NCBI RefSeq assembly: GCF_000383615.1
Contig: NZ_KB911583.1
Span: forward strand, 603,369-667,368
Direction of reading: 5' to 3'
Source of the DNA: Streptomyces canus 299MFChir4.1
GTDB lineage: Bacteria; Actinomycetota; Actinomycetes; Streptomycetales; Streptomycetaceae
Length of the DNA stretch: 64,000 bases
A program made the position numbers and the translations under genes. Positions 1 to 64,000 of this stretch are shown in pieces; the first letter of the stretch is position 1; each line of letters starts with the position of its first letter. The notes under the pieces are model-generated. The model made no database searches and was not told the origin of the DNA. It was given only the letters and a program-made list of their open reading frames with translations.

Positions 1-185
1 CTGCCCGTGCCGGAGTCGGACGGCGTCGCGGTGCCGGTCGCGGAGGCCGCCGTGCCGGACTCCGTGGCCGGGGCGTTCGCCGAGCCGTCGCCGTCGCCGT
101 CGCCGCAACCCGCCAGGAGGCCGAGCATCGCGACCGCACTCGCGAGCAGTGCCGCCCGCCGCACACCCAGGAACCTGTTCATCAT
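1..185 (-). CDS. Putative lipoprotein, 3' end beyond window
   Basis: The first 61 codons are present; the gene runs off the left edge. The reading frame starts ATG-ATG at 185 and gives a short basic stretch (MMNRFLGVRRAA), a hydrophobic segment and a lipobox LLAGC at about residues 23-27, so the product should be lipid-anchored on the outside of the membrane. After the lipid cysteine comes an Asp-Gly repeat and then a Ser/Thr/Ala-rich stretch, a common flexible linker in actinobacterial lipoproteins. What is visible contains no functional domain, so the role is unknown. The signal is clear; the assignment beyond lipoprotein is not. Confidence 0.7.
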   Translation of the reverse strand, partial: MMNRFLGVRRAALLASAVAMLGLLAGCGDGDGDGSANAPATESGTAASATGTATPSDSGTG

Positions 186-365
186 GTCTCCACACTCCCG
201 GAGAATCCACGCACGCGCGCGTAGCGCGCATGCCCTGTCACCAAGCTCCGATGCGGGACGGCCCGGAAAAGTTCGCTCACTTCCGGACGTGTACGGCCGC
301 CGGGAGCCGGCCGGCCACCGAAGCGCCGCCGTCCGGGTGTCGGGCCCGGCGGCCCGCGCGAGGCT

Positions 366-2747
366 CTACTCCAGGTCGAGGAGCCCGATCTCGGCCCAGA
401 TCGTCTTGCCGTCGGGCGTGTGCCGGCTGCCCCAGCGCTGGGTGAGCTGAGCGACCAGGAGCAGTCCCCGGCCGCCCTCGTCCCACGTCTTGGCGCGCCG
501 CAGATGCGGTGCGGTGTGGTTGGTGTCGGAGACCTCGCAGATCAGCGTGGTCGCGTCATGGATGAGCCGCAGCCGGATGGGACGGGCGCCGTACCGGATC
601 GCGTTCGTCACCAGCTCGCTCGTCACCAGTTCGGCCGTGAACGACGCCTCGCTCAGGTCCCAGCGGCCCAGCTGCTCCACGACCTGCTTGCGGACGGGCG
701 CCACCAGCGACGGGTCGGCGGGGATGTCCCAGGTCGCCACCTGAGAGGCGGGCAGCCCCAGGGTGCGGGCCAGCAGCAGGGCCACGTCGTCCGTGGAGCC
801 GCCCGCCGGGAGCATCGCGTGCAGCATGCGGTCGCAGCTCTCCTCCAGGGAGTCGGAGGGCGCGGCCAGGGCCTCGCACAGCAGCGCGTGACTGGCGTCC
901 ACGTCCCGCTCCCGGGACTCGATCAGCCCGTCCGTGAACAGGGACAGCACGGTCCCCTCGGGCAGCGCCAGCTCGGCGGACTCGAACGGCAGCCCGCCCA
1001 GGCCCAGCGGCGGCCCCGCCGGAAGGTCCACCTGGCGTGCGTCCCCGCCCGGCATCAGCATCACAGGCGCCGGATGCCCGGCCCGGGCCAGCGTGCAGCG
1101 CCGCGACACCGGGTCGTACACCGCGTAGAGACAGGTGGCCCCGACCTCACCGGGACTGCCCTCACCGCCGGCCTCCGCGGACAGCCGTACGACGAGGTCG
1201 TCGAGGTGGGTGAGCAGCTCGTCCGGGGCCAGGTCGATGTCGGCGAGCGTGCGGACGGCGGTGCGCAGCCGGCCCATCGTCGCCGAGGCCTGGATGCCGT
1301 GCCCGACCACGTCCCCGACGACCATCGCGACCCGCATGCCCGACAGCGGGATCACGTCGAACCAGTCGCCGCCCACTCCGGCGCGCGCGGCCGGGAGATA
1401 GCGGGAGGCCGCCTCCACGGCGGCCGTGCGCGGCAGGGAGCGGGGCAGCAGGCTGCGCTGGAGGGCGAGGGCGGTCTCGCGCTCGCGGGAGAAGCGGCGG
1501 GCGTTGTCGATGCAGATGCCGGCGCGCGCGGTGATCTCCTCGGCCAGCAGCACGTCGTCCGGGGTGAAGGGGTCGGGCCGGCGGTAGCGGGTGAGGACCG
1601 CGACTCCGAGGGTCTGGCCGCGGGCCTGGATCGGCACGGACATCGTGGAGTGGACGCCGTACTCCTTGACCCGCTCGCCGCGTGTCCTGTTCCAGTTGAG
1701 CCACCGGTCCAGGCGCCCGGAGGCGATCGTGGCGGAGATGGTGCGGCCCGCCGTCAGCGAGTCCGCCTGCGGCGAGGTGGCCGGATACACCTCCGAGTGC
1801 CCCGGCTTGACCACGGCCAGGGGATTGCCGGGGTCCACCGACTGGTGGGCGGCGCGGCGCAGCTCCACCGGCGCGGTGAGCGTCGCCGGTGTCTCGCCGT
1901 TCTCCTGCGGGTCCAGCAGGTCGACGCTGACGAAGTCGGCGAGAGCCGGAATGCAGACATCCGCCAGCTCCTGGGCCGTGCGGGTGACGTCGAGGGTGGT
2001 GCCGATGCGCACACTCGCCTCGTTGACCAGCTGGAGCCGCTCCCGGGCGAGGAAGTTGTCGGAGAAGTCGTGGGCGGCCAGACACACGCCCCGCACCCGG
2101 CCCGCCGCGTCGGTGACGGGCGCCATCCGGGCCAGCCAGGCGTGCGCGCCGTCCTCGCCCCCGGTCCGCATGTACGTCTGCACGTCCTTGGCCCGGCCGG
2201 TGGTGAGCACCTCCAGCAGGTGCTCCTCCAGTTCCTCGCTCTGCCCCTTGCCGCCGATCTCGGAGAGTCTGAGCCCCTGGATGCGCTTCTCGGGCAGCCC
2301 GATCACGTCGGCCATGGCGTCGTTGACCCGGCGCAACCGCAGCTCTTCGTCGTAGACGGCGAGGGCACAGGGCGACTGGGTCAGTGCGGCCGTGCCCAGC
2401 GGGTCGTCGGGGGAGCGGGGGCCGCCGGGGTCCAGCGGGGTGACCACGAGCCAGTGCCCGGGGCCGCCGTCGGAGGAGCGCTGGTGGTGGGCGAGCAGCC
2501 ACACCGACACGGCGGTGCCGTCGCGGTGGCACAGGGTGAGGGTGCCGTCCCAGCGGCCGCCCACGGGCCCGTCGGGTGTCTCCTCGCCCCCGCTGACCAG
2601 GAGGTTCACCGCCGGTCTGCCCACGACCTCGGCGGGCGACCAGCCCAGCAGCCGCTGCGCCCCGGCGTTCCACGCGACCAGCGTGCCGTCCTCACCGACG
2701 ACGGCCCGAGCTGTCGCCGCGTCGTCGAACGGGTACACGAGGGTCAT
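366..2747 (-). CDS. PAS-GAF-PP2C (SpoIIE) phosphatase with ATPase domain
   Basis: A multidomain stress-type regulator of about 793 residues. In order: an N-terminal PAS domain (about 10-110), a second PAS-like domain (about 125-240), a GAF domain (about 250-430), a SpoIIE/RsbU-type PP2C phosphatase with the GGDWFDVIPL and GDVVGHG metal-site motifs (about 450-650), and a C-terminal HATPase of the anti-sigma kinase type with the ELVTNAIRYG N-box. Such proteins are known to dephosphorylate anti-anti-sigma factors, and the ATPase domain can act as the opposing kinase. I chose the ATG at 2747 because GGAG lies 8 bases upstream; the open frame extends to 2822 without a ribosome site. It stands alone, divergent from the broken GH2 gene. 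Partner and signal are unknown. Confidence 0.85.
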   Translation of the reverse strand: MTLVYPFDDAATARAVVGEDGTLVAWNAGAQRLLGWSPAEVVGRPAVNLLVSGGEETPDGPVGGRWDGTLTLCHRDGTAVSVWLLAHHQRSSDGGPGHWLVVTPLDPGGPRSPDDPLGTAALTQSPCALAVYDEELRLRRVNDAMADVIGLPEKRIQGLRLSEIGGKGQSEELEEHLLEVLTTGRAKDVQTYMRTGGEDGAHAWLARMAPVTDAAGRVRGVCLAAHDFSDNFLARERLQLVNEASVRIGTTLDVTRTAQELADVCIPALADFVSVDLLDPQENGETPATLTAPVELRRAAHQSVDPGNPLAVVKPGHSEVYPATSPQADSLTAGRTISATIASGRLDRWLNWNRTRGERVKEYGVHSTMSVPIQARGQTLGVAVLTRYRRPDPFTPDDVLLAEEITARAGICIDNARRFSRERETALALQRSLLPRSLPRTAAVEAASRYLPAARAGVGGDWFDVIPLSGMRVAMVVGDVVGHGIQASATMGRLRTAVRTLADIDLAPDELLTHLDDLVVRLSAEAGGEGSPGEVGATCLYAVYDPVSRRCTLARAGHPAPVMLMPGGDARQVDLPAGPPLGLGGLPFESAELALPEGTVLSLFTDGLIESRERDVDASHALLCEALAAPSDSLEESCDRMLHAMLPAGGSTDDVALLLARTLGLPASQVATWDIPADPSLVAPVRKQVVEQLGRWDLSEASFTAELVTSELVTNAIRYGARPIRLRLIHDATTLICEVSDTNHTAPHLRRAKTWDEGGRGLLLVAQLTQRWGSRHTPDGKTIWAEIGLLDLE

Positions 2748-3013
2748 CGCCGCCACTCCATTGCGCGCACTCTCAGTGAACAAACAGGTCACTTGGGTTC
2801 CAGCGTAGTGGGTCGCGCTCACCCGCGGACGGTGAACCCCTGTGTACGCCCCACCCCTGGCCGGGGCGCCGTCAAGAGGGAAATCCGGCCTAGGTGACGC
2901 CTGGGGCGCAGGCGGCTCACCGCACCCTTGACCGCCACAAGTGGCTCACCGTCAGATCGCGTTTGTTCACGATCAGTTGTGAGTACTTCTGGGCCCGATG
3001 AGAGAGAGCCGCC

Positions 3014-4782
3014 ATCACGGTCACGCGCAGAACGGTTTTGCTCGCTTCCACGGCCGCACCGGCCGCGGGCGTGCTCCTGGCCCCCCTCCCGCGGCCGGTG
3101 CGGCCGAGTCGTCCGGGCGCGGGTCCGGCCGCCGTACGGTCGCGCTGCGCGACGGCTGGCGCTTCGCGCTGGTCAATCCGGGCGGGATCACGGACCCGAC
3201 GGGGGAGTACGCGGAGGCCGCCGCCCCCGGCTACGACGACTCTGAGTGGCGTGAGATCGCCGTCCCGCACGACTGGAGCATCGAACTCGCCCCGACCCCG
3301 CAGAACGGCACCACCAGCGGCACCGGCTTCTTCCCCGGCGGCCTGGGCTGGTACCGCCTCGCCTTCACCCTGCCGGCCGCCCTCGCCGGCAAGCGGATCT
3401 CGGTGGAGTTCGACGGCGTGTCCATGGACGCGTACGTCTACTGCAACGGCACCGAGGCCGGCCGCCACCCCTACGGCTGCACCGGCTTCGCCCTCGACCT
3501 GACCGACCTGCTCCACACCGACGGCACCACCGAGAACGTGATCGCGGTCAAGGTGCGGAACCGGCTCCCCAGCAGTCGCTGGTACTCGGGCAGCGGCATC
3601 TACCGCGAGGCCCGCCTGGTGGTCACCGACCCGGTGCACGTGGAACGCTGGGGCACCCGCGTCACCACCCTGGAGCTCACCGAGGAGCGGGGCCTGGTCC
3701 GGGTGGCGACGTCCGTGGTGAACGCGTCCGGCACCGGCACCGGCGTCGAGGTGGTCACCCGGATCGTCGATCCCCGCGGCCGCACCGTCGCCCGTGTCTC
3801 CTCCACGGTCGCCGTTACCGGCAGGGTCACCGAGACCCACGAACTCACGGTCCCCGAACCGAAGGTGTGGGACCTCGGGACACCGCGGCACCGCTACACC
3901 GTGCGGACCGAGCTGCGGGTCGGCGGCACCACGACGGACACGTACAACACCCCTTTCGGCTTCCGCGCCTTCCGCTTCGACGTGGACGAGGGTTTCCACC
4001 TCAACGGCACGTACCACAGTCGATGGGCGTCAACGCCTTCCGCACCTCCCACAACCCGCCCTCCCCGGAGATGATCCAGATCTGCGAGGAACTGGGCATC
4101 GTGATGCTGGTGGAGGCCTTCGACTGCTGGAAGACCCCCAAGACCCGTTACGACTACCGCGTTCCACGGCAAGGCCCTCGCGATCGTGCGGGCCGGCACC
4201 GAGGCGGGCGTCCTGAAGGTGACGGCGCGCGCGGACGGGCTGCGAGCGGGTACCGCGAAGGCGCGCACCACTCCGTCCCGCTCGATGGCCCTCACCGAGC
4301 CGGCCGCCTTCACCCCCGATCACCCGGCCCCTCCGAACCACCCCCTTGCGGACGCCAGTTACTCCGGCCGCCCGGACACCCTCCCGGCCGCGATGCTCGA
4401 CGACGACCCCGCCACCGGCTGGTCCAACGCCTTCAGCAAGGCCGCCACCGCCCTGCTGCCCGCTTTCAGCGGCGCGCGGGCCGAGGACTGGGTCTCGGTG
4501 GACTACGGACGGACCAGGACCTTCGACCGGGCGGAGATCTCCTTCACCCTGAGCACGATCCACAGCCTGCCCGCCTCCGTCGAGGCCGCGGTGTGGGACG
4601 GGACGCGGTACGTGCCGGTCGAGGGCGTCTCCGTCACCTGGGCCACCGCTTCCGACGAACCCACGGTGATCACCTTCGACGCCGTGCGCGGCTCCCGGCT
4701 CCGGCTCACGCTGACCAGCGGGTATCCGGGGGAGACCCGGGGCGCGGTGCGCATCACGAAGCTGGAGGTGCCGGGGAGCTGA
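3014..4782 (+). pseudogene. Broken GH2 glycosidase (beta-galactosidase-like)
   Basis: Remnant of a secreted glycoside hydrolase family 2 enzyme. A twin-arginine-like signal (TRRTVLLAS) is readable from 3014 in frame 2, but its first codon is ATC, and the GH2 sugar-binding and Ig-like domains that follow (3130-4008) are in frame 1. At about 4020 the frame shifts again into the MGVNAFRTSHNPPSPEM block, which belongs to the start of the TIM barrel. At about 4159 the sequence jumps directly to the C-terminal FHGKALAIVRAG block in another frame, so the barrel with both catalytic glutamates is missing. The last part (4340-4782) resembles a discoidin/CBM32-like domain. Intact relatives are about 1000 residues or more. 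Several independent lesions make a functional product very unlikely. Confidence 0.85.
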
Positions 4783-4795
4783 TCCCGCCACGGGC

Positions 4796-4827
4796 GGTCC
4801 GGACGGGAAATCAGTCCCGTCCGGACC
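4796..4827 (+). terminator. Perfect hairpin after GH2 remnant
   Basis: A 13-bp perfect stem (GGTCCGGACGGGA and its complement) with a 6-base loop lies 13 bases after the last GH2 stop codon and before the CebR box. Its position and strength fit a transcription terminator that isolates the cellulase gene from read-through. Confidence 0.75.
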
Positions 4828-4875
4828 GTTGACGAGGTGTCATGCCTGCAACAAGCATGGCCTGCGACCGTCGAT

Positions 4876-4889
4876 TGGGAGCGCTCCCA
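4876..4889 (+). promoter_or_regulatory. CebR operator (cellulose/cellobiose box)
   Basis: The sequence TGGGAGCGCTCCCA is a perfect 14-bp palindrome and matches the published CebR consensus of Streptomyces, where a LacI-family repressor released by cellobiose or cello-oligosaccharides controls cellulase genes. It ends 40 bases upstream of the GTG start of the GH9 gene. The cebR gene is not in this window. Confidence 0.9.
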
Positions 4890-4929
4890 TGCTGGGCGCC
4901 GCCCGTAACTCCCCCCGAGGAGCCCGGAC

Positions 4930-7173
4930 GTGAACAGACGCAGAACCGCCCTGCTGACCTTGACCGCCTTGCTGGGAGCGGCACTTGTGGCCTCGCCTGC
5001 CTCCCCGGCCATGGCCGACGAGGTCGAGCAGCTCAAGAACGGCACCTTCGACACCACCACCGAGCCCTGGTGGACGACCAGCAACGTCACCGCGGGCCTG
5101 TCCGACGGACAGCTCTGCGCGGACGTGCCGGGCGGCACCGCCAACCGCTGGGACGCCGCCGTCGGCCAGAACGACGTCACCCTGGTGAAGGGCCAGTCGT
5201 ACAAGTTCTCCTTCACCGCGAAGGGTTCGCCCGAAGGACACGTCGTGCGGGCGATCGTGGGGCTGCAAGTGGCGCCCTACGACACCTACTTCGAGGTGAG
5301 CCCGCAACTGAGCGTCTCCGGGAACTCCTACTCCTACACGTTCACCTCGCCGGTCGACACCGCCCAGGGCCAGGTCGGTTTCCAACTCGGGGGCAGCGCC
5401 GACCCGTTCCGCTTCTGCATGGACGACGCCTCCTTGCTGGGCGGGGTCCCGCCCGAGGTGTACGAGCCCGACACCGGACCGCGGGTGCGGGTCAACCAGG
5501 TCGCCTATCTGCCCGCCGGGCCGAAGAACGCCACCTTGGTCACCGACGCCACGACGAAGCTGCCCTGGCAGCTGAAGAGCACCTCCGGCGCCGTCGTCGC
5601 CCACGGGTGGACCCTGCCGCGCGGCATCGACGCCTCCTCCGGGCAGAACGTCCACTCCATCGACTTCGGCGCCTACAAGAAGCGCGGCACGGGCCTCACC
5701 CTGGTCGCGGACGGCGAGACCAGCCGGCCCTTCGACATCGGCACACGCGCCTACGAATAGCTCCGCCTCGACGCGGCGAAGTACTACTACACGCAGCGCA
5801 GCGGCATCGCGATCCGCGACGACCTGCGCCCGGGCTACGGCCGCGCCGCCGGGCACGTGAACGCGGCCCCCAACCAGGGCGACAAGAACGTGCCCTGCCA
5901 GCCCGGCGTGTGCGACTACACCCTCGACGTCTCCGGCGGCTGGTACGACGCCGGCGACCACGGCAAGTACGTCGTCAACGGCGGCATCTCCACCTGGGAG
6001 CTGCTGAGCACGTACGAACGCGAACTGCTGGCCCGCACCGGGCAGCCCGCCAAGCTCGGCGACGGCACCCTCGCCATCCCCGAGAGCGGCAACAAGGTGC
6101 CCGACATCCTCGACGAGGCCCGCTGGGAGCTGGACTTCCTGCTGAAGATGCAGGTGCCGGACGGGCAGCCGCTGGCCGGGATGGCCCATCACAAGATCCA
6201 CGACGAGCAGTGGACCGGTCTGCCGCTCCTGCCGAGCGACGACCCGCAGAAGCGCGAACTGCACCCGCCGTCCACCGCGGCCACCCTGAACCTGGCCGCG
6301 ACGGCCGCGCAGGCCGCCCGTCTGTACAAGCCGTATGACAAGGCGTTCGCGGCCAAGGCCCTGGCGGCCGCCCGCAAGGCCTGGAGCGCGGCGCTCGCCC
6401 ACCCCGACCTGTACGCCTCGGAGAGCGACGGCACCGGAGGCGGCACCTACGCCGACAACAACGTCAGCGACGAGTTCTACTGGGCAGCCGCCGAGCTGTA
6501 CCTCACCACGGGCGAGAATGCGTTCCAGGACCACGTGCTCGCCTCACCCGTCCACACCGCCGACATCTTCAGCCCCGTCGGCTACGACTGGGCCCGCACG
6601 GCCGCGGCGGCCCGGCTGGACCTGGCGACCGTGCCGAGCAAGCTGCCCGGCCGTGACAAGGTCCGCCAGTCGGTCGTCCAGGGCGCCGACCGCTACCTGG
6701 CCACCCTGAAGGCCCACCCGTACGGCATGCCGTACGCCCCGGAGGGCAACCTCTACGACTGGGGCTCCAACCACCAGATCCTGCACAACGGGATCGTCAT
6801 CGCCACCGCCTACGACATCACCGGCGCCTCGAAGTACCGGGACGGCGCTCTCCAGGGCATCGACTACATCTTCGGCCGCAACGCGCTGAACATCTCGTAC
6901 GTGACCGGCTACGGCGAGGTCAACTCCCACAACCAGCACGCCCGTTGGTACGCCCATCAGCTCGACCCGAACATGCCGAACCCGCCGAAGGGCACCCTCG
7001 CGGGCGGGCCGAACTCGGGCATCCAGGACCCCTACGCACAGAGCAAACTCCAGGGCTGCGTCGGCCAGTTCTGCTACATCGACGACATCCAGTCCTGGTC
7101 GACCAACGAGCACACCATCAACTGGAACTCCGCTCTGACCCGGATGGCGTCCTTCGTGGCGGATCAAGACTGA
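4930..7173 (+). pseudogene. GH9 cellulase (CBM4-Ig-GH9), split by an in-frame amber codon
   Basis: Secreted endoglucanase of glycoside hydrolase family 9. The GTG at 4930 has GAGGAG upstream. Read through, it would be 747 residues: signal peptide ending AMA (about 1-29), CBM4-type cellulose-binding domain (about 31-170), Ig-like CelD_N domain (about 185-275) and GH9 catalytic domain (about 290-745). The catalytic part has the [11 protein letters not shown] motif holding the base aspartates, the [11 protein letters not shown] substrate histidines and the C-terminal NEHTINWN block with the acid glutamate. Codon 277 (5758-5760) is TAG; both halves lie in the same frame with no other lesion. The context AYE-stop-LRLDA suggests a CAG to TAG change. 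Unless suppressed, only the binding half (4930-5760) is made; an internal GTG at 5857 lacks a signal peptide. The 3' end overlaps the convergent cytochrome b gene by 56 bp. Confidence 0.85.
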
Positions 7174-8647
7174 CCTGAGCATGCTCCACCAGCTCACCGG
7201 GCCGCTCGTGCGCGGTGAGCGTGTGGAGCCGGGCCTGATCGAGCGGCTGGTGCACCTCGACGTACTCACCGTGCGGCAGCCGCTTGATCACGCCGGTCTC
7301 CCGGCCGTGCAACACCAGCTCCCGGTCTCGGAGTTGGAGACCCAGACAGATCCGCCGGGTGACGACGAAGACGACCGCCGGGACGAGGAACATCCCGATC
7401 CGGACCGCCCAGGTGACGGTGTTGATCGACAGGTGCAGCCGGGTCGCCACGATGTCGTTGCCGCCGCCCGCGAGCAGAATCAGATACAGGCTGATCCAGG
7501 ACGCGCCGATCGCCGTACGCACCGGACGGTTGCGCGGGCGGTCCAGGAGGTGGTGCTCGCTCCGGTCCTTGGTGAACCGGGCTTCCAGGAACGGATAGAC
7601 CCCGATGAAGACCAGCAGGAGCGGGAAGACCACGACCGGGATCAGTACCCCGAGGATCAGTGTGTGGCCCCACAGGGTGACCTCCCAGCCCGGCATCACC
7701 CGCACCAGTCCCTCCGCGAACCCCAGATACCAGTCCGGCTGGGCACCCGTGGAGACCTGGTCGGCGCGGTAGGGGCCGTACGACCAGACGGGGTTGATGG
7801 ACGCCACGGCCGCGATCAGGGTCAGTGCTCCGAACACCAGGAAGAAGAAGCCGCCCGCCTTCGCCAGGTACACCGGGAAGAACGGCGTCCCGACCACGTT
7901 GCGTTCGGTCTTTCCGGGGCCCGCGAACTGGGTGTGCTTGTGATAGACGACCAGGATCAGGTGGGCCACCGCGAGTGCCGCCATGATGCCGGGGATCACC
8001 AGGATGTGCAGCGAGTAGAAGCGGGCCACGATGTCGTGGCCGGGGAACTCGCCGCCGAACAGGAACAGCGCGAGATACGTCCCGACGACCGGTATCGACA
8101 CGGTGGCGCCGTAGACGAACCGCATGCCCGTGCCCGACAGCAGGTCGTCCGGCAGCGAGTAGCCGAAGAGGCCCTCGAACAGGCCCAGGAACAGCAGCAG
8201 CCAGCCGAACAGCCAGTTGACCTCGCGCGGCCTGCGGAACGACCCGGTGAAGAAGTGCCGCATCATGTGCGTGAGCATCGCGGCGACGAAGATCAGAGCC
8301 GACCAGTGGTGCAGCTGCCGGATCAGCAGCCCGCCGCGCACGTCGAAGCTGATGTCCAGCGTCGAGGCGTAGGCCTCCGACATGCGCACACCGTTCAGGG
8401 GGGTGTAACTGCCGTGGTACGTCACCTCGTTCATCGATGGGTGGAAGAACAGCGTCAGCCACACCCCGGTCAGGATCAGCACGACGAAGCTGTACAGGCA
8501 GATCTCGCCGAGCAGGAAGGACCAGTGGTCCGGGAAGACCTTGCGCAGGTACTTCGCGCCCAGCGTGCGGCTGCCGAGCCGTCCGTCGAGCCAGCCGGAC
8601 AGCCGCTCGCCCTTCCCCGGCTCCGCCGGGCGTTCCGTGGCAGTCAC
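7118..8647 (-). CDS. Orphan cytochrome b subunit (QcrB-like)
   Basis: An integral membrane protein of 509 residues related to the cytochrome b subunit of the actinobacterial bc1-aa3 supercomplex. Heme-ligand histidine pairs are visible (H113/H127 and H214/H229), and at least eight hydrophobic segments follow the family pattern, with the quinone-site block around [11 protein letters not shown]. The QcrA and QcrC partners normally encoded beside qcrB are absent, so this is probably a second paralog rather than the main respiratory subunit. The GTG start (8647-8645) overlaps the TGA of the upstream sigma gene as GTGA, which indicates translational coupling. The role of a lone cytochrome b behind an ECF sigma factor is unclear; a dedicated electron-transfer or redox-sensing function is an inference. 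Confidence 0.85.
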
Positions 8648-9576
8648 GCCTCCTCCTTCTGCACATGGGTGAGCTTGTCGGGATTGCTCACGACGAAGAG
8701 GGCCGAGACCTGGTCGCCCTCCGGCGTGAGGTCCAGGACGATCACCGCGTACGGCGCGTCGTCCTGGAACAGCACGGCCGCGTCGTCGCCGTTGACCCGG
8801 CGGTAGCGCAGCTCCAGAGCGGGCGCCTGCGCCCCGGCCCCGCCCTGCCTCGCGCCCCGCTTCGCGTAACCGGTGAGCAGCCGTACGGCCTTGTCGCGGC
8901 CGTGCACCGGGCGCAGCGCCGAGGGTTTGCGGTTGCCGCCGCCGTCCGTCCACACCGTCACGTCCGGCGCGAGGATCTCCATCAACTCCGCGATGTTCCC
9001 GCCGAGGGCGGCCCGCACGAAACGTTCCGTCGCCTCCCGGCGGACCCGGGGGTGCGCCTCGTACAGCGGACGGCGGGCATGCACATGGGCCCGCGCGCGG
9101 TGCGCCAGCTGCCGTACGGCGGCCGGAGTGCGGTCCAGGATCCCGGCGATCTCGGTGTGGGCGTACCCGAACACCTCGTGCAGCACGAACACCGCGCGTT
9201 CCAGCGGGGACAGCGACTCCAGGACCACCAGCATCGCCAGCGACACGGACTCGGTCCGCAGCGCGGGGTCGTCGGCCCCGTCCTCATCGGCGACCAGGGG
9301 CTCGGGCAGCCAGGGGCCGACATAGGTCTCCCTGCGACGGCTGACCACGGCCCGCCGCTGGAGCGCGTGGTTGACGGCGATCCGGACCAGATAGGCACGG
9401 GGGTTGTCGATCCCGTCCGCCCCCCGGCGCGACCACGACAGCCAGGTGTCCTGGAGCACGTCCTCGGTGTCGGCGACGCTGCCCAGCATGTTGTAGACGA
9501 CACCGAACAACAGCTCCCGGTGTTCGACGAAGACACCGGTCGCCGCCTCGGCGTCGGGAACGGGGATCTCGGACAT
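8644..9576 (-). CDS. ECF41-family RNA polymerase sigma factor
   Basis: A 310-residue extracytoplasmic-function sigma factor with sigma-70 regions 2 (about 12-75) and 4 (about 110-165) and a C-terminal SnoaL-like extension. The extension carries the hallmarks of the ECF41 group: WLPEPL (89-94) in the linker, DGGGN (211-215) and NPDKL (298-302). In this group the extension acts as a built-in anti-sigma element, so no separate anti-sigma factor is needed. The ATG at 9576 is preceded by GGGAGG at 9 bases. The gene is first in an operon with the cytochrome b gene (4-base overlap). ECF41 genes are known to be autoregulated, usually next to a small oxidoreductase or decarboxylase; a cytochrome b neighbour is not the usual pattern. 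Confidence 0.93.
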   Translation of the reverse strand: MSEIPVPDAEAATGVFVEHRELLFGVVYNMLGSVADTEDVLQDTWLSWSRRGADGIDNPRAYLVRIAVNHALQRRAVVSRRRETYVGPWLPEPLVADEDGADDPALRTESVSLAMLVVLESLSPLERAVFVLHEVFGYAHTEIAGILDRTPAAVRQLAHRARAHVHARRPLYEAHPRVRREATERFVRAALGGNIAELMEILAPDVTVWTDGGGNRKPSALRPVHGRDKAVRLLTGYAKRGARQGGAGAQAPALELRYRRVNGDDAAVLFQDDAPYAVIVLDLTPEGDQVSALFVVSNPDKLTHVQKEEA

Positions 9577-9611
9577 CTCGTGTGGCCTCCCAGTAGCGCG
9601 CTCACTACTGC

Positions 9612-9658
9612 GAGGCCTTGAGGCCCCGGAATGTGACATCCCCGGGCCGGAATGTGAC
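9612..9658 (-). promoter_or_regulatory. Candidate ECF41 autoregulated promoter with tandem repeat
   Basis: On the minus strand TGTCACA (9632-9638) matches the published ECF41 -35 element. Sixteen bases downstream is CCTC, one change from the reported CGTC -10 element, and the sigma gene starts 56 bases from the -35. On the plus strand CGGAATGTGAC occurs twice (9627-9637 and 9648-9658), 21 bp apart, so a second partial -35 (GGTCACA) lies two helical turns upstream. Confidence 0.5.
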
Positions 9659-9684
9659 CCACGCCACACCGGGGCGGCGGGCGG

Positions 9685-10407
9685 CTAGGACGCGTCGTGG
9701 AACACGATCCCGAGCGCGTGCCGCCGGCCGGAGCGCACGACGCTCACCCCGTGCCGCAGCGCGCCGGCCGACCAGCCGCGCTGCGTACGCACCGGCCGTT
9801 CACGGGTCGTGAAGACCACGCCACGGCCTCGGGGGAGCACGGTCGCCGTGCCGCGGGACTGGGCGCGGGGCCGCTGCTCGACCATCAGGAACTCGCCGCC
9901 GGTGTAGTCGGTGCCGTACTCGTCCAGCCCCACCACCACCTGGAGCGGGAAGACGAGGTCGCCGAAGACGTCCCGGTGCAGCGCGTTCCAGTCGCCCTCG
10001 CCGTAGCGCAGCAGGATCTGCGCCGAGCGGTCCTGCCCGGCCGCATGACAGCGCTCCAGCCACTCCTCCAGGGAGTCCGGCCAGGGGGCAGGGCGTCCGA
10101 GACGGGCCGCCCAGTCGCGGGCGACGGGCAGCAGACGGGGGTAGAGCGCGGCGCGCAGGGCGGCGACCGGGGCGGGCAGCTCGTGGGTGAAGTAGCGGTA
10201 CTCGCCCGATCCGAAGCGGTGGCGTGCCATGTCCACCGTGGTCCGGAACAGCTCCGGTTTCTCGTACAGCGCCGTCAGGTCCCGGCACTCGGCGGGCGTC
10301 AGCAGCGGTGCCGTGGGCGCGCAGCCGTGGACGTCCAACTCGGCGCCGAGGGCGGCCCAGTCGGTCTCGGCGACCCGGGCGGTGGCCAGGTCGGGGGTGA
10401 CGGTCAT
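9685..10407 (-). CDS. 2OG-Fe(II) oxygenase
   Basis: A 240-residue protein of the 2-oxoglutarate/Fe(II) dioxygenase fold, most like the family annotated as an oxygenase acting on nucleic acids (PF09859 type). The metal facial triad is visible as H144-R-D146 with a distal H219, and R228 can bind 2-oxoglutarate. The start is the ATG at 10407, preceded by GGAGGAAAC. It is transcribed alone, divergent from the toxin-antitoxin pair. Substrate specificity cannot be read from the sequence; DNA or nucleobase demethylation is only a family-level suggestion. Confidence 0.75.
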   Translation of the reverse strand: MTVTPDLATARVAETDWAALGAELDVHGCAPTAPLLTPAECRDLTALYEKPELFRTTVDMARHRFGSGEYRYFTHELPAPVAALRAALYPRLLPVARDWAARLGRPAPWPDSLEEWLERCHAAGQDRSAQILLRYGEGDWNALHRDVFGDLVFPLQVVVGLDEYGTDYTGGEFLMVEQRPRAQSRGTATVLPRGRGVVFTTRERPVRTQRGWSAGALRHGVSVVRSGRRHALGIVFHDAS

Positions 10408-10508
10408 GTCGTTTCCTCCTCCCCTTCGAGTGTGGGCCCCCGCCCTGTGCCTGTCCGGCGGGAATCGGACACCGCGCTCGGACCCTCCGGTACCGCGCAA
10501 AGACCATC

Positions 10509-10540
10509 TTGACCTGCGGGTATTTACGGGTAAGTACCCG
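10509..10540 (+). promoter_or_regulatory. Promoter and operator of the toxin-antitoxin pair
   Basis: TTGACC (10509-10514) and TAAGTA (10531-10536) form a plausible -35/-10 pair with a 16-bp spacer. The -10 lies inside the inverted repeat CGGGTAAGTACCCG (10527-10540). A palindrome overlapping the -10 just ahead of a ribbon-helix-helix antitoxin gene is the expected arrangement for autorepression. Confidence 0.55.
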
Positions 10541-10557
10541 CGAGGTACCGTGAAGGC

Positions 10558-10803
10558 ATGCCAGCTCTCAACGTGGAGTTCAGCGATCGCGAGCTAGAGG
10601 ACCTGCGGCAGATCGCCAAGGAGCGCGGTACGTCGATGAAGGCCCTGGTACGGGAGGCCGCCGCGGCCGACATCGCCCGGCACCGGGCCCTGCAGGAAGG
10701 CGCGGAGGCGTTCCGGCGGTTCTTCTCCGCCCATGCCGACGAGTTCGCCGCCGCCTTCCCCGAGGACGAACCGGCCGCCAGGGGTGCGGGGCGGGTCGGC
10801 TGA
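10558..10803 (+). CDS. Ribbon-helix-helix antitoxin
   Basis: An 81-residue protein. The first half (ALNVEFSDRELEDLRQIAKE through MKALVREAAAADI) has the beta-strand, helix, helix pattern of a CopG/Arc-type DNA-binding domain. The acidic C-terminal half (about 48-81) would be the toxin-binding segment. It is followed after 3 bases by a Doc-like toxin gene, the standard antitoxin-first order. The protein probably represses its own promoter through the palindrome at 10527-10540. Confidence 0.8.
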   Translation: MPALNVEFSDRELEDLRQIAKERGTSMKALVREAAAADIARHRALQEGAEAFRRFFSAHADEFAAAFPEDEPAARGAGRVG

Positions 10804-10806
10804 CCG

Positions 10807-11184
10807 ATGGCTTCCGTGGTTCACATCGACGTGCCCTGGCTGCTCCAGCGGCACGAAGAGGTCCTGCCCGACCAGCCCACGATCAACGACTTCTCGGCCC
10901 TCGTCGCCGCCGTCGCCCGGCACCGCGTCGACCCGCCCCGCCTCGGCGTCGACTCCGACCCGGCCTGGCGCGCCGCCGCCCTGCTGCACACCCTGGCCCT
11001 GCTCAAGCCGTTACCGTCGGCCAACGCCCGCTTCGCCTGCGCCACCGCCGTGGCCTACATGTTCGTCAGTGGCGTCGGCATCGACCCGCCCTACGGCGCC
11101 CTCGTCGACCTCGCCCGCGACCTGATCTCCGGCAAGACCGACGTGTACGGCGCGGCCGACCGGCTGCGCTCCTGGCAGATCTGA
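10807..11184 (+). CDS. Doc/Fic-like toxin, TTA-containing
   Basis: A 125-residue protein with an arrangement like Streptomyces proteins annotated as the toxin component of Fic/Doc toxin-antitoxin modules: an N-terminal YxxDVPWLLxRH-type block followed by helices, with the central Fic-type motif degenerate. Doc toxins phosphorylate elongation factor Tu, but the canonical HPFxxGNKR motif is not obvious here, so the catalytic mechanism is uncertain. Codon 69 (11011-11013) is TTA, the rare leucine codon read by the bldA tRNA, which would restrict full translation to later development. It is translated just after its antitoxin (3-base gap). Confidence 0.65.
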   Translation: MASVVHIDVPWLLQRHEEVLPDQPTINDFSALVAAVARHRVDPPRLGVDSDPAWRAAALLHTLALLKPLPSANARFACATAVAYMFVSGVGIDPPYGALVDLARDLISGKTDVYGAADRLRSWQI

Positions 11185-11292
11185 GCCGCCCGTCCCCCCG
11201 TCGGGCCGTCCGGCCGTCCGCCCGTCCGCACGGGCAGCGAGCCGCGGCCGGAGCGGGGTGCCCCGGCCGGACGCCGACCACCTCGCCCCCGG

Positions 11293-11331
11293 GGCCGCCG
11301 ACCGAGGGCGGGAGGAACGGGGTCGGCGGCC
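11293..11331 (+). terminator. Hairpin after toxin-antitoxin pair
   Basis: An 11-bp perfect stem (GGCCGCCGACC and complement) with a 17-base loop lies about 110 bases after the toxin stop codon. It is in an otherwise gene-free stretch from 11185 to 11758, in which I see no other supported gene. Confidence 0.5.
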
Positions 11332-11758
11332 GGGGTTTCGCGCGGGAGAGCCGCCGTCCCGCGCGGGGCCTCCGAGAAGGGCCGCTTCCAGTGGACTACC
11401 GGTCACCGCGCGGGGGGAGCGTGCGTGGCGCTCCGGCGCGTGCGCGGGTTTCACACGGGGCGCATGAAATGTCGAAAGCCGGTGCGAAGGCACGCAGTTG
11501 CGACGCTGTCTGACTATCTTTCAATTGACGTGGATGTTGCCCAGGTGCCTTGTTGGCCGTGAGTGACTTGTGCAAAGGTGAACCACCTGTGTGGGGGGCA
11601 AGGGCCGGGTCGCATTCGTCCCGTGGGGAACCGGGGCGGAGGGGCGTCGGCGAATTCGTGCTTCCCACTCCCTCGCCCAAAAGGGATGCGTCTTCGGCAC
11701 TCCTTTTCGGCAGGAGAACTTCTGTGAGTCCCATGTCTGTGGGAAGGAAACCCGCTCA

Positions 11759-13375
11759 GTGCCAACCCCCCACCCACCGCTCCCTCCTTACCCTCCGCCC
11801 GGCGGCGCCTCCGGGGAATCCGACGAGGATCTCGCCGCCCGGCTCAGGGGCCGCCCCGACGGTGAGGCGGCCCAGGCCGTCGCGCTGCTCATGGCGCGCC
11901 ACTGGAAGCCGGCGCACGACTACGCGGTCATCTGCCTCGCCTCTCCCTCAGAGACCGCCTCCATGGTGGCCGCTGCCGCTTTTCACCAGGTCCTGGACCG
12001 GCTCGCGCTCGGCGAACCGGCCCTCGCGCTGCGCCCCAGAACCCTCGTGGCCGTGCGGGACACGGTCAAGGAGTGGGCGGCCGAGGACCGGACGACCGCT
12101 GTTCTGCCGGACCTGGTGAAACCGAACGGCGGCCGCGGTATGCGGGCCGCGAAGTCCATGACCCCCGAAAATCGCAAGCTCGTCGAACGGTCATTCCAGT
12201 CACTTCCCGGACTCGCCCGCTGCCTGCTGTGGCACACCGAGGTGGAGGCGGACTCGATTGCCGTGCCCGCCGCGCTCCTCGGCATGGATACCGACACGGC
12301 GTCGGCAGCGCTCGAACAGGCGCGTGAAAAATTCCGCGAAGGATGTGTACATGCCCATCGGGAACTCGCGCCCACGAAGGATTGCCGCTTCTACAACCGC
12401 CTCCTCGATGTTCCGATTCGCCGCGGTGGAGCCCTGCTGCCGGATGTCCAGCAGCATCTCGCGGAGTGCCGCTACTGCCGATCCGCCGCGGAACAACTGA
12501 GCCATTTCGAGGGCGGCTTGGGCATCCTGATCGCCGAGGCGGTGCTGGGCTGGGGTGCCCGCCGCTATCTCGAACTGCGCGCCGGGCGTACGCCCCAGAC
12601 GCCGGCCCGCGGCCGAGGCGCCGGCCGGCACGGCGCGGAACGCCGTCGTCTCCTCGACCGCATCCCGACTCCCGGCCGCCGCGCTCCCGGGGAGAGCGGC
12701 GGCCTGCGGTCCTCACGGACGCTGCTCACCGGAGTGGGCCTCACCTCCGCCGGTCTCCTCGCGGCCATGCTCGCCGCCGGCCTGTGGTCGCACGACGGCG
12801 GCGCCGACCCGGCCGCCTCCACCAGCGCCAGTGGAAGCGGCACGGTCCCGGGCGCCGGCACCGGAACCCCGGGCACCGCCCAGCTGCCCACCGCACCGGC
12901 GGTGACCCGGCTGCGCAACGCCGCCGCCGACCTCTGCCTCGACATCCGGGGCGCGGTGAAGGCGGGCGCGGGCACCGAACTCGCGGCCTGCTCGACCGAG
13001 CGGACCCAGCAGTGGTCGTACGAGGAGGACGGTCTGCTGCGCAGCGAGGCGGATCCCGAGCTGTGCCTCGACTCGCACGCGGACGCGGGCGTGGTCATCC
13101 TCGGCACGTGCGCCGACGCCAAGGCGAAGCGGGCCGGCGACGTGCGCTACGACCTCACGGTGCAGGGGGAGTTACTGCCCCGCTGGGACGAGCGACTCGC
13201 CCTCGCCTCCACCGGCGCGGACCCGGGCGCCGATGTCGTGGTCAAGGTCCGCGACCGCTCGGACCAGCAGCGGTGGCTGACCGACGCGGCCTCCGGCGCC
13301 AACCCCGGCTCGCTGTCGGTCACCGGGACCGAGGCCCCGCAGGCCCGGCCCGCGCAGCTCACGGACCCGGTCTAG
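11759..13375 (+). CDS. Sigma-like/zinc-finger membrane protein with ricin-type lectin domain
   Basis: A 538-residue fusion. The N-terminal 230 residues resemble a degenerate ECF sigma factor: a region-2-like stretch (DGEAAQAVALLMARHWKPA) and a region-4-like stretch (AVPAALLGMDTDTASAAL). A zinc-finger motif HLAECRYC typical of anti-sigma factors follows at about 240, then one transmembrane helix (about 322-342), a Ser/Thr/Gly-rich linker and an extracytoplasmic ricin-B lectin domain (about 380-538). I chose the GTG at 11759 because GGGAAGGAAA is well placed; the frame is open to 11591. Codon 472 (13172-13174) is TTA, so translation may depend on bldA. A surface carbohydrate sensor with a built-in regulatory domain is an inference; relatives are known in Streptomyces only as hypothetical RICIN proteins. 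Confidence 0.7.
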   Translation: MPTPHPPLPPYPPPGGASGESDEDLAARLRGRPDGEAAQAVALLMARHWKPAHDYAVICLASPSETASMVAAAAFHQVLDRLALGEPALALRPRTLVAVRDTVKEWAAEDRTTAVLPDLVKPNGGRGMRAAKSMTPENRKLVERSFQSLPGLARCLLWHTEVEADSIAVPAALLGMDTDTASAALEQAREKFREGCVHAHRELAPTKDCRFYNRLLDVPIRRGGALLPDVQQHLAECRYCRSAAEQLSHFEGGLGILIAEAVLGWGARRYLELRAGRTPQTPARGRGAGRHGAERRRLLDRIPTPGRRAPGESGGLRSSRTLLTGVGLTSAGLLAAMLAAGLWSHDGGADPAASTSASGSGTVPGAGTGTPGTAQLPTAPAVTRLRNAAADLCLDIRGAVKAGAGTELAACSTERTQQWSYEEDGLLRSEADPELCLDSHADAGVVILGTCADAKAKRAGDVRYDLTVQGELLPRWDERLALASTGADPGADVVVKVRDRSDQQRWLTDAASGANPGSLSVTGTEAPQARPAQLTDPV

Positions 13376-13406
13376 GGTCGGTTCCGTCCCAGGTCCGCCG
13401 AGGGCG

Positions 13407-13432
13407 GGGAGGCCTCTTGACGGAGGCCTCCC
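13407..13432 (+). terminator. Terminator after ricin-domain gene
   Basis: A perfect 10-bp stem (GGGAGGCCTC and its complement) with a 6-base loop, followed by TTCCTC, 31 bases past the stop codon. It separates this gene from the convergent oxidase gene. Confidence 0.75.
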
Positions 13433-13485
13433 TTCCTCGGAGGGCTCTCCTCGGGCGGGCCCTCTCCTCGGGCGGGGTCCTCCTC

Positions 13486-14655
13486 TCAGGCGTGGCCCTC
13501 CACGAGGTCGTCGGGTCCGACCGTGGCCGGGCTCGCGTGACCCGAGAGGGCGAGCGTGAGGTCCAACTCCGCGAGCAGAGAGCGGATCACGTGCTCGACG
13601 CCCGCCTGCCCGTCAAGTCCGAGGCCGTATACGTAGGGCCGTCCGAGGAGCACCGCGCGGGCGCCGAGCGCGAGGGCCTTGAAGACGTCGTCGCCGGTGC
13701 GGACACCGCTGTCGAAGAGCACGGTCAGCCGGTCGCCGACCGCCTCCACCACCCGCGGCAGCGCGTCGGCCGCCGCGACGGCCCCGGCGACCTGCCGACC
13801 GCCGTGGTTGGAGTCCACGACCCCGTCCATCCCGGCGTCGGCGGCGAGGCGGGCGTCGTCCGGGTGCAGGACGCCCTTGAGGACGATCGGCCCTTCCCAG
13901 TTCTCCCTGAGCAGCCCGAGGTCGGGCCAGGTCTTGCCGGGGTCCGCGAACATGCCGACGAAGTGCAGCACGGCCGCGTCGGGATCCTCGTGCACGGGCT
14001 TGGCCAGACCCGCCTGGAAGGCCGGGTCGGAGAAGTAGTTGGCGGTGCCCACGCCCCGTAGGAACGGCAGGTACGCCTGGTCGAGATCGCGGGGCCGCCA
14101 GGACAGCAACGGGGTGTCCAGGGTGACCACCAGGGCCGTGAACCCGGCCGTCTTCGCCCGGTTCAGGAAGCTCAGGGCCACCTGCGGGTCCTTCGGCCAG
14201 TACAGCTGGAACCAGCGTTCGGCGTCTCCCATCGCCTCGGCGACCTGTTCCATCGGTGTACTGGAGGCGGACGACAGGATGTACGGCACGCCCTGCGCCG
14301 CGGCCGCCCGGGCCGCCGCCGGCTCCGCGTCGGGATGCATGATCGACAGGACGCCGACCGGCGCGAGGGCCAGCGGGGCGGGCAGCGGGCGGCCCAGCAC
14401 CTCCACCGACAGGTCGCGTTCGTGGACGTCCCGCAGCATGCGTGGGACGATCCGGCGCCGCTCCAGCGCCGCCCGGTTCGCCCGCGCCGTACTGCCGTCC
14501 CCCGCACTGCCCGCCACATAGCCCACCGGCCCGGGGCCGAGCCGCTGCTCCGTGAGCTCCTCCAGCCGGGTCAGGTCGGTGGGCAGCCGGGGCACCGCGC
14601 CCGACATCCCGCTCAGATAGATCTCGTACTGGAAGTCCGCCCAGTGCTTGGCCAT
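13486..14655 (-). CDS. FMN-dependent alpha-hydroxy-acid oxidase (lactate 2-monooxygenase-like)
   Basis: A 389-residue TIM-barrel flavoenzyme that oxidises 2-hydroxy acids such as lactate to keto acids or decarboxylated products. The FMN-site lysine (K260 in GPIVLKGV) and the catalytic histidine and arginine in SNHGGRQ (H284, R287) are present, as are the N-terminal YVAGSAGDGST and C-terminal SGVRTGDDVFKALALGA motifs of the family. Length is normal. The reading WFQLYWPKD near 150 and the overall pattern favour the lactate monooxygenase branch over LldD, but I cannot fix the substrate. It is followed in the same direction by the gap to the hydrolase gene upstream (82 bases) and may be cotranscribed with it. 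Confidence 0.85.
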   Translation of the reverse strand: MAKHWADFQYEIYLSGMSGAVPRLPTDLTRLEELTEQRLGPGPVGYVAGSAGDGSTARANRAALERRRIVPRMLRDVHERDLSVEVLGRPLPAPLALAPVGVLSIMHPDAEPAAARAAAAQGVPYILSSASSTPMEQVAEAMGDAERWFQLYWPKDPQVALSFLNRAKTAGFTALVVTLDTPLLSWRPRDLDQAYLPFLRGVGTANYFSDPAFQAGLAKPVHEDPDAAVLHFVGMFADPGKTWPDLGLLRENWEGPIVLKGVLHPDDARLAADAGMDGVVDSNHGGRQVAGAVAAADALPRVVEAVGDRLTVLFDSGVRTGDDVFKALALGARAVLLGRPYVYGLGLDGQAGVEHVIRSLLAELDLTLALSGHASPATVGPDDLVEGHA

Positions 14656-14737
14656 CCGTCCGAACCGCCTCTCCTCGTCGGGTGCGCCGACGATATCCGG
14701 GAGCAGGCGCAGGTCAGGAGGCGGCGCTCGCCTCGGC

Positions 14738-15433
14738 TCAGGAGGCCGCGCCGACTTCGGCGAGGATCCGGGCCAGTTCGACCGGCTGGGAGAACATCGG
14801 CCAGTGGCCGGTGTCCATCTCGACCAGCTCCCACTGCTCGCTCTTCAGCAGCTCGGCCACGACGGGCATCGGTTCCTCGTCGTCGATCAGGCACTTGACG
14901 TAGGTCGCCGGAAGCTCGCCCAGCGGACGGGTGAGGACCGCTGGCTCGGTGAGCGTCGCGCCCGGGTGCGGGGACGAGCACTGGATGATCCGGGCGATCT
15001 GCTCGTCCGTCAGCCCCTGGTCGGCGTAGTGGTCCGCGCCCGCCGGCGGCCAATAGCCGTCGTGCTCCTCGATCTCCTCGCGTACGTGGTCGCTCGGCCA
15101 CCCCGACAGGAACGACTCCCCGTCCACGGGCACGCTGGAGTCCACGAACACCACCCGCGCGAGCCGGTCACCTATCCGCTCGGCCGCCTGGCCCACGGGT
15201 ACGCCCGCGTAGCTGTGCCCGACCAGGACCACCTCGCGCAGGTCCAGGCGCTCGACCTCGTCGACGATGTCCCGCACATGGGTCTGCCGGCCCACCGGGA
15301 CACCCCGCTTCTCGGCGAGGCCCGACAAGGTCAGCGGATGGGGCTGGTGCCCGGCCGCGCGCAGCTCGGCCCCGACCTCGTCCCACGCGGATGCCCCGAG
15401 CCTTGCTCCTGCCACCAGTACGAAGTGAGTCAT
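14738..15433 (-). CDS. Alpha/beta hydrolase (esterase)
   Basis: A 231-residue serine hydrolase of the small methyl-esterase/hydroxynitrile-lyase type. The nucleophile elbow is GHSYAG (S74), the catalytic histidine is in DTGHWPMFSQ (H210), and an oxyanion-hole region is formed by LVAGARLGASAW near the N terminus. No signal peptide is present, so it acts in the cytoplasm. It precedes the hydroxy-acid oxidase gene on the same strand. Substrate unknown. Confidence 0.85.
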   Translation of the reverse strand: MTHFVLVAGARLGASAWDEVGAELRAAGHQPHPLTLSGLAEKRGVPVGRQTHVRDIVDEVERLDLREVVLVGHSYAGVPVGQAAERIGDRLARVVFVDSSVPVDGESFLSGWPSDHVREEIEEHDGYWPPAGADHYADQGLTDEQIARIIQCSSPHPGATLTEPAVLTRPLGELPATYVKCLIDDEEPMPVVAELLKSEQWELVEMDTGHWPMFSQPVELARILAEVGAAS

Positions 15434-15613
15434 GTCCGCAACGTAGTCGACGGCACTGACGACTCCCCGGGCGCCTGTGGGGGTGCCTGGTTCGGTTGTC
15501 GGGCGGGTGCGGGTCCGATGTGGCTGCTCGCGCCGTGCCCCGCGCCGCCAGGGGGTCGCAGTGCACCAGGACGGACGGGCGCAGACCCGCGGCAGCGTGG
15601 GGAACCGTATGCC

Positions 15614-16177
15614 CTATCCGTCTTCCGGGTCACCGGCGGAGGAATCGGCCACCCCCTCGGAGTCCGGACCCCGCTCCCGCACCCGCTGGACGTGCTCCAG
15701 GGACTCCCGCAGCTCTGCGAGCCAGTCGTCGGTGTGCCGCTGGACCAGCCGGACGCACCAGGCGAGCGCGTCGCTGCGGCTGCGGGCGACCCCGCCGGCG
15801 ATCAGGGTGTCCAGGACCTGGCGCTCGGGCTGGCGCAGCCGGGTCATCACGGGCGCGGCCACATGCGTGAACAGGGCACGGTCGCCGTCGCACTCCACGC
15901 CCCAGGACACCTTGCGGCGGAACTTGTGCTCGGCCTCGCGGGCGACCTCGACGCGGTCCTCCCGGGTGCGCTCCCGGAACTCCTGGATCCGGCCCTGCAC
16001 GGCCGCCTCCCGCTCGGCGGCCGAGACGCCCTCGGCGAGCCGAGGGCCGGGGATGCGGCCGATCACGGTGATCTCCTCGCGGTCGACCACCACCTCGACC
16101 AGGGCCTCGAAGAGGTCGTCGGGCAAGCGGCCGGTGAACCAGCCGCGCAGCTTCTCTCGCTGTTCGTCGGTAATCAT
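15614..16177 (-). CDS. Conserved protein with C-terminal ribbon-helix-helix-like segment
   Basis: A 187-residue hydrophilic protein of the kind annotated in Streptomyces as hypothetical. The N-terminal half (MITDEQREKLRGWFTGRLPD and following) has no domain I recognise. The stretch RQVLDTLIAGGVARSRSDAL at about 123-142 has the spacing of a ribbon-helix-helix or CopG-like helix pair. The start is taken at the ATG 16177; an alternative upstream ATG at 16204 has no ribosome site. The GTAAT-N4-ATTAC repeat abuts the start codon, which suggests autorepression. A role as a DNA-binding regulator is an inference. Confidence 0.6.
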   Translation of the reverse strand: MITDEQREKLRGWFTGRLPDDLFEALVEVVVDREEITVIGRIPGPRLAEGVSAAEREAAVQGRIQEFRERTREDRVEVAREAEHKFRRKVSWGVECDGDRALFTHVAAPVMTRLRQPERQVLDTLIAGGVARSRSDALAWCVRLVQRHTDDWLAELRESLEHVQRVRERGPDSEGVADSSAGDPEDG

Positions 16178-16191
16178 GTAATGACGATTAC
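16178..16191 (-). promoter_or_regulatory. Inverted repeat touching a start codon
   Basis: GTAAT-N4-ATTAC occupies the 14 bases directly upstream of the ATG at 16177, and a GGAG ribosome-site candidate lies immediately before it. A repressor bound here would block initiation of transcription or translation of the adjacent gene. Confidence 0.4.
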
Positions 16192-16499
16192 TCCGCCGCT
16201 CCATGAACGCAAGGGGTCGTGAAGGTGTGCGCTGACGGCTGAAGCGGAATGTTTCAGGCCTATTGCCGAGGCGGGGTGTTCAGGCCATACGGCCGGATCG
16301 GGCGATCAAGAACCGCCCAGTCAAAGGGCTCAGCTGTTCGGATGATGTGACTTCACGCCACTGATTCAACACGCAAGGTTACTGAAAGCTGTGGGGTCGA
16401 TGTGAAGTCGGAGCCAGGAGTCGGCAGACTCACCGTCGCCGCTCCGCCACCGACCGAGTCGGAGGGCACACCCTCGAATCCAGCGGAAGGATGCACACA

Positions 16500-16928
16500 A
16501 TGCGGAACACCGCGCGCTGGGCAGCGACCCTCGGCCTCACGGCCACCGCCGTCTGCGGACCCCTGACCGGAGCCGCTCTCGCCGAACCGGCCGCCGCCTC
16601 GGGCCTCTACGCTCCGTCGGCCCTCGTGCTCACCCTCGGCCACGGCGAGAGCGCCGCCACCGTCACCCCGGAACGTGCCGTGACCCTGACCTGTGCCCCG
16701 ACCTCCTCGGGCACCCATCCGGCCGCGGCTCCGGCCTGCGCCGAACTGCGCGCGGCCGGAGGGGACTTCGACGCTCTCGGAGCCGGTTCCGACGCCCTGT
16801 GCACCAGGGAGTACCACCCCGTGGTGGTCACGGTCGACGGCGTCTGGCGGGGCCAGCGCGTCTCCTACGAACGGACCTTCGCCAACGAGTGCGTGAAGAG
16901 CTCCTACGGGAGTCTCTTCGCGTTCTGA
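16500..16928 (+). CDS. Subtilisin-inhibitor-like (SSI family) protease inhibitor
   Basis: A secreted 142-residue inhibitor. A signal peptide (1-28, cleavage after ALA) precedes the SSI domain with the four family cysteines C65, C80, C101 and C131. The reactive loop reads CTREYHP (101-107), which aligns with CPMVYDP of classic SSI. The P1 residue is therefore R103, predicting inhibition of trypsin-like rather than subtilisin-like enzymes; this is inference from the known P1 rule. The start is the ATG at 16500, nine bases after GGAAGG; the earlier ATG at 16491 lies too close to that site. SSI proteins usually control extracellular proteases during development, such as the protease at 30314. Confidence 0.92.
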
Positions 16929-17025
16929 GGGACCGGGGTCGCGTGGTGCCCGTGATCTGCCCGAGGGGCCCGCAGTTGGGGAGTGCCGCCCCTCTCACGG
17001 AACCCCCGTGATCCCGCACCGAGGG

Positions 17026-17054
17026 CCGGCGGACGGAGTGGGGCCGTCCGCCGG
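17026..17054. terminator. Bidirectional terminator between convergent genes
   Basis: An 11-bp perfect stem (CCGGCGGACGG and complement) with a 7-base loop. Flanking bases extend the pairing (ACCGAGG to CCTTCGGT with one bulge). It sits between the inhibitor gene on the plus strand and the CDGSH gene on the minus strand. Confidence 0.65.
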
Positions 17055-17109
17055 ACCTTCGGTCACTGCTTGCGGTGGGAAGCGGCGCCGCAGCCCGGTC
17101 GCGCGCGGT

Positions 17110-17319
17110 CTATGAACGGGTCCGTTCCCGGTGGCTGGTGTCGCACCACGGGTAGCGACGACTGCGCCGACAGGTGCACAGGGCCACCCGGAAGCGGTCG
17201 GAGGCGACCGTGGAGCCGTCCTCCAGCTCCACTTCCACAGGGCCCTCCACGAGCAGCGGGCCGCGGTGCTGGACCCGGATGCGGCACGGCTGGCCGGAGT
17301 CAGAGGGGGAGTTCGGCAC
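17110..17319 (-). CDS. CDGSH iron-sulfur domain protein
   Basis: A 69-residue protein whose C-terminal half contains CTCRRSRRYPWCDTSH (48-63), which matches the CxCxx(S/T)x3PxCDxSH pattern that binds a 2Fe-2S cluster with three cysteines and one histidine. The second glycine of the classic CDGSH is replaced by threonine, as in many bacterial forms. It is the third gene of an apparent operon and overlaps the methyltransferase gene by 20 bases. Function in Streptomyces is unknown; redox or Fe-S carrier is the family-level guess. Confidence 0.85.
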   Translation of the reverse strand: MPNSPSDSGQPCRIRVQHRGPLLVEGPVEVELEDGSTVASDRFRVALCTCRRSRRYPWCDTSHRERTRS

Positions 17320-17965
17320 GGACGACCACCAGCTCTTCCTTCTCGTCGGCGGCGGAGAGCAGACCGCGCTCCCGCAGCCAGTCCTTCCGCGTGCGCAGCA
17401 CCGGCCCGAACGCGATGCGGTGACGGCGGGTCACGGCGGCTTTGAGGCCGGCCTCGCGCAGATGCCCCACCGTCCGTCCGGAGTCGCTCAGTTCGGAGTG
17501 CACGATCAGCAGCACTCCGCCGGGACGCAGCAGGGCGGGAGCCTCCCGGCAGACGCGGTCCAGCACGAAACGCCCGTCGTGGCCCGCGTCCCAGGCCCGG
17601 GCCTTTCCGCGGGGCGGCCGGACGCCCGTCGGCGCCGGCACATACGGCGGATTGCTCAGAATGAGGTCGAACGACTGACCCCGCACGGGGTGGAAGAGGT
17701 TTCCGCGACGGACGCGGATGGACGCACCGGTCAGCCAGGCGTTCGCCCGGGCCGTGCACACCGCGCGCCACGACACGTCGACCGCGGTCACCCGGCTGCC
17801 CCGGTGTGCCGCCTGGAGAGCGAGCGCACCCGTCCCGGTGCCCACGTCCAGGACGTCCGCGCCGGGCGGCAGCGGTTCTTCGGACAGGGCTCCGGCCAGC
17901 AGCGCGGTGTCCTCCTGAGGGCCGTAGACGCCGGGGAGGACCAGTGGGGGGTTCAGTGATCTCAC
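17300..17965 (-). CDS. HemK2/Mtq2-like SAM-dependent methyltransferase
   Basis: A 221-residue class I methyltransferase. Motif I is VLDVGTGTGALAL, and the NPPYVP signature of N-methyltransferases acting on glutamine or adenine sits in LILSNPPYVPAP. This is the signature of PrmC/HemK-type enzymes, but the protein lacks the N-terminal helical domain of PrmC and so is closer to the compact HemK2/Mtq2 type. I chose the GTG at 17965 because GGAG precedes it; the upstream ATG at 17986 has no ribosome site. It lies between the iron-redox protein gene and the CDGSH gene. Confidence 0.8.
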   Translation of the reverse strand: MRSLNPPLVLPGVYGPQEDTALLAGALSEEPLPPGADVLDVGTGTGALALQAAHRGSRVTAVDVSWRAVCTARANAWLTGASIRVRRGNLFHPVRGQSFDLILSNPPYVPAPTGVRPPRGKARAWDAGHDGRFVLDRVCREAPALLRPGGVLLIVHSELSDSGRTVGHLREAGLKAAVTRRHRIAFGPVLRTRKDWLRERGLLSAADEKEELVVVRAELPL

Positions 17966-17986
17966 CTTGCTCCAGTACCCCGACAT

Positions 17987-19000
17987 TCAGGAAATATGGT
18001 GGATTTCGGAAGGCAGGGGAGTGCGGAGGGACGAGCGTCCCTGCGCCCAGTCGCGCAGCAGGCGGTCGGCGAGCCGGTCCTCGACATGTCCGGTGACGTC
18101 GATGCCGAAGGCGACATCGGCGGCGAGGTGCGGTTCCTCGGCCAGCAGGCCGCCGATCACCTCGTGGCGTACGACCTGTTCATGGACGGCGTCGGCCTCG
18201 ACGTGCTCGTCGTAGAAGTGCTCGGCGGCCGCTCCCGCGCCGGTGTGGCGCATCGCCTCGGCCAGTCGCCGGGAGCCGGGGGAGGAGGTGATCTCCACCG
18301 CCGCGAAATGGCCCACGAGGGCTCCTCGCAGGCTGCGGTGCAGGCCCAGCAGGGACATGAGGTTCACCGTCGCGAGCATCTCCGCGCAGGCCGCGTCCAG
18401 GTAGTGCCCGTACGTCGTGTCCAGGCCCAGGTCCGTCATCAGGTTCGCGAAGAGTAGGGCGTGGACGCGGTCGGCGCGGCCGCCGCCGAACTCGTCGAAC
18501 TCCACCGCGGCCATGCCCGCCTTTGCCCTGCCCCACAGCCGCGGCAGCACCCATGCGTGCGGGTCGGCCTCCTTGAGGTGATAGAGCGAGCGCTGGGCCG
18601 CGTACTCGCGCACGTGCCACAGCTCGCCCTCCTTGCTCAGGAAGTGACTGACTCCCGTGCCGTCGACCGGCTCCACGAGGAGCCCGGCGAGCGCGTCCTC
18701 GACGCTGTCGTGGCCCGGGGTGTCCGTGCGCAGGGCGGAGAGGAAGCGGTGTTCCAGGGCGGCCCTGGTGCGCAGCAGGCCGGGGTCCCACTCAAGGTCG
18801 CTGGAGACGCCCGCGAAGCCGCGGTAGTGCAGTTCGTAGCAGATGTAGAGGGCCAGCTGGAGGTCGTCGCCGTACACGTCCGCCCTGGCGACGGTCTCGT
18901 CAGGCGGCAGTGGTCCGGCGCCGAGCAGATATTCCTGGACTGCGGCGGAGACCGGGCCCCGGGCCTGCGGCAGCTGTGGTTCTCGAGGGTCCTGAGGCAT
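17987..19000 (-). CDS. Iron-containing redox enzyme (heme-oxygenase-like fold)
   Basis: A 337-residue protein of the family annotated in actinobacteria as iron-containing redox enzyme, with a heme-oxygenase-like all-helical fold related to HDO diiron enzymes. Its C-terminal domain holds acidic and histidine residues in helical patterns (EFDEFGGG, HFAAVEITSS, EHFYDEHVEADAVHEQ) suited to binding two iron ions. The ATG at 19000 starts the conserved part; the ribosome site is weak. It is the first gene of a tight three-gene unit with the methyltransferase and the CDGSH protein. Substrate unknown. Confidence 0.8.
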   Translation of the reverse strand: MPQDPREPQLPQARGPVSAAVQEYLLGAGPLPPDETVARADVYGDDLQLALYICYELHYRGFAGVSSDLEWDPGLLRTRAALEHRFLSALRTDTPGHDSVEDALAGLLVEPVDGTGVSHFLSKEGELWHVREYAAQRSLYHLKEADPHAWVLPRLWGRAKAGMAAVEFDEFGGGRADRVHALLFANLMTDLGLDTTYGHYLDAACAEMLATVNLMSLLGLHRSLRGALVGHFAAVEITSSPGSRRLAEAMRHTGAGAAAEHFYDEHVEADAVHEQVVRHEVIGGLLAEEPHLAADVAFGIDVTGHVEDRLADRLLRDWAQGRSSLRTPLPSEIHHIS

Positions 19001-19092
19001 GGGCCCCGAGTACCCGGGCGTCGGCGGATCACCCCCCGCCCGCCCGGGACCGGTCCAGGGTCGCTCTCCGCCCGCCCGGGACCGGGCAGGGG

Positions 19093-19263
19093 TCACTCTC
19101 CGGCGGATTCCTCCTGGGCGTGCTGATTGGGGGTGGTCGCGTCCCCGGCCTCGCCCGTGTGTGCGCGCTCCTCGTCGGAGTCCCGGACGCGCTTCTCGGC
19201 GTCCTCGGCCTCGTGCAGGACCTCGTCCAGGGCGGTGTCGGGGTTCCGCTTCTTCTCCGGCAC
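19093..19263 (-). CDS. Small acidic/basic hydrophilic protein
   Basis: A 56-residue charged protein (VPEKKRNPDTALDEVLHEAE and on) from a GTG at 19263 preceded by an AGGAAGAAGGGAAG stretch. It has no hydrophobic segment and no cysteine, and is predicted helical then disordered. It lies 23 bases downstream of the Ppx/GppA gene in the same direction. Small proteins of this sort occur in many Streptomyces; no function is known to me. Confidence 0.55.
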   Translation of the reverse strand: MPEKKRNPDTALDEVLHEAEDAEKRVRDSDEERAHTGEAGDATTPNQHAQEESAGE

Positions 19264-19286
19264 GGTCGTCTTCCCTTCTTCCTCGT

Positions 19287-20297
19287 TCAGGTGGTGGCGG
19301 TCGCGATACGCAGGGGCACCGGCTCGGGGGGAACGGCGCTCTCCTCGTTGCGGCGGGCGATCTCGGCCCACCAGGAGGGGCCGTCCTCGATGTGCCGCAG
19401 CAGAACCCCCTCGCGGATCGCCCAGGGGCAGATGGTGACGCTTCTGATCCCGGTGATTTTCATCGCCGTGTGCCCCACCACGGCACCTGCCAGGCTCTGT
19501 GCGGCGCGCGGGGCGGAGATGCCGGGCAGCTCGGCGCGCCGCGCGGCCGGGAGGGCGGCCAGGCGCTCGGCGGCCTCCCGCAGGTCGGCGCGGTGCATCC
19601 GGCGTTCCACGAAGGGTCCGCGCCGCCCGGGCGGGGTCCCGCACAGCCGCCCCAACTGCTCGAAGGTGCGTGAGGTGGCCACCGCGGTGCGCGGTCCCTC
19701 CCAGCGGATCCGTGACGCCACGTCCCGCAGTTGGTGGCGGACCTTGCGGCGCAGTGCCCGGATCGCCTCCGGGGGCGGTGGGTCCTCCCCCTCGAAGAAC
19801 TCGTGGGTGAGCCGTCCCGCGCCCAGCGGCAGCGAGGCGACGTAGTCAGGCAACCGCCCGCGTCCGAAGGCCACTTCGAGCGATCCGCCACCGATGTCGA
19901 ACAGCGCGAGCGGCCCCGCACGCCAGCCCATCCAGCGCCGGGCCCCCAGGAACGTGAGCTCCGCCTCCACCTCGCCCGGCAGGGTGTACAGCCCGATGCC
20001 GGTCCGGGTGCGCACGGTGCGCAGCACCTCCTGGCGGTTCGGCGCGGAGCGCACCACCGCGGTCGCGAAGGCCAGCGGCCCTGCCGCGCCCCATCTCGCG
20101 GCGGTCCGGCTCGCGCCTTCCACCGCCTCCACCAACTGTTCCACGGCCTTCTCGGGCACCGGGCCGCCCGGCCGCACATGATCGGCGAGTCTCAGCCGCC
20201 ACTTCGCGGTGTGCACCGGCAATGGCACCCCGTCCTCGGCGTCCGCCACCACCAGTCGCACCGTGTTCGAACCCACATCCACCACGCCTATCCGCAT
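19287..20297 (-). CDS. Ppx/GppA-family exopolyphosphatase
   Basis: A 336-residue actin-fold phosphatase that hydrolyses inorganic polyphosphate or guanosine pentaphosphate. The two nucleotide-binding motifs are visible: VGVVDVGSNTVRL-type phosphate 1 at the N terminus and LFDIGGGSLEVAF at about 140. It is single-domain, like the short actinobacterial Ppx forms. The ATG at 20297 begins MRIGVVDVGSNT. Streptomyces carry two or more such paralogs, so I do not assign a gene symbol. Confidence 0.88.
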   Translation of the reverse strand: MRIGVVDVGSNTVRLVVADAEDGVPLPVHTAKWRLRLADHVRPGGPVPEKAVEQLVEAVEGASRTAARWGAAGPLAFATAVVRSAPNRQEVLRTVRTRTGIGLYTLPGEVEAELTFLGARRWMGWRAGPLALFDIGGGSLEVAFGRGRLPDYVASLPLGAGRLTHEFFEGEDPPPPEAIRALRRKVRHQLRDVASRIRWEGPRTAVATSRTFEQLGRLCGTPPGRRGPFVERRMHRADLREAAERLAALPAARRAELPGISAPRAAQSLAGAVVGHTAMKITGIRSVTICPWAIREGVLLRHIEDGPSWWAEIARRNEESAVPPEPVPLRIATATT

Positions 20298-20423
20298 GGC
20301 TCTGTGGGTACCCACGAGGAACCCCTTCCAACGTCAGGCGATCTGACAGGGCGTCACTCTCGGCCACCGCGTGTCGACAGTACGTGGGAACGCGCTGCGG
20401 ACAGCGGTGGCAGTGGACAGAGA

Positions 20424-20459
20424 GGAGGGCCGCCGTCTCCCTGCGGACGGCGGCCCTCC
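20424..20459 (-). terminator. Terminator of the MFS exporter gene
   Basis: A 14-bp perfect stem (GGAGGGCCGCCGTC and complement) with an 8-base loop, 27 bases downstream of the exporter stop codon. Confidence 0.8.
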
Positions 20460-20485
20460 GGTACCGGCGGCTCCTGCGGCGGCTG

Positions 20486-21988
20486 CTACATGTGGATGAC
20501 GGGTGCGGCGTCCGCGTCCTGCTCCGGCACCCCGCGCTGGAAGAGCAGGAAGACGATCAGCGCGCCGACGGCGAAGAGGCCCGCCGACCACCAGAAGGCG
20601 GTGGTGTAGCTCTCGATGGTCGCGTGGGCCTGGACCAGCTTGTTCGTCGGGTCCTTGCCGACCAGGTAGTCCGTGGCGGCGCTCGCGGCCAGCGTGTTCA
20701 GCAGCGCCGTCCCGATCGAACCACCCACCTGCTGCATGGCGTTGACGGTGGCGGAGGCGACTCCCGCGTCCTCGGCCGCGACCCCGCCGGTGGCGAGCTG
20801 CATGGCCGGCGGCATGACCAGGCCGAGGCCGAAGCCGGTCACGATCAGCTGCGGCAGTACATGGGACACGTAGCTGGAGCCGACGCCGATCCCGGTCAGC
20901 CAGGCCATGCCGGCCGCGGCGACCGCGAAGCCGGCCGGGATGACCACCTTCGGTCCGATCCGCGGGACCAGCATCGTGGTGCTGACCTGGGCCGCGACCA
21001 TCAGCGCGGCGACCATCGGCAGGAAGGCGGCACCGGTCTTGGTCGGGCTGAAGCCCAGGTTCAGCTGGAGGTAGTAGGTGAGGAAGAGGAAGACCCCGAA
21101 GATGCCGCTGCCGGAGATCAGCACGGCCAGGAAGGAGGCCGCCCGGTTGCGGTCCAGCAGGATGCGCAGCGGCAGCAGCGGGTGCGCGGCGCGGGTCTGC
21201 CACCAGGCGAAGGCGGTCAGCAGCAGACCGCCCGCGATCAGGAAGCCCCAGGTCTCGGGGGAGCTCCAGTCGTGCGTCTCGGCGTTGGAGAAGCCGTACA
21301 CCAGGGAGAAGAGACCGGCGGCGACCAGCAGGGTGCCGGGCACGTCCAGCTTGGAGCTCGCGGCGTCACGGTGGTTGTGCAGCAGTATCCAGCCGCCCGC
21401 GAAGGCGACGACGGCGATGACGACGTTGACGTAGAGCGTCCAGCGCCAGTCGAGCGCGTCGGTCAGGACGCCGCCGAGCAGCAGACCCACCGCGCCACCG
21501 GCGCCGGCTATGGCGCCGTACACACTGAACGCCCTGGCCCGCTCGCGGGCGTCGGTGAACGTCGTGTTGAGCAGGGAGAGCGCGGCCGGTGCGAGGAGCG
21601 CGCCGAAGGCGCCCTGCAGAGCGCGGGCGGTGACCAGCATCTCGAAGTTGGTGGCGGCACCGCCGAGCGCGGAGACGGCCGCGAAGCCGACGACCCCGAC
21701 GAGGAAGGCCGTCTTGCGGCCGAAGAGGTCGGCGATCCGGCCGCCGAGCAGCAGCAGGGAGGCGAACGCCAGCGCGTAGGCCGTGACGATCCACTGCCGG
21801 TTGCCGTCGGAGAAGCCGAGGTCGGCCTGGGCCGAGGGGAGGGCGATGTTCACGATGGTGGCGTCGAGGACCACCATCAACTGGGCGAGTGCGATGACGG
21901 CGAGGATCCACCACCGCTTGGCCGAGGCGTCGGCCGGTGCCGCGACGGCACCCTCCCGCCCGCTCTCGGTCAGTGTGTTCTGGGACAT
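20486..21988 (-). CDS. MFS drug exporter, DHA2 (EmrB/QacA) type
   Basis: A 500-residue membrane protein with about 14 hydrophobic segments, the DHA2 arrangement of proton-driven drug efflux pumps. The family motif C-like block is visible near IAGAGGAVGLLLGGVLTD, and motif A-like LLLGGRIADLFGRKTAF lies after the second helix. The start is the ATG at 21988. Two perfect inverted repeats bracket its promoter (22034-22094), so expression is probably controlled by a repressor, typically TetR-type, but the adjacent regulator gene is ArsR-type and divergent. The likely substrate is a toxic hydrophobic compound. Confidence 0.9.
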   Translation of the reverse strand: MSQNTLTESGREGAVAAPADASAKRWWILAVIALAQLMVVLDATIVNIALPSAQADLGFSDGNRQWIVTAYALAFASLLLLGGRIADLFGRKTAFLVGVVGFAAVSALGGAATNFEMLVTARALQGAFGALLAPAALSLLNTTFTDARERARAFSVYGAIAGAGGAVGLLLGGVLTDALDWRWTLYVNVVIAVVAFAGGWILLHNHRDAASSKLDVPGTLLVAAGLFSLVYGFSNAETHDWSSPETWGFLIAGGLLLTAFAWWQTRAAHPLLPLRILLDRNRAASFLAVLISGSGIFGVFLFLTYYLQLNLGFSPTKTGAAFLPMVAALMVAAQVSTTMLVPRIGPKVVIPAGFAVAAAGMAWLTGIGVGSSYVSHVLPQLIVTGFGLGLVMPPAMQLATGGVAAEDAGVASATVNAMQQVGGSIGTALLNTLAASAATDYLVGKDPTNKLVQAHATIESYTTAFWWSAGLFAVGALIVFLLFQRGVPEQDADAAPVIHM

Positions 21989-22033
21989 GGGAACAACTCC
22001 AGGGAAAGTCGGCCGGACACGTCCGGTTCATAA

Positions 22034-22094
22034 ACGAAACGGTTTCGTACGCGTCGAGACTAGACCACGCCGAGCGAAACGGCAACGTTTCGCT
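22034..22094 (-). promoter_or_regulatory. Exporter promoter with two nested palindromic operators
   Basis: On the minus strand TTGCCG (22080-22085) and TAGTCT (22057-22062) are spaced by exactly 17 bp. The -35 lies within AGCGAAACG-GCAA-CGTTTCGCT (22073-22094), and a second repeat ACGAAAC-G-GTTTCGT (22034-22048) covers the predicted start of transcription. Both share the half-site CGAAAC/GTTTCG, so one dimeric repressor probably binds both. Confidence 0.75.
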
Positions 22095-22132
22095 AGAGGG
22101 GTGGATGCCCGGACGGTCCCCGGCTGTATGTC

Positions 22133-22162
22133 TTGACCAGCATATAACTGTCGAGGCATATT
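22133..22162 (+). promoter_or_regulatory. Promoter of a probably leaderless ArsR gene
   Basis: TTGACC (22133-22138) and CATATT (22157-22162) are spaced by 18 bp, and the ATG at 22169 is exactly where transcription should start. No ribosome site is visible. GCATAT is repeated at 22140 and 22156 inside the promoter, a possible autoregulatory site. Confidence 0.55.
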
Positions 22163-22168
22163 TGATTC

Positions 22169-22513
22169 ATGTCCGACGCCCTGCTCTGGACCGCCCTCGC
22201 CGACCCGCACCGGCGGGCCATCGTCGCGCTGCTCCTGGAGCGGCCCCGGCCGGTCGGGGAGATCGTGGAGGCGTGCGGACTGAGCCAGCCGGGCACCTCG
22301 AAGCATCTGAAGGTGCTCAGGGAAGCGGGCCTGGTCCGGGTACGGCAGGACGCGCAGCGGCGCGTCTACGCCCTGGACCCGGGCCCGATCGCCGAGCTGG
22401 ACGCCTGGCTGGCCCCCTACCGCACACTCTGGAACACGAGCCTGGACGCGCTCGGCGACCGCCTCGACGAGACGGCGCCGGACACCTCAGAGAAGCCCGC
22501 CCCGAAGGACTGA
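22169..22513 (+). CDS. ArsR-family transcriptional regulator
   Basis: A 114-residue winged-helix protein with the recognition-helix motif CGLSQPGTSKHLKVLREAGLV (read in parts at about 37-57), typical of the ArsR/SmtB branch paired with AHSA1-type proteins. It has no metal-binding cysteine cluster, so the signal is probably not a metal. It is followed after 6 bases by an SRPBCC-domain gene, a very common two-gene unit in which the regulator represses its own operon. The exporter lies divergent. Confidence 0.88.
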   Translation: MSDALLWTALADPHRRAIVALLLERPRPVGEIVEACGLSQPGTSKHLKVLREAGLVRVRQDAQRRVYALDPGPIAELDAWLAPYRTLWNTSLDALGDRLDETAPDTSEKPAPKD

Positions 22514-22519
22514 TCCACC

Positions 22520-23029
22520 ATGGCCGCAGACCTCACCGGCACCTACCTGACCCTGGACGACGGACGCCCCGCCGTCCGCTTCAGCCGCACCTACGACCAC
22601 CCCGTCGCCCGCGTCTGGCAGCTCGTGACCGACGCCGATGAACTCGCCCACTGGTTCCCGTCCCGCGCCGAGATCGAGCTGCGTCCCGGGGGCACCATCA
22701 AGTTCAGCGGCGACCCCCACATGGAGGACTCCACGGGCCGGGTCCTCGCCGTCGACGAACCCCGGCATCTGTCCTTCGAATGGGGCGGCGACGAGCTGCA
22801 CTTCGACCTGGAGCCGCTGGACGGGAAGCGGACGCGCTTCACGCTCACCAACGTCCTGACCGCCGCCGACACCGCCGCCCGCAACGGCGCCGGGTGGGAG
22901 GTGTGCCTGACCGGCCTCGACGCACGGGCCCGCGGCGAGCGCCGGGACGGGCCCCAGTGGAAGGAGCTCTACCAGGCGTACGTCGACGCGGGAGTGCCCT
23001 CGGGGGCGCCGGTCCCCGGCATGGACTGA
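22520..23029 (+). CDS. SRPBCC (AHSA1-like) domain protein
   Basis: A 169-residue protein of the START/AHSA1 superfamily with the hallmark opening FSRTYDHPVARVWQLVTDAD and the WFPSRAEIELRPGG block. These proteins have a deep hydrophobic pocket for small ligands. In this operon type the protein is coupled to the ArsR regulator and is often thought to bind the same lipophilic effector, but direct evidence is lacking. The gene ends 5 bases before the convergent transporter gene. Confidence 0.85.
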   Translation: MAADLTGTYLTLDDGRPAVRFSRTYDHPVARVWQLVTDADELAHWFPSRAEIELRPGGTIKFSGDPHMEDSTGRVLAVDEPRHLSFEWGGDELHFDLEPLDGKRTRFTLTNVLTAADTAARNGAGWEVCLTGLDARARGERRDGPQWKELYQAYVDAGVPSGAPVPGMD

Positions 23030-23033
23030 CCCC

Positions 23034-25847
23034 TCACGCCATCTGCCGCCGCACCAGCTCGTGCAGCCGCCCGCCCGTGTCCGCGAGAAGCTGCGCGGGC
23101 GGCCCCTGCTGGGCGACCTTGCCGTTCTCCATCACGATCACACGGTCGGCGTCCAGCACCGTGGACAGCCGGTGGGCGATGACGATCCGGGTGGCGTTGA
23201 GGGCCTTGGTGGACTCGATGACCGTGCGCTGGGTGTCGTTGTCCAGGGCGCTGGTCGCCTCGTCGAAGAAGAGGATCCGCGGCCGGCGGATCAACGCCTG
23301 GGCGATCATCAGCCGTTGACGCTGGCCGCCGGAGATCGCCCCGCTGCCCGAGACGATGGTGTGCAGCCCCATCGGCATCCGCTGGATGTCCTCCGCGAGC
23401 CCCGCCATCGCGGCCGCCGCCATCGCCTCCTCGGGCGTGTAGGGCTCGGTGCCGCAGATGACGTCCAGGATGGAGCCCGTGAAGGGCTGCGCGTGCTGGA
23501 GGACGACACCGCACTGCCGGCGCACCGCCGACTGGTCGAGGGCGGCCAGGTCCTGGCCGTCGTACAGGACACTCCCGGAGACCGGCCGGTCGAAGCCGAT
23601 CAGCAGCCTGAGCAGGGTCGACTTGCCGCAGCCACTCGGGCCGACGATCGCCACGAACTCGCCCGGCCGGATCTCGAAGGACACGTCGTCCAGGATCAGG
23701 GGGCCGTCGTCGGAGTAGCGGAACGAGAGCCTGCGGGCCTCCATCGCCCCGGTGAGGAGTCCCGGCCGGGTGCTCGCCGTGCGCACCTCCGGCTGTGCCT
23801 CCAGGACCGGCTTGATCTCCTCGAACAGCGGGAGCGCGGCCACCGCCGAGACGAAGGCGCCGGTGAGCTGGGTGACCGCGGTCAGCAGCATCGTCACCGA
23901 GGTGTTGAAGGTGAGGAACTCCGCCGCCGACATCGAGCCGCGCGCCGGACCCGCGAGCAGCATGAACATCAGCAGGGTGCACAGCGGGAGGTAGACCGAG
24001 CCCATCACCGAGGTGAGGTTCTTGATCCGGCCGACCTTCTGCTGGAGCTCGCGGCTGCGGGCGAACTCCGAGGCCCACGCCGCGTACGCGTAGTTCTCCG
24101 CCGCCGCCACCCGCAGCTTGGGCAGACCGCGCAGCGTCTGGAACGCCTGGTTGTTCAGCTTGTTGCTCAGCACGACCAGCCGCCGCTGCCAGCGCACCTG
24201 CCACAGCCCGAGGCCGAGGAACCCGGCCGCGATGACGACGAGCATGCCGATCGCCGCCATCGCCATCGGCACGCTGTACCAGAACAGCAGGCCCAGGTTC
24301 ATGGCGCCGACGGTCACCGACTGGGCGAGCGTCGGGCCGATGCCCGCCATCATCCTGCGGATCGAGCTGATCCCCATGGCCTGGCTGGCGAGTTCGCCGG
24401 TCGAGCGCTCGGTGAAGAACTTCGTCGGCAGTCTCAGCAGCCGGTCCCACACCGCGGGCTGGAGGGTCGCCTCGATACGGCCCTCCAGGCGCAGCATCGT
24501 GAGGTTCTGGAGCAGCATGAAGGCCGCCGTCACCACACCGCTGACCATCACGGCCAGACACACCTGCACGATCAGAGCGGTCTGTGCCCTGGGCACGAAC
24601 TCGCCGAGCACCTTGCCGGTCGCGATGGGCACCAGCGCGCCGATCGCCACCGTGACCAGACCGCTGAGCAGCAGGTTGGTCACATCGCCGCCGGTGCCGC
24701 GCATGCTGAACCGCAGCAGACCGAGGGGGCTCAACTTCCGGTCGGGCAGCGGGCGGTAGAACATCACCGCGCGCGGTTCGAACTCCTCCGCGTTGTCCTT
24801 CTCTATCGGTGTCTCACGGCCCGTCGCCGGATGGACGGCCACATAGCCGCCGCGCCGCCACAGCAGCGCGACCGGCGCGCCCGACAGGGCCCGGTGACCC
24901 ACCAGCGGGCCGATGTTGTCGCGCCACCAGCTGCCGTCCAGGCGTACGGACCTGATGCGGACGCGGGAGGCGAGGGCGATGCGCTCGACCGGGTCGAGGC
25001 GGTCGCTCTCGGTGCCGCTCTGGGCGTTCTCGGCGAGCGGGATCCCGGCCGCGTCGGCGACCAGCTTGCACGCCGCGTAGCTGGCGTCCGCGTCGGCCGC
25101 CGTCGCGCGCTGCTTGGACCTGCCGATGGACGCCAGCAGGGTCCGGTCGGCCTGGGCGCGCACCGCCTCACCGGCCTTGATACCGGCGGCCGTCCGGGTC
25201 TCGTGGGTGCGCTCCAACTGCTCGATCCAGCGGTCCAGCGTGGTGAGCAGCCGGTACTGCTGGTCGACCATGGACTGCCAGACCGCCGGGTCCATCAGCA
25301 GGTCGGCGGCCGCCTCGGCGCCGTAGAGCGAGCCGTACTGCACGCTGCCCGGCGGCACCTGCATCCAGAAGACGTCGTCATCGGTCGGGGCGGCGGCCCG
25401 CTCGTCGGCCATCGGCGCCTGGAAGAGGATCGACAGACTCCGGCCCACACCGAGGGCCAGGGCGTACTCCAGCGGGCTGGTCGTCGGCGGCACGTACTGG
25501 GGGTTGCCGTACTCGTCGTACGACCAGGTCTGGGTGTGCGCGGGCTCGTACAGTTCGCGCAGGCCGATGCGGTGGATCACGCAGTCCCGCAAGGGCCGTG
25601 CCACCAAGGTGTGTTGCGGGCCGGGTACCGGGCCGAGCAGCAGCGCGCCAGGCTCCAGGCGGCCGAGGTGGTGCCAGTGGCCCTGCTGTTCGGCGTCCAC
25701 CGCGAACAGGTCCACCGCGCCCGACACGACCAGCCACAGCACCTGCGGCCCTTCGAGGTCGATGCGGTTGAACCCCGCGCAGTCGATGCGCGTGCCCATC
25801 TGACCGAGGGAGGTGAGGACCACGTCCCCTTCGTATGCGGTAGTCAT
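23034..25847 (-). CDS. NHLM-type bacteriocin ABC transporter, ATP-binding subunit
   Basis: A 937-residue protein, the second ABC transporter of an NHLM-type peptide export system. An N-terminal regulatory domain of about 110 residues resembles a cyclic-nucleotide-type fold. A long helical linker, a six-helix ABC exporter domain (about 390-690) and a nucleotide-binding domain follow. The latter has Walker A GPSGCGKST (about 730), signature ISGGQRQRL and Walker B ILFFDEATSALD. There is no C39 peptidase domain, so leader cleavage is left to the partner encoded upstream. The start ATG (25847) is one base from the partner's stop codon, so the two are translationally coupled. The proteins probably form the export complex with the HlyD-like adaptor. 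Confidence 0.88.
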   Translation of the reverse strand: MTTAYEGDVVLTSLGQMGTRIDCAGFNRIDLEGPQVLWLVVSGAVDLFAVDAEQQGHWHHLGRLEPGALLLGPVPGPQHTLVARPLRDCVIHRIGLRELYEPAHTQTWSYDEYGNPQYVPPTTSPLEYALALGVGRSLSILFQAPMADERAAAPTDDDVFWMQVPPGSVQYGSLYGAEAAADLLMDPAVWQSMVDQQYRLLTTLDRWIEQLERTHETRTAAGIKAGEAVRAQADRTLLASIGRSKQRATAADADASYAACKLVADAAGIPLAENAQSGTESDRLDPVERIALASRVRIRSVRLDGSWWRDNIGPLVGHRALSGAPVALLWRRGGYVAVHPATGRETPIEKDNAEEFEPRAVMFYRPLPDRKLSPLGLLRFSMRGTGGDVTNLLLSGLVTVAIGALVPIATGKVLGEFVPRAQTALIVQVCLAVMVSGVVTAAFMLLQNLTMLRLEGRIEATLQPAVWDRLLRLPTKFFTERSTGELASQAMGISSIRRMMAGIGPTLAQSVTVGAMNLGLLFWYSVPMAMAAIGMLVVIAAGFLGLGLWQVRWQRRLVVLSNKLNNQAFQTLRGLPKLRVAAAENYAYAAWASEFARSRELQQKVGRIKNLTSVMGSVYLPLCTLLMFMLLAGPARGSMSAAEFLTFNTSVTMLLTAVTQLTGAFVSAVAALPLFEEIKPVLEAQPEVRTASTRPGLLTGAMEARRLSFRYSDDGPLILDDVSFEIRPGEFVAIVGPSGCGKSTLLRLLIGFDRPVSGSVLYDGQDLAALDQSAVRRQCGVVLQHAQPFTGSILDVICGTEPYTPEEAMAAAAMAGLAEDIQRMPMGLHTIVSGSGAISGGQRQRLMIAQALIRRPRILFFDEATSALDNDTQRTVIESTKALNATRIVIAHRLSTVLDADRVIVMENGKVAQQGPPAQLLADTGGRLHELVRRQMA

Positions 25848-25848
25848 C

Positions 25849-28071
25849 TCACCGTTCCTTGACCAGCGCCGCGTACGCGCCGTCGCGCGCCACCAGCTCC
25901 TCGTGCCGCCCGCGTTCCACGATCGTGCCGTGCTGGAGCACGACGATCTCGTCGCTGTCGCGCACGGTGCTGAGCCGGTGCGCGATCACCACACAGGCGC
26001 AGCCGCGCTTGCGCAGGTTGTCCATGACGACCTGCTCGGTCTCCGCGTCCAGCGCGCTGGTGACCTCGTCGAGGACCAGGATGCTGGGCCGGCGCACCAA
26101 CGCCCGCGCGATCTCCAGGCGTTGACGCTGACCGCCGGAGAAGTTGCGGCCGTCCTGCTCGACCCTGCTGTGGATGCCGCCGGGCCGCCGCATGACCACG
26201 TCGTACAGGGCCGCGTCCCGCAGCGCGTCCACCACGGCGTCGTCCGGGATCGACGGGTCCCACAGCGCCACGTTGTCGCGGACCGAGCCCTCGAAGAGGA
26301 AGACGTCCTGGTCCACGAAGGACACCGAGGCGGCGAGCGCGCCGCGCGGGATGTCGTCCAGGCGCCGTCCGTCGATGCGGATCACGCCCTCCCAGGGCGC
26401 GTAGAGCCCCGAGATCAGCCGGGACACGGTCGACTTGCCGCTGCCCGAGCCACCGACCAGCGCCACCTGCTGGCCCGGGCCCACGGTCAGGTCGAAGCCG
26501 GTGAGCAGCGGCTTGTCGAGCGGGTTGTAACCGAAGGTGATGTTCTGCAGCTCGACATGGCCGTGCAGGCGGCGGGTCGAGTCGCCGGCGCCGGGACGGC
26601 CGTAGAGGGGGTCGGCCTTGAAGTTCTCGACGTCCTTCAGGCGGGCCACGTCGGCCGCGAAGTCCTGGATGCGGCCCGCCACGCCGTTGAGGCGGGTGAT
26701 CGGCGCGGTGAAGCGGGTGACCAGGGCCTGGAAGGCGACCAGCAGGCCGACGGAGATGCCGCCCTCGATGGCCCGCATGCCGCCGATCCACAGGATGAGC
26801 GCGCTGTTGAAGGTGGCCAGCATCGGCGCGACCACGCCCAGCCAGGCGCTCGGCACCCCGAGCCGCTGCTGCTCCTCCAGCGTGGTGGCGTGCTGGCCCG
26901 CCCACTTGCGGAAGTAGCCGTCCTCGCCGCCGGTCGCCTTCATCGTCTCGATCAACTGAAGGCCGGTGTAAGCCGTGTTGGTGAGCCGGGCGCTGTCGGC
27001 ACGCAGCTTCGCGGTACGGGTGGAGCGCAGCCGGATGACGACCCGCATGGCCACCACGTTGAGCAGGGCCACACCGATGCCGACGTAGGTGAGCTGCGGG
27101 TCGTAGGTGTAGAGCAGGATCGCGTACAGGACGACGACCACCGCGTCGACGCCCGCCGCCGCGAGGTCGCGGGCCAGGGTCTCGGCCACCTGGTCGTTGG
27201 ACTGGAGGCGCTGGACCAGGTCGGCCGGGCTGCGCTGGGAGAAGAACGTCACCGGCAGACGCAGCAGGTGGCGCAGGAAGCGGGCGCTGGAGAGCGTCGA
27301 GGAGATGATGCGGCCGTGCAGCAGGTTCGCCTGCTGGAGCCAGGTCAGGGCGAGGGTGAGGGCCACGCAGGCCCCCATCGACGCGAACAGCACGCCGAGC
27401 AGCGAGGTCTGCCCGCCGATCAGGAACATGTCGATGTAGGTGCGGCTCAGCGCGGGAGTGGCCGCGCCGACCAGCACCAGCAGCAGGCTCGCGAGGACAG
27501 CCGCCGGCATGGTGCCCGCGGTGCCGCGCAGCCGGGCCGGCATCGCACCGAGGACACCCGGCTTGCGGCCGCCCCGGGTGAAGCCCTCGCCGGGCTCCAT
27601 CACCAGGACGACACCGGTGAAGCTGCCGTCGAAGTCCTCCATGGGGACGAAACGGCGGCCCTTGCCGGGGTCGTTGATGTAGACCCCGCGGCGGCCGAAG
27701 CGGCGGCCCATGCCGTCGTACACGACGTAGTGGTTGAACTCCCAGAACAGCACGGCCGGCGTCTTCACCTCGGCGAGCGCGGCCGTGTCCATCTGCATGC
27801 CCTTGGCCGTCAGGCCGTAACTGCGGGCTGCCTTGAGGAGGTTGCTGGCGCGCGAGCCGTCCCGGGAGACACCGCAGGCGATGCGCAGCTCCTCCAGCGG
27901 GACGTGCTTGCCGTAGTGGCCGAGGACCATCGCGAGGGACGCGGCGCCGCACTCCACGGCCTCCATCTGGAGGACGGTGGGCGTGCGGACCGTCTTCGCC
28001 TTCCCCGTGGGGACCGGCCGTTTGGGCGGGGCGGAGCGGCGCCTGCCGCGGGTGTCCTGTGCGGTGCTCAC
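25849..28071 (-). CDS. NHLM-type peptidase-containing ABC transporter (C39)
   Basis: A 740-residue PCAT-type exporter that cleaves double-glycine leaders and exports the peptide. The N-terminal C39 peptidase has catalytic C41 (EAVECGAASLAM), H114 (EFNHYVVYDG) and D134 (YINDPGKGRRF). A six-helix membrane domain and an ATPase domain follow, the latter with Walker A GGSGSGKST, signature FSGGQRQRLEIA and Walker B ILVLDEVTSALD. I chose the GTG at 28071; it overlaps the TGA of the HlyD-like gene as GTGA. Its expected substrate is the SGG-leader peptide encoded at 29045-29260. Confidence 0.92.
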   Translation of the reverse strand: MSTAQDTRGRRRSAPPKRPVPTGKAKTVRTPTVLQMEAVECGAASLAMVLGHYGKHVPLEELRIACGVSRDGSRASNLLKAARSYGLTAKGMQMDTAALAEVKTPAVLFWEFNHYVVYDGMGRRFGRRGVYINDPGKGRRFVPMEDFDGSFTGVVLVMEPGEGFTRGGRKPGVLGAMPARLRGTAGTMPAAVLASLLLVLVGAATPALSRTYIDMFLIGGQTSLLGVLFASMGACVALTLALTWLQQANLLHGRIISSTLSSARFLRHLLRLPVTFFSQRSPADLVQRLQSNDQVAETLARDLAAAGVDAVVVVLYAILLYTYDPQLTYVGIGVALLNVVAMRVVIRLRSTRTAKLRADSARLTNTAYTGLQLIETMKATGGEDGYFRKWAGQHATTLEEQQRLGVPSAWLGVVAPMLATFNSALILWIGGMRAIEGGISVGLLVAFQALVTRFTAPITRLNGVAGRIQDFAADVARLKDVENFKADPLYGRPGAGDSTRRLHGHVELQNITFGYNPLDKPLLTGFDLTVGPGQQVALVGGSGSGKSTVSRLISGLYAPWEGVIRIDGRRLDDIPRGALAASVSFVDQDVFLFEGSVRDNVALWDPSIPDDAVVDALRDAALYDVVMRRPGGIHSRVEQDGRNFSGGQRQRLEIARALVRRPSILVLDEVTSALDAETEQVVMDNLRKRGCACVVIAHRLSTVRDSDEIVVLQHGTIVERGRHEELVARDGAYAALVKER

Positions 28072-28874
28072 GGCAGCAGCCAATCGACGGGGCGCTGATC
28101 GGCCAGCCGGATCGAACCCGAGGCCACGGTCATGGAGGTGAGGGCGAAGGGAGGACCGTCCGCGGACGACCACCGGTAACCGCTCTTCGTGCCCCTCGAC
28201 TTGTCCAGCTTCACCAGGACCGCGACGGGACGGCCGTCCTTGGTGAACTGCTCACCGAGCTGGCTGTCCCCGAGGAAGGCGGCGATCTGCTGGGCCGACT
28301 GGGCCGAGCGGTCCACCGACTTCACATGGCCGCGCAGCACCCCGTACTCCTGGGTGGGCACCGAGGAGACGGTGAGGTCCACGGCCGCGTCGTCCGGTAT
28401 GGAGGCCGCGTTCTCGGCGGGCACGTACACCGTGGCGTACAACGGATCGGAGGCGTGGGCGACCTTCTCCACCGCGGCGACGTTCGCTCCGGTCGAGATG
28501 ATCTGACCGATGGTGGCCGCGAGGGCGGTGACCCGGCCGGCCGCCACCGTTCGGACGACGGTGTCGCCCTGCGACGTACGGACCTTCAGCACCGGGGAGT
28601 CGGCGGGCAACTGCTGACCCTCCTTGGCGATCACCTGGGTGACCTGGCCCGCGACCGGGCTCTGCAGGATGTAACTGCCCTGCCCGTGCGTGAGGATGGC
28701 GGGCGCGCTCACCGTGGAGGCCACCGAGCCGGTCACCGCCCACACGGACGCGGCGGCCATCACGACCACCGTCACGGACATCACGAGCCAGCCCTGCGGG
28801 CGGGCGAAGCGCACCGGAAGGTCGAGCTCCTCCGGTGACTGGAGCTTGGCGAGGGCCTGTTGGCGGAACTGCAC
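28068..28874 (-). CDS. HlyD-like adaptor of the NHLM export system
   Basis: A 268-residue membrane-fusion protein with an N-terminal transmembrane helix (about 29-49) and a periplasmic-type lipoyl/barrel-sandwich domain (GQVTQVIAKEGQQLPADSPV near 85). In monoderms such proteins bridge the ABC exporter and the cell wall. It starts at a GTG (28874) with GAGGGAAG upstream and is coupled to the next gene. The order precursor, adaptor, peptidase-ABC, ABC is the canonical NHLM set, without a modification enzyme. Confidence 0.85.
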   Translation of the reverse strand: MQFRQQALAKLQSPEELDLPVRFARPQGWLVMSVTVVVMAAASVWAVTGSVASTVSAPAILTHGQGSYILQSPVAGQVTQVIAKEGQQLPADSPVLKVRTSQGDTVVRTVAAGRVTALAATIGQIISTGANVAAVEKVAHASDPLYATVYVPAENAASIPDDAAVDLTVSSVPTQEYGVLRGHVKSVDRSAQSAQQIAAFLGDSQLGEQFTKDGRPVAVLVKLDKSRGTKSGYRWSSADGPPFALTSMTVASGSIRLADQRPVDWLLP

Positions 28875-28971
28875 GGTCTTCCCTCACCTGCGAAAGCGTG
28901 CGAATTGCTACGCATGCTGCCAATGACAAAGGACCGGCTCGCGAAAGCCGGCCGGACTACGACACCCAAGA

Positions 28972-29003
28972 GTCCCGGAACCGCCGGTTTGCGGCTCCGG
29001 GAC
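28972..29003 (-). terminator. Intercistronic attenuator hairpin after the precursor gene
   Basis: GTCCCGGA pairs perfectly with TCCGGGAC, with an inner CCGC/GCGG stem, 42 bases after the precursor stop codon and before the adaptor gene. Partial termination here would give an excess of precursor mRNA over exporter mRNA, as is usual in peptide operons. Confidence 0.6.
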
Positions 29004-29044
29004 GGGTCGACCACAAGACAGTGATCAGATCACGAAGAATGTGA

Positions 29045-29260
29045 TCAGAGACCGGCGACCAGGCCGGTGACCGGGGCGGTGTTCAGGCCGGTGACACCCT
29101 CGACCGTGCCGACGACCGTGTTGACCAGGCCGGAAACCGGGGCAACGCCGTCCACCAGGCCGGTGACGGTGCCGAGGGCGTTCAGCTGCAGGCCGCCGGA
29201 GACGTTGTCGAGGTCGGCGTCCGAGATCTCGACGGTCTCAACCTGGGGGGTGGAGTTCAT
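29045..29260 (-). CDS. Double-glycine leader peptide precursor with V(T/S)GL repeats
   Basis: A 71-residue peptide. The leader (about 1-23) ends in the acidic-helix motif ISDADLDNVSGG, a textbook C39 cleavage site. The predicted mature 48-residue part starts LQLNALGTVTG and contains four copies of a V(T/S)GL(V/N) unit separated by short Gly/Ala/Pro spacers. It has no cysteine and almost no charge, so it cannot form lanthionine rings. The ATG at 29260 is preceded by AAGGGAAG. The three export genes follow. Similar peptides are annotated in databases as type A2 lantipeptides, but the absence of cysteines argues against that. An adhesive, structural or pore-forming surface peptide is conjecture. 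Confidence 0.8.
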   Translation of the reverse strand: MNSTPQVETVEISDADLDNVSGGLQLNALGTVTGLVDGVAPVSGLVNTVVGTVEGVTGLNTAPVTGLVAGL

Positions 29261-29709
29261 GATGGAACTTCCCTTCGTATGGGTATTTCACAAGGGGGGA
29301 GCGGCCCCCTCTGGGGACAGGGACGGCCGCAATCGCATGGCGCCGGATCCCGTTTCCGGGAAACCCAACGGCCCTGCGGTGCGATGGATCAAAGCACGCT
29401 GCGGCTCCGCCCTTCCAATTAACCAGCGGTCTCACCAGGGCACTTGAGTCATAGAAGCCTCCATCCGTGCAGGCGTGTGCACGCCTTGGTGCCGACTTCT
29501 TCACATGTGGCGTTACGGCGGCGTGAAGCGGCCCTTGTTGTCGTCGTGGCGAATGCGACACACCTCGCCAATGGCATGGGTGCGGATCCGCGCATGTGCA
29601 GAACTCCCGCTCGCGGTGACTTGGTTGCGCATTCGATGTGCAGATTCACTGAAGGGGGGATTCGAGGCGGTGTTCGCAACGGACCGCTGTCGACCGATTG
29701 CTGAGCGTG
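29261..29709. other. Gene-free stretch upstream of the peptide operon
   Basis: About 450 bases of lower coding bias between the precursor start and the thioesterase stop. I see no supported gene; it should contain the promoter of the precursor operon, reading to the left, but no clear -35/-10 pair could be picked. Confidence 0.5.
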
Positions 29710-30123
29710 TCAGCCCAGAAGTGCGTAGACCGTGCTCGCGCGGGCCGCGAGGTCGCCCGTCGCGGAGTCGGTCATCGTGATGTCGGCGAACGCCATGCGG
29801 CGGCCCAGCTTGGTGACGACCGCCCTGATCAGGACATCCGAACCGGTCACCGCCCGCTGGAAGCTCGTGGACTGCTGCACCGTCGTCATCGGTCCGTAGG
29901 CGCCCCGGACCGCCGAGACGGCGATCACGGTGGCGGTGTCGGCGGCGGCCATCAGAGCCTGGCCCGACAACCCGCCGCCCTCCCGCGCCAACCGCTGCGA
30001 CCAGGGCAGACGCAGCACCACATGGTCGTCGCCGAGCGTCTCGACCGTCAGGCCGAGGTCGAGGACCCAAGGGGCGAAGCTGTCGGCGAGGATCTTGTCG
30101 GCTTCGGCGGGCGTCATCGTCAT
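29710..30123 (-). CDS. PaaI-like hotdog thioesterase
   Basis: A 137-residue single hotdog-domain protein with the conserved GGGLSGQALMAAADTATVIA helix (read in parts), characteristic of PaaI-type acyl-CoA thioesterases, in which a helix aspartate is catalytic. The frame is open upstream to 30261 but conserved similarity begins near the ATG at 30123; an ATG two codons downstream is equally possible. It is divergent from the protease gene. Substrate unknown. Confidence 0.8.
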   Translation of the reverse strand: MTMTPAEADKILADSFAPWVLDLGLTVETLGDDHVVLRLPWSQRLAREGGGLSGQALMAAADTATVIAVSAVRGAYGPMTTVQQSTSFQRAVTGSDVLIRAVVTKLGRRMAFADITMTDSATGDLAARASTVYALLG

Positions 30124-30313
30124 ATGGGGGATTGTTCCCGCCCGCCGCCGGCCCGGCACATCCGGTGGCCGAATCGGTGTGGCAATCGGCGCGTAAAGAA
30201 ACGGCATTGAACGCCCCGCGCACACCGTGCGTACCCATGGCCATCCAGGCGCCCCGAACAACCGACTGCCGTACGGCGGTTACAGACTCCGGTCCCCCAG
30301 GAGGTCGAGAAGT

Positions 30314-31696
30314 TTGAGTCACAAGCGAATTCCGAAGCGCAAGGCCGCATTCGCGGCAGGCACCGTGGTGGCGCTCGGCGCCGCCGCGATTCTGCTGCCC
30401 AACGCCAACGCGTCCCAGGACGGCTCGTCGAACGACGCGGCGGCCATCGCGCCGAAGACTCTGAAGGCGACGGACGCCTCGGACCTCGCCTCGCAGCTCC
30501 AGAAGGCGCTGGGTGACGCCTTCGCCGGCTCCTACTACGACGCCGACAGCCGGCAGCTCGTCGTGAACGTCATATCCGGCGACAGCAACGTCGTCGTCCA
30601 GGCGAAGAAGGCCGGCGCCAAGGTCCGCGAGGTCGACAACAGCCTCACCGAACTGGCGGCCGGGGCGAAGACCCTGAAAGAAGAGGCCACCATCCCGGGC
30701 ACCGCCTGGGCCGTGGACCCGCGCACCAACAAGATCCTGGTGACCGCCGACAGCACGGTCACCGGCGACAGGTGGAACACCCTCGAGTCGACCGTGAAGA
30801 GCCTCGGCTCCGGCATGGCGACCGTGAAGAAGTCGGCCGGCACCTTCAAGACCTTCGTGTCCGGCGGTGACGCCATCTTCGGCGGCGGCGCCCGCTGCTC
30901 GCTCGGCTTCAACGTCACCGCGGGCGACGGCAGCCCCGCCTTCCTGACCGCCGGTCACTGCGGGGTCGCGGCCGAGCAGTGGTCGGACACCCAGGACGGC
31001 CAGCCGATCGCCACCGTCGACCAGGCCACCTTCCCCGGCGACGGCGACTTCGCCCTGGTCAAGTACGACGACCCGGCGACCCAGGCACCGAGTGAGGTCA
31101 ACGTCGGCGGCGGCCAGACGGTCGCGATCAGCCAGGCGGCGGACGCCGAGGTCGGCCTCCAGGTCTTCCGGATGGGCAGCACCACGGGCCTCGCCGACGG
31201 CCAGGTCCTCGGACTCGACGCCACCGTGAACTACCCCGAGGGCACCGTCACCGGCCTCATCCAGACCGACGTCTGCGCCGAGCCCGGTGACAGCGGCGGC
31301 TCGCTGTTCACGCAGGACGGCTCGGCGATCGGCCTGACCTCCGGTGGCAGCGGCGACTGCACGGTCGGCGGCGAGACCTTCTTCCAGCCGGTCACCACCG
31401 CCCTCCAGGCGGTCGGCGCCACGCTCGGCGCGGGTGACGCGGCAGGCGGCGCGGGCGACCAGGCCGGTGCCGGTGCCGGTGCCGGTGACGAGGCGGGCGC
31501 CGGTGGCGACGCCGGGGCCGGTGCGGGCGATCAGGCCGGTGCCGGTGGCGACGCCAGTGCGAGCCCCGGTGACGAGGCCGGCGCGGGTCAGGAAGTCGGC
31601 GGCGACCAGGCCGGCGGTGACGTGATCGGCGGCGAGGAGGCCGGAAACGGCGCCGGCGATGCCACGGGCGACGCCGCGGGCCAGTCGCACAACTGA
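30314..31696 (+). CDS. Streptogrisin-like serine protease with Gly/Ala/Asp repeat tail
   Basis: A secreted 460-residue S1-family protease that starts at TTG (30314), nine bases after a perfect AGGAGG. Domains: signal peptide (1-33), alpha-lytic-type propeptide (about 45-181), catalytic domain (about 182-370) with the triad H215 (LTAGHC), D245 (GDGDFALVKYD) and S327 (EPGDSGGSL), and an unusual tail (371-460) rich in Gly, Ala, Asp and Glu built from irregular GAGD(Q/E)AGAG units. The mature enzyme should start near VSGGDAIFGG, which aligns with IAGGEAI of streptogrisin A. Related enzymes often carry a chitin-binding domain instead; here no such domain is present. The SSI-type inhibitor at 16500 could be its partner. 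Three hairpins follow the gene. Confidence 0.92.
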   Translation: MSHKRIPKRKAAFAAGTVVALGAAAILLPNANASQDGSSNDAAAIAPKTLKATDASDLASQLQKALGDAFAGSYYDADSRQLVVNVISGDSNVVVQAKKAGAKVREVDNSLTELAAGAKTLKEEATIPGTAWAVDPRTNKILVTADSTVTGDRWNTLESTVKSLGSGMATVKKSAGTFKTFVSGGDAIFGGGARCSLGFNVTAGDGSPAFLTAGHCGVAAEQWSDTQDGQPIATVDQATFPGDGDFALVKYDDPATQAPSEVNVGGGQTVAISQAADAEVGLQVFRMGSTTGLADGQVLGLDATVNYPEGTVTGLIQTDVCAEPGDSGGSLFTQDGSAIGLTSGGSGDCTVGGETFFQPVTTALQAVGATLGAGDAAGGAGDQAGAGAGAGDEAGAGGDAGAGAGDQAGAGGDASASPGDEAGAGQEVGGDQAGGDVIGGEEAGNGAGDATGDAAGQSHN

Positions 31697-31730
31697 CCGC
31701 TCGGGTCCGGCACCACACCGTGAACCGGCC

Positions 31731-31769
31731 GCGTCGGCAGCGGCCCCCCACGCCCTCCGCTGCCGACGC
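31731..31769. terminator. Terminator hairpin 1 after protease
   Basis: A 13-bp perfect stem (GCGTCGGCAGCGG and complement) with a 13-base loop, 35 bases past the protease stop codon. Confidence 0.75.
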
Positions 31770-31781
31770 AGGCCATAAGAC

Positions 31782-31819
31782 CACCTCCCGGCCACCCCGC
31801 GGTTCCGGCCCGGGAGGTG
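31782..31819. terminator. Terminator hairpin 2 after protease
   Basis: A 10-bp perfect stem (CACCTCCCGG and complement) with an 18-base loop, in the array between the two convergent genes. Confidence 0.6.
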
Positions 31820-31823
31820 CAAC

Positions 31824-31853
31824 GGTCCGGCCCTCCGGCGGGAGGGCCGGACC
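31824..31853. terminator. Terminator hairpin 3, toward the phosphatase
   Basis: A 13-bp perfect stem (GGTCCGGCCCTCC and complement) with a 4-base GGCG loop, 46 bases from the stop codon of the convergent phosphatase gene. Confidence 0.75.
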
Positions 31854-31898
31854 GGCGCGTTCTCCGGCAGGCCGGGCGGTGTGTGGGGGACCGCCGTG

Positions 31899-34034
31899 TC
31901 AGCCGTCCGCCCGCAGCAACAGCAGCGCCACGTCGTCGATCCGCTCCCGCGCGGCAGCGCTGCGGCGGACGAGCTCGTCGGCCAGTTCGTCGAGCGGACG
32001 GTCACCGGCCTCGGCGAGCTGCCGTCCCAGCTCGGCGAGCGCGTCCTCGATGTCGACGCCGGGAGACTCGATCAGGCCGTCCGTGTAGAGGACGAGGACG
32101 GACCCGGGCGCGAGTTCCACCTCCGTCGTCGGGTAGACGGCCGAGCCGTCGATGCCCAGCAGCGGGCCTCCGGCCAGGTCCAGCACCCGCACCCGGCCGT
32201 CCGGCCGCCGGAGCAGCGGCGGCGGATGCCCCGCCCGGGCCATGACCGCCCGCCCCCGCTCCGGATCGAGCCGCAGATACAGGCAGCTGGCGAACAGCTC
32301 GGCACCGAGGTCGATCAGCAGCCGGTTGGTCGAGCGCATGACCTCCTCCGGACTCTGGCCGACGGTCGTGTACGCCCGTACCGCCGTCCGGATCTGCCCC
32401 ATCAGCCCGGCCGCCGTCACGTTGTGGCCCTGTACGTCCCCGATCACGGCGGCCGCCAGCCCGGCGACCGGCACCAGGTCGTAGAAGTCGCCGCCGATGT
32501 CCATGCCCTGAGTGGCCGGCAGATAGCGGGCCGCCGCGTCGATGCCGGGCAGCGACGGCAGGGTGTTCGGCAGGAGGGCCGCCTGGAGACCGTGCGCCAA
32601 CTGGTGCTTCACGTCGTACAGGACGGCCCGCTCCAGGGCCTGCGCGATCAGTCCGCCCAGACTCGTGAGCACCGCCCGCTCGTCCGTGGGGAAGGGATGC
32701 GGCTCCGCGTAGGCCAGCACACAGGTGCCCACCGGGCGACCGGAGGCGATCAACGGCAGATAGGCCCAGGCCGCGAACCCGTCCGGGCTGGCGTGCCGCA
32801 GCGGATACAGACGCTCCAGCTCTTCCCTGGAGTCGAAGAACGCCGGCACCCCGGTGTTCAGCGCATGGGTTCCCGGCGTCGGTTCGGTCAGCGGCAGCCC
32901 GTCGAACCGCTCCACGACCTGCGCGTCCGGATACCCGCGGTGCCCGAGCACGTGCAGCCGTCCGGACCGCGAACCGAGCATCACCACCGCCTGGCTCCCC
33001 ACCGCCGGGACGACCTCGTCCGCCACCAGCTGCACCACGTCCTGCACGCCCACCGCCTCGGTCAGCGCCCCCGCCAGGCTCAGCACCTGCGAGATCGTGA
33101 CCAGCCGGGACGGCGCGTCCCCGGACCGCGGACCCGCCCGGCTCATCTCCGCCACCGCCCGCGCCCGGCTGACCCGGACGCTCAGCCCGGTGGTGCTCGG
33201 GTACAGCCGGAACGACAACCAGTCCCCGGGCGGCCGCAGCGCCACGAACGACGTGCTGTGCTGGCTGAGCAGCGCGGCCCGGTAACGGTCCTCGTACACC
33301 GGGTCGTTGAGCCAGGGCGCCGCCGCCCACAGCTGCGAGCCCAGCAACTGGGAGACCGGGATGCCGATCAGCTCGGCCGCCGCGGCGTTGGCGAAGGAGA
33401 TCCGCCCGTGCAGATCGAGCGAGCACAGCCCGTACGGCAGCCGCGCCACCATCCGCGCCGCCTCGACCGTGCCCAGCGTCCCGGCCGCGCCGCCGACCTG
33501 GGCCGAGGCCAGCAGATCGGGTTCGGCGTGCGGCGACAAGCTGTCCTCCACCGCCCGTTCCAGCCGCACCGCGAGCCGCCCGCAGGCGGCCGTCAGATGT
33601 TCCCTCTCCCGGTCGGTCAGCTCCGGGGGGTGCGAACCGGGCCAGGTCACGAAGACCGCGCCGTACACCTTGGACGAGGTCGCCACCGGCACCGCGGCCA
33701 GCGCGAAGGGGTAGGGCAGCACCACGGCGATCCGCGGATAGCGGCGCGCCATCTCGTGCTCGCCGCCCACCCACACCAGCCGCCGCTCCCGCACCGCCTC
33801 CGCCACCGGGATCGGCGCGCTCAGCCCCACCCGCTCCCAGGGCGCCGCGAACGCCCGCGGCAGGCCCGCCATCACCGCCATCTCCAGTACGGGTTCGTCG
33901 GCGGCCATGAGATACACGGCTCCGGAGTGGGCGTGCACCTCGTCCATCATCGACGCCAGGGCGAGGGAGAGCAGCGGCCGCCCCACCCGGGTGCGGGCAC
34001 TCGCCGGCGCCGGGGACGTATGCCCGTCGGACAC
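31899..34034 (-). CDS. GAF-PAS-GAF-PP2C (SpoIIE) phosphatase
   Basis: A 711-residue cytoplasmic sensor phosphatase. In order: GAF domain (about 20-165), PAS domain (about 195-300), second GAF domain (about 315-465) and SpoIIE/PP2C phosphatase (about 480-708) with the metal motifs GMDIGGDFYDLV and VIGDVQGH. It ends after the phosphatase and, unlike the proteins at 366 and 41774, has no C-terminal anti-sigma-type ATPase. I chose the GTG at 34034 because GAGGAGG is 8 bases upstream; the frame also opens three codons earlier. It lies beside and divergent from ramR. Known relatives dephosphorylate anti-anti-sigma factors; the partner here is not known. Confidence 0.88.
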   Translation of the reverse strand: MSDGHTSPAPASARTRVGRPLLSLALASMMDEVHAHSGAVYLMAADEPVLEMAVMAGLPRAFAAPWERVGLSAPIPVAEAVRERRLVWVGGEHEMARRYPRIAVVLPYPFALAAVPVATSSKVYGAVFVTWPGSHPPELTDREREHLTAACGRLAVRLERAVEDSLSPHAEPDLLASAQVGGAAGTLGTVEAARMVARLPYGLCSLDLHGRISFANAAAAELIGIPVSQLLGSQLWAAAPWLNDPVYEDRYRAALLSQHSTSFVALRPPGDWLSFRLYPSTTGLSVRVSRARAVAEMSRAGPRSGDAPSRLVTISQVLSLAGALTEAVGVQDVVQLVADEVVPAVGSQAVVMLGSRSGRLHVLGHRGYPDAQVVERFDGLPLTEPTPGTHALNTGVPAFFDSREELERLYPLRHASPDGFAAWAYLPLIASGRPVGTCVLAYAEPHPFPTDERAVLTSLGGLIAQALERAVLYDVKHQLAHGLQAALLPNTLPSLPGIDAAARYLPATQGMDIGGDFYDLVPVAGLAAAVIGDVQGHNVTAAGLMGQIRTAVRAYTTVGQSPEEVMRSTNRLLIDLGAELFASCLYLRLDPERGRAVMARAGHPPPLLRRPDGRVRVLDLAGGPLLGIDGSAVYPTTEVELAPGSVLVLYTDGLIESPGVDIEDALAELGRQLAEAGDRPLDELADELVRRSAAARERIDDVALLLLRADG

Positions 34035-34390
34035 GCCGACCACCTCCTCGCACGGGCGCGGCGCGGAAGGAGCGCGGGCCGCTGTCGCGTGCCGGGCCCC
34101 CAGGGATCAAATCTCCTCCCTTACGGCGCGTCCCGCACGGCGAGCGTTCCCGGGTGCGGGCACACGGGTACCCACGCGACGGCGAGGACGGGCGTGTACC
34201 CCCTCGGCCCCGGACCATGCCCCCACAGTCGAAGCGCGCCACGGCACATGGGCGCCGCTTGTGCGCCCCCGCGCACCCTGTTGGCCAATTCTTCGCGCCC
34301 GAGGTCGGTCCGGGACCCGAACAATGGGGCACGCGTTTCATGCCCACGGAACCGAGCGAGCCGAGTACGGCGAATCAAGGGGGACGAACA

Positions 34391-35002
34391 GTGATCCGGG
34401 TGCTTCTGGTGCACGACGCGTGTCTGGTGAGATCGGCCCTGGCGGAGTGGCTCCGCCGGGAACCCGATCTCGGGGTGTTCGACACCCCGTGGCACAGCGC
34501 ACCCGGCCGTCTGCGGACCGTGCGGCCCGACGTGTGCGCGGCGGACCTCGAATGCTCGGACGCGTACGGCGTCCCGCCGCTGGGGGAGTTAGCCGTGCGC
34601 GAGTCGGACCGCGGTACGCCGCGCCTGCTCGTGATGGCCAGCGCCAACCGGCCGGGTCTGCTGAAGCGGGCCGTCGAGGCGGGGGCGCTCGGGTACGTGG
34701 ACAAGGAGGGGGCGGCGCCGGAGCGGCTGGTGCGCGGAATCCGTCGGGTCGCCGAGGGGAAACGTTTCGTCGACGACTCGCTGGGCTTCGGCTTCCTCCA
34801 GGCCGCGGAGATGCCGCTGACCAGACGGGAGCTGAGCGTGTTATCCCTCGCGGCCGAGGGGGCCTCCATCGCGGAGATCGCCCGGAACCTGTGCCTGTCG
34901 CACGGGACCGTGCGCAACTACATGGCCGCGATCACCCGCAAGACCGGGGCCCGCAACCGCATCGACGCGATCCGGATCTCCCAGGGGCAGGGCTGGCTCT
35001 GA
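34391..35002 (+). CDS. ramR: RamR/AmfR-like orphan response regulator (TTA-containing)
   Basis: A 203-residue NarL/LuxR-type response regulator that should activate the ram operon. The N-terminal receiver (1-120) has D9, the phosphoacceptor position D52 and K105, but the usual acidic pair is HD rather than DD, so phosphorylation may be dispensable, as for RamR. The C-terminal helix-turn-helix (about 140-200) reads LTRRELSVL through SHGTVRNYMAAI. No sensor kinase is adjacent. Codons 67 (34589-34591) and 151 (34841-34843) are TTA, so translation should need the bldA tRNA. TGGCCAATTC at 34282-34291 matches nine of ten positions of the AdpA consensus. The start is the GTG at 34391 after GGGGGA. 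The last 162 bases overlap the 3' end of ramB on the other strand. Confidence 0.88.
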   Translation: MIRVLLVHDACLVRSALAEWLRREPDLGVFDTPWHSAPGRLRTVRPDVCAADLECSDAYGVPPLGELAVRESDRGTPRLLVMASANRPGLLKRAVEAGALGYVDKEGAAPERLVRGIRRVAEGKRFVDDSLGFGFLQAAEMPLTRRELSVLSLAAEGASIAEIARNLCLSHGTVRNYMAAITRKTGARNRIDAIRISQGQGWL

Positions 35003-36976
35003 CCGCTTCGGGGGTACGGCGCTCCAGCCGCCCACGAGTTCGCGGTAGGCGGGCGAGTCGCGCACCAGCTCGTCGTGGGTGCCGTACGCCGTGCGCGAGC
35101 CGTCCATCAGCAGCACGCGGCCGGCACGGCGGGCCGAGCTGATCCGGTGGGCGACGACCACCAGCGTGGTGCCGGGCCGGTTGGCGAAGGCCCGCTCGGC
35201 GCGCTCCTCGGCCGGGGGGTCCAGATGACAGGTGGCCTCGTCGAGCAGGACGAGTGGGGCGTACGACAGATAGGCCCGGGTCAGCGCCACGAGCTGCCGC
35301 TCACCGGCGGACAGGGCGGCCGGGTCGACGCTCGCCTGCGGCCCGCCGAGCGCTTCGAGGAGCGGGGCCAGCCCGACGGCCTCCGCCGCCGCGAGCAGCT
35401 CCGGCTCGGGCACCGGGTCCATGCGCAGGTGCCCGAGGTTCTCGGCGAGGGTGCCGGTGTGGACGTACGCCTCCTGCGGAATGAGCACGCGCAGGGCGGC
35501 CGCGTCGGGGGAGGGCACGGGGTGTCCGCACAGCCGGATGCTTCCGCCGGTGGGCCGAAGGAGACCGGCGACCAGAGCGGTGAGCGTGGACTTCCCGATG
35601 CCGCTGGGGCCTACGACGGCAAGGTGGGCGCCGGCCGGCAGGGCGAGGTCGAGGTGGTCGACGACGGGGGTGGCGGCGGGGCCGTAGGCGAAGGAGACGG
35701 CGGTGAGGGAGAGGGCGGGGGCTCGGTCTGCCGGGCGGGGGGCGGTGCCGGGCCGGGCGTCGGCACCGGCGGGGCGGGTGCCGGGGCCGTGGTCCGTCGG
35801 CCCCGCGGGGGTGTGGGGGGTGAGGCGGTGGCCTGCTGCCCCGGCGTGCCGGTCAGCGGGCTGCGCGTCCGTGCGGTCGCCGGGCAGCGCGGGAGCCGGC
35901 GGGTGGGCGGCCATGCCGGGGGCCGCCGGGTAGGTGCCGTCGTCGTCCGGGCCGGGAGTGCCCGTGCGGCTGGGCAGGGGAGGGGCACCATGGGGTTCCC
36001 TCCGTACGACCTGCCCGCCCGCGGCCGGAGCGGTTGCGGGCTCGCGGACCAGTCGCCGCAGCACCACCACCAGCCGGGAGCCGCTCGTGCCCAGGCCGTG
36101 GACGAGGTTGCGCAGGGCGGGGAGGAGGGACTGGGTGACGTAGGCGAGGGCGCCGACCAGGGCGCCCGTGGTGACCCCGCGGGCCAGGAGCCAGGGAGCG
36201 CAGGCGAGGAGGAGGACGATCGGGAGCTGGCCGCCGAGGGCGAGGGAGGCCACGCGCAGGACGGACCAGCGGGCGAGGGAGTACGCCGCCCGCTGTTCGG
36301 TGTCGACTAGTCGGCCCGTGTCGCCGGCGACCCGGGCCTCCGCACCGGCCGCCGTGATGTCCCGCAGCCCCGGGCAGACCCTGCCGAGACCGTCCGCCAG
36401 CGCCTCGTCGGCGACGAGGAACTCCTCCTGGCGGCGGGCCAGCGGACGCAACGTGGCCGCGAACAGGCCCAGTCCGGCGGCGAGCGGCGGCAGCACGACC
36501 AGCAGGAGCCGCGGGTCGAGCGAGGCCAGTCCGACCACCGCGCCGACGGCCGTGAACACGAACGAGCGCGACACCATCACCAGCCCGGCGAACGTGTCCC
36601 GGGCGATCTCCACCTGCTGGGTCAGCCCGGACAGCGCCCCCGCGTCCGCCTCCCGCACCCCGCGCTCCACGACCCGCCCGACCAGGACGTCCCGGAGCGG
36701 CTCGACCAACGCGGCGACGCCGGCGTACACCCGCACCGTTCCGAACGCGCCCACCAGCACGCCGATCCCGGCCACCCCGAGCCACCCGAGTCCGACGCCG
36801 GGCCGCCCGGCAAGGAACCCCTCGTCCAGGGCACGGGCGGGCGCGTACCCGGTGAGGAAGGTCTGTCCGGTCTCCAGCACGGACCACCCGCCGAGGCGGA
36901 CGAGGACCCGCCACCGGGCCCGCAGGTAGCGCAGACCGCGCCCGTACATCCCGCCGTGTGCCGAGCCGTCGCTCAC
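34841..36976 (-). CDS. ramB: RamB-like ABC exporter with long internal linker
   Basis: A 711-residue half-transporter with an N-terminal six-helix membrane domain (about 20-320) and a C-terminal ATPase domain (about 445-650) with Walker A GPSGIGKST, signature LSAGERQLVAL and Walker B LVLLDEATCHLD. A Pro/Gly/His/Ala-rich linker of about 115 residues separates the two, much longer than in typical ABC exporters. The GTG start at 36976 overlaps the ramA stop codon as GTGA. The C-terminal tail beyond VGGWSAVPP has no counterpart I know and is read antisense to ramR; the TAA stop is the complement of a ramR TTA codon. With RamA it should form the heterodimeric exporter of the lanthipeptide. Confidence 0.85.
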   Translation of the reverse strand: MSDGSAHGGMYGRGLRYLRARWRVLVRLGGWSVLETGQTFLTGYAPARALDEGFLAGRPGVGLGWLGVAGIGVLVGAFGTVRVYAGVAALVEPLRDVLVGRVVERGVREADAGALSGLTQQVEIARDTFAGLVMVSRSFVFTAVGAVVGLASLDPRLLLVVLPPLAAGLGLFAATLRPLARRQEEFLVADEALADGLGRVCPGLRDITAAGAEARVAGDTGRLVDTEQRAAYSLARWSVLRVASLALGGQLPIVLLLACAPWLLARGVTTGALVGALAYVTQSLLPALRNLVHGLGTSGSRLVVVLRRLVREPATAPAAGGQVVRREPHGAPPLPSRTGTPGPDDDGTYPAAPGMAAHPPAPALPGDRTDAQPADRHAGAAGHRLTPHTPAGPTDHGPGTRPAGADARPGTAPRPADRAPALSLTAVSFAYGPAATPVVDHLDLALPAGAHLAVVGPSGIGKSTLTALVAGLLRPTGGSIRLCGHPVPSPDAAALRVLIPQEAYVHTGTLAENLGHLRMDPVPEPELLAAAEAVGLAPLLEALGGPQASVDPAALSAGERQLVALTRAYLSYAPLVLLDEATCHLDPPAEERAERAFANRPGTTLVVVAHRISSARRAGRVLLMDGSRTAYGTHDELVRDSPAYRELVGGWSAVPPKRSEPALPLGDPDRVDAVAGPGLAGDRGHVVAHGPVRQAQVPGDLRDGGPLGREG

Positions 36977-38685
36977 GCCGGCCCCCCGTCCGCGGCGTCC
37001 TCCCCGCCCCCGAACACCGCCCGGTACTCGGGCAGCCGCCACAGCTCCTCGTGCGGTCCCACCGCCCGCACCCGCCCCCCGTCCAGCCAGGCCACCGCGT
37101 CCGCGCGGGCCGCCGTGGCGGTGCGGTGGGCGACGAGCAGGCGGGTGCCGCCCGCCCCGCCGCTCACCAGGGCGTCGGCGATGCGCGCCTCCGTGACCGT
37201 GTCGAGGCTGGAGAGGGCGTCGTCGAGGATGAGCAGCCGGCCGCCGTGGGCGAACGCCCGGGCGAGACCGAGCCGTTGGGACTCCCCGCCGGAGCGCGGG
37301 GCGTCGGCGACGAGGGTGTCGTAACCGCTGGGCAGGCGGCGCACGAAGTCGTCCGCACGGGCCGTGCGGGCGGCCTCCCGGACGCGGGCGGGGGCGGGGG
37401 AAGGGAGGGCGAGGCCGATCTCCTCCTCGACGGTGCCACCGAGCAGGGCGGGGCGTTCGAAGGCGTAGCCGATCGAGCGGCGCAGCTCGTCGTGGGCGAG
37501 CTCGCGCAGCGGCACCCCGTCGAGCAGGACCTCCCCGGCATCCGGTTCGACGAGTCGCCCGGCGACCGCGGCGAGCAGCGACTTGCCCGCCCCCGAGCGG
37601 CCCACCACCGCGAGGGTCGTCCCGCCCGGTACGACGAGGTCGACCCCGTCGAGCACCGCACGCGCGCCGCGCAGGGCGGTGACGCCCCGCAGTTCGAGGC
37701 GCCCGGGCCCGGGCGGCAGCCCGCGCTCGCCGTGCCGGACGGCCGGTTCCGCGAGGACCTCGTCCAGCCGGCCGGCCGCCGCCCGGGCCCGGGCCAGGCC
37801 GGACAGCTGTCCCACCAGGACGCCGACGCCGGTGGCGAGGACCGCGTACCGGGAGGCGGCGAGGACCTCGCCCACGGTGATGCGGTGCCGGGCGAGCAGG
37901 ACCCCGGCCACGGCGAGGACCCCGAGCTGGAGCAGCGGGGCCACGGCGACGGACTGGCCCGAGGCCCGGCCCTGCACCCGCCACATGCGGTGACCGGCCT
38001 CGGACAGCTCGGGCAGCGGGCGCAGGATGCGGGCCGTCTCCCGGTCCTCCGTCCCCGCGGCCCGGATGGTGCGGTGTCCGCCGACGGCCTCCGAGAGGGC
38101 CTGCGCGATCCGCCCCTGCACCTCCTGGTAGCGCGTCACGCATTCCCGGGTGTCCCGGGCGAAGGCGCGCAGCAGCAGGGCGAGCACCGGTGCTCCGGCC
38201 AGGAACACGGCCGCGAGCCAGGGGGAGACGAGACCGAGGGCCACCACGGCGCCCACCGGTCCGGCGAGCGCGGCGAGCAGGGCGGCGCGGGCGGTCGGTG
38301 CCGTGCCGGCCTGTGCGGCGTTGCCGACCAGGCGGGCGACGAGGTCTCCGGGCCCGAAGCGGGCGGTGGCGCGCGGGCCGACGGCCAGGACGTGAGCGGT
38401 GAGGCGGCGGCGCAGCCAGGCGGTGGTGCGGGCGTCGAGGGTGCCGCCGAGGACGGTCTCCGCGGCGTCGAGCAGCGCGAGCAGCAGAACCAGTCCGGCG
38501 CACCACAGGACCCAGCGGGTCGCCGGCGCCTGCGCCAGCAGCAGGTCCAGGGTGCGGCCGAGGGCCGCGGGCAGCAGCAGTCCGGCGCCGGTCGCCGCCG
38601 TGCTCGCCAGACACAGGAGCACACAGCGGGCGGGGGCCGGACCCAGGAGGCCGTGCGGGGCCGGAGGCGAGGTGCGAGTCGTCAT
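36973..38685 (-). CDS. ramA: RamA-like ABC exporter
   Basis: A 570-residue half-transporter: membrane domain (about 15-310) and ATPase domain (about 335-560) with Walker A GRSGAGKSL, a signature altered to SGGESQRLGLA and Walker B LLILDDALSSLD. The D-loop-adjacent acidic residue is aspartate rather than glutamate (LDDALSS), so this site may be catalytically weak, a known feature of one half of asymmetric ABC pairs. The ATG at 38685 has GGAAGG upstream. It follows ramS after an 88-base gap that contains a hairpin and is coupled to ramB. Confidence 0.88.
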   Translation of the reverse strand: MTTRTSPPAPHGLLGPAPARCVLLCLASTAATGAGLLLPAALGRTLDLLLAQAPATRWVLWCAGLVLLLALLDAAETVLGGTLDARTTAWLRRRLTAHVLAVGPRATARFGPGDLVARLVGNAAQAGTAPTARAALLAALAGPVGAVVALGLVSPWLAAVFLAGAPVLALLLRAFARDTRECVTRYQEVQGRIAQALSEAVGGHRTIRAAGTEDRETARILRPLPELSEAGHRMWRVQGRASGQSVAVAPLLQLGVLAVAGVLLARHRITVGEVLAASRYAVLATGVGVLVGQLSGLARARAAAGRLDEVLAEPAVRHGERGLPPGPGRLELRGVTALRGARAVLDGVDLVVPGGTTLAVVGRSGAGKSLLAAVAGRLVEPDAGEVLLDGVPLRELAHDELRRSIGYAFERPALLGGTVEEEIGLALPSPAPARVREAARTARADDFVRRLPSGYDTLVADAPRSGGESQRLGLARAFAHGGRLLILDDALSSLDTVTEARIADALVSGGAGGTRLLVAHRTATAARADAVAWLDGGRVRAVGPHEELWRLPEYRAVFGGGEDAADGGPA

Positions 38686-38714
38686 ACGGCGGCCTTCCGG
38701 AGGTGTGCAGAACC

Positions 38715-38751
38715 CCGGGCGGTCCCTCCCTCGCGGGAATGGACCGCCCGG
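38715..38751 (-). terminator. Attenuator hairpin between ramS and ramA
   Basis: CCGGGCGGTCC pairs perfectly with its complement across a 15-base interval that itself holds a TCCC/GGGA stem. It is placed 22 bases after the ramS stop codon, where partial termination would favour ramC-ramS transcripts over the transporter genes. Confidence 0.65.
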
Positions 38752-38773
38752 AGTCATGGGCGCACGATGCCTG

Positions 38774-38890
38774 TCAGAGACAGAGCGTGACGCTCGCGGC
38801 GCTGACGCAGGACAGCAGGCTCAGGGTGCTGTTGCCGCCACCGCCGGTGTGCTCGTCGGACTCCATCGTCTGCAGGTCGAGAAGTGCCAT
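38774..38890 (-). CDS. ramS: RamS/AmfS-like class III lanthipeptide precursor
   Basis: A 38-residue precursor, too short for routine gene callers. The leader has the conserved LanKC-recognition motif LLDLQTME (3-10). The core region (from about TGGGGNS at 15) carries two copies of the SxxSxxxC motif: S21-S24-C28 and S30-S33-C37, each able to form a labionin or lanthionine ring, the same topology as SapB. The ATG at 38890 is preceded by GGAAAGGAAACCGAG. It lies 59 bases downstream of the synthetase gene and 88 upstream of the exporter genes, the canonical ramCSAB order. The product should be a surfactant-like peptide helping aerial hyphae to emerge, by analogy with SapB; ring chemistry is inferred. 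Confidence 0.93.
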   Translation of the reverse strand: MALLDLQTMESDEHTGGGGNSTLSLLSCVSAASVTLCL

Positions 38891-38949
38891 CTCGGTTTCC
38901 TTTCCTCGGTGTCGTCCACCCGTGGGGACAGGGTTGGGTCACGGCTCCG

Positions 38950-41577
38950 TCACATCGCGGAACCGCGTTCGGTGGGCCGCCGGAGCGGCGGCAGGAACGG
39001 CAGGTGTGCGGTGGCCGGGGCGCCGGGGGCCGCGTGGGCCGCGCCGAGCGCGAGCAGGCACCCTGCCGTTCCGGTGCCCAGGTCCATCGACAGCCGCATC
39101 ATCTGGTGGCCCGGGAAGGCCAGTTGGCCCTGGTAGTCCATGGAGAACCAGCCGAGCCCGTCGATCTGTTCGGCGAGCCGCTCGCGGGTCGCGCCGGGGG
39201 TGTCCGTGCGGGCGAGGTGCAGGATCATCCCGGCACGGCCCTGGAAGAGACCGGGCTGGACGTAGAAGCGGCTGGTGGCGGCGGTCAGCACCCCGGCGCG
39301 CGCCCGCTCGAACTCGCCCTCGGTGTCGGCGCCCTGGGCGAGGTAGTCGTCCAGGACCATCCCGATGCCGGCGCTTCCCTCGCCGAGGTAGGGCAGTGTC
39401 CGCCAGCCCTCGTCCACCTCCAGGGAGCCGCTCGGGTGCGTCACGCAGCACTCCAGATCCCTGCGCAACGCCACCTCGGCCGCCCTCAGCAGGAGAGGCT
39501 CATGGGTGTGTTCGTACTGCCGCAGCAGGAACAGCGCGGGCCCGGTCCACCCGCGCAGCAGGCCGGCCCGGCGCCGCCTGGGGGTGTCCGCGAGGGGCTG
39601 CGCGAGCCGCCGTACGAGGACGTCGGCGGCCTCGGCGGCCCGCTCCCGCAGCTCCGACTCGCCGGTCGTGCGGGCCAGTTCGCCGAGGACCAGGCCGAGC
39701 CCGGCCAGGCCGCCGTGCAGGTCGGAGGCGAGGTTCTGCCAGCGTTCCGCGAGGACGCGCTCGACCAGGTCGAGGGCGCGCTGCCGGTGTCCGAGCCGGT
39801 CCAGGACGTGGGCGACGCCCGCGAGACCGTCGTAGAGACCGAGCGGTGTGCCCGTGGGCGGGGGTGCGGTGCGGGCCAGGAGCCAGCGCTCGCCCTCCTC
39901 GTACCGCTCCGCGCCGACCGCGTCCAGCGCGTACAGCACCCCGGCCGCGCCGTGGGCGAGCCCGAGGCCGCCGCCGTCGTTGAACTGCGTGATGTCACCG
40001 GGGAAGAGCCGGTCCTCGCGCTCCGGGGTGGCCGAGGCGAGGAGCGCCTTGACCATGGAGTCGCGGCTGTAGGGCCAGTCGCCGGGTTCGACGAAGGACG
40101 GTGCCGCCCTCGGGGTCGTACGCTCGCCGCCGGTGTCGGTGGCGATGTCCCGGGTGATCTCCGTGACCGCCTCGTCGAGGAACTCCTTCGGCACGTCCGG
40201 GAACTGACGCAGGATCACCTCGGCCAGATGGGCCGCCTTCCCGCGGTCGACCACGAACAGCGTGGTCACCGGCAGGAACAGGGCGATCCGCAGACAGGCC
40301 AGGGCGTAGCGGTCGACGTCGATGCCCTTGCGGTCCGGCGGGGCGAAGAAGCCGGGGTGGGCGACCACCTGGCGGCCGTTCTCCTCGACCGGGGCCGCCG
40401 CCTCGAAGTCGAGCAGGGAGACGGACTCCTCGTCGGGGCCGACCATGATGTTGAAGACGTGCAGGTCGTTGAAGACGATCCCGCGCGCGTGCACCGCCTC
40501 CACGGCCCGCTCCACCGCCCCGTGGACGCGTACCGCCCACGCCGTGTAGTCGGCGACGGCCTGCGGATCGGGGTCCGGGGTCAGCAGCGGATGCCGCTCC
40601 GCGAAGAACGAGTTCAGCGGGCGCCCCTCCAGGAAGTCCATGACGAGGAACCGGTGGTCGCCGAGGGTGAACCAGTCCCGCACCTCGGGCACCACGCCCG
40701 TTCCCGCCACCTGCTCCAGGGCGTCCTTCTCCCGCTCCAGCCGGGCGATCGCGTCCGCCCCGTCGGCGGCCAGGCCGGCGTGCGGCCGGCCCTCCTTCAG
40801 GACGACCTTTCGCCCGTCGCGGGTGTCGGTGCCCGTGTAGACACCGCCGCCGTTGGAGAAGTGCAGCGCCTTCTCGATCTTGTACGGCAGCTCGCCGACC
40901 GTCGTGGTGTTGCGCGCCTCCAGATGCGGCTCCAGGAAATCCGGCAGCGTCACCCACCCGGGCACCTGGAAGGACGGCTCGCGCCGGTCCGGCACCAGCT
41001 TGCCCTGGCCGTCCCGCACCGCCGGCACCAGCGAGCCCCGGTCGTCGACGACGAACATGCGCGCGAACGCGCCGTAGCGGACATAGAGCGGACCCTCGTC
41101 CCAGCGCAGATCGGTGAGGATGTACGGCCCCTCGAAGCCCTCCAGGAGCTTGCCCAGCTCACGGAGCACCTCGTGCAGCTGCTCCTCGTCGGCCGGGTAG
41201 ATCGTGACGAACTTGCCGCTGGTGTCGCGGGCCGCGTACTTGGTGTTGCGCAGGTGCAGCAGATGCGGGCCCGGCACGAACTTGAACGAGATGCGCCGGG
41301 GCACGCAGTAGTCCCACACGATCGCGGCGATCCGCTCCGCGTTCGCCCGGGTGGCCGAGGCGTGGATCTTCCAGCCCTGCGAGGGGCCCGGCGCCGGCTT
41401 CCCGTCCGCACCGAGCGGAGTCAGCGTCAGCCAGTCACCGATGCGTGCCGCGTCCCAGCCGGCCGGCACCGCGCGGCGCGCCGTCTCATAGACGGGCGCC
41501 TCACCGGCGGAGATCCGGTCGGGCGTCTCGTAGAAGTGTCTGTCGGCGAGCGCGTACACCTCGTAGCGCTTGTCCAT
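38950..41577 (-). CDS. ramC: RamC/LanKC class III lanthipeptide synthetase
   Basis: A 875-residue three-domain enzyme: N-terminal phosphoserine lyase-like domain (about 1-220), Ser/Thr kinase-like domain (about 230-520) and LanC-like cyclase domain (about 545-870). Kinase residues seen are K261 (KVVLKEG), D371 and N376 (VFNDLHVFNIM) and D390 (LLDFEAA). It should phosphorylate, dehydrate and cyclise RamS. The C-terminal domain lacks the zinc-ligand cysteine pair of class I cyclases, as is normal for LanKC. I chose the ATG at 41577 because AAGGGGGA precedes it; the open frame extends 17 codons further. It is the first gene of the ramCSAB operon and shares its upstream region with the divergent phosphatase gene. 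Confidence 0.94.
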   Translation of the reverse strand: MDKRYEVYALADRHFYETPDRISAGEAPVYETARRAVPAGWDAARIGDWLTLTPLGADGKPAPGPSQGWKIHASATRANAERIAAIVWDYCVPRRISFKFVPGPHLLHLRNTKYAARDTSGKFVTIYPADEEQLHEVLRELGKLLEGFEGPYILTDLRWDEGPLYVRYGAFARMFVVDDRGSLVPAVRDGQGKLVPDRREPSFQVPGWVTLPDFLEPHLEARNTTTVGELPYKIEKALHFSNGGGVYTGTDTRDGRKVVLKEGRPHAGLAADGADAIARLEREKDALEQVAGTGVVPEVRDWFTLGDHRFLVMDFLEGRPLNSFFAERHPLLTPDPDPQAVADYTAWAVRVHGAVERAVEAVHARGIVFNDLHVFNIMVGPDEESVSLLDFEAAAPVEENGRQVVAHPGFFAPPDRKGIDVDRYALACLRIALFLPVTTLFVVDRGKAAHLAEVILRQFPDVPKEFLDEAVTEITRDIATDTGGERTTPRAAPSFVEPGDWPYSRDSMVKALLASATPEREDRLFPGDITQFNDGGGLGLAHGAAGVLYALDAVGAERYEEGERWLLARTAPPPTGTPLGLYDGLAGVAHVLDRLGHRQRALDLVERVLAERWQNLASDLHGGLAGLGLVLGELARTTGESELRERAAEAADVLVRRLAQPLADTPRRRRAGLLRGWTGPALFLLRQYEHTHEPLLLRAAEVALRRDLECCVTHPSGSLEVDEGWRTLPYLGEGSAGIGMVLDDYLAQGADTEGEFERARAGVLTAATSRFYVQPGLFQGRAGMILHLARTDTPGATRERLAEQIDGLGWFSMDYQGQLAFPGHQMMRLSMDLGTGTAGCLLALGAAHAAPGAPATAHLPFLPPLRRPTERGSAM

Positions 41578-41646
41578 GCGTCCCCCTTCTTGGCCCGCCA
41601 CAGAGCCTTCCAGCGAGGCGGTGGCCACGGACAGTCACGGCTGTCA

Positions 41647-41698
41647 CGAGATCACCGTGCGAAACGCATGCGTCAAGATTTGTTCGAGGGGTTTCGAG
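41647..41698 (-). promoter_or_regulatory. Candidate ramC promoter with direct repeats
   Basis: On the minus strand TTGACG (41671-41676) is a good -35, but the -10 about 17 bases on (GATCTC/TGATCT) is weak, as expected for an activator-dependent promoter. Just upstream, TTCGAG on the plus strand occurs at 41683 and 41693, 10 bp apart on the same helix face, a plausible activator site for RamR. The assignment is inferred from position only. Confidence 0.4.
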
Positions 41699-41773
41699 CG
41701 CGGGGGGCCGCGGTCGCTCCACCGAACGCTCACAGGGGCTGCGCCCATGCCGTATTAGCGCTGTAATGGCCAA

Positions 41774-44221
41774 GTGGTGAGTGAGGGCGCTACGGGACGC
41801 AGAACGAGAACGCTGCGTGCCGAAAACGCCCTGACCTCGCTCACGGACGGTCCCGAATCGCCGGAAAGGCTGCGCCGCGTCCTGGAACAGGCGCTCGTCT
41901 TCACCGGGGCGACCCTCGCCGCCGTGTACCGGCCCGGTGAGGACGGCGACCAGCTGTACCTCGTCGAGTCGGCCGGCGTCCCCCGGACGGTCTACGGGCT
42001 GCGCGACAGCTATGCGGGCTCCGGCGACTCCGCGCCCGCCGACGCGTACCGCTCGGGCCGGCCGGTCTTCCTCGGCCCGGAGGAACTCGCCGGCTGCGCC
42101 GAGTCCCGCAGGGTGGCCCGGCGGGACTTCCACCTGGCCGTGCTGCCCGCGCACGGTGACGACAGCAGGGCCTGTCTCGTCGCCGTCAGCGAGGACCCGC
42201 ACGGTTTCGACGACGAGGACCGCAAGTGCCTCGAACAGATCGCCGGCGCGGTCGTCTGCCCCGTGCCCGCCCCCGCCCCGGAAGGCGCGGAACTGGGCTC
42301 CCACGCGTTCAGCCTCGCCCTCGACACCGGCCGGGTCGAGGTCGGCGACGCGATCCTGGAGCTGTTCGGCCTGAGCCGGGCCGCCTTCGACGGCAGGATC
42401 GAGACCCTGCTCGGCCTGACCGTGCCCGAGGACCTGCCCTCGCTGATGTCCTTGTTCGAGGCCGGTCACCTGTCCGTGGGCGACCGTGAACTGGAGTTCC
42501 GCATCCTCCAGCCCTCGGGGCCGCCCAAGTGGCTCAGACTGCGCGGTCGCATTCCGGCCAACGGTGACGGCCGCCCCGCCCGGCTCGTGGGCACCGTCGC
42601 CGACGCCTCCACCCTGCGCTCCGACGTCACCGACGTGGCCCGCGTCCAGCGCCTGGCCGCCGCCCTTTCCATGGCCGGCACCGTCCGCGACGTCAGCCAG
42701 GCCGTCGTCTCCGCCCTCCGCGCCCCGCTCAGGGCGGACCGCATCGCCCTCGCCGAGCTGGAGAACGAACGGCTCGTCGTGACCGTCCTCGACCCGCCCG
42801 AACCGGAGTCCTGGCCCGAGCTGTGGCGCCTGGAGTGGCGCAGCGAGTGGCCCGAGGCGCCCGTACAGGCCATGCCCACCCTGGCCACCGCCCTGCGGGA
42901 GGGCCGCGCCCAGATCTGGCCGGCCGGCACCGTCCTCGAACCCGCTCTCGCGGACGTCGGCCCCGGCGGCCTCGCCGTCCTGCCACTGCCCGCCGCGGGC
43001 CGCATGGCCGGAGCCTGCCTCATCGGCTGGGACACCCCGCACCACTTCGACGCCGACGAACGCGCCCTGCTCACCGCCTCCTCCGGTCTCGCGGGACAGG
43101 CACTGATGCGCGCCCACGCCCTGGACGCCGAGCACGAACTCGTCGGCATGCTCCAGCGCCAGCTGCTGCCGCGCCGGCTGCCCAAACTGCCCGGGGCGGT
43201 CGCCGTCGCCCGCTATCTGCCCAGCACCGCGGGCCTGGAACTCGGCGGCGACTGGTACGACGTGATCCCGCTGCCCGACAACCACGTCGCCCTCGTCATC
43301 GGCGACGTCCAGGGCCACAGCGCCGCCGCCGCCACCCTCATGGGCCAGATGCGCACCGCCCTGCGCGCCTACGCCGTGGAGGGACACCCCCCGGACGTCG
43401 TCGTCGCCCACGCCAACCGCCTCCTCATGGACCTGGAGACCGACCTCTTCGCCACCTGCACCTATGTGGACCTCGACATGGAGGAGGGCACCGCCTGGTG
43501 CGTCCGCGCCGGACACCTGCCGCCGGTGCTGCGCCACCCCGACGGCAGCACCGAGATCGCCGAGAGCGACGGCGGCCCCCCGCTCGGCGTGGTGGCCCAG
43601 GCCGACTTCCCGATGACCCCGCTCCGGCTGCGGCCCGGCACCGTGGTCGCCCTGACCACCGACGGCCTCGTCGAGTCCACCGAGGCGGACATCGACGTGG
43701 GCATGGACCGCTTCGCGCACGGGCTGGCCGTCTCCGACCCGGGCCACCTCGGCCTCGTGGCCGACGTCCTGCTCGGCGGCGCCCGCCGCAGCGACGACGT
43801 CGCCCTGCTCCTGCTGCGCTACGACGGCATGGCCACCCACCCGCTCCGGGAGACCTGGACGGTCTGGCGGGTCCCCGAGGCCGCCCGGCACGCCCGCCGC
43901 TTCACCCGTCGCACCCTGCGCGTCTGGGGCGTCCCCGAGGACGCCGTGGACACCGCCCTGCTCGTCGTGTCCGAACTCGTCACCAACGCTCTCGTGCACA
44001 CCGGCGGCCAGGTCCGCCTCGACCTCACCCTCATCGGGAGGCGGCTGCGCGTCTCCGTCGCCGACACCTCGCCGCGCACCCCCGTCAAGCCCACCAACAT
44101 CGGCTGGGAGGCCACCGGGGGCCGCGGCATCATGCTCGTAGAGGCCGTTTCGGCGGCCTGGGGCAGCGTCCCCGTCAGCGGCGGCAAACAGGTGTGGAGC
44201 GAGATCGCACTCGACGGCTGA
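41774..44221 (+). CDS. GAF-PAS-GAF-PP2C-ATPase sensor phosphatase, probably leaderless
   Basis: An 815-residue relative of the proteins at 366 and 31899. In order: GAF (about 30-165), PAS (about 180-285), GAF (about 295-450), SpoIIE/PP2C domain (about 465-680) with ELGGDWYDVIPL and VIGDVQGH, and a C-terminal HATPase (about 685-815) with SELVTNALVHTGG. The GTG at 41774 is preceded by TGTAAT (41762-41767), exactly 6 bases before it, and by no ribosome site, which suggests a leaderless mRNA. It is divergent from ramC, so the two promoters share 196 bases. It is probably a switch acting on an anti-anti-sigma factor; the target is unknown. Confidence 0.87.
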   Translation: MVSEGATGRRTRTLRAENALTSLTDGPESPERLRRVLEQALVFTGATLAAVYRPGEDGDQLYLVESAGVPRTVYGLRDSYAGSGDSAPADAYRSGRPVFLGPEELAGCAESRRVARRDFHLAVLPAHGDDSRACLVAVSEDPHGFDDEDRKCLEQIAGAVVCPVPAPAPEGAELGSHAFSLALDTGRVEVGDAILELFGLSRAAFDGRIETLLGLTVPEDLPSLMSLFEAGHLSVGDRELEFRILQPSGPPKWLRLRGRIPANGDGRPARLVGTVADASTLRSDVTDVARVQRLAAALSMAGTVRDVSQAVVSALRAPLRADRIALAELENERLVVTVLDPPEPESWPELWRLEWRSEWPEAPVQAMPTLATALREGRAQIWPAGTVLEPALADVGPGGLAVLPLPAAGRMAGACLIGWDTPHHFDADERALLTASSGLAGQALMRAHALDAEHELVGMLQRQLLPRRLPKLPGAVAVARYLPSTAGLELGGDWYDVIPLPDNHVALVIGDVQGHSAAAATLMGQMRTALRAYAVEGHPPDVVVAHANRLLMDLETDLFATCTYVDLDMEEGTAWCVRAGHLPPVLRHPDGSTEIAESDGGPPLGVVAQADFPMTPLRLRPGTVVALTTDGLVESTEADIDVGMDRFAHGLAVSDPGHLGLVADVLLGGARRSDDVALLLLRYDGMATHPLRETWTVWRVPEAARHARRFTRRTLRVWGVPEDAVDTALLVVSELVTNALVHTGGQVRLDLTLIGRRLRVSVADTSPRTPVKPTNIGWEATGGRGIMLVEAVSAAWGSVPVSGGKQVWSEIALDG

Positions 44222-44268
44222 GGAGGGGTACCCGGCGCGGACCATCCCCGCAGACAGCGAGGTACGTC

Positions 44269-44688
44269 ATGACTCAGCACGTCAGCGACATCATGACCAG
44301 CGCCCCGGTCACCGTGGAACCGCAGACCTCCGTGACGGCCGTCGCCAGGATCACGCGCGACCAGGACCTCGGCGCCGTCCTGGTCACCGACGGCGACGAG
44401 CCGCGCGGCCTGGTCACCGACCGCGACCTCGTCGTGAGCTCCCTGGCCGAGGGCGGTGACCCGGAACAGACCACCGTGGCCGGCGCGCGCAGCGACGACC
44501 TGGTGACCGTCACGCCCGAGGACGACCTGGACCACGCGATCGAGCTCATGCGCGAGCATGACGTGCGCCGCCTCCCGGTCGTCGACCACGGCCACGCCGT
44601 CGGCATCGTCTCCCTCGGCGACACGGCCATGGAACGCGATCCCGGATCGGCCCTGGGCGACATCAGCGTGGCACGGCCCAACACCTGA
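44269..44688 (+). CDS. Two-CBS-domain protein
   Basis: A 139-residue protein consisting of a tandem pair of CBS domains (about 5-60 and 72-128), opening VSDIMTSAPVTVEP and with the second repeat VTPEDDLDHAIELMREHDVR (read in parts). Such Bateman modules bind adenine nucleotides and act as energy or redox sensors. It lies 47 bases after the phosphatase gene and could be cotranscribed. The ATG at 44269 has GAGG 8 bases upstream. Confidence 0.88.
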   Translation: MTQHVSDIMTSAPVTVEPQTSVTAVARITRDQDLGAVLVTDGDEPRGLVTDRDLVVSSLAEGGDPEQTTVAGARSDDLVTVTPEDDLDHAIELMREHDVRRLPVVDHGHAVGIVSLGDTAMERDPGSALGDISVARPNT

Positions 44689-44842
44689 GCCGGGCAGGCC
44701 GGTTCGGCGGGCCGTCAAGTTCCGGCGCCCTGGTTCCTCGGCGAATGTGTGTGCGGGGCGAGGGGCTGACGGGCCTCCCGGTCCGTTTGTCCCGCGCCCT
44801 CCTGGGGACCCGGAGGGCAGCATGGAAGGACGGTGAACCGCC

Positions 44843-45019
44843 GTGACCCCGCAGACCGTTCAGAAATCCGTCGTACGCCGGTCCGAGACGGGCTGGTCCA
44901 GGGCCCGCCGCCTGCACGGCAAGGGAGACCTGCGGACCTGCCTGCCCGCGGTGGCGGACCGGGTCGGACCCACCACGTCGCACACGGGAGAGGACAACAT
45001 CTTCCGCGGCGAGGACTGA
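44843..45019 (+). CDS. Small hypothetical protein
   Basis: A possible 58-residue protein from a GTG at 44843 (VTPQTVQKSVVRRSETGW, ending NIFRGED), preceded by an AAGGACGGTGAA stretch. It has no hydrophobic segment, one cysteine, and a basic first half with an acidic end. I do not recognise a family. The evidence is limited to codon bias and a fair ribosome site. Confidence 0.35.
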   Translation: MTPQTVQKSVVRRSETGWSRARRLHGKGDLRTCLPAVADRVGPTTSHTGEDNIFRGED

Positions 45020-45095
45020 GCGTCCACCCCGCGCCACTCCTAAGTCGCCCCCCTGCCATGGCTGGTGCTTCCTGATCCGGGCTAGGGTGGCGCAG

Positions 45096-45407
45096 ATGAA
45101 GGCTCTCGCGCTGTCCGGCGGCCTGGATTCCCTCACCGATGTGAGGGCCACCCAGGTTCAGGTGATCGTCGGCGACAGACCCGGGTTCGGCCCGGAGGAA
45201 GAGCCGGAGCGGCCCGGGAACGACCACGCCCACGGTGGCGTACCCCTGTTCACGCCCGTCGGCCCTGACGCCGTGCGGGCCATCGAGCCTTCCCGGCGAG
45301 GCGAGTTGGACATCCCCTACGCCCGCCGGCACCTGGCGGGCGTGCCCCTGCGTCACCGTCCCGTCCCTGTCCGTGGAGACCGCGGCGAGGTGCGGATCTC
45401 TTCATGA
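45096..45407 (+). pseudogene. Relic of a glucose-1-phosphate thymidylyltransferase (RmlA/StrD-type)
   Basis: The frame opens MKALALSGG, the degraded start of the nucleotide-binding MKALVLSGGSGTRLRP motif, then continues VQVIVGDRPGFG and GVPLFTPVGPDAVRAIEPSR followed by RGELDI. The last blocks match the conserved VxLFTPxxHxAVRAIxPSRRGELEITDAI region of long RmlA-like enzymes. Intact proteins are about 350 residues; here 103 codons are left, with the intervening parts missing and altered. It lies in front of a methyltransferase and a glycosyltransferase gene, which suggests that a surface-glycan or sugar locus once existed here. No function is expected. Confidence 0.6.
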
Positions 45408-45807
45408 GTCTCCTTGCCGCCGCACCCGTCTGCGCCGACGAGCCCGGCACCGCGCCCCCCACCCGGAGCGCCACCCTCCGTCTTTCCGTACTTTGCCCGT
45501 CTTTTCCCTCCGGATCACGCTCCTCGGCGCGAAGTCCTGTCATGGGAAGCTCACAGCAGGTATGTTCCACGGAAACCGGTTCCGGCCCGGGCAGCCGGTA
45601 CGGACCGGGGCGGGGTCTGTCCCGGCACCTCGGCCGACCCGGACCGGGACGGCCCCATCAGCAGCGGGGCCGTGAGCGGGCCCGCACCACGCCCCGCCTA
45701 CAGCGCCCTAGGGCACGACGGTGGACGGAGGTCGCGCCGGCCTCGCACCGGGACCGGCGGTCCGCCCTGCACGAAGCACTGCCACACATCCGCAAGGAGA
45801 ATTCCCA
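45408..45807. other. Gene-free stretch upstream of the methyltransferase
   Basis: Four hundred bases with no supported reading frame and no recognised repeat. It should hold the promoter of the methyltransferase gene. Confidence 0.4.
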
Positions 45808-46611
45808 GTGAAACGTCACGAGTTCCTGCGGGGGCTCCACAAAGCCAGCGCGAACCGGAACTACCTGGAGATCGGCGTCAACGACGGCCGCAGCCTGACG
45901 TTCTCCCGGGTACCGAGCATCGCGATCGACCCGGCGTTCAAGGTGGTCTCGGAGATCCGCTGCGACGTCCATCTGGCGAAGGCCACCAGCGACGACTTCT
46001 TCGCGCGCGAGAACCCGCTGCAGCACCTCAAGGGCGGCCGCCACCCGCTGCGCAACATCGTCCGCAACCGCAGCCCGTTCGGCTACTGGAAGGACGTCAC
46101 GCTCGACCTGGCGTTCATCGACGGCATGCACCTGTTCGAGTACGCGCTGCGCGACTTCATCAACGTCGAGAAGTACGCGGACTGGGCCAGCGTGATCGTC
46201 TTCGACGACATGCTCCCGCGCAACGTGGACGAGGCGGCCCGCGACCGGCACACCAACGCCTGGACCGGTGACGTCTACAAGGTCATCGAGGTCCTGAACC
46301 GCTACCGGCCCGACCTGGTGACGGTCCTGGTCGACACCGAGCCCACCGGGCAGCTCGTGGTCTTCGGCGCGGACCCGACCAACACGGTGCTCAAGGACAA
46401 GTACGACGAGATCATCGCGGAGTACGTGGTCCCCGACCCGCAGAAGGTGCCGGAGGCGGTTCTGGAGCGGACCGTGGCGATCAAGCCGGAGACGCTGATC
46501 GACGCCGCCTTCTGGAAGGCGCTGGTGAACGCCCGCAACCGCGGCAGCAAGCGGGACCGCAGCTGGGAGCACCTGCGCACCAGCCTGCAGCAGCTCAGCG
46601 ACGCCGGCTGA
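45808..46611 (+). CDS. Class I SAM-dependent methyltransferase-like protein
   Basis: A 267-residue protein of the Methyltransf_24-like type. The opening RNYLEIGVNDGRSLTF is the SAM-binding loop, followed by LDLAFIDGMHLFEYALRDF, the D-G-x-H block of cephalosporin-hydroxylase/methyltransferase relatives. The GTG at 45808 has AAGGAG at 10 bases. Convergent to the GT2 gene; both could serve surface polysaccharide. Substrate unknown. Confidence 0.78.
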   Translation: MKRHEFLRGLHKASANRNYLEIGVNDGRSLTFSRVPSIAIDPAFKVVSEIRCDVHLAKATSDDFFARENPLQHLKGGRHPLRNIVRNRSPFGYWKDVTLDLAFIDGMHLFEYALRDFINVEKYADWASVIVFDDMLPRNVDEAARDRHTNAWTGDVYKVIEVLNRYRPDLVTVLVDTEPTGQLVVFGADPTNTVLKDKYDEIIAEYVVPDPQKVPEAVLERTVAIKPETLIDAAFWKALVNARNRGSKRDRSWEHLRTSLQQLSDAG

Positions 46612-46623
46612 GCCGAGCGCGGT

Positions 46624-46659
46624 GAGCCGGGGAGGACGCGTCCGCGTCCTCCCCGGCTC
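46624..46659. terminator. Bidirectional terminator
   Basis: A near-unbroken 17-bp stem (GAGCCGGGGAGGACGCG and complement) with a minimal loop, in the 71-base gap between the convergent methyltransferase and glycosyltransferase genes; it is followed by CTGTTTCG on the plus strand. Confidence 0.85.
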
Positions 46660-46682
46660 TGTTTCGCCCTGCGGCCCGGCCG

Positions 46683-48638
46683 CTACCCGGCGCGTGCCCT
46701 GAGTCGGCGGACCAACTTTCCGGCCAGCCGCCTCGCCCTGCGGACCAGCGGCTGTCCGGCGGCGGGCCTCCGGGGCGAGCGCACGGCCACGACCTGGACG
46801 CTGCCCCCCTTCACCCGCAGCGTGAACGGCAGCGGATGGAAGCGGGGCTCCTCGGCGCCGGGCGCCGGGCTCAGCGCGACCCGCCAGGCCCCTCCGGTCA
46901 GGTCGCCCACCGGCAGCACCGCCTCCAGGAGGGCCGCGGAACCCTGGGGACGCAGGGTGCCGGGCACCTCCTTCGCGGGCGCGGCGCCGGAACCACCGGT
47001 GAGCTTGAGCAGCACCGGCGTGTCACCGGGCACGTGGAAGGGCACCGGCACCTCGACGCGGTCACCGGTGACCGTGACCTCCCCGGGCGTGACCCGCCCG
47101 AGCTTCAGACGCTCGCCCGCCATGTCGACGTCCAGGGCGAGGGTGCCCTGCTTCGCGGTCCAGTACGGCAGCACGACCCGGCCGCCCGCCACACCGGCGT
47201 CCGCGGCCGTACGTCCCCTCAGGGAGACCGGGCCCAGCCGGGACTGCTTGGTCCAGCCGCCCAGCTTGACGCGGACGAACACGTCCCACAGCCCGGCGCC
47301 GAGGGGGCCGCCGTCGGCCGCGGTGGCCGGATCCAGGGCTGCCGTGCCCCGCAGCACCAGCCGCACCCGGCCGTCCTGCGCCGGAACGGTCTCCCGGGTG
47401 AACTCCACAGGCTGGAAGTACTGGGCGGAGCTGGATCGTTCCCGCAGCAGCAGGTCCACCGTGGCGCGCTTGAAACCGGCCACGCTGTGGGCGCCGACCC
47501 GGTCCACGGCCTCCGCCACGGAGGCCGGCGGCTCGGTGAGCGGGGCGGAGCTGCCCTCGGCGGGGAACGTCATCGGCGTACCGCCGGAGGCGAGCTCGGC
47601 GGACAGGCCGACCCGCAGCACACCCCCGTCCCACTCGACGCCGTCCGGCTCGACGACGGACGCGACGGAGGCCTCCCACTCGGCGAAGGCGACCAGGTCG
47701 TCGAGCCGGCCGTCGGCGATCAGCGCGGCGACGACCTGCTGGGTGGGCTGGAGACCGGCCGCGACCCCGGGTCCGAAGCGCTCGACGACCACGCCGCGGA
47801 TCTCGGTGAAAAGCTCCTTGCGGTAGTCCTCGGGCGCGGCGAGCAGCCGCCTGCCGCGCATCCGCTCGACCATCTCGTTGCGCAGCCAGCGACGGAACAA
47901 CCGGTCGCGGGTCGGCCCCGGCTCGGTGTACTTCTCGACGACGTCGAGCGCCTCGCGCAGGTTCGCGAAGTACCCCACCGGGTCGAAGCGCTGGAAGCCC
48001 GCGTTGGAGGCGTCGTCGCGCTTGAGGTGGTAGTAGCAGACGTAGTCGCTGAGCACGGAGACGTTGTCCGCGCGCAGATACGCCTCCGTGACGAAGACGT
48101 GGTCCTCCAGCCGGCGCCTGCCCTCGGGGAAGCGCAGACCGATCCGGTCGAGGAAGGCCCGCCGGAACATCTTGTGCGGGGTCAGGCTGTCGATCAGCGG
48201 GGCGTTGTCGACGGTGGCACGGGGGTGGTTGCGGCGGAACAGCTCCACCGGGACGCCCCGGCCCTGGCCGGCCATCTTGCCCACGACCACGTCGGCGCCG
48301 TTGGCGACCGCGTAGTCGTACATCCGCTCAAGGGCCTCGTCGCCGAGGTAGTCGTCGTTGTCGACGAACATGACGAACTCGCCCTGGGAGGCCTCGATCC
48401 CGACGTTGCGGGGCTTGCCCGACCAGCCGGAGGCCTCCTGGTGGATGACCGTCATGTTCTCGACCTCGGCGGCGAGCGCGTCGAGCCGGGCCGGCGTGTC
48501 GTCGGTCGAACCGTCGTCGACGAAGATCGCCTCGAACTCGTCCGGGGGCAGGGACTGCCTGCGCAGCGAGGCGACGCAGTCCTCGATGTAGTTCCCCGGG
48601 TTGTAGACGGGGATGACGACGCTGACCTTGACCGGCAT
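46683..48638 (-). CDS. GT2 glycosyltransferase with large C-terminal extension
   Basis: A 651-residue cytoplasmic or membrane-associated glycosyltransferase family 2 enzyme. The GT-A domain (1-230) has VSVVIPVYNPG, the nucleotide-site VDDGSTDDTP and the metal DxD-type motif VDNDDYLG. The segment to about 330 resembles teichoic-acid-type transferases, and the C-terminal 300 residues are beta-rich and without assignment. No membrane helices are evident. The ATG at 48638 has AAGGAG upstream. Probable role: transfer of sugars or alditol phosphates onto a cell-wall polymer. Confidence 0.85.
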   Translation of the reverse strand: MPVKVSVVIPVYNPGNYIEDCVASLRRQSLPPDEFEAIFVDDGSTDDTPARLDALAAEVENMTVIHQEASGWSGKPRNVGIEASQGEFVMFVDNDDYLGDEALERMYDYAVANGADVVVGKMAGQGRGVPVELFRRNHPRATVDNAPLIDSLTPHKMFRRAFLDRIGLRFPEGRRRLEDHVFVTEAYLRADNVSVLSDYVCYYHLKRDDASNAGFQRFDPVGYFANLREALDVVEKYTEPGPTRDRLFRRWLRNEMVERMRGRRLLAAPEDYRKELFTEIRGVVVERFGPGVAAGLQPTQQVVAALIADGRLDDLVAFAEWEASVASVVEPDGVEWDGGVLRVGLSAELASGGTPMTFPAEGSSAPLTEPPASVAEAVDRVGAHSVAGFKRATVDLLLRERSSSAQYFQPVEFTRETVPAQDGRVRLVLRGTAALDPATAADGGPLGAGLWDVFVRVKLGGWTKQSRLGPVSLRGRTAADAGVAGGRVVLPYWTAKQGTLALDVDMAGERLKLGRVTPGEVTVTGDRVEVPVPFHVPGDTPVLLKLTGGSGAAPAKEVPGTLRPQGSAALLEAVLPVGDLTGGAWRVALSPAPGAEEPRFHPLPFTLRVKGGSVQVVAVRSPRRPAAGQPLVRRARRLAGKLVRRLRARAG

Positions 48639-48949
48639 CGGTGTCCGGACTCCTTGGGTGGCTTGTGGCTTGCGTCACGGATTGACGCGTTGTGTGCCGA
48701 TGTTAACGCTGCCGAGCAAGTACCGTGGCAGCAGGCTGCCTTGACCGGCGGCACACTGGCGAGGGCGCGACGTGCGGCGGACCCGCGGCAGCGAGGCGGC
48801 GACGGCCGACGCCGCGATCGCGGTACCGCGTTGATGAAGATGGCGGACAGGCGTCGCCGGTTCCGCGACTTCGACACGGACTTCGAGGCAGGCACAGGCG
48901 CGCCCCGCAGATGACCGGGGCCGGCCTAGCACCCCTCTAGGGTGACGCC
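48639..48949. other. Divergent intergenic region
   Basis: Shared upstream region of the glycosyltransferase and metallophosphoesterase genes. A short frame at 48836-48914 is noted but not supported as a gene. Confidence 0.4.
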
Positions 48950-49465
48950 GTGCACCTGTTGCTGATGTCCGACACCCACCTTCCCAAGCGTGCCAAGCAG
49001 CTCCCGGCCCCGCTGCTCGCCGAACTCCCGCACGCCGACGTCGTGTTCCACGCCGGAGACTGGGTGGACATCGCCACCTTGGACCTGCTGGAGAGCCGCA
49101 GCGCACGGCTGGTCGGCGTCCACGGCAACAACGACGGGCCCGAGCTGCGCGCCAGGTTGCCCGAGGTGGCGTACGTCGAGCTGAGCGGCCTGCGCTTCGC
49201 CGTCGTCCACGAGACCGGTGCCGCCCAGGGGCGCGAGGCCCGCTGCGCCGCCCGGTTCCCCGACGCAGACGTCCTGGTCTTCGGCCACAGCCACATTCCC
49301 TGGGACACCACCGCCCCCGGCGGACTGCGGCTGCTCAACCCCGGCTCGCCGACCGACCGCCGCCGCCAGCCCCACTGCACCTACATGACGGCCACCGTGT
49401 CCGACGGCCGGCTCACGGACGTGACGCTGCACCGCCTGCCGGCCCGCACTGTCAGTGCCGGCTGA
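48950..49465 (+). CDS. YfcE/MJ0936-type metallophosphoesterase
   Basis: A 171-residue calcineurin-like phosphodiesterase. The metal-binding blocks are in order: LLLMSDTHLPK (D8, H10), FHAGDW (D37), VHGNND (N60) and HSHIPW (H108, H110 region). Members hydrolyse phosphodiesters with Mn2+ or Ni2+. The GTG at 48950 has AGGGTGA upstream. Cytoplasmic; physiological substrate unknown. Confidence 0.9.
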   Translation: MHLLLMSDTHLPKRAKQLPAPLLAELPHADVVFHAGDWVDIATLDLLESRSARLVGVHGNNDGPELRARLPEVAYVELSGLRFAVVHETGAAQGREARCAARFPDADVLVFGHSHIPWDTTAPGGLRLLNPGSPTDRRRQPHCTYMTATVSDGRLTDVTLHRLPARTVSAG

Positions 49466-49482
49466 TACGACGGATACATGCC

Positions 49483-49587
49483 GGCCACGCCGTGGCCCTC
49501 GGCTCGGCCTGCTTCTACGCGGCCGCCGCCGTGCTTGCGCTGACTCTGCTGCCGGGCGCGCTCGCCCCGGCCCACCGGCGCTCATGA
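49483..49587 (+). pseudogene. Possible C-terminal fragment of an MFS transporter
   Basis: A 34-codon frame with a single hydrophobic helix (VALGSACFYAAAAVLALTLL) and the ending PAHRRS before TGA. It resembles the last transmembrane helix and tail of a major-facilitator exporter and is followed by a terminator hairpin. No start codon or other part of such a gene is present. It is probably a remnant; coincidence is possible. Confidence 0.4.
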
Positions 49588-49589
49588 GA

Positions 49590-49624
49590 TCCGGGCCGCT
49601 CCGTGTACAAGAAAGCGGCCCGGA
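49590..49624 (+). terminator. Terminator hairpin after the transporter fragment
   Basis: An 11-bp perfect stem (TCCGGGCCGCT and complement) with a 13-base loop, directly after the fragment's stop codon. Confidence 0.65.
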
Positions 49625-49721
49625 CGCTGCGAGTGTGCGCTTTCACGGACCTCCTTCCCGATCGGAGGCGGGGTGAGGGCTCGGACGCCCTCTCCCGTAC
49701 TCGGCGACTACCCCTTCGAGC

Positions 49722-49751
49722 GCGCCTCACACTTTTGCGCCTCACACTTTT
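49722..49751. repeat. 15-bp tandem duplication
   Basis: GCGCCTCACACTTTT is repeated twice without a gap. It covers the stop codon of the coxG relic, so the stop is duplicated. Looks like a recent slippage event. Confidence 0.8.
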
Positions 49752-50293
49752 CGCATCCGTCGTCGTATCCGCGTGACCGCGACCACCACGACGGCGGTGG
49801 CCGCCGGCGCGCCCGCCGCCCGCTTGGCGACCGGTACGCCGATCGCGCGCTGCAGGTCGAGCGGTTCGCCGTCGGCTTCCAGGGCCGGCCGGGCCGCCTC
49901 CGGGACGGCCTCGCGCTCGCCCAGCCGCTCCGCCGGACACGCGGCGAACCGGCCGACCAGCCGGTCACCGACCTCCGCCGGCACACCCCGCCCGAACTGC
50001 GCCGACCGCCCGGTCACCGCCAGATCCGTCCGCACCGACACGGCCGTACCGCCGTCCTGTCCGGTGAGCGTGCCGGTCACGGTGGCTCGCGCGGTGCCCT
50101 GGCCGCGGATCTCCCGGCCGCTCGCGATCAGCACCATGCGGTGCGCGTCCTCGTCCTGTTCCTCGAAGACGGCGGTCCCCTTGTACGTCACGGTGATCGG
50201 CCCGACCTGACCTTCACGGAGCCGGTCACGGTCTTGCCGTCGTAGTCCTCGACCACCGCCCCGGGCATACAGGGCGCGACCCGCTCGATGTCG
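49742..50293 (-). pseudogene. Truncated, frameshifted coxG (CO dehydrogenase subunit G-like)
   Basis: SRPBCC protein associated with molybdenum hydroxylase (CO/xanthine dehydrogenase) clusters. The 5' part reads LDIERVAPCMPGAVVEDYDG in one frame, and about 30 codons on it continues GPITVTYKGTAVFEEQDEDA in the next frame. One base is missing where VKVKVGP should be read (near 50205). The first 28 or so codons before LDIERV are absent, so the gene has no start. Its C terminus has a membrane helix and a basic tail as in CoxG. It lies directly downstream of xdhC. Confidence 0.8.
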
Positions 50294-50321
50294 AGGCTTC
50301 ACGAACAGCCAGGCTTCACGA
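50294..50321. repeat. 11-bp direct repeat at the coxG break
   Basis: AGGCTTCACGA occurs at 50294-50304 and 50311-50321. It sits where the missing 5' part of coxG should begin, so it may be a scar of the deletion. Confidence 0.6.
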
Positions 50322-51416
50322 GGACGGATGGATCGCCCCCGCCGTCGCGGTCAGCGGGGCACCGCTGCCGCCCCAGCGCAGGGCGACGATCTCGGCGGCC
50401 ACGGACACGGCGACCTCCTCCGGCGTGCGGGCCCCGAGGTCCAGGCCGACCGGCGAGCGCAGCCGTGACAGTTCGGCCTCGGTGAGCCCCGAAGCGGTGA
50501 GCCGCTTCATCCGGTCGTCGTGCGTACGGCGGCTGCCCATCGCCCCGATGTACGCCGCCGGCCGGCGCAGCGCCTCCTCCAGCAGGGGCACGTCGAACTT
50601 CGGGTCGTGGGTCAGGACGCAGATCACCGTGCGATCGTCGGTGGCGGTGCCGCCGAGGTAGCGGTGCGGCCAGTCCACGACGACCTCCACGCCCTCCGGG
50701 AAGCGCTTCGGCGTCGCGAAGACCGGGCGGGCGTCGCAGACCGTGACCCGGTAGCCGAGGAAGGCGCCGATCCGGGCGACCGCGGCGGCGTAGTCGATCG
50801 CACCGAAGACGAGCATGCGCGGCGGCGGGGCGAAGGAGTGCAGGAAGACGCCCACCGCGTCCTCGCGCCGCTCCCCGTGCGGGCCGTAGTGCCTCAACCC
50901 CGTGGCGCCCAGGGCGAGTTCCCCGCGCGCGTCGGCGGTGACCGCCACGTCGAGGCCGGTGGTGCCGAGGGTGCCCGCGACGCGGTCCGGCCACACGGCG
51001 AGCGTGGCACCGCGGGGCGCCGGGCCGTCCACCACCGTCGCCACGGTCACCGGGCGGCCCGCGGCGACCGACTCCGCGACCTCGGCGAACGCGGGATCGC
51101 CGGTGGCCGTCACGGACCGGACGAGCAGGGTGATCTCCCCACCGCAGGTGAGCCCGACCGCGAACGCGTCCTCGTCGCTGTAGCCGAAGGTCTCCAGGCG
51201 GGCCTCGCCGCTCGCCACGACCTCCTGGGCCAGTTCGAAGACGGCCCCCTCCACGCAGCCGCCGGACACACTGCCGACGACCTCGTCGTCCGGGCCGACA
51301 GCCATGGCCGCGCCCGGATCGCGAGGCGCGCTGCGGCTCGTGGAGACGACCGTGGCCAGTCCGAACGGCAGCCCTGCCGTGTACCAGCCGTTCAGCACCG
51401 GGAGGATGTCACGCAT
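50316..51416 (-). CDS. XdhC-family molybdenum hydroxylase accessory protein
   Basis: A 366-residue XdhC/CoxI-type factor for insertion or sulfuration of the molybdenum cofactor. The N-terminal XdhC domain (about 10-80) has SGGCVEGAVFE, and the C-terminal Rossmann domain (about 200-340) has VFGAIDYAAAVA and GAMGSRRTHDDR. It appears intact, but the hydroxylase subunits it would serve are not in this window and its neighbours coxG and coxE are broken, so it may be on the way to decay. The ATG at 51416 is read within the coxE tail. Confidence 0.87.
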   Translation of the reverse strand: MRDILPVLNGWYTAGLPFGLATVVSTSRSAPRDPGAAMAVGPDDEVVGSVSGGCVEGAVFELAQEVVASGEARLETFGYSDEDAFAVGLTCGGEITLLVRSVTATGDPAFAEVAESVAAGRPVTVATVVDGPAPRGATLAVWPDRVAGTLGTTGLDVAVTADARGELALGATGLRHYGPHGERREDAVGVFLHSFAPPPRMLVFGAIDYAAAVARIGAFLGYRVTVCDARPVFATPKRFPEGVEVVVDWPHRYLGGTATDDRTVICVLTHDPKFDVPLLEEALRRPAAYIGAMGSRRTHDDRMKRLTASGLTEAELSRLRSPVGLDLGARTPEEVAVSVAAEIVALRWGGSGAPLTATAGAIHPSS

Positions 51417-51779
51417 CGTCGGCTCCTTTCACCACCGCCGCCGCCGGACGCTCCGGTGCGGCCAGGGGCGCGGGTCCGGGGCGCGCCTTGGGCGGATTGA
51501 CCCAGGTCACCCGGTGCGCCAGCCGGTGCAAGCGTCGCATCCGGTCCGCCAGGAGCCCCGGCTCGCCACGCTCCCAGCCGTCCGAGAGCACCACCACGAC
51601 CGCCCCGCGAGCCGTCCCCCGCTGCTCCCAGCGGTCCAGGAACCCGCGCACGTAGCTCACCGAGCCGGGTACCCACGCGCCAGTCGGGCACCGCGGCGGC
51701 GAGCGCCGCCATCGCCCGGTCCGGATCGCGGTGCGAGAGCTCGCGGGTGACGCGGTCAGCCGGGTGGCGACGGTGAACC
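51409..51779 (-). pseudogene. coxE-like VWA protein relic, truncated and frameshifted
   Basis: The segment reads RVTRELSHRDPDRAMAALAA up to TRLGE in one frame (51665-51779) and then VRGFLDRWEQRGTARGAVVV through RRLHRLAHRVTWVNPPKARP in another (51409-51660). These are consecutive blocks of the CoxE VWA domain, including the VVLSDGWERG metal site. A frameshift near 51665 separates them. The N-terminal two-thirds are missing, and at about 51780 the sequence joins a fragment of an unrelated resistance gene. Confidence 0.75.
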
Positions 51780-51872
51780 CCTGGGGCGCAGACCCGGGTC
51801 CTGATGCGGACCCTGGAGCGGCTGCGCATCCCGACCCTGGTCTTCGTCAACAAGATCGACCGGCGGGGAGCT
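51780..51872 (+). pseudogene. N-terminal fragment of a ribosome-protection GTPase (OtrA/TetM-like)
   Basis: The frame reads GAQTRVLMRTLERLRIPTLV then FVNKIDRRGA. This is the G-domain block of tetracycline-resistance ribosome-protection proteins with the NKxD guanine-binding motif (NKID). The earlier P-loop part is missing and the sequence changes into transposase homology at about 51872. The C-terminal end of the same type of gene lies at 53549-53998. Confidence 0.7.
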
Positions 51873-52082
51873 GGTGCGGCCGGGGTCGAAGGCACGATCT
51901 CCCAGGCCGTCCAAGTCACCGACCTTCCGCTGCACCCGCTACCGCAACCTGCTGGCGACCCGCCTCGGTCACGCCTTCGCCGGCACCGCGATCAACAGCA
52001 TCCGCATCGACCGATGGCTGACCGGCACCCACTCGGCGCCACCCGCACCTCCCACCTCGAAGCCCTCACACTCGCGGCCTGA
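51873..52082 (+). pseudogene. Transposase C-terminal remnant (IS1182-like)
   Basis: Short blocks in alternating frames read GVEGTISQAVQVTDL, then CTRYRNLLATRLGHAFAGTA followed by INSIRIDRWLTGT, then LGATRTSHLEALTLAA before a stop. In order they match the C terminus of DDE transposases of the IS1182 type. At least two frameshifts are needed, so the element is dead. Confidence 0.6.
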
Positions 52083-52259
52083 CAGCCCGATTCGCGGAAT
52101 TCTCAGCAGAGTCCTTCAGGCCGGGGTGAAACGAATCTTGTGGTTGCGACGCCGTGTCGCGGTCTCGTTCCGGCGGAGCCAGACCCTGCTCGCGACGGTG
52201 ACGGATCGTTCACACGTTCCCGGTGACGACATGGGTTCGACGTGCCTAGTGTGATCGTC

Positions 52260-53483
52260 ATGCAGCTCCGGTACAGCTTCCGCATGTACCCCGATGCCAC
52301 GCAACAGGCCGCGCTGGCCCGGGCGTTCGGGTGCGCCCGTGTCGTGTTCAACGACGCGGTGCGTGCCCGTGAGGACGCCCGTAAGGCCGGGCAGCCTTTC
52401 CCGACGGCCGGTCAGCTGTCTATGCGGCTGATCACGGAGGCGAAACGGACTGCCGCGCGGTCCTGGCTGGCTGAGGTCTCCGCGGTGGTGCTCCAGCAGT
52501 CCCTGCGGGACGCCGAGAGCGCGTACCGCAACTTCTTCGAGTCCCTCAAAGGCAAGCGCAAGGGACGGAAGGCGGGAGCACCACGGTTCAAGTCCCGTAA
52601 GGATGTCCGGCAGTCGATCCGGTTCACTGCCAACGCTCGCTGGAGCATCACCGGCAGTGGCCGTCTGAAGCTGCCGAAGATCGGCGCGGTGAAGGTGAAG
52701 TGGTCCCGCACGCTGCCCAGCACCCCCACCTCCGTCACCGTCATCAAGGACGCGGCCGGCAGATTCTTCGCCTCCTTCGTCATTGACACCGACCCCGCCG
52801 CCGACGCGATGCGCATGCCGGAGAGCGACCGCATCATCGGCATCGATCTCGGCCTGATCCACTTCGCGGTCCTGTCCGACGGCACGAAGATCGACTCCCC
52901 GCGCTTTTTGCGGCGCGCGGAGAAGAAACTGAAGAAGGCCCAAAAGGAGCTGTCCCGCAGACAGAAGGGATCCAAGAATCGGGCCAAGGCCCGCCTGAAG
53001 GTCGCCCGCGCCCACGCCGGAGTCGCTGACGCCCGCCGTGAGTTCCACCACCAGCTCTCCACGCGGCTGATCTCCGAGAACCAAGGGATCGTCGTGGAGG
53101 ACCTCTCGGTGGCGGGACTGGCTCGCACCAGGCTGGCCAAGTCCGTGCACGACGCCGGATGGTCCTCGTTCATCGGCATGTTGGCATACAAAGCGGAACG
53201 GTACGGCCGCACCCTGGTCAAGATCGGCCGGTTCACACCGACCTCGCAGACCTGCTCCACTTGTGGAGTCAAGGACGGGCCCAAACCCCTCGGCGTCCGG
53301 GAATGGACATGCAGCGCCTGCGGCACTGTCCACGACCGGGACACCAACGCCGCGATCAACGTCAAAACGGCCGCCGGACTGGCGGTATCAGCCTGCGGAG
53401 CGCCGGTAAGACCAGAACCCGTTCTGGCACAGCGCGAAGAAACAGGAAGCCACGGATTCCCGACCGGAAACTGTGCCACGTAG
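52260..53483 (+). CDS. tnpB: TnpB RNA-guided nuclease (IS200/IS605 OrfB)
   Basis: A 407-residue TnpB. RuvC active-site residues are visible: D196 (GIDLG), E280 (VVEDLS) and D361 (HDRDTNAA). The zinc ribbon is C332/C335 and C351/C354. The N-terminal helix-turn-helix-like block QLRYSFRMYPDATQQ is typical. All catalytic residues are retained, so the nuclease could be active; relatives use an RNA made from the element's right end to cut DNA. I chose the ATG at 52260 (MQLRYSF). Confidence 0.92.
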   Translation: MQLRYSFRMYPDATQQAALARAFGCARVVFNDAVRAREDARKAGQPFPTAGQLSMRLITEAKRTAARSWLAEVSAVVLQQSLRDAESAYRNFFESLKGKRKGRKAGAPRFKSRKDVRQSIRFTANARWSITGSGRLKLPKIGAVKVKWSRTLPSTPTSVTVIKDAAGRFFASFVIDTDPAADAMRMPESDRIIGIDLGLIHFAVLSDGTKIDSPRFLRRAEKKLKKAQKELSRRQKGSKNRAKARLKVARAHAGVADARREFHHQLSTRLISENQGIVVEDLSVAGLARTRLAKSVHDAGWSSFIGMLAYKAERYGRTLVKIGRFTPTSQTCSTCGVKDGPKPLGVREWTCSACGTVHDRDTNAAINVKTAAGLAVSACGAPVRPEPVLAQREETGSHGFPTGNCAT

Positions 53484-53560
53484 CGTCACAGTAGCCAGTC
53501 AGGGAAGGCCAGAATCCTCGCCCTTCAGGGCGAGGAGCATGTCAATGTCCCCGGCAGAGC
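53340..53560 (+). ncRNA. Predicted omegaRNA (reRNA) of the TnpB element
   Basis: By analogy with characterised TnpB systems, the guide RNA scaffold comes from the 3' end of tnpB and the right end of the element, ending with the hairpin at 53516-53535. The guide would be the bases right after 53545, here the ribosome-protection gene. The 5' end of this RNA is a guess. Confidence 0.35.
53516..53535 (+). repeat. Right-end hairpin of the IS605-like element
   Basis: An 8-bp perfect stem CCTCGCCC/GGGCGAGG with a TTCA loop; it is a typical subterminal hairpin recognised by the TnpA transposase supplied in trans. Confidence 0.8.
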
Positions 53561-53998
53561 CACGCCCACCAGGGCTTCGACAAGAGCATGTCCAGCACCG
53601 GAGCCGACTTCCGGGGCCTGACCCCGCTGGTCCTCGTCGAGGCGCTGCGCCGGGCGGGCACCCGGGTGTACGAGCCGATGCACCGGTTCCGCGTCGAGGC
53701 CCCGGCCGACACCCTCGGCGCCCTGCTGCCGGTGCTGGCCGCGCTGCGGGCCGTACCGCAGACGGCGCGGACCCGGGGCGACCGGTGCGTCCTGGAGGGG
53801 ACGGTGCCGGCCGCCCGGGTGCACGGACTGGAGCAGCGGCTGCCCGGACTGACGCGCGGGGAGGGGGAGTTGGAGACCGGCTTCGACCACTATGCGCTGG
53901 TCTCGCACGGAACCGTTCCGCGACGCCCACGCAGTGATCACAACCCCCTCAACCGGCAGGAGTATCTGTTGAACGTGACACGTCGAGTCGGCGGATGA
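53549..53998 (+). pseudogene. C-terminal fragment of the ribosome-protection resistance gene (OtrA-like)
   Basis: Continues PRQSHAHQGFDKSMSSTGAD, then FRGLTPLVLVEALRRAGTRV and on to DHNPLNRQEYLLNVTRRVGG before the stop. These are the last two domains (IV/V) of a TetM/OtrA-like GTPase. The frame is intact over 149 codons, but it lacks the N-terminal two-thirds and any start signal. With the fragment at 51780-51872 it shows that a resistance gene was cut up by mobile elements. Confidence 0.8.
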
Positions 53999-54074
53999 GG
54001 TGTCAGATGCGACGAAGGTGAAACTTACTCATCAGTCAGATGTGTTGACGTTGTACTGAAATGGTCGGACTGTA

Positions 54075-55934
54075 ATGGACATGCCGAATAAACGCGCACG
54101 TCTGCTCGTTGTTCTGGTTGTCCTCTGTGGATTCCTGACGGTCGCGGGCGCCCGGCCCGCGCCCGCCGACGCCCTCACCGACTCCCTCTCGTTCGACGAC
54201 ACCCCCCTCACCGTCCAGAACGGACGGTTTGTCGACGGCAACGGCCGCGAGGTCGTGCTGCGTGGCTACAACGTCTCCGGCGAGACCAAGCTCGCCGAGA
54301 ACAAGGGCCTGCCCTTCGCGACGGTCGCCGACGCCAGGAAGTCGGCCACCGCGCTCAGAGCCCTCGGTGGCGGCAACTCCGTGCGCTTCCTGCTCTCCTG
54401 GGCCTACGCGGAACCGGTGAAGGGCCAGGTCGACACCACGTACCTGGCGAACGCCACCGCGCAGATGCGGGCCTTCCTCGACGCGGGCATCCGCGTCTAC
54501 CCCGACTTCCACCAGGACCTGTACTCCCGCTGGCTGTTCAACTCGGGGAGCTGGTACACCGGCGACGGTGCTCCCGCGTGGGCCGTGGCGCTCGGCAACT
54601 ACTCCGCCGAGTCCTGCGGCATCTGCTTCACCTGGGGCCAGAACATCACCCAGAACGGCGCGGTGAAGGCCGGCCAGTACGACTTCTGGCACAACAGGTA
54701 CGGCCTCCAGGACTCCTTCCTCGCCACCGCCCAGAAGACCATGGCCTACCTCAAGGCGAACCTCGCGACGGAGGAGTTCGCCGGCGTGGTCGGCTTCGAC
54801 CCCTACAACGAGCCCTACGCCGGCAGCTACGACTCCGGGCAGAACAGCCGCACCTGGGAACGCGACCTGCTGTGGCCCTTCTACGTGAAGTTCCGGGCCC
54901 GGATGGACGCGGCGGGCTGGACGGACAAGCCCGCCCTGGTCGAGCCGAACCTCTTCTGGAACGGCAACGTCAGCAAGGAGGAGGGCGGCCTCCTCGACGC
55001 CGGCACGCTCGGCTCCCGGTACGTCTTCAACACCCACTTCTACGACCAGAAGGCCATCTCCGGCATCCTGATGTGGGGAAACGCCTCCGACGGCCAGTAC
55101 GCCGGCGACTTCGGCACGGTCCGCGACCGTGCGGCGGCGGCCGGGACGACGGCCGTGGTCAGCGAGTTCGGGCACCCGCTCAACGGCTCGACCGCGGGCA
55201 AGGCGCCCACCGTCCTCAAGGCCATGTACCAGGCCCTCGACTCCCGGGTGAAGGGCGCCAACTGGTGGTCCGCGCCCGCCGGTTCGGGACCGGTCCTCTC
55301 CGGTACGCAGTGGCAGTGGGACCTCTACAACGGCCGTCACCACGAGCTGATGAACGACAACACCGACAAGGTCATGACCTCGGGCGACGCCTGGAACGAC
55401 GAGGACCTGTCCGCCGTGAAGCTGAACGACTCGGGTACGGCGGTACTGCGCCAGGACGCCCGGCTCCTCGACCGGATCTACCCGAGCGCCACCTCCGGCT
55501 CCACGGTCGCCTTCACCTACGAGGACCGTTCACGCGACGGTTCCACGACCCTGACCTGGAACCCGGTGCCGAGCGGCCTGCCCAACGTCTCGTCGCTGGT
55601 CGGTTCCGGCCAGTACTCGGTGCTCGTGTGGCGCTCGGGAAGCGGTTCGGCGCCCACCGAACTCCATCTGCCCGCCTCCTTCCCGACCGCGGCCACCACC
55701 GTCGTCTCCGACCTGGGCACGGTGTACGGCCCGCCGGCCTACACCTCGTCCACCCCGGTCGGCGCGGCGGTCGAACCGGGCGGCACGGGCAGTCGCCGAC
55801 TCCTGCTCACCGACACGGACTCGGGCGTCCTGCACTACGCCCTGGTGACCAACGGGGCGACCTCGCCCTCGGCGTCCGTGCTGAGCGCGGCCAAGGCCGA
55901 GCTGGCGGCCTGGGTGACCTCGAAGATCGGCTGA
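54075..55934 (+). CDS. Secreted GH5 endoglycoceramidase-like glycosidase
   Basis: A 619-residue secreted enzyme with a signal peptide (about 1-33, ending ADA). The TIM barrel (about 40-430) has the proton donor E246 in FDPYNEPY and nucleophile E364 in VVSEFGHP; the HQDLYSRW block near 147 is typical of endoglycoceramidases and related GH5 enzymes. The C-terminal part (about 450-619) is a beta-sandwich. Expected substrate: beta-glycosidic links in glycolipids or glucans. The start is taken as the ATG at 54075; a second ATG two codons on is as likely. No ribosome site is clear. A hairpin follows. Confidence 0.86.
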   Translation: MDMPNKRARLLVVLVVLCGFLTVAGARPAPADALTDSLSFDDTPLTVQNGRFVDGNGREVVLRGYNVSGETKLAENKGLPFATVADARKSATALRALGGGNSVRFLLSWAYAEPVKGQVDTTYLANATAQMRAFLDAGIRVYPDFHQDLYSRWLFNSGSWYTGDGAPAWAVALGNYSAESCGICFTWGQNITQNGAVKAGQYDFWHNRYGLQDSFLATAQKTMAYLKANLATEEFAGVVGFDPYNEPYAGSYDSGQNSRTWERDLLWPFYVKFRARMDAAGWTDKPALVEPNLFWNGNVSKEEGGLLDAGTLGSRYVFNTHFYDQKAISGILMWGNASDGQYAGDFGTVRDRAAAAGTTAVVSEFGHPLNGSTAGKAPTVLKAMYQALDSRVKGANWWSAPAGSGPVLSGTQWQWDLYNGRHHELMNDNTDKVMTSGDAWNDEDLSAVKLNDSGTAVLRQDARLLDRIYPSATSGSTVAFTYEDRSRDGSTTLTWNPVPSGLPNVSSLVGSGQYSVLVWRSGSGSAPTELHLPASFPTAATTVVSDLGTVYGPPAYTSSTPVGAAVEPGGTGSRRLLLTDTDSGVLHYALVTNGATSPSASVLSAAKAELAAWVTSKIG

Positions 55935-55976
55935 CCCGGGGCAAGGGGACGATCCGGGTCGCGGAAGAACTCGGTT

Positions 55977-56004
55977 GAGTGTGCCGAGGCGGGTCGGCAC
56001 ACTC
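55977..56004 (+). terminator. Terminator of the GH5 gene
   Basis: GAGTGTGCCGA pairs perfectly with its complement over 11 bp with a 6-base loop, 43 bases past the stop codon and 6 bases before the start of the next gene. Confidence 0.75.
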
Positions 56005-56009
56005 ACCGG

Positions 56010-56417
56010 GTGGTCAACAGCGAGGTGTACGAACGGAGTTGGGACGAGCCCTGGTACCGCGTGCGGACCGACCGGTTCGTGGCGTCGTTCCTGCCCGGTG
56101 ACGGCGAGGATCTGGACGAGGTCTGCAACGTGGACGTGTTCGTCCAACTGACGGCCGACGGGTCCCGCTGGAGCGCGACCGTGTTCACGCTCGCCGAGGT
56201 GCAGCGACTGATGGAGAGGTGGGCGCAGACGGGGGAGGAACAGGGCGGCCGCTACTTCTGGTGCTCCGACGGCCTGATCGTCCGCGATCCCGGCATCGAC
56301 AACATGACCCAGGTGCTCAGCGGCCTGCTGGACAGCGGGGACTTCTCTCAGATCCTCCAGCGCATCGACGACGTCGAAGACCCCGAAGACCCCGAAGACC
56401 TCGAAGACGCGAAGTGA
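56010..56417 (+). CDS. Conserved hypothetical protein with acidic DPED tail
   Basis: A 135-residue cytoplasmic protein (VNSEVYERSWDEPWYRVRTD at the start), hydrophilic, with one cysteine in the middle. Its tail is a short tandem repeat DPEDPEDLED, encoded by a 9-base repeat. I know similar small proteins from Streptomyces only as hypothetical. It has a GTG start (56010) directly after the GH5 terminator, with no strong ribosome site. Confidence 0.6.
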   Translation: MVNSEVYERSWDEPWYRVRTDRFVASFLPGDGEDLDEVCNVDVFVQLTADGSRWSATVFTLAEVQRLMERWAQTGEEQGGRYFWCSDGLIVRDPGIDNMTQVLSGLLDSGDFSQILQRIDDVEDPEDPEDLEDAK

Positions 56418-56491
56418 ATGCCCGCGCCCGGTCGGCGCACGAGGCGTCACGACCGGGCGCGAAGTCGATCGCAGGGGCGGGACCGAGGGCC

Positions 56492-57736
56492 TCAGGAAGC
56501 CGGGCCGGCCCAGTTCTCGGCCACATGCCCGAGGCGCACCCGCTGCGGATGGTCGCCCACCGGCACGGACGCCGTCTTCTGCCCGGTCGCGAAGTCGATC
56601 GCGGTGACCTGGTCGGCACCGCTCTCGGACACGACACAGCTCTTGCCGTCGCCGCTGACGGTCGCCCAGTAGGGCTTGGAGGCGGGGACGAGGGGGCCCT
56701 CCTGGAGGGTGGTCCGGTTCACGACGGTCGCGTAGTCGTCCATCGTGCCCGCGACGCAGAGCTTGCTGCCGTCCGGGCTCATCGACAGGCCGTGGTGGCG
56801 TGAGTCGTTGACCATGGTGGTGCGGTCGTCGCTGGTCGCCGGGTTCTTCGGCAGGGTCTTCGTTCGGGTGATCTTGTCGGTGGCGAGGTCGTACTCGAAG
56901 AAGCCGTTGAAGAACGACACCTGGAAGTAGAGCTTGGACTCGTCCGGCGAGAACACGGCGGGCCGGACGGCGTCGGAGTAGTCCGTGAGGCCGATCGCGT
57001 TCAGCTTGTCCCGCATGTCGATGGTCTTGACCTGCTTGTAGGTGGTCGCGTCCACCACCGTGATGTGCCGGTCGCCCTTCGTCCAGTCCAGCCAGGGCGC
57101 GTCCGAGTCGGTGTTCACGTCACCGATAGCCATGTTCCAGATGTACTTGCCGTCCCTGGTGAAGATGTTCTCGTGCGGCTTGTCGCCGGTGGCGAACGAA
57201 CCGAGCTGCTGTCCGGTGTTGATGTTCAGCACGTGCACGGTGTTGGCGGTGGAGGCCGACACCGCGACCCGGGTGCCGTCGGGGGAGACCGCCATGTGGT
57301 CGGCGCGGTAACCCGAGACCTTGAAGCGCCAGTTGATCTTCCCGGTGGCGAGGTCGATCGAGACCACGTCCGCGAAGCTCGGCCGTGAGACGACCACCGA
57401 CCTGCCGTCCGGCGTGGAGTACATGTCGTCGACGAACTGGTCGTGGCCCTCGCCGACGCTGTTGCGGATCGCCATGAAGTAGATCCACTTGATCGGGTCG
57501 GCGTTGATCTCCGCCATCCGCGCGTCCTTGTCGGGGACGACGTTGATCCGGCCGATCTTGGCCAGGTCACCGGAGGACTTGATGACGTCGGCGGTGCCGT
57601 CCCAGTTGTTGCCCACGAACAGCACCTCGCGCAGGGCGGCGGTGTCCGCGGCGGAGGCCACGGTCGCGGGGGCGGTGACGGTCAGGACGACGGCTGCGGC
57701 CATGGCACACAGGTGTCTGGGGTTGAGAACAGGCAT
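56492..57736 (-). CDS. Secreted YncE-like beta-propeller protein
   Basis: A 414-residue secreted protein with a signal peptide (about 1-31, ending ASA). The rest shows the repeating pattern of a seven-bladed propeller: VSPDGTRVAVSASTANTVHV, FSPDESKLYFQ and MSPDGSKLCVAG mark consecutive blades. Such proteins bind partners or ligands outside the cell; no catalytic site is evident. The ATG at 57736 has GAGGGAG upstream. It is divergent from a TetR gene and a palindrome lies between, suggesting direct control. Confidence 0.85.
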   Translation of the reverse strand: MPVLNPRHLCAMAAAVVLTVTAPATVASAADTAALREVLFVGNNWDGTADVIKSSGDLAKIGRINVVPDKDARMAEINADPIKWIYFMAIRNSVGEGHDQFVDDMYSTPDGRSVVVSRPSFADVVSIDLATGKINWRFKVSGYRADHMAVSPDGTRVAVSASTANTVHVLNINTGQQLGSFATGDKPHENIFTRDGKYIWNMAIGDVNTDSDAPWLDWTKGDRHITVVDATTYKQVKTIDMRDKLNAIGLTDYSDAVRPAVFSPDESKLYFQVSFFNGFFEYDLATDKITRTKTLPKNPATSDDRTTMVNDSRHHGLSMSPDGSKLCVAGTMDDYATVVNRTTLQEGPLVPASKPYWATVSGDGKSCVVSESGADQVTAIDFATGQKTASVPVGDHPQRVRLGHVAENWAGPAS

Positions 57737-57814
57737 GACGGGTCTCCCTCTGGGCGGCTCGTGACGGGGGCATGCCAAGACGGCGAAACTGAAGACGCGT
57801 GCTTTCAGAGTCAA

Positions 57815-57830
57815 CTTACTGAAAAGTAAG
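57815..57830. promoter_or_regulatory. Palindromic operator between propeller and TetR genes
   Basis: CTTACT-GAAA-AGTAAG, a perfect 6-4-6 inverted repeat in the divergent intergenic region, of the size and form usual for TetR-family binding sites. Confidence 0.65.
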
Positions 57831-57920
57831 GAAGGGGGGCCCTTCTCCACAAGACTGCGTACGCGACAAACTTGGCGCTCATACGGAAGGCCGGACGTGC
57901 CGGCCCGGGTGGGAGGTGCG

Positions 57921-58583
57921 GTGACGGGCAGGCTCAAGGCCCCGACCGGTCGCTACGGCGGCAAGACGGCCGCGGAGCGGCAGGCCGAGCGGCGCCGCCG
58001 TTTCCTGGACGCGGCCCTCCAGCTCTTCGGGGACGCTCCCGGCTACCGCGGCACGACCGTCGCGGCCCTCAGCGAGGCCGCGGCCCTTTCCACCCGCCAG
58101 TTCTACGAGGAGTTCCGCACCCTTGAGGACGTCCTGGCCGCGCTTCACCTGGAGGTCAACGACTGGGCGACGGCGGCCGTGGTGGCCGCGGTGGCCGACG
58201 CCGACCACCTGCCGCTCGCCGAGCGCGCGGCCGCGATCTTCCGCGCCTACGCGGCGAACGTCACGTCCGATCCCCGCCGTGTGCGGATCACCTTCGTGGA
58301 GATCATCGGCGTCAGCCCGCGTCTGGAGCAGCAACGGCTGGCCCGCCGGTCGCACTGGGTCGACCTGGTGTGCGCCGAGGCGAACCGGGCCGTCGGGCGG
58401 GGGGAGGCGGCCCCGCGGGACTACCGGCTCGCGGCGACCGGGTTCATCGGCAGCGTGAACGGGCTGCTGCACGACTGGAGCGCGGGGTGGGTGGACGCGA
58501 CGCTGGACGAGGTCGTGGAGGAACTGGTGCGGCAGCTGTTGGGGATTCTCCGGCCGGCGGGGTGGGCGCCTGCCGGGGGGTGA
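57921..58583 (+). CDS. TetR-family transcriptional regulator
   Basis: A 220-residue repressor. The N-terminal helix-turn-helix (about 22-68) reads AALQLFGDAPGYRGTTVAAL then LSTRQFYEEF, the TetR signature. The ligand-binding domain (about 80-215) gives no hint of the effector. The GTG at 57921 is chosen because GGGAGG is close upstream; an earlier GTG at 57897 is possible. It probably represses itself and the beta-propeller gene. Confidence 0.88.
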   Translation: MTGRLKAPTGRYGGKTAAERQAERRRRFLDAALQLFGDAPGYRGTTVAALSEAAALSTRQFYEEFRTLEDVLAALHLEVNDWATAAVVAAVADADHLPLAERAAAIFRAYAANVTSDPRRVRITFVEIIGVSPRLEQQRLARRSHWVDLVCAEANRAVGRGEAAPRDYRLAATGFIGSVNGLLHDWSAGWVDATLDEVVEELVRQLLGILRPAGWAPAGG

Positions 58584-58641
58584 GAGTGGCGCTGCTCGGC
58601 TGCGGTGCCGTCGTGGCCGTCGGCCTGAGGCGATGTCGTAG

Positions 58642-59886
58642 TCAGCCTTCCAGTCGGTTCACCGCGTCCACCACGGGGGTCACGCCGTCCTCCGCCCGGA
58701 TGTGTGCGCCCAGCGTCCGCGCCCGCTCCCGACGTCCCGCGTCCTTCGTCGCCCGGACCAGTGCCTCCCCCAGCGCCTCGGCGGTCAACTGCCGCAAAGG
58801 CAGGGCGCGCGGGGCCACGCCCAGGGCGACCAGCCGTGCGGCCCAGAAGCCCTCGTCGAACTGGATCGGCACCGGCACCGCCGGAACTCCCGCGCGCAGG
58901 CCCGCGGCCGTCGTGCCCGCGCCCGCGTGGTGCACGAGCGCCGCCATGTGGGGGAACAGCGCGGAGTGCGGTACCTCGTCGATGGTCAGCATGTCGTCCC
59001 CCGTCGCCGTCAGACCCGCCCAGCCGCGCTGGATCACACCGCGCAGCCCGGCCCGGCGCAGCGCCCGTACGATCTCGGCGCTGAGGCGCGCGGGATCGGG
59101 TACGGTCGCGCTGCCCAGGCCCACGAAGACCGGGGGAGGGCCGGCCTCGACGAATGCCCGCAGGTCGTGGGGGAGCGGGGCGTCGCCGTCGTATGGCCAC
59201 CAGTAGCCCGCCACGTCGAGTCCGGACCGCCAGTCGCGGGGCCGGGCGACCACCCGGGGGCTGAAGCCGTGCAGGACCGGCCAGCCCTGCCGCTCGCGGA
59301 TGCGCAGTGCCGCGGCCGTGCCCAGCGGGGGCAGACCGAGCCGGGCCCGGACCGGCGGGAGGGCCGCACCGAAGACCTGCTCCACCGCCAGGTTCAGGCC
59401 CAGTCCGGCGACCCGGTTGCCGAACGGCCCCCAGGAGCCGACGCCCAGCATGGGTGGTGCGAACTCCCGGGTGGCCGCGAGGGGTTGGAGGTTGAGCCCG
59501 AGGCTGGGCAGTCTCAGGCCCTCGGCGACGGCATGGCCCAGCGGGGCCACCGATCCGGACAGGAGCAGTGCGTCACTGGCCAGGGCGGCCGTCACCAGGT
59601 CGTCCGCCATCCGCCCGGCCAGGGACCGGGCCATCGCGACCACCCGCACCAGCTTGCCCACGCCGGTCGTGCTGCGGTGCAGCGCCTGCCCGCGCGACGA
59701 CTCCAGCTCCGCCCGGGGATCGACCGGCAGCGCGTGGAAGCGAATGCCGGCCCGCGTGGCCAGTGGCTCGAAGCGCTCGTGGGTGACCAGGGTGACCTCG
59801 TGGCCGGCCCGCGCCAGGCGGTGCCCCAACCCCGTGAACGGGGCGACGTCGCCCCGGGAACCCGCTGTCATGATCGCTACTCGCAC
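58642..59886 (-). CDS. GT1-family (UDP-glucuronosyl/sterol-type) glycosyltransferase
   Basis: A 414-residue GT-B enzyme. The N-terminal domain opens VRVAIMTAGSRGDVAPF with the acceptor-site pattern, and the C-terminal donor site is HHAGAGTTAAGLRAGVPAVP then VPIQFDEGFWAARL. It belongs to the family that glycosylates macrolides, sterols and other small molecules. The GTG at 59886 is the start supported by the conserved beginning, though the ribosome site is poor. The gene is not next to a biosynthetic cluster; a detoxifying or late tailoring role is possible. Confidence 0.88.
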   Translation of the reverse strand: MRVAIMTAGSRGDVAPFTGLGHRLARAGHEVTLVTHERFEPLATRAGIRFHALPVDPRAELESSRGQALHRSTTGVGKLVRVVAMARSLAGRMADDLVTAALASDALLLSGSVAPLGHAVAEGLRLPSLGLNLQPLAATREFAPPMLGVGSWGPFGNRVAGLGLNLAVEQVFGAALPPVRARLGLPPLGTAAALRIRERQGWPVLHGFSPRVVARPRDWRSGLDVAGYWWPYDGDAPLPHDLRAFVEAGPPPVFVGLGSATVPDPARLSAEIVRALRRAGLRGVIQRGWAGLTATGDDMLTIDEVPHSALFPHMAALVHHAGAGTTAAGLRAGVPAVPVPIQFDEGFWAARLVALGVAPRALPLRQLTAEALGEALVRATKDAGRRERARTLGAHIRAEDGVTPVVDAVNRLEG

Positions 59887-60008
59887 GCCGGACAGTATGG
59901 CGCCGCGGGCGGCCGTTCCGCGCGAAGGACCCATGCTCTCAGGCCAGTTCACCGTTGTCGCGGCCGTTGACTTCACCCTCCCCTGGCTCTAGCTTCAGCG
60001 CGCACGAT

Positions 60009-60034
60009 GTTCGAATCACCGGCCTTGGTTCGAA
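60009..60034 (+). promoter_or_regulatory. Repeated GTTCGAA motif upstream of the alpha-galactosidase
   Basis: GTTCGAA occurs at 60009-60015 and 60028-60034, 19 bp apart (about two helical turns), 42 bases ahead of the start codon. TTCGAA is palindromic in itself. It looks like a site for a dimeric regulator of the GH27 gene; the protein is unknown. Confidence 0.4.
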
Positions 60035-60075
60035 ATATCGATCAAATGCTGGTGTCCCCCCGCTGAAGGAGCCGC

Positions 60076-62043
60076 ATGTACCCCCCGCCGCGAACGACCC
60101 GCAGAGGTCTCGCAGGATGCTTCCGAGCCGCGGCCGTCCGCGCACTCGCCCTCGCCCTGACCGCCTGCGCCGCCCTGCTCTTCGCCCAGCCGGCCCCGGC
60201 ACAGGCCGCCACCTCCCGGCAGATACCGGTGCCCTCGGCCCCGATGGGCTGGGTGTCGTGGAACAGCTTCGCCGCGAAGATCGACTACAGCGTGATCAAG
60301 GCGCAGGTCGACGCGTTCGTCGCGTCCGGTCTCCCGGCGGCGGGATACAAGTACATCAACATCGACGAGGGCTGGTGGCAGGGCACGCGCGACAGCGCCG
60401 GGAACATCACCGTCGACGAGTCCGAGTGGCCCGGCGGCATGAAGGCCATCGCCGACTACATCCACGGCATGGGCCTCAAGGCCGGTATCTACACAGACGC
60501 GGGCAAGGACGGCTGCGGCTACTACTACCCGACAGGCCGCCCCGCCGCCCCCGGCTCCGGCAGCGAGGGCCACTACGACCAGGACATGCTCCAGTTCTCC
60601 CGGTGGGGCTTCGACTTCGTGAAGGTCGACTGGTGCGGCGGTGACGCGGAAGGACTCGACGCGAAGACGACGTACCAGTCGATCAGTGACGCGATCACCA
60701 GGGCCACCGCCACCACGGGGCGGCCGATGACCCTGTCACTGTGCAACTGGGGCCGCCAGAACCCGTGGAACTGGGCCCCGGGGCAAGGCGCGATGTGGCG
60801 GACCAACGACGACATCATCTTCTACGGCAACAAGCCGTCGATGACGAACCTGCTGACCAACTACGACCGCAACCTTCACCCCACCGCCCAGCACACCGGC
60901 TACTACAACGACCCGGACATGCTGATGGTCGGCATGGACGGCTTCACCGCCGCCCAGAACCGCACCCACATGAACCTATGGGCCGTCTCCGGCGCCCCGC
61001 TCCTGGCCGGCAACAACCTGGCCACCATGACCACCGAGACCGCGAACATCCTGGGGAACCCCGAGGTCGTCGCCGTCGACCAGGACCCGCGCGGCCTCCA
61101 GGGCGTCAAGGTCGCCGAGGACACCACCGGACTCCAGGTCTACGGCAAGGTCCTGTCCGGCACCGGCAACCGTGCCGTCGTCCTCCTCAACCGCACCTCC
61201 GCCGCCCAGAACATCACCGTCCGCTGGTCCGACCTGGGCCTCACCAACGCGAACGCCACCGTCCGCGATCTGTGGGCGCGCGCCAACGTCGGCTCGTACG
61301 GCACGGATTACACCACCGGCGTGCCGGCGGGCGGCTCGGTGATGCTCACGGTCACCGGCGGCACCGAGGCCGCGAGCAGCACCTACACCGGCACGTCGAG
61401 CTTCTCCGGAGTCGTCGCCGGGAACACCGGGATCAAGACCGTCGACATCGCCTACACCAACAACACCTCGGCGCCCCGCACCGCGACCCTCAAGGTCAAC
61501 GGCCAGGGCGCGACCACGGTCTCCTTCCCGCCCACCGGCTCCTCCCAGGGGACCGTCTCGGTCCAGGTCGGCCTGTCCAAGGGCTCCACCAACACACTCA
61601 CCTTCACGGGCGCCCCGACACTCGCCGACATCACGGTCCGCCCGCTGCCCGGCACCGACAGCACCCTCGCCGTGGGCACCCAGTCGGGCCGCTGCCTCGA
61701 CCTCTACGACAACACCATCGGCAACGGCACCCAGGCCGAGCTGTGGGACTGCAACGGCGGCCAGAACCAGCAGTGGACGTACACCTCCCGCAAGGAACTC
61801 GTGGTGTACGGCAACAAGTGCCTGGACGCCTACAACCTCGGCACGACCAACGGCACACAGGTCGTGATCTGGGACTGCAACGGCCAGAACAACCAGAAGT
61901 GGAACGTCAACAGCGACGGCACGATCACCAACGTCAACGCCGGTCTCTGCCTGGACGCCTACAACGCGGGCACCGCCAACGGCACCCAGACGGTGCTCTG
62001 GTCGTGCAACGGCCAGGCCAACCAGAAGTGGACGCTGAGCTGA
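60076..62043 (+). CDS. Secreted GH27 alpha-galactosidase with ricin-type lectin domain
   Basis: A 655-residue secreted enzyme that removes alpha-galactosyl residues from galactomannan or galacto-oligosaccharides. Domains: signal peptide (about 1-44, ending AQA), GH27 barrel (about 50-330) with the nucleophile D185 in KVDWCGGD and the acid/base motif YNDPDML (279-281), C-terminal beta-sandwich (to about 430), a CBM-like beta domain (about 435-530), and a ricin-B/CBM13 trefoil (about 532-655) with three QxW-type repeats (NQQWTY, NQKWNV, NQKWTL). The ATG at 60076 has AAGGAG at 6 bases. Strong match across the domains. Confidence 0.94.
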   Translation: MYPPPRTTRRGLAGCFRAAAVRALALALTACAALLFAQPAPAQAATSRQIPVPSAPMGWVSWNSFAAKIDYSVIKAQVDAFVASGLPAAGYKYINIDEGWWQGTRDSAGNITVDESEWPGGMKAIADYIHGMGLKAGIYTDAGKDGCGYYYPTGRPAAPGSGSEGHYDQDMLQFSRWGFDFVKVDWCGGDAEGLDAKTTYQSISDAITRATATTGRPMTLSLCNWGRQNPWNWAPGQGAMWRTNDDIIFYGNKPSMTNLLTNYDRNLHPTAQHTGYYNDPDMLMVGMDGFTAAQNRTHMNLWAVSGAPLLAGNNLATMTTETANILGNPEVVAVDQDPRGLQGVKVAEDTTGLQVYGKVLSGTGNRAVVLLNRTSAAQNITVRWSDLGLTNANATVRDLWARANVGSYGTDYTTGVPAGGSVMLTVTGGTEAASSTYTGTSSFSGVVAGNTGIKTVDIAYTNNTSAPRTATLKVNGQGATTVSFPPTGSSQGTVSVQVGLSKGSTNTLTFTGAPTLADITVRPLPGTDSTLAVGTQSGRCLDLYDNTIGNGTQAELWDCNGGQNQQWTYTSRKELVVYGNKCLDAYNLGTTNGTQVVIWDCNGQNNQKWNVNSDGTITNVNAGLCLDAYNAGTANGTQTVLWSCNGQANQKWTLS

Positions 62044-62044
62044 G

Positions 62045-62896
62045 CTAGCCCTGCCGGGCGGCCGCCTCCGCTGCTCGAACGGTCTGTTCCAGCAGCGTGG
62101 CGATGGTCATCGGACCGACCCCGCCCGGCACCGGCGTGATCAGCGAGGCCCGCTCCACCGCGGAGTCGAAGTCGACGTCACCGACGTTCCCCTCGTTGTA
62201 GCCGGCGTCGACCACGACCGCGCCGGGCTTGATGTCCTGGCCCCGGATCAGCCGGGGCCGGCCCACCGCCGCGACCACGATGTCCGCCTCCCGTACGGCC
62301 GCCGACAGGTCCGCCGTACGGGAGTGGCAGTAGGTCACCGTGGCGTCCCGGGCGAGCAGCAGCATCCCGGCCGGCTTGCCGAGGATCGCGCTGCGGCCCA
62401 CGACCACGGCCCGCTTTCCGGCCGGGTCGACACCGTACTCGTCGAGCAGCCGCATGATCCCGCCGGGCGTGCACGACACGAAGCCCGGCAGCCCGAAACT
62501 CATCGTCGCGAAGGAGGCGAAGGTGACCCCGTCGACGTCCTTCTCCGGCGCGATCGCCTCGAACGCGGCCCGCTCGTCGATGTGCGGGCCCATCGGGTGC
62601 TGGAGCAGGATGCCGTGCACGGTGGGGTCGGCGGAGAGGGCGCGCAGCGCGGCGACCAGTTCCTCGGTGGTGGTGGCCGCGGGCAGCTCCACGTGCCGCG
62701 ACTCGATGCCGGCCGTGCGGCAGCGGTTGCGCTTCATCCGGACGTAGGTGACGGAGGCGGGGTCCTCGCCGACCAGCACCGTCGCGAGACAGGGCGCCCG
62801 TCCGGTGCGCGCGGTGAGGTCGGCCGCCCGCTTCGCGGTGTCCTCGACGATGCGCCGGGCGAGCGTGTTGCCATCCATGAGCCGTGCCTGGACCAT
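62045..62896 (-). CDS. folD: Bifunctional methylenetetrahydrofolate dehydrogenase/cyclohydrolase
   Basis: A 283-residue FolD that interconverts 5,10-methylene-THF, 5,10-methenyl-THF and 10-formyl-THF, supplying one-carbon units for purines. The catalytic Y51-x3-K55 pair (TYVRMK) and the NADP-site GRSAILGKPAG and TPVPGGVGPMT blocks are present. The ATG at 62896 has AGGAG 7 bases upstream. It ends 2 bases after the GH27 stop codon, tail to tail. Its leader carries a ZTP riboswitch, so the gene should be induced when the purine intermediate ZTP rises. Confidence 0.95.
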   Translation of the reverse strand: MVQARLMDGNTLARRIVEDTAKRAADLTARTGRAPCLATVLVGEDPASVTYVRMKRNRCRTAGIESRHVELPAATTTEELVAALRALSADPTVHGILLQHPMGPHIDERAAFEAIAPEKDVDGVTFASFATMSFGLPGFVSCTPGGIMRLLDEYGVDPAGKRAVVVGRSAILGKPAGMLLLARDATVTYCHSRTADLSAAVREADIVVAAVGRPRLIRGQDIKPGAVVVDAGYNEGNVGDVDFDSAVERASLITPVPGGVGPMTIATLLEQTVRAAEAAARQG

Positions 62897-62921
62897 GATC
62901 CACTCCTGAGCCGATCGAAGG

Positions 62922-63004
62922 AATCGCCCAGGCGCACGGCATCGAGTGTGCGGACCGCTCCACGGTGGTGCTCCACCTCAGCGCCAGTCACGGTCCGGCG
63001 CTCA
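62922..63004 (-). promoter_or_regulatory. ZTP (pfl) riboswitch upstream of folD
   Basis: On the minus strand the leader carries the conserved pfl pieces in order: CCGTGACTGGCG (near 62991), the variable GGTGGAGCACCACCGTGGAGC stem region read in parts (near 62970), and GCCGTGCGCCTGGGC (62926-62940), the strictly conserved 3' pseudoknot part. It ends about 30 bases from the folD start codon. ZTP riboswitches are known to switch on folD, purH and glyA. The expression platform probably acts on the ribosome site, since no terminator is evident between it and the start. Confidence 0.88.
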
Positions 63005-63205
63005 CATTAACCTCTCCTGCGGTGGAGCCGTCCGGGCGGCCCCGGGAGCCAGCGGGCGATCTCCCGGGCCAGGACCGCAGCAGCAGCGGCTGCCGGCTTC
63101 GCGCGGCTGCTGCGGAAACTGATCGTGCCGCCGAGTCCGCCCCGGACGGACCGAGAAGGCCCAGGTCACAGTCGTGACACGACGGGCCTCCTCGGTTCGG
63201 GTTTC

Positions 63206-63571
63206 CTACTCGTCCCACGCCTCGACCATGATCTGCTCGGAGATCTTGCCGTCGCGCAGGGTGACCATCGACTCCGACAGGACGCGCATTCCGTCCGAGT
63301 ACTGGCAGGACTCGCTGTAGGCCGCGCGGTCGCCCTGGACCACGCACCCTTCCAGCTTGTGGGTCATGTCGCGGCTGTAGACGTCGCTCAGCATCTCGCC
63401 GATCTCGTCACGGCCGTGCAGGACCTTGGGGTGGCTGGGTGTGGCGTTCCGGTTGACGAGGCGTATCTCCGCGTCGTCCGCGTACAGAGACAGAAGCGTC
63501 TCGGGGGTGTGCCCTTCGATGCCCCGGCGCAGGGTGTCGGTGTCGAAGCCCGAGCTTGCCGCGGTGCCCAT
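63206..63571 (-). CDS. SnoaL-like nuclear-transport-factor-2 fold protein
   Basis: A 121-residue single-domain protein with the alpha+beta barrel pattern of the SnoaL/NTF2 superfamily (GIEGHTPETLLSLYADDAEI, then LHGRDEIGEMLSDVYSRD). These fold members bind small ligands or act as isomerases and ketosteroid-like hydratases. The ATG at 63571 has GGAGG 6 bases upstream. Catalytic residues cannot be assigned. Confidence 0.82.
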   Translation of the reverse strand: MGTAASSGFDTDTLRRGIEGHTPETLLSLYADDAEIRLVNRNATPSHPKVLHGRDEIGEMLSDVYSRDMTHKLEGCVVQGDRAAYSESCQYSDGMRVLSESMVTLRDGKISEQIMVEAWDE

Positions 63572-63743
63572 GGTGACCTCCTTCGAGGGCCCGGCCCGAC
63601 GAGGAGCGGACCGCGCAGGCCCTGTTTCTTCGAGACTCCTCCGCCCCGGCGGCCACGGCAAGCGCAGAGCGGGCGCTCCGCCTGACGGGTGAGGGGCAGC
63701 GGGCGGCCGTGACCGCGAGGGGCCCGACCGCGTTGCTGAGAGC

Positions 63744-64000
63744 ATGATCTCAACTCGACGTATCGTCGCCGCCGTCGGTCTCGCCGTCGGCGTCACCGGC
63801 ATCACCGCCCCCCTCGCGAACGCGGCCGACGCGGCCGCCCCGAACGCCGGGCAGCTCAACCCGATCGCGGTGATCGACTCGCTCGCGATGAGTGACATCC
63901 CCGCGGAGCACAAGGACGAGATCCCGCCGGTCTCCCGGCAGCTGGCCGGCCTCAACCGGGTCAACGACCTGAACCAGCTGGGCCAGGTCACCGGCCTCGT
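63744..64000 (+). CDS. Secreted protein, 3' end beyond window
   Basis: The first 85 codons (to the right edge) of a secreted protein. A signal peptide (about 1-28, ending ANA) is followed by a hydrophilic part and then by LAGLNRVNDLNQLGQVTGLV at the cut. Families of small secreted Streptomyces proteins with this ending are known without function. The end LGQVTGLV resembles the repeat unit of the double-glycine peptide encoded at 29045-29260. Confidence 0.75.
   Translation, partial: MISTRRIVAAVGLAVGVTGITAPLANAADAAAPNAGQLNPIAVIDSLAMSDIPAEHKDEIPPVSRQLAGLNRVNDLNQLGQVTGL

Follow-up and report, generated by a model that had tools for sequence, protein, structure and literature searches.

Among the small hydrophobic surface peptides of Streptomyces are the chaplins, which are exported by the Sec pathway, and SapB (RamS), a class III lanthipeptide that RamC synthesises. 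A further small hydrophobic peptide, that of the SCO0753-SCO0756 operon of Streptomyces coelicolor, is in print as the product of a bacteriocin or lanthipeptide-like cluster (available sections of PMC6629963, PMC5733086 and PMC6414726). In the accessible part of PMC6629963, no gene is more strongly overexpressed than SCO0753 in a dispersed-growth strain of S. coelicolor, and the operon is nearly silent in the null mutant. The same part already proposes a hyphal-surface role for the peptide and describes a morphology effect that involves many genes; no SCO0753 deletion phenotype was found in it. Additionally, the available text of PMC13047742 places a ‘type A2 lantipeptide’ gene and Peptidase_C39 in one region of another Streptomyces, which may or may not be the operon described below.

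Outside this group, the NHLM/NHLP three-gene cassette joins TIGR03796-, TIGR03797- and TIGR03794-type genes, and some genomes encode several precursors for a single cassette (Haft et al. 2010, PMC2887384). In Synechococcus elongatus, several small GG-motif proteins (EbfG1-4) go with one C39 peptidase-transporter (PteB); EbfG secretion is efficient only with the C39 peptidase-transporter, and the EbfGs act in the biofilm matrix, some of them forming amyloid (PMC4997328, PMC9981879).

The window, meaning the whole 64,000-nucleotide stretch of Streptomyces canus 299MFChir4.1 that was analysed, carries on the minus strand, at 23034-29260, genes for a precursor, an HlyD-like adaptor, a C39-ABC transporter and a second ABC transporter that form one operon (Table 1), just as a sequence-only reading of the window had listed them. 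By its gene order (precursor-HlyD-ABC-ABC), the operon is the counterpart of SCO0753-SCO0756, and the likeness to the locus in the available part of PMC6629963 extends to a cysteine-free hydrophobic peptide and a downstream exopolyphosphatase gene, here a Ppx/GppA gene at 19287-20315 with three genes between it and the operon; SCO0753 is reported there as 77 aa, against 71 here. At the S. violaceoruber NRRL S-981 locus, the precursor is 88.7% identical. The literal claim of an ‘undescribed system’, made in the sequence-only reading, is rejected because SCO0753-SCO0756 is already in print; the surface-peptide idea likewise stands in the available part of PMC6629963. The window also carries, linked to the operon, a separate SapB-type cluster, whose class III lanthionine synthetase RamC is encoded at 38950-41628, about 10 kb upstream. 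The operon precursor would differ from SapB and the chaplins in synthesis or export route, and has no Pfam match at E 0.1.

Table 1. Features of the operon and its surroundings, in window coordinates.
Feature	Position	Strand	Remarks
Double-glycine precursor	29045..29260	-	71 aa; leader profile A1 match
Precursor leader, residues 1-23	29192-29260	-	
Precursor core, residues 24-71	29048-29191	-	
HlyD-like adaptor	28068..28874	-	268 aa; TIGR03794 match, below cut-off
C39 peptidase-ABC transporter (NHLM ABC1 type)	25849..28071	-	TIGR03796, PF03412; ORF extends to 28173
Second ABC transporter without peptidase (NHLM ABC2 type)	23034..25847	-	TIGR03797
Stem-loop 3' of precursor stop (GTCCCGGAGCCG...CGGTTCCGGGAC)	28972..29003	-	Possible partial terminator or RNA stabiliser
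CGTGCTTTGATC element, putative promoter or regulator site	29387..29398	-	Common to operon and orphans
TTGG box, possible -35-like half	29415..29418	-	
Alpha-lytic-type serine protease	30227..31696	+	Divergent conserved neighbour; not claimed as exporter part

Profile matches identify the exporter as an NHLM-type cassette: the C39-ABC protein scores 1019.5 bits against TIGR03796 (cut-off 853.3) and matches PF03412 at E 4.5e-35, and the second ABC protein scores 894.1 bits against TIGR03797 (cut-off 709.4). Differences from the NHLM/NHLP cassette lie in the leader, which has no NHLP or Nif11 model among its NCBIfam matches at E <= 0.1, in the lack of an adjacent maturase, and in a shorter adaptor, which reaches 146.1 bits against TIGR03794, below the cut-off of 156.2, and covers model positions 1-82 and 253-417, with about 170 central positions unmatched. 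Within the C39 domain, Q69, C75, H148 and D168 are conserved in all 80 named relatives. The C39-ABC gene probably starts at GTG 28071, which gives a 4 nt overlap with the adaptor stop, rather than at GTG 28173, and the second ABC gene begins 1 nt past the C39-ABC stop codon. Its product has an N-terminal region of unknown fold (AlphaFold mean pLDDT 45, low confidence), for which a profile search of PDB sequences returned one chance-level match only (E 0.56). The operon is not a chance arrangement: all 80 named relatives have the adaptor and C39-ABC genes, and 79 of them the precursor; the one without it, L053, has a contig that starts inside hlyD. The stem-loop consensus, built from the window and 23 loci, holds 11 pairs across these 24 sequences, 2 of them changed on both sides; the comparison of intergenic regions left out 19 of 79.

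The precursor matches leader profile A1 with 63.7 bits (E 2.5e-16) and carries its putative cleavage motif, SGG, at residues 21-23, followed by a core of 48 residues. As the sequence-only reading had noted, this core is cysteine-free and nearly uncharged: it has no Lys or Arg, one Asp and one Glu, which makes it acidic, together with seven Thr, one Ser and four GxxxG pairs. Its average mass, computed for the unmodified peptide, is 4515.2; an AlphaFold model of the precursor was uninformative (pLDDT 57). A full-length operon precursor is recognisable (E <= 1e-10) in 86 of 150 congener species. Exceptional core conservation was considered as an argument against an antibiotic and rejected: across 74 loci the core has diverged more quickly than the adaptor (dN 0.144 versus 0.088; dN/dS 0.61 versus 0.24), and is therefore not exceptionally conserved. 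Low synonymous divergence of the precursor looks like codon constraint, one such comparison leaving out the 2 of 79 precursors that are 70 aa long.

Beyond the operon, the sequence-only reading missed what we regard as the more interesting part, namely dispersed precursors bearing the operon's leader and upstream element. Among 150 congener genomes, the leader was found in 108, the exporter in 108 and both in 107, and all 49 genomes with at least two leader matches have the exporter. S. coeruleorubidus ATCC 13740 (G539:C1) has, besides the operon leader at 8603031-8603099, distant leader matches at 7037668-7037736 and 5480834-5480902. At least 47 orphan precursors, defined by the operon leader, a different core and no adjacent exporter, occur in 38 genomes, 37 of which have the exporter; the number is a lower bound because 11 congener genomes hold a further leader match of unlisted position. 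Orphans are thus present in 37 of 108 exporter-positive versus 1 of 42 exporter-negative genomes (Fisher p 1.5e-5, uncorrected for shared ancestry). Four of them (L166, L173, L174, L194) escaped the search pattern and were added by hand, and some orphan contigs are short; in G001, for example, only 85 nt follow the precursor before the end of the contig, so that an exporter there would not be visible. The orphan cores are 42-56 aa long, rich in Gly, Ala, Ser, Thr and Val, and fall into several unrelated groups that vary from genome to genome; 8 of the 47 contain Cys, including the orphan of the window's own genome. Of 29 recurrent orphan-neighbour groups, 8 were scanned; by eye, one other (4 loci) is methyltransferase-like and another FAD oxidoreductase-like. 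In other genera of the family, 20 loci chosen for a leader match comprised 13 with precursor, hlyD, abc1 and abc2, 6 orphans, and one (L281) with the exporter and a precursor missed by the search pattern. A phylum-wide search found the exporter in 11 of 396 genomes, all in the window's genus, and understates its range, because these other genera carry it.

Operon and orphans share a rare sequence, the CGTGCTTTGATC element, which 74 of the 79 named operon loci carry without mismatch and which, at no more than one mismatch, stands upstream of 34 of 47 orphans versus 2 of 475 control regions; copies with 3-4 mismatches precede 6 of the 47 orphans and 13 of the 19 precursors outside the genus. In 20 exporter-positive genomes, 15 of them picked for having orphans, 29 of 30 exact copies stand before leader genes. 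One exact copy, G049:C1:373069, has no leader gene behind it, and the reversed pattern gave 3 matches in 35 genomes. A TTGG box lies 16 nt upstream of the element in the operon (by eye) and 15 nt upstream in an alignment of 45 of the 47 orphan upstream regions. Of the 8 sites in 10 genomes that match a wider two-box pattern, 7 stand before leader genes; the pattern missed the window's operon, whose spacer is 16 nt. The dispersed orphans, with operon leader and upstream element, look to be the new part of the system: no such precursor family was found in the literature searched, where the listed matches to the element string were unrelated by title, and the available part of PMC6629963 mentions neither orphan precursors nor a shared element nor trans-export.

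With a probability of about 0.6, we propose that the operon encodes a small, hydrophobic peptide and exports it unmodified, and that a whole family of similar, surface-acting peptides, encoded at scattered sites, uses its exporter as a common outlet. The best reading of this set is that it is mostly cysteine-free, unmodified, Gly/Val/Ala-rich, co-regulated and served by one exporter. TTGG-N15/16-CGTGCTTTGATC would activate the precursor gene of the operon together with those of most orphans, and the stem-loop would let the precursor outnumber the exporter. The C39 domain would then cleave each leader behind Gly-Gly, whereupon the Gly/Val/Ala/Thr-rich core would leave via ABC1, ABC2 and the shortened HlyD adaptor and work on the hyphal surface or matrix, altering hyphal adhesion rather than acting as an antibiotic.

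Were the peptide instead modified in trans, by an enzyme encoded elsewhere such as a dehydratase or RamC of the SapB cluster, it would be a RiPP. The Thr and Ser residues of the core would allow this, and the genome of the window also encodes a standalone LanC-like protein besides RamC, the latter some 10 kb off; of 20 genomes in which roughly 20 kb upstream of the operon were searched, 7 show a full-length RamC there, 3 only fragments and 10 no match. We consider this course rather improbable, as cysteine for lanthionine is absent from all 129 operon-linked precursors examined; of the marks of a ‘type A2’ lanthipeptide, core Cys and an adjacent synthetase, neither is present. The operon itself holds no modification-enzyme gene, as the sequence-only reading stated, and 180 neighbourhoods yielded no LanC-like match and RamC fragments in 1 only. 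None of the 20 neighbour clusters scanned contains a typical RiPP enzyme, nor does any neighbour present in nearly all loci resemble one. Beyond the operon's 3' end, a small-domain methyltransferase, a haem-oxygenase-like redox protein and an FMN dehydrogenase occur in 46, 49 and 48 of 100 loci only and are thus not required. Export of an unmodified, cysteine-free peptide, nearer to a surface peptide than to an antibiotic, fits these findings; that part of the sequence-only interpretation stands, while ‘undescribed’ falls. A class II-like, unmodified bacteriocin, whose hydrophobic Gly-rich core enters rivals' membranes and of which the orphans would be further examples, is unlikely though to be taken seriously. 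The core of class II bacteriocins is usually, not universally, cationic, which the acidic core here is not; no immunity-like protein appears among the 20 conserved neighbour clusters scanned, and occurrence in 86 of 150 species is wider than expected of a single antibiotic. Bacteriocin-type, on the other hand, are the C39/HlyD/ABC cassette with its GG leader, the GxxxG pairs and the variation of orphan cores between genomes, and the cluster is so listed in the available parts of PMC5733086 and PMC6414726.

The regularities of the orphans bear on two further readings. Decaying gene copies, in which the shared element is merely the inherited promoter of a duplicated gene, could have received leader and element together, and the exporter is missing from 42 of the 150 genomes; such decay is nevertheless very improbable, given that seven core groups retain open frames, the leader and mostly a GAAGGGAA-like RBS, and that some groups recur next to the same neighbours across species. 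Double-glycine peptides are frequently pheromones, and the mature peptides might be signals sensed by a kinase or receptor. We give this little credence, since the conserved neighbours scanned include no receptor gene and the cores are long, of biased composition and divided among several unrelated groups.

Extending the shared-outlet reading, we tentatively suggest, at slightly less than even odds, a Streptomycetaceae regulon in which one exporter serves many unlinked double-glycine precursors with unrelated cores under one dedicated promoter-type element, producing a variable hyphal peptide coat that tunes aggregation. If so, the S. coelicolor locus would belong not to a bacteriocin or lanthipeptide-like cluster but to a surface-peptide pathway found across the genus, whose many small genes have gone unnoticed and whose working would be comparable to that of the cyanobacterial EbfG system; EbfG genes are, however, grouped and biofilm-promoting, whereas the extra precursors here are mostly single and scattered, and the printed condition is dispersed growth. 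Such a regulon could be part of the explanation for pelleted as against dispersed growth, a matter of relevance to industrial Streptomyces fermentation, and the shared element opens the idea to direct test with existing RNA data. Divergently from the operon, the alpha-lytic-type serine protease gene is present in 74 of the 75 named loci that have at least 6 kb upstream.

The operon, put forward by the sequence-only reading as the window's best candidate for an undescribed system, is a known one: it shares with S. coelicolor SCO0753-SCO0757 the order of its genes and an exopolyphosphatase gene downstream (PMC6629963), although three genes separate it from Ppx/GppA in the window. SCO0753 is the top overexpressed gene (>60-fold) of a strain that carries an activating Sco5282 allele and shows dispersed growth, its operon is almost silent in the null mutant, and a hyphal-surface change by the Cys-free hydrophobic SCO0753 peptide has already been proposed (PMC6629963). 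Moreover, SCO0753 is up in an aor1 deletion (PMC5733086) and classed as a bacteriocin gene (PMC5733086, PMC6414726), and sco0756 is among the efflux genes up-regulated in a ppm1 mutant (PMC5882110). The export genes are of the NHLM type that Haft et al. described (PMC2887384), but the leader (residues 1-23, up to Gly-Gly) matched neither the NHLP nor the Nif11 models.

Features of the operon and of the SapB-type cluster, in window positions
Feature	Position	Strand	Remark
Double-glycine precursor, 71 aa	29045-29260	-	First gene of operon 29260-23034
HlyD-like adaptor, 268 aa	within 29260-23034	-	Second operon gene
C39-ABC transporter	within 29260-23034; probable GTG start 28071	-	Third operon gene
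Second ABC transporter	within 29260-23034; N-terminal region 24678-25847	-	Fourth operon gene
LuxR regulator	34154-35002		SapB-type cluster
ABC transporter	36973-38757		SapB-type cluster
Small RamS-like ORF	38774-38890		Named by eye
RamC-like synthetase	38950-41628		SapB-type cluster

The window (G000:C2:603369-667368) belongs to a genome of 10.48 Mb in 116 contigs, whose closest named relatives are Streptomyces (98% identity in the second ABC protein). Among the best 80 of 491 relatives sought with that protein, adaptor and C39-ABC occur in all 80 and the precursor in 79; C39 residues Q69, C75, H148 and D168 are retained in 80/80 named relatives. The last three genes look coupled, since the probable C39-ABC start overlaps the adaptor stop and the next ATG lies 1 nt past the C39-ABC stop. 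The adaptor's TIGR03794 match is confined to both ends, with ~170 central model positions unmatched. In the second ABC protein, the first 390 residues gave no significant match in a PDB sequence search; their predicted model is poor, and residues 20-100 appear beta-rich. The core following the leader (48 aa, 0 Cys, 0 Lys/Arg, GRAVY 1.05, computed mass 4515.2) agrees with the Cys-free, nearly uncharged peptide of the sequence-only reading, and 0/129 operon precursors contain Cys.

Gene calling and clustering covered 100 loci (80 named, 20 from the congeners, i.e. 150 genomes of the same genus). Conserved beside the operon are an alpha-lytic-type protease (79), a SpoIIE/GAF/PAS phosphatase (76) and a subtilisin inhibitor (68). 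At most 50 loci carry a haem-oxygenase-like protein (49), FMN dehydrogenase (48), small-domain methyltransferase (46), Ppx/GppA (43), MFS (41) or AHSA1, ArsR, STAS and others. Outside the operon, 32 clusters had five or more members; a domain scan of one representative from each of 20 of them found no typical RiPP enzyme among the near-universal neighbours. Searches of 180 neighbourhoods returned no LanC (query, the genome's LanC-like protein) and RamC fragments in one (query, the window's RamC). Modification of the precursor by an enzyme coded elsewhere seems improbable but conceivable, since the genome does hold RamC and one standalone LanC-like protein. RamC lies in a SapB-type (ram/amf) cluster at 34154-41628; 48/75 named relatives have a LuxR match linked to their operon. 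Of 20 genomes, 7 have full RamC within ~20 kb upstream of the operon and a further 3 have fragments, which suggests repeated loss next to an operon that stays stable.

Precursors with this leader are scattered beyond the operon, a dispersed family with a shared upstream element that was not found in the literature searched. Leader profile A1 (23 positions, 37 sequences) matches (E 0.01 or better) in 108/150 congeners; an independent search with the second ABC protein N-terminus places the exporter in 108/150, and 107 have both. G001 (79% complete) has the leader alone on a contig ending 85 nt beyond it, and G120 the exporter alone on a contig beginning near the C39-ABC gene start. Of the leader matches whose positions were listed, 47, spread over 38 genomes, are orphans: they lie away from the exporter, and the fetched stretches around them show no match to hlyD, abc1 (C39-ABC) or abc2 (second ABC). 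The exporter is present in 37 of these 38 genomes (37/108 vs 1/42, Fisher p 1.5e-5, shared ancestry uncorrected) and, compared by hand, in 49/49 genomes with at least two leader matches. Orphan cores (n=47) form seven single-linkage groups of 42-56 aa, with 66% G/A/S/T/V and 0.43 Lys/Arg per core; eight contain Cys, and the window genome's single orphan (G000:C4:358156-358224) has one. In L155 (G145), two GG precursors in tandem (8344-9191), their cores differing, precede a single exporter, a further sign that one exporter may carry several cargoes.

Ten scanned orphan neighbours (8 of 29 recurrent groups plus 2 single) include a sigma factor, YceI, acyltransferase, MFS, Rhs/T7SS-type protein, SpoIIE phosphatase and others, and no typical RiPP enzyme; by eye, the remaining recurrent groups include one methyltransferase-like (4 loci) and one FAD oxidoreductase-like. 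Orphans L149, L185, L188 and L189 share a core group, a same-strand gene just downstream (in L185, the one scanned, a sigma-70 region 2/4 factor) and a variant element, CGTG[CT]TTACATC. L168, L173, L174, L176, L178, L191 and L194 adjoin a small ORF that is conserved but of unknown family; a large neighbour is common to four of them and is Rhs/T7SS-signal/WXG100-type in L174, the one scanned.

The element CGTGCTTTGATC, a putative promoter or regulator site, precedes operon and orphans alike. Its distance from the ATG is mostly 50-170 nt, and a TTGG-like box stands 15-16 nt upstream of it. It is exact in operons of 74/79 named loci, 23/30 close and 12/20 divergent congeners; the 47 orphans carry it exactly (21) or with one (13), two (7) or three to four (6) mismatches, whereas only 2 of 475 further upstream regions taken from these loci reach ≤1 mismatch. 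A genome-wide scan covered 15 exporter-negative genomes, with 2 exact copies, and 20 exporter-positive ones (15 picked for having orphans), where 29 of 30 exact copies precede a leader gene (matched by hand) and one, G049:C1:373069, has none behind it; the reversed pattern matched three times across all 35. Additionally, ~400 nt upstream of the precursor (about 29261-29660) are strongly conserved; besides the shared element they contain TCTGCACA-like words in repeat and further blocks, which may mark several regulator sites.

Family-wide, the leader matches (E 1e-6 or better) in 154/297 genomes and 8/17 genera. Five other genera supplied 20 leader loci: 13 with precursor, hlyD, abc1 and abc2 together, six orphans, and one with the exporter and a precursor missed by the search pattern. 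In these genera the element matches less well (0-1 mismatch in 4 and 3-4 in 13 of the 19 precursors found).

Most likely, the precursors would be induced together and made in excess, the C39 domain would cleave after Gly-Gly, and the shared machine would export peptides that act on the surface of the hyphae or in the matrix. The nearest working analogue is EbfG1-4/PteB, alike in working rather than by membership, where efficient secretion of GG-motif proteins requires a C39 peptidase-transporter and some EbfG1-4 proteins form amyloid (PMC4997328, PMC9981879).

A stem-loop after the precursor stop has 11 pairs, two of them changed on both sides among 24 aligned sequences; as a clear T-run is absent, a part in incomplete termination or in stabilising the RNA is tentative. 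In a comparison of 74 loci, the core (dN 0.144, dS 0.238, ratio 0.61; leader 0.45, adaptor 0.24) is constrained yet not unusually conserved, which weakens any argument from conservation alone. Synonymous divergence is 0.11 in the leader and 0.24 in the core, below the adaptor's 0.37; this suggests that high expression of the precursor gene constrains its codons.
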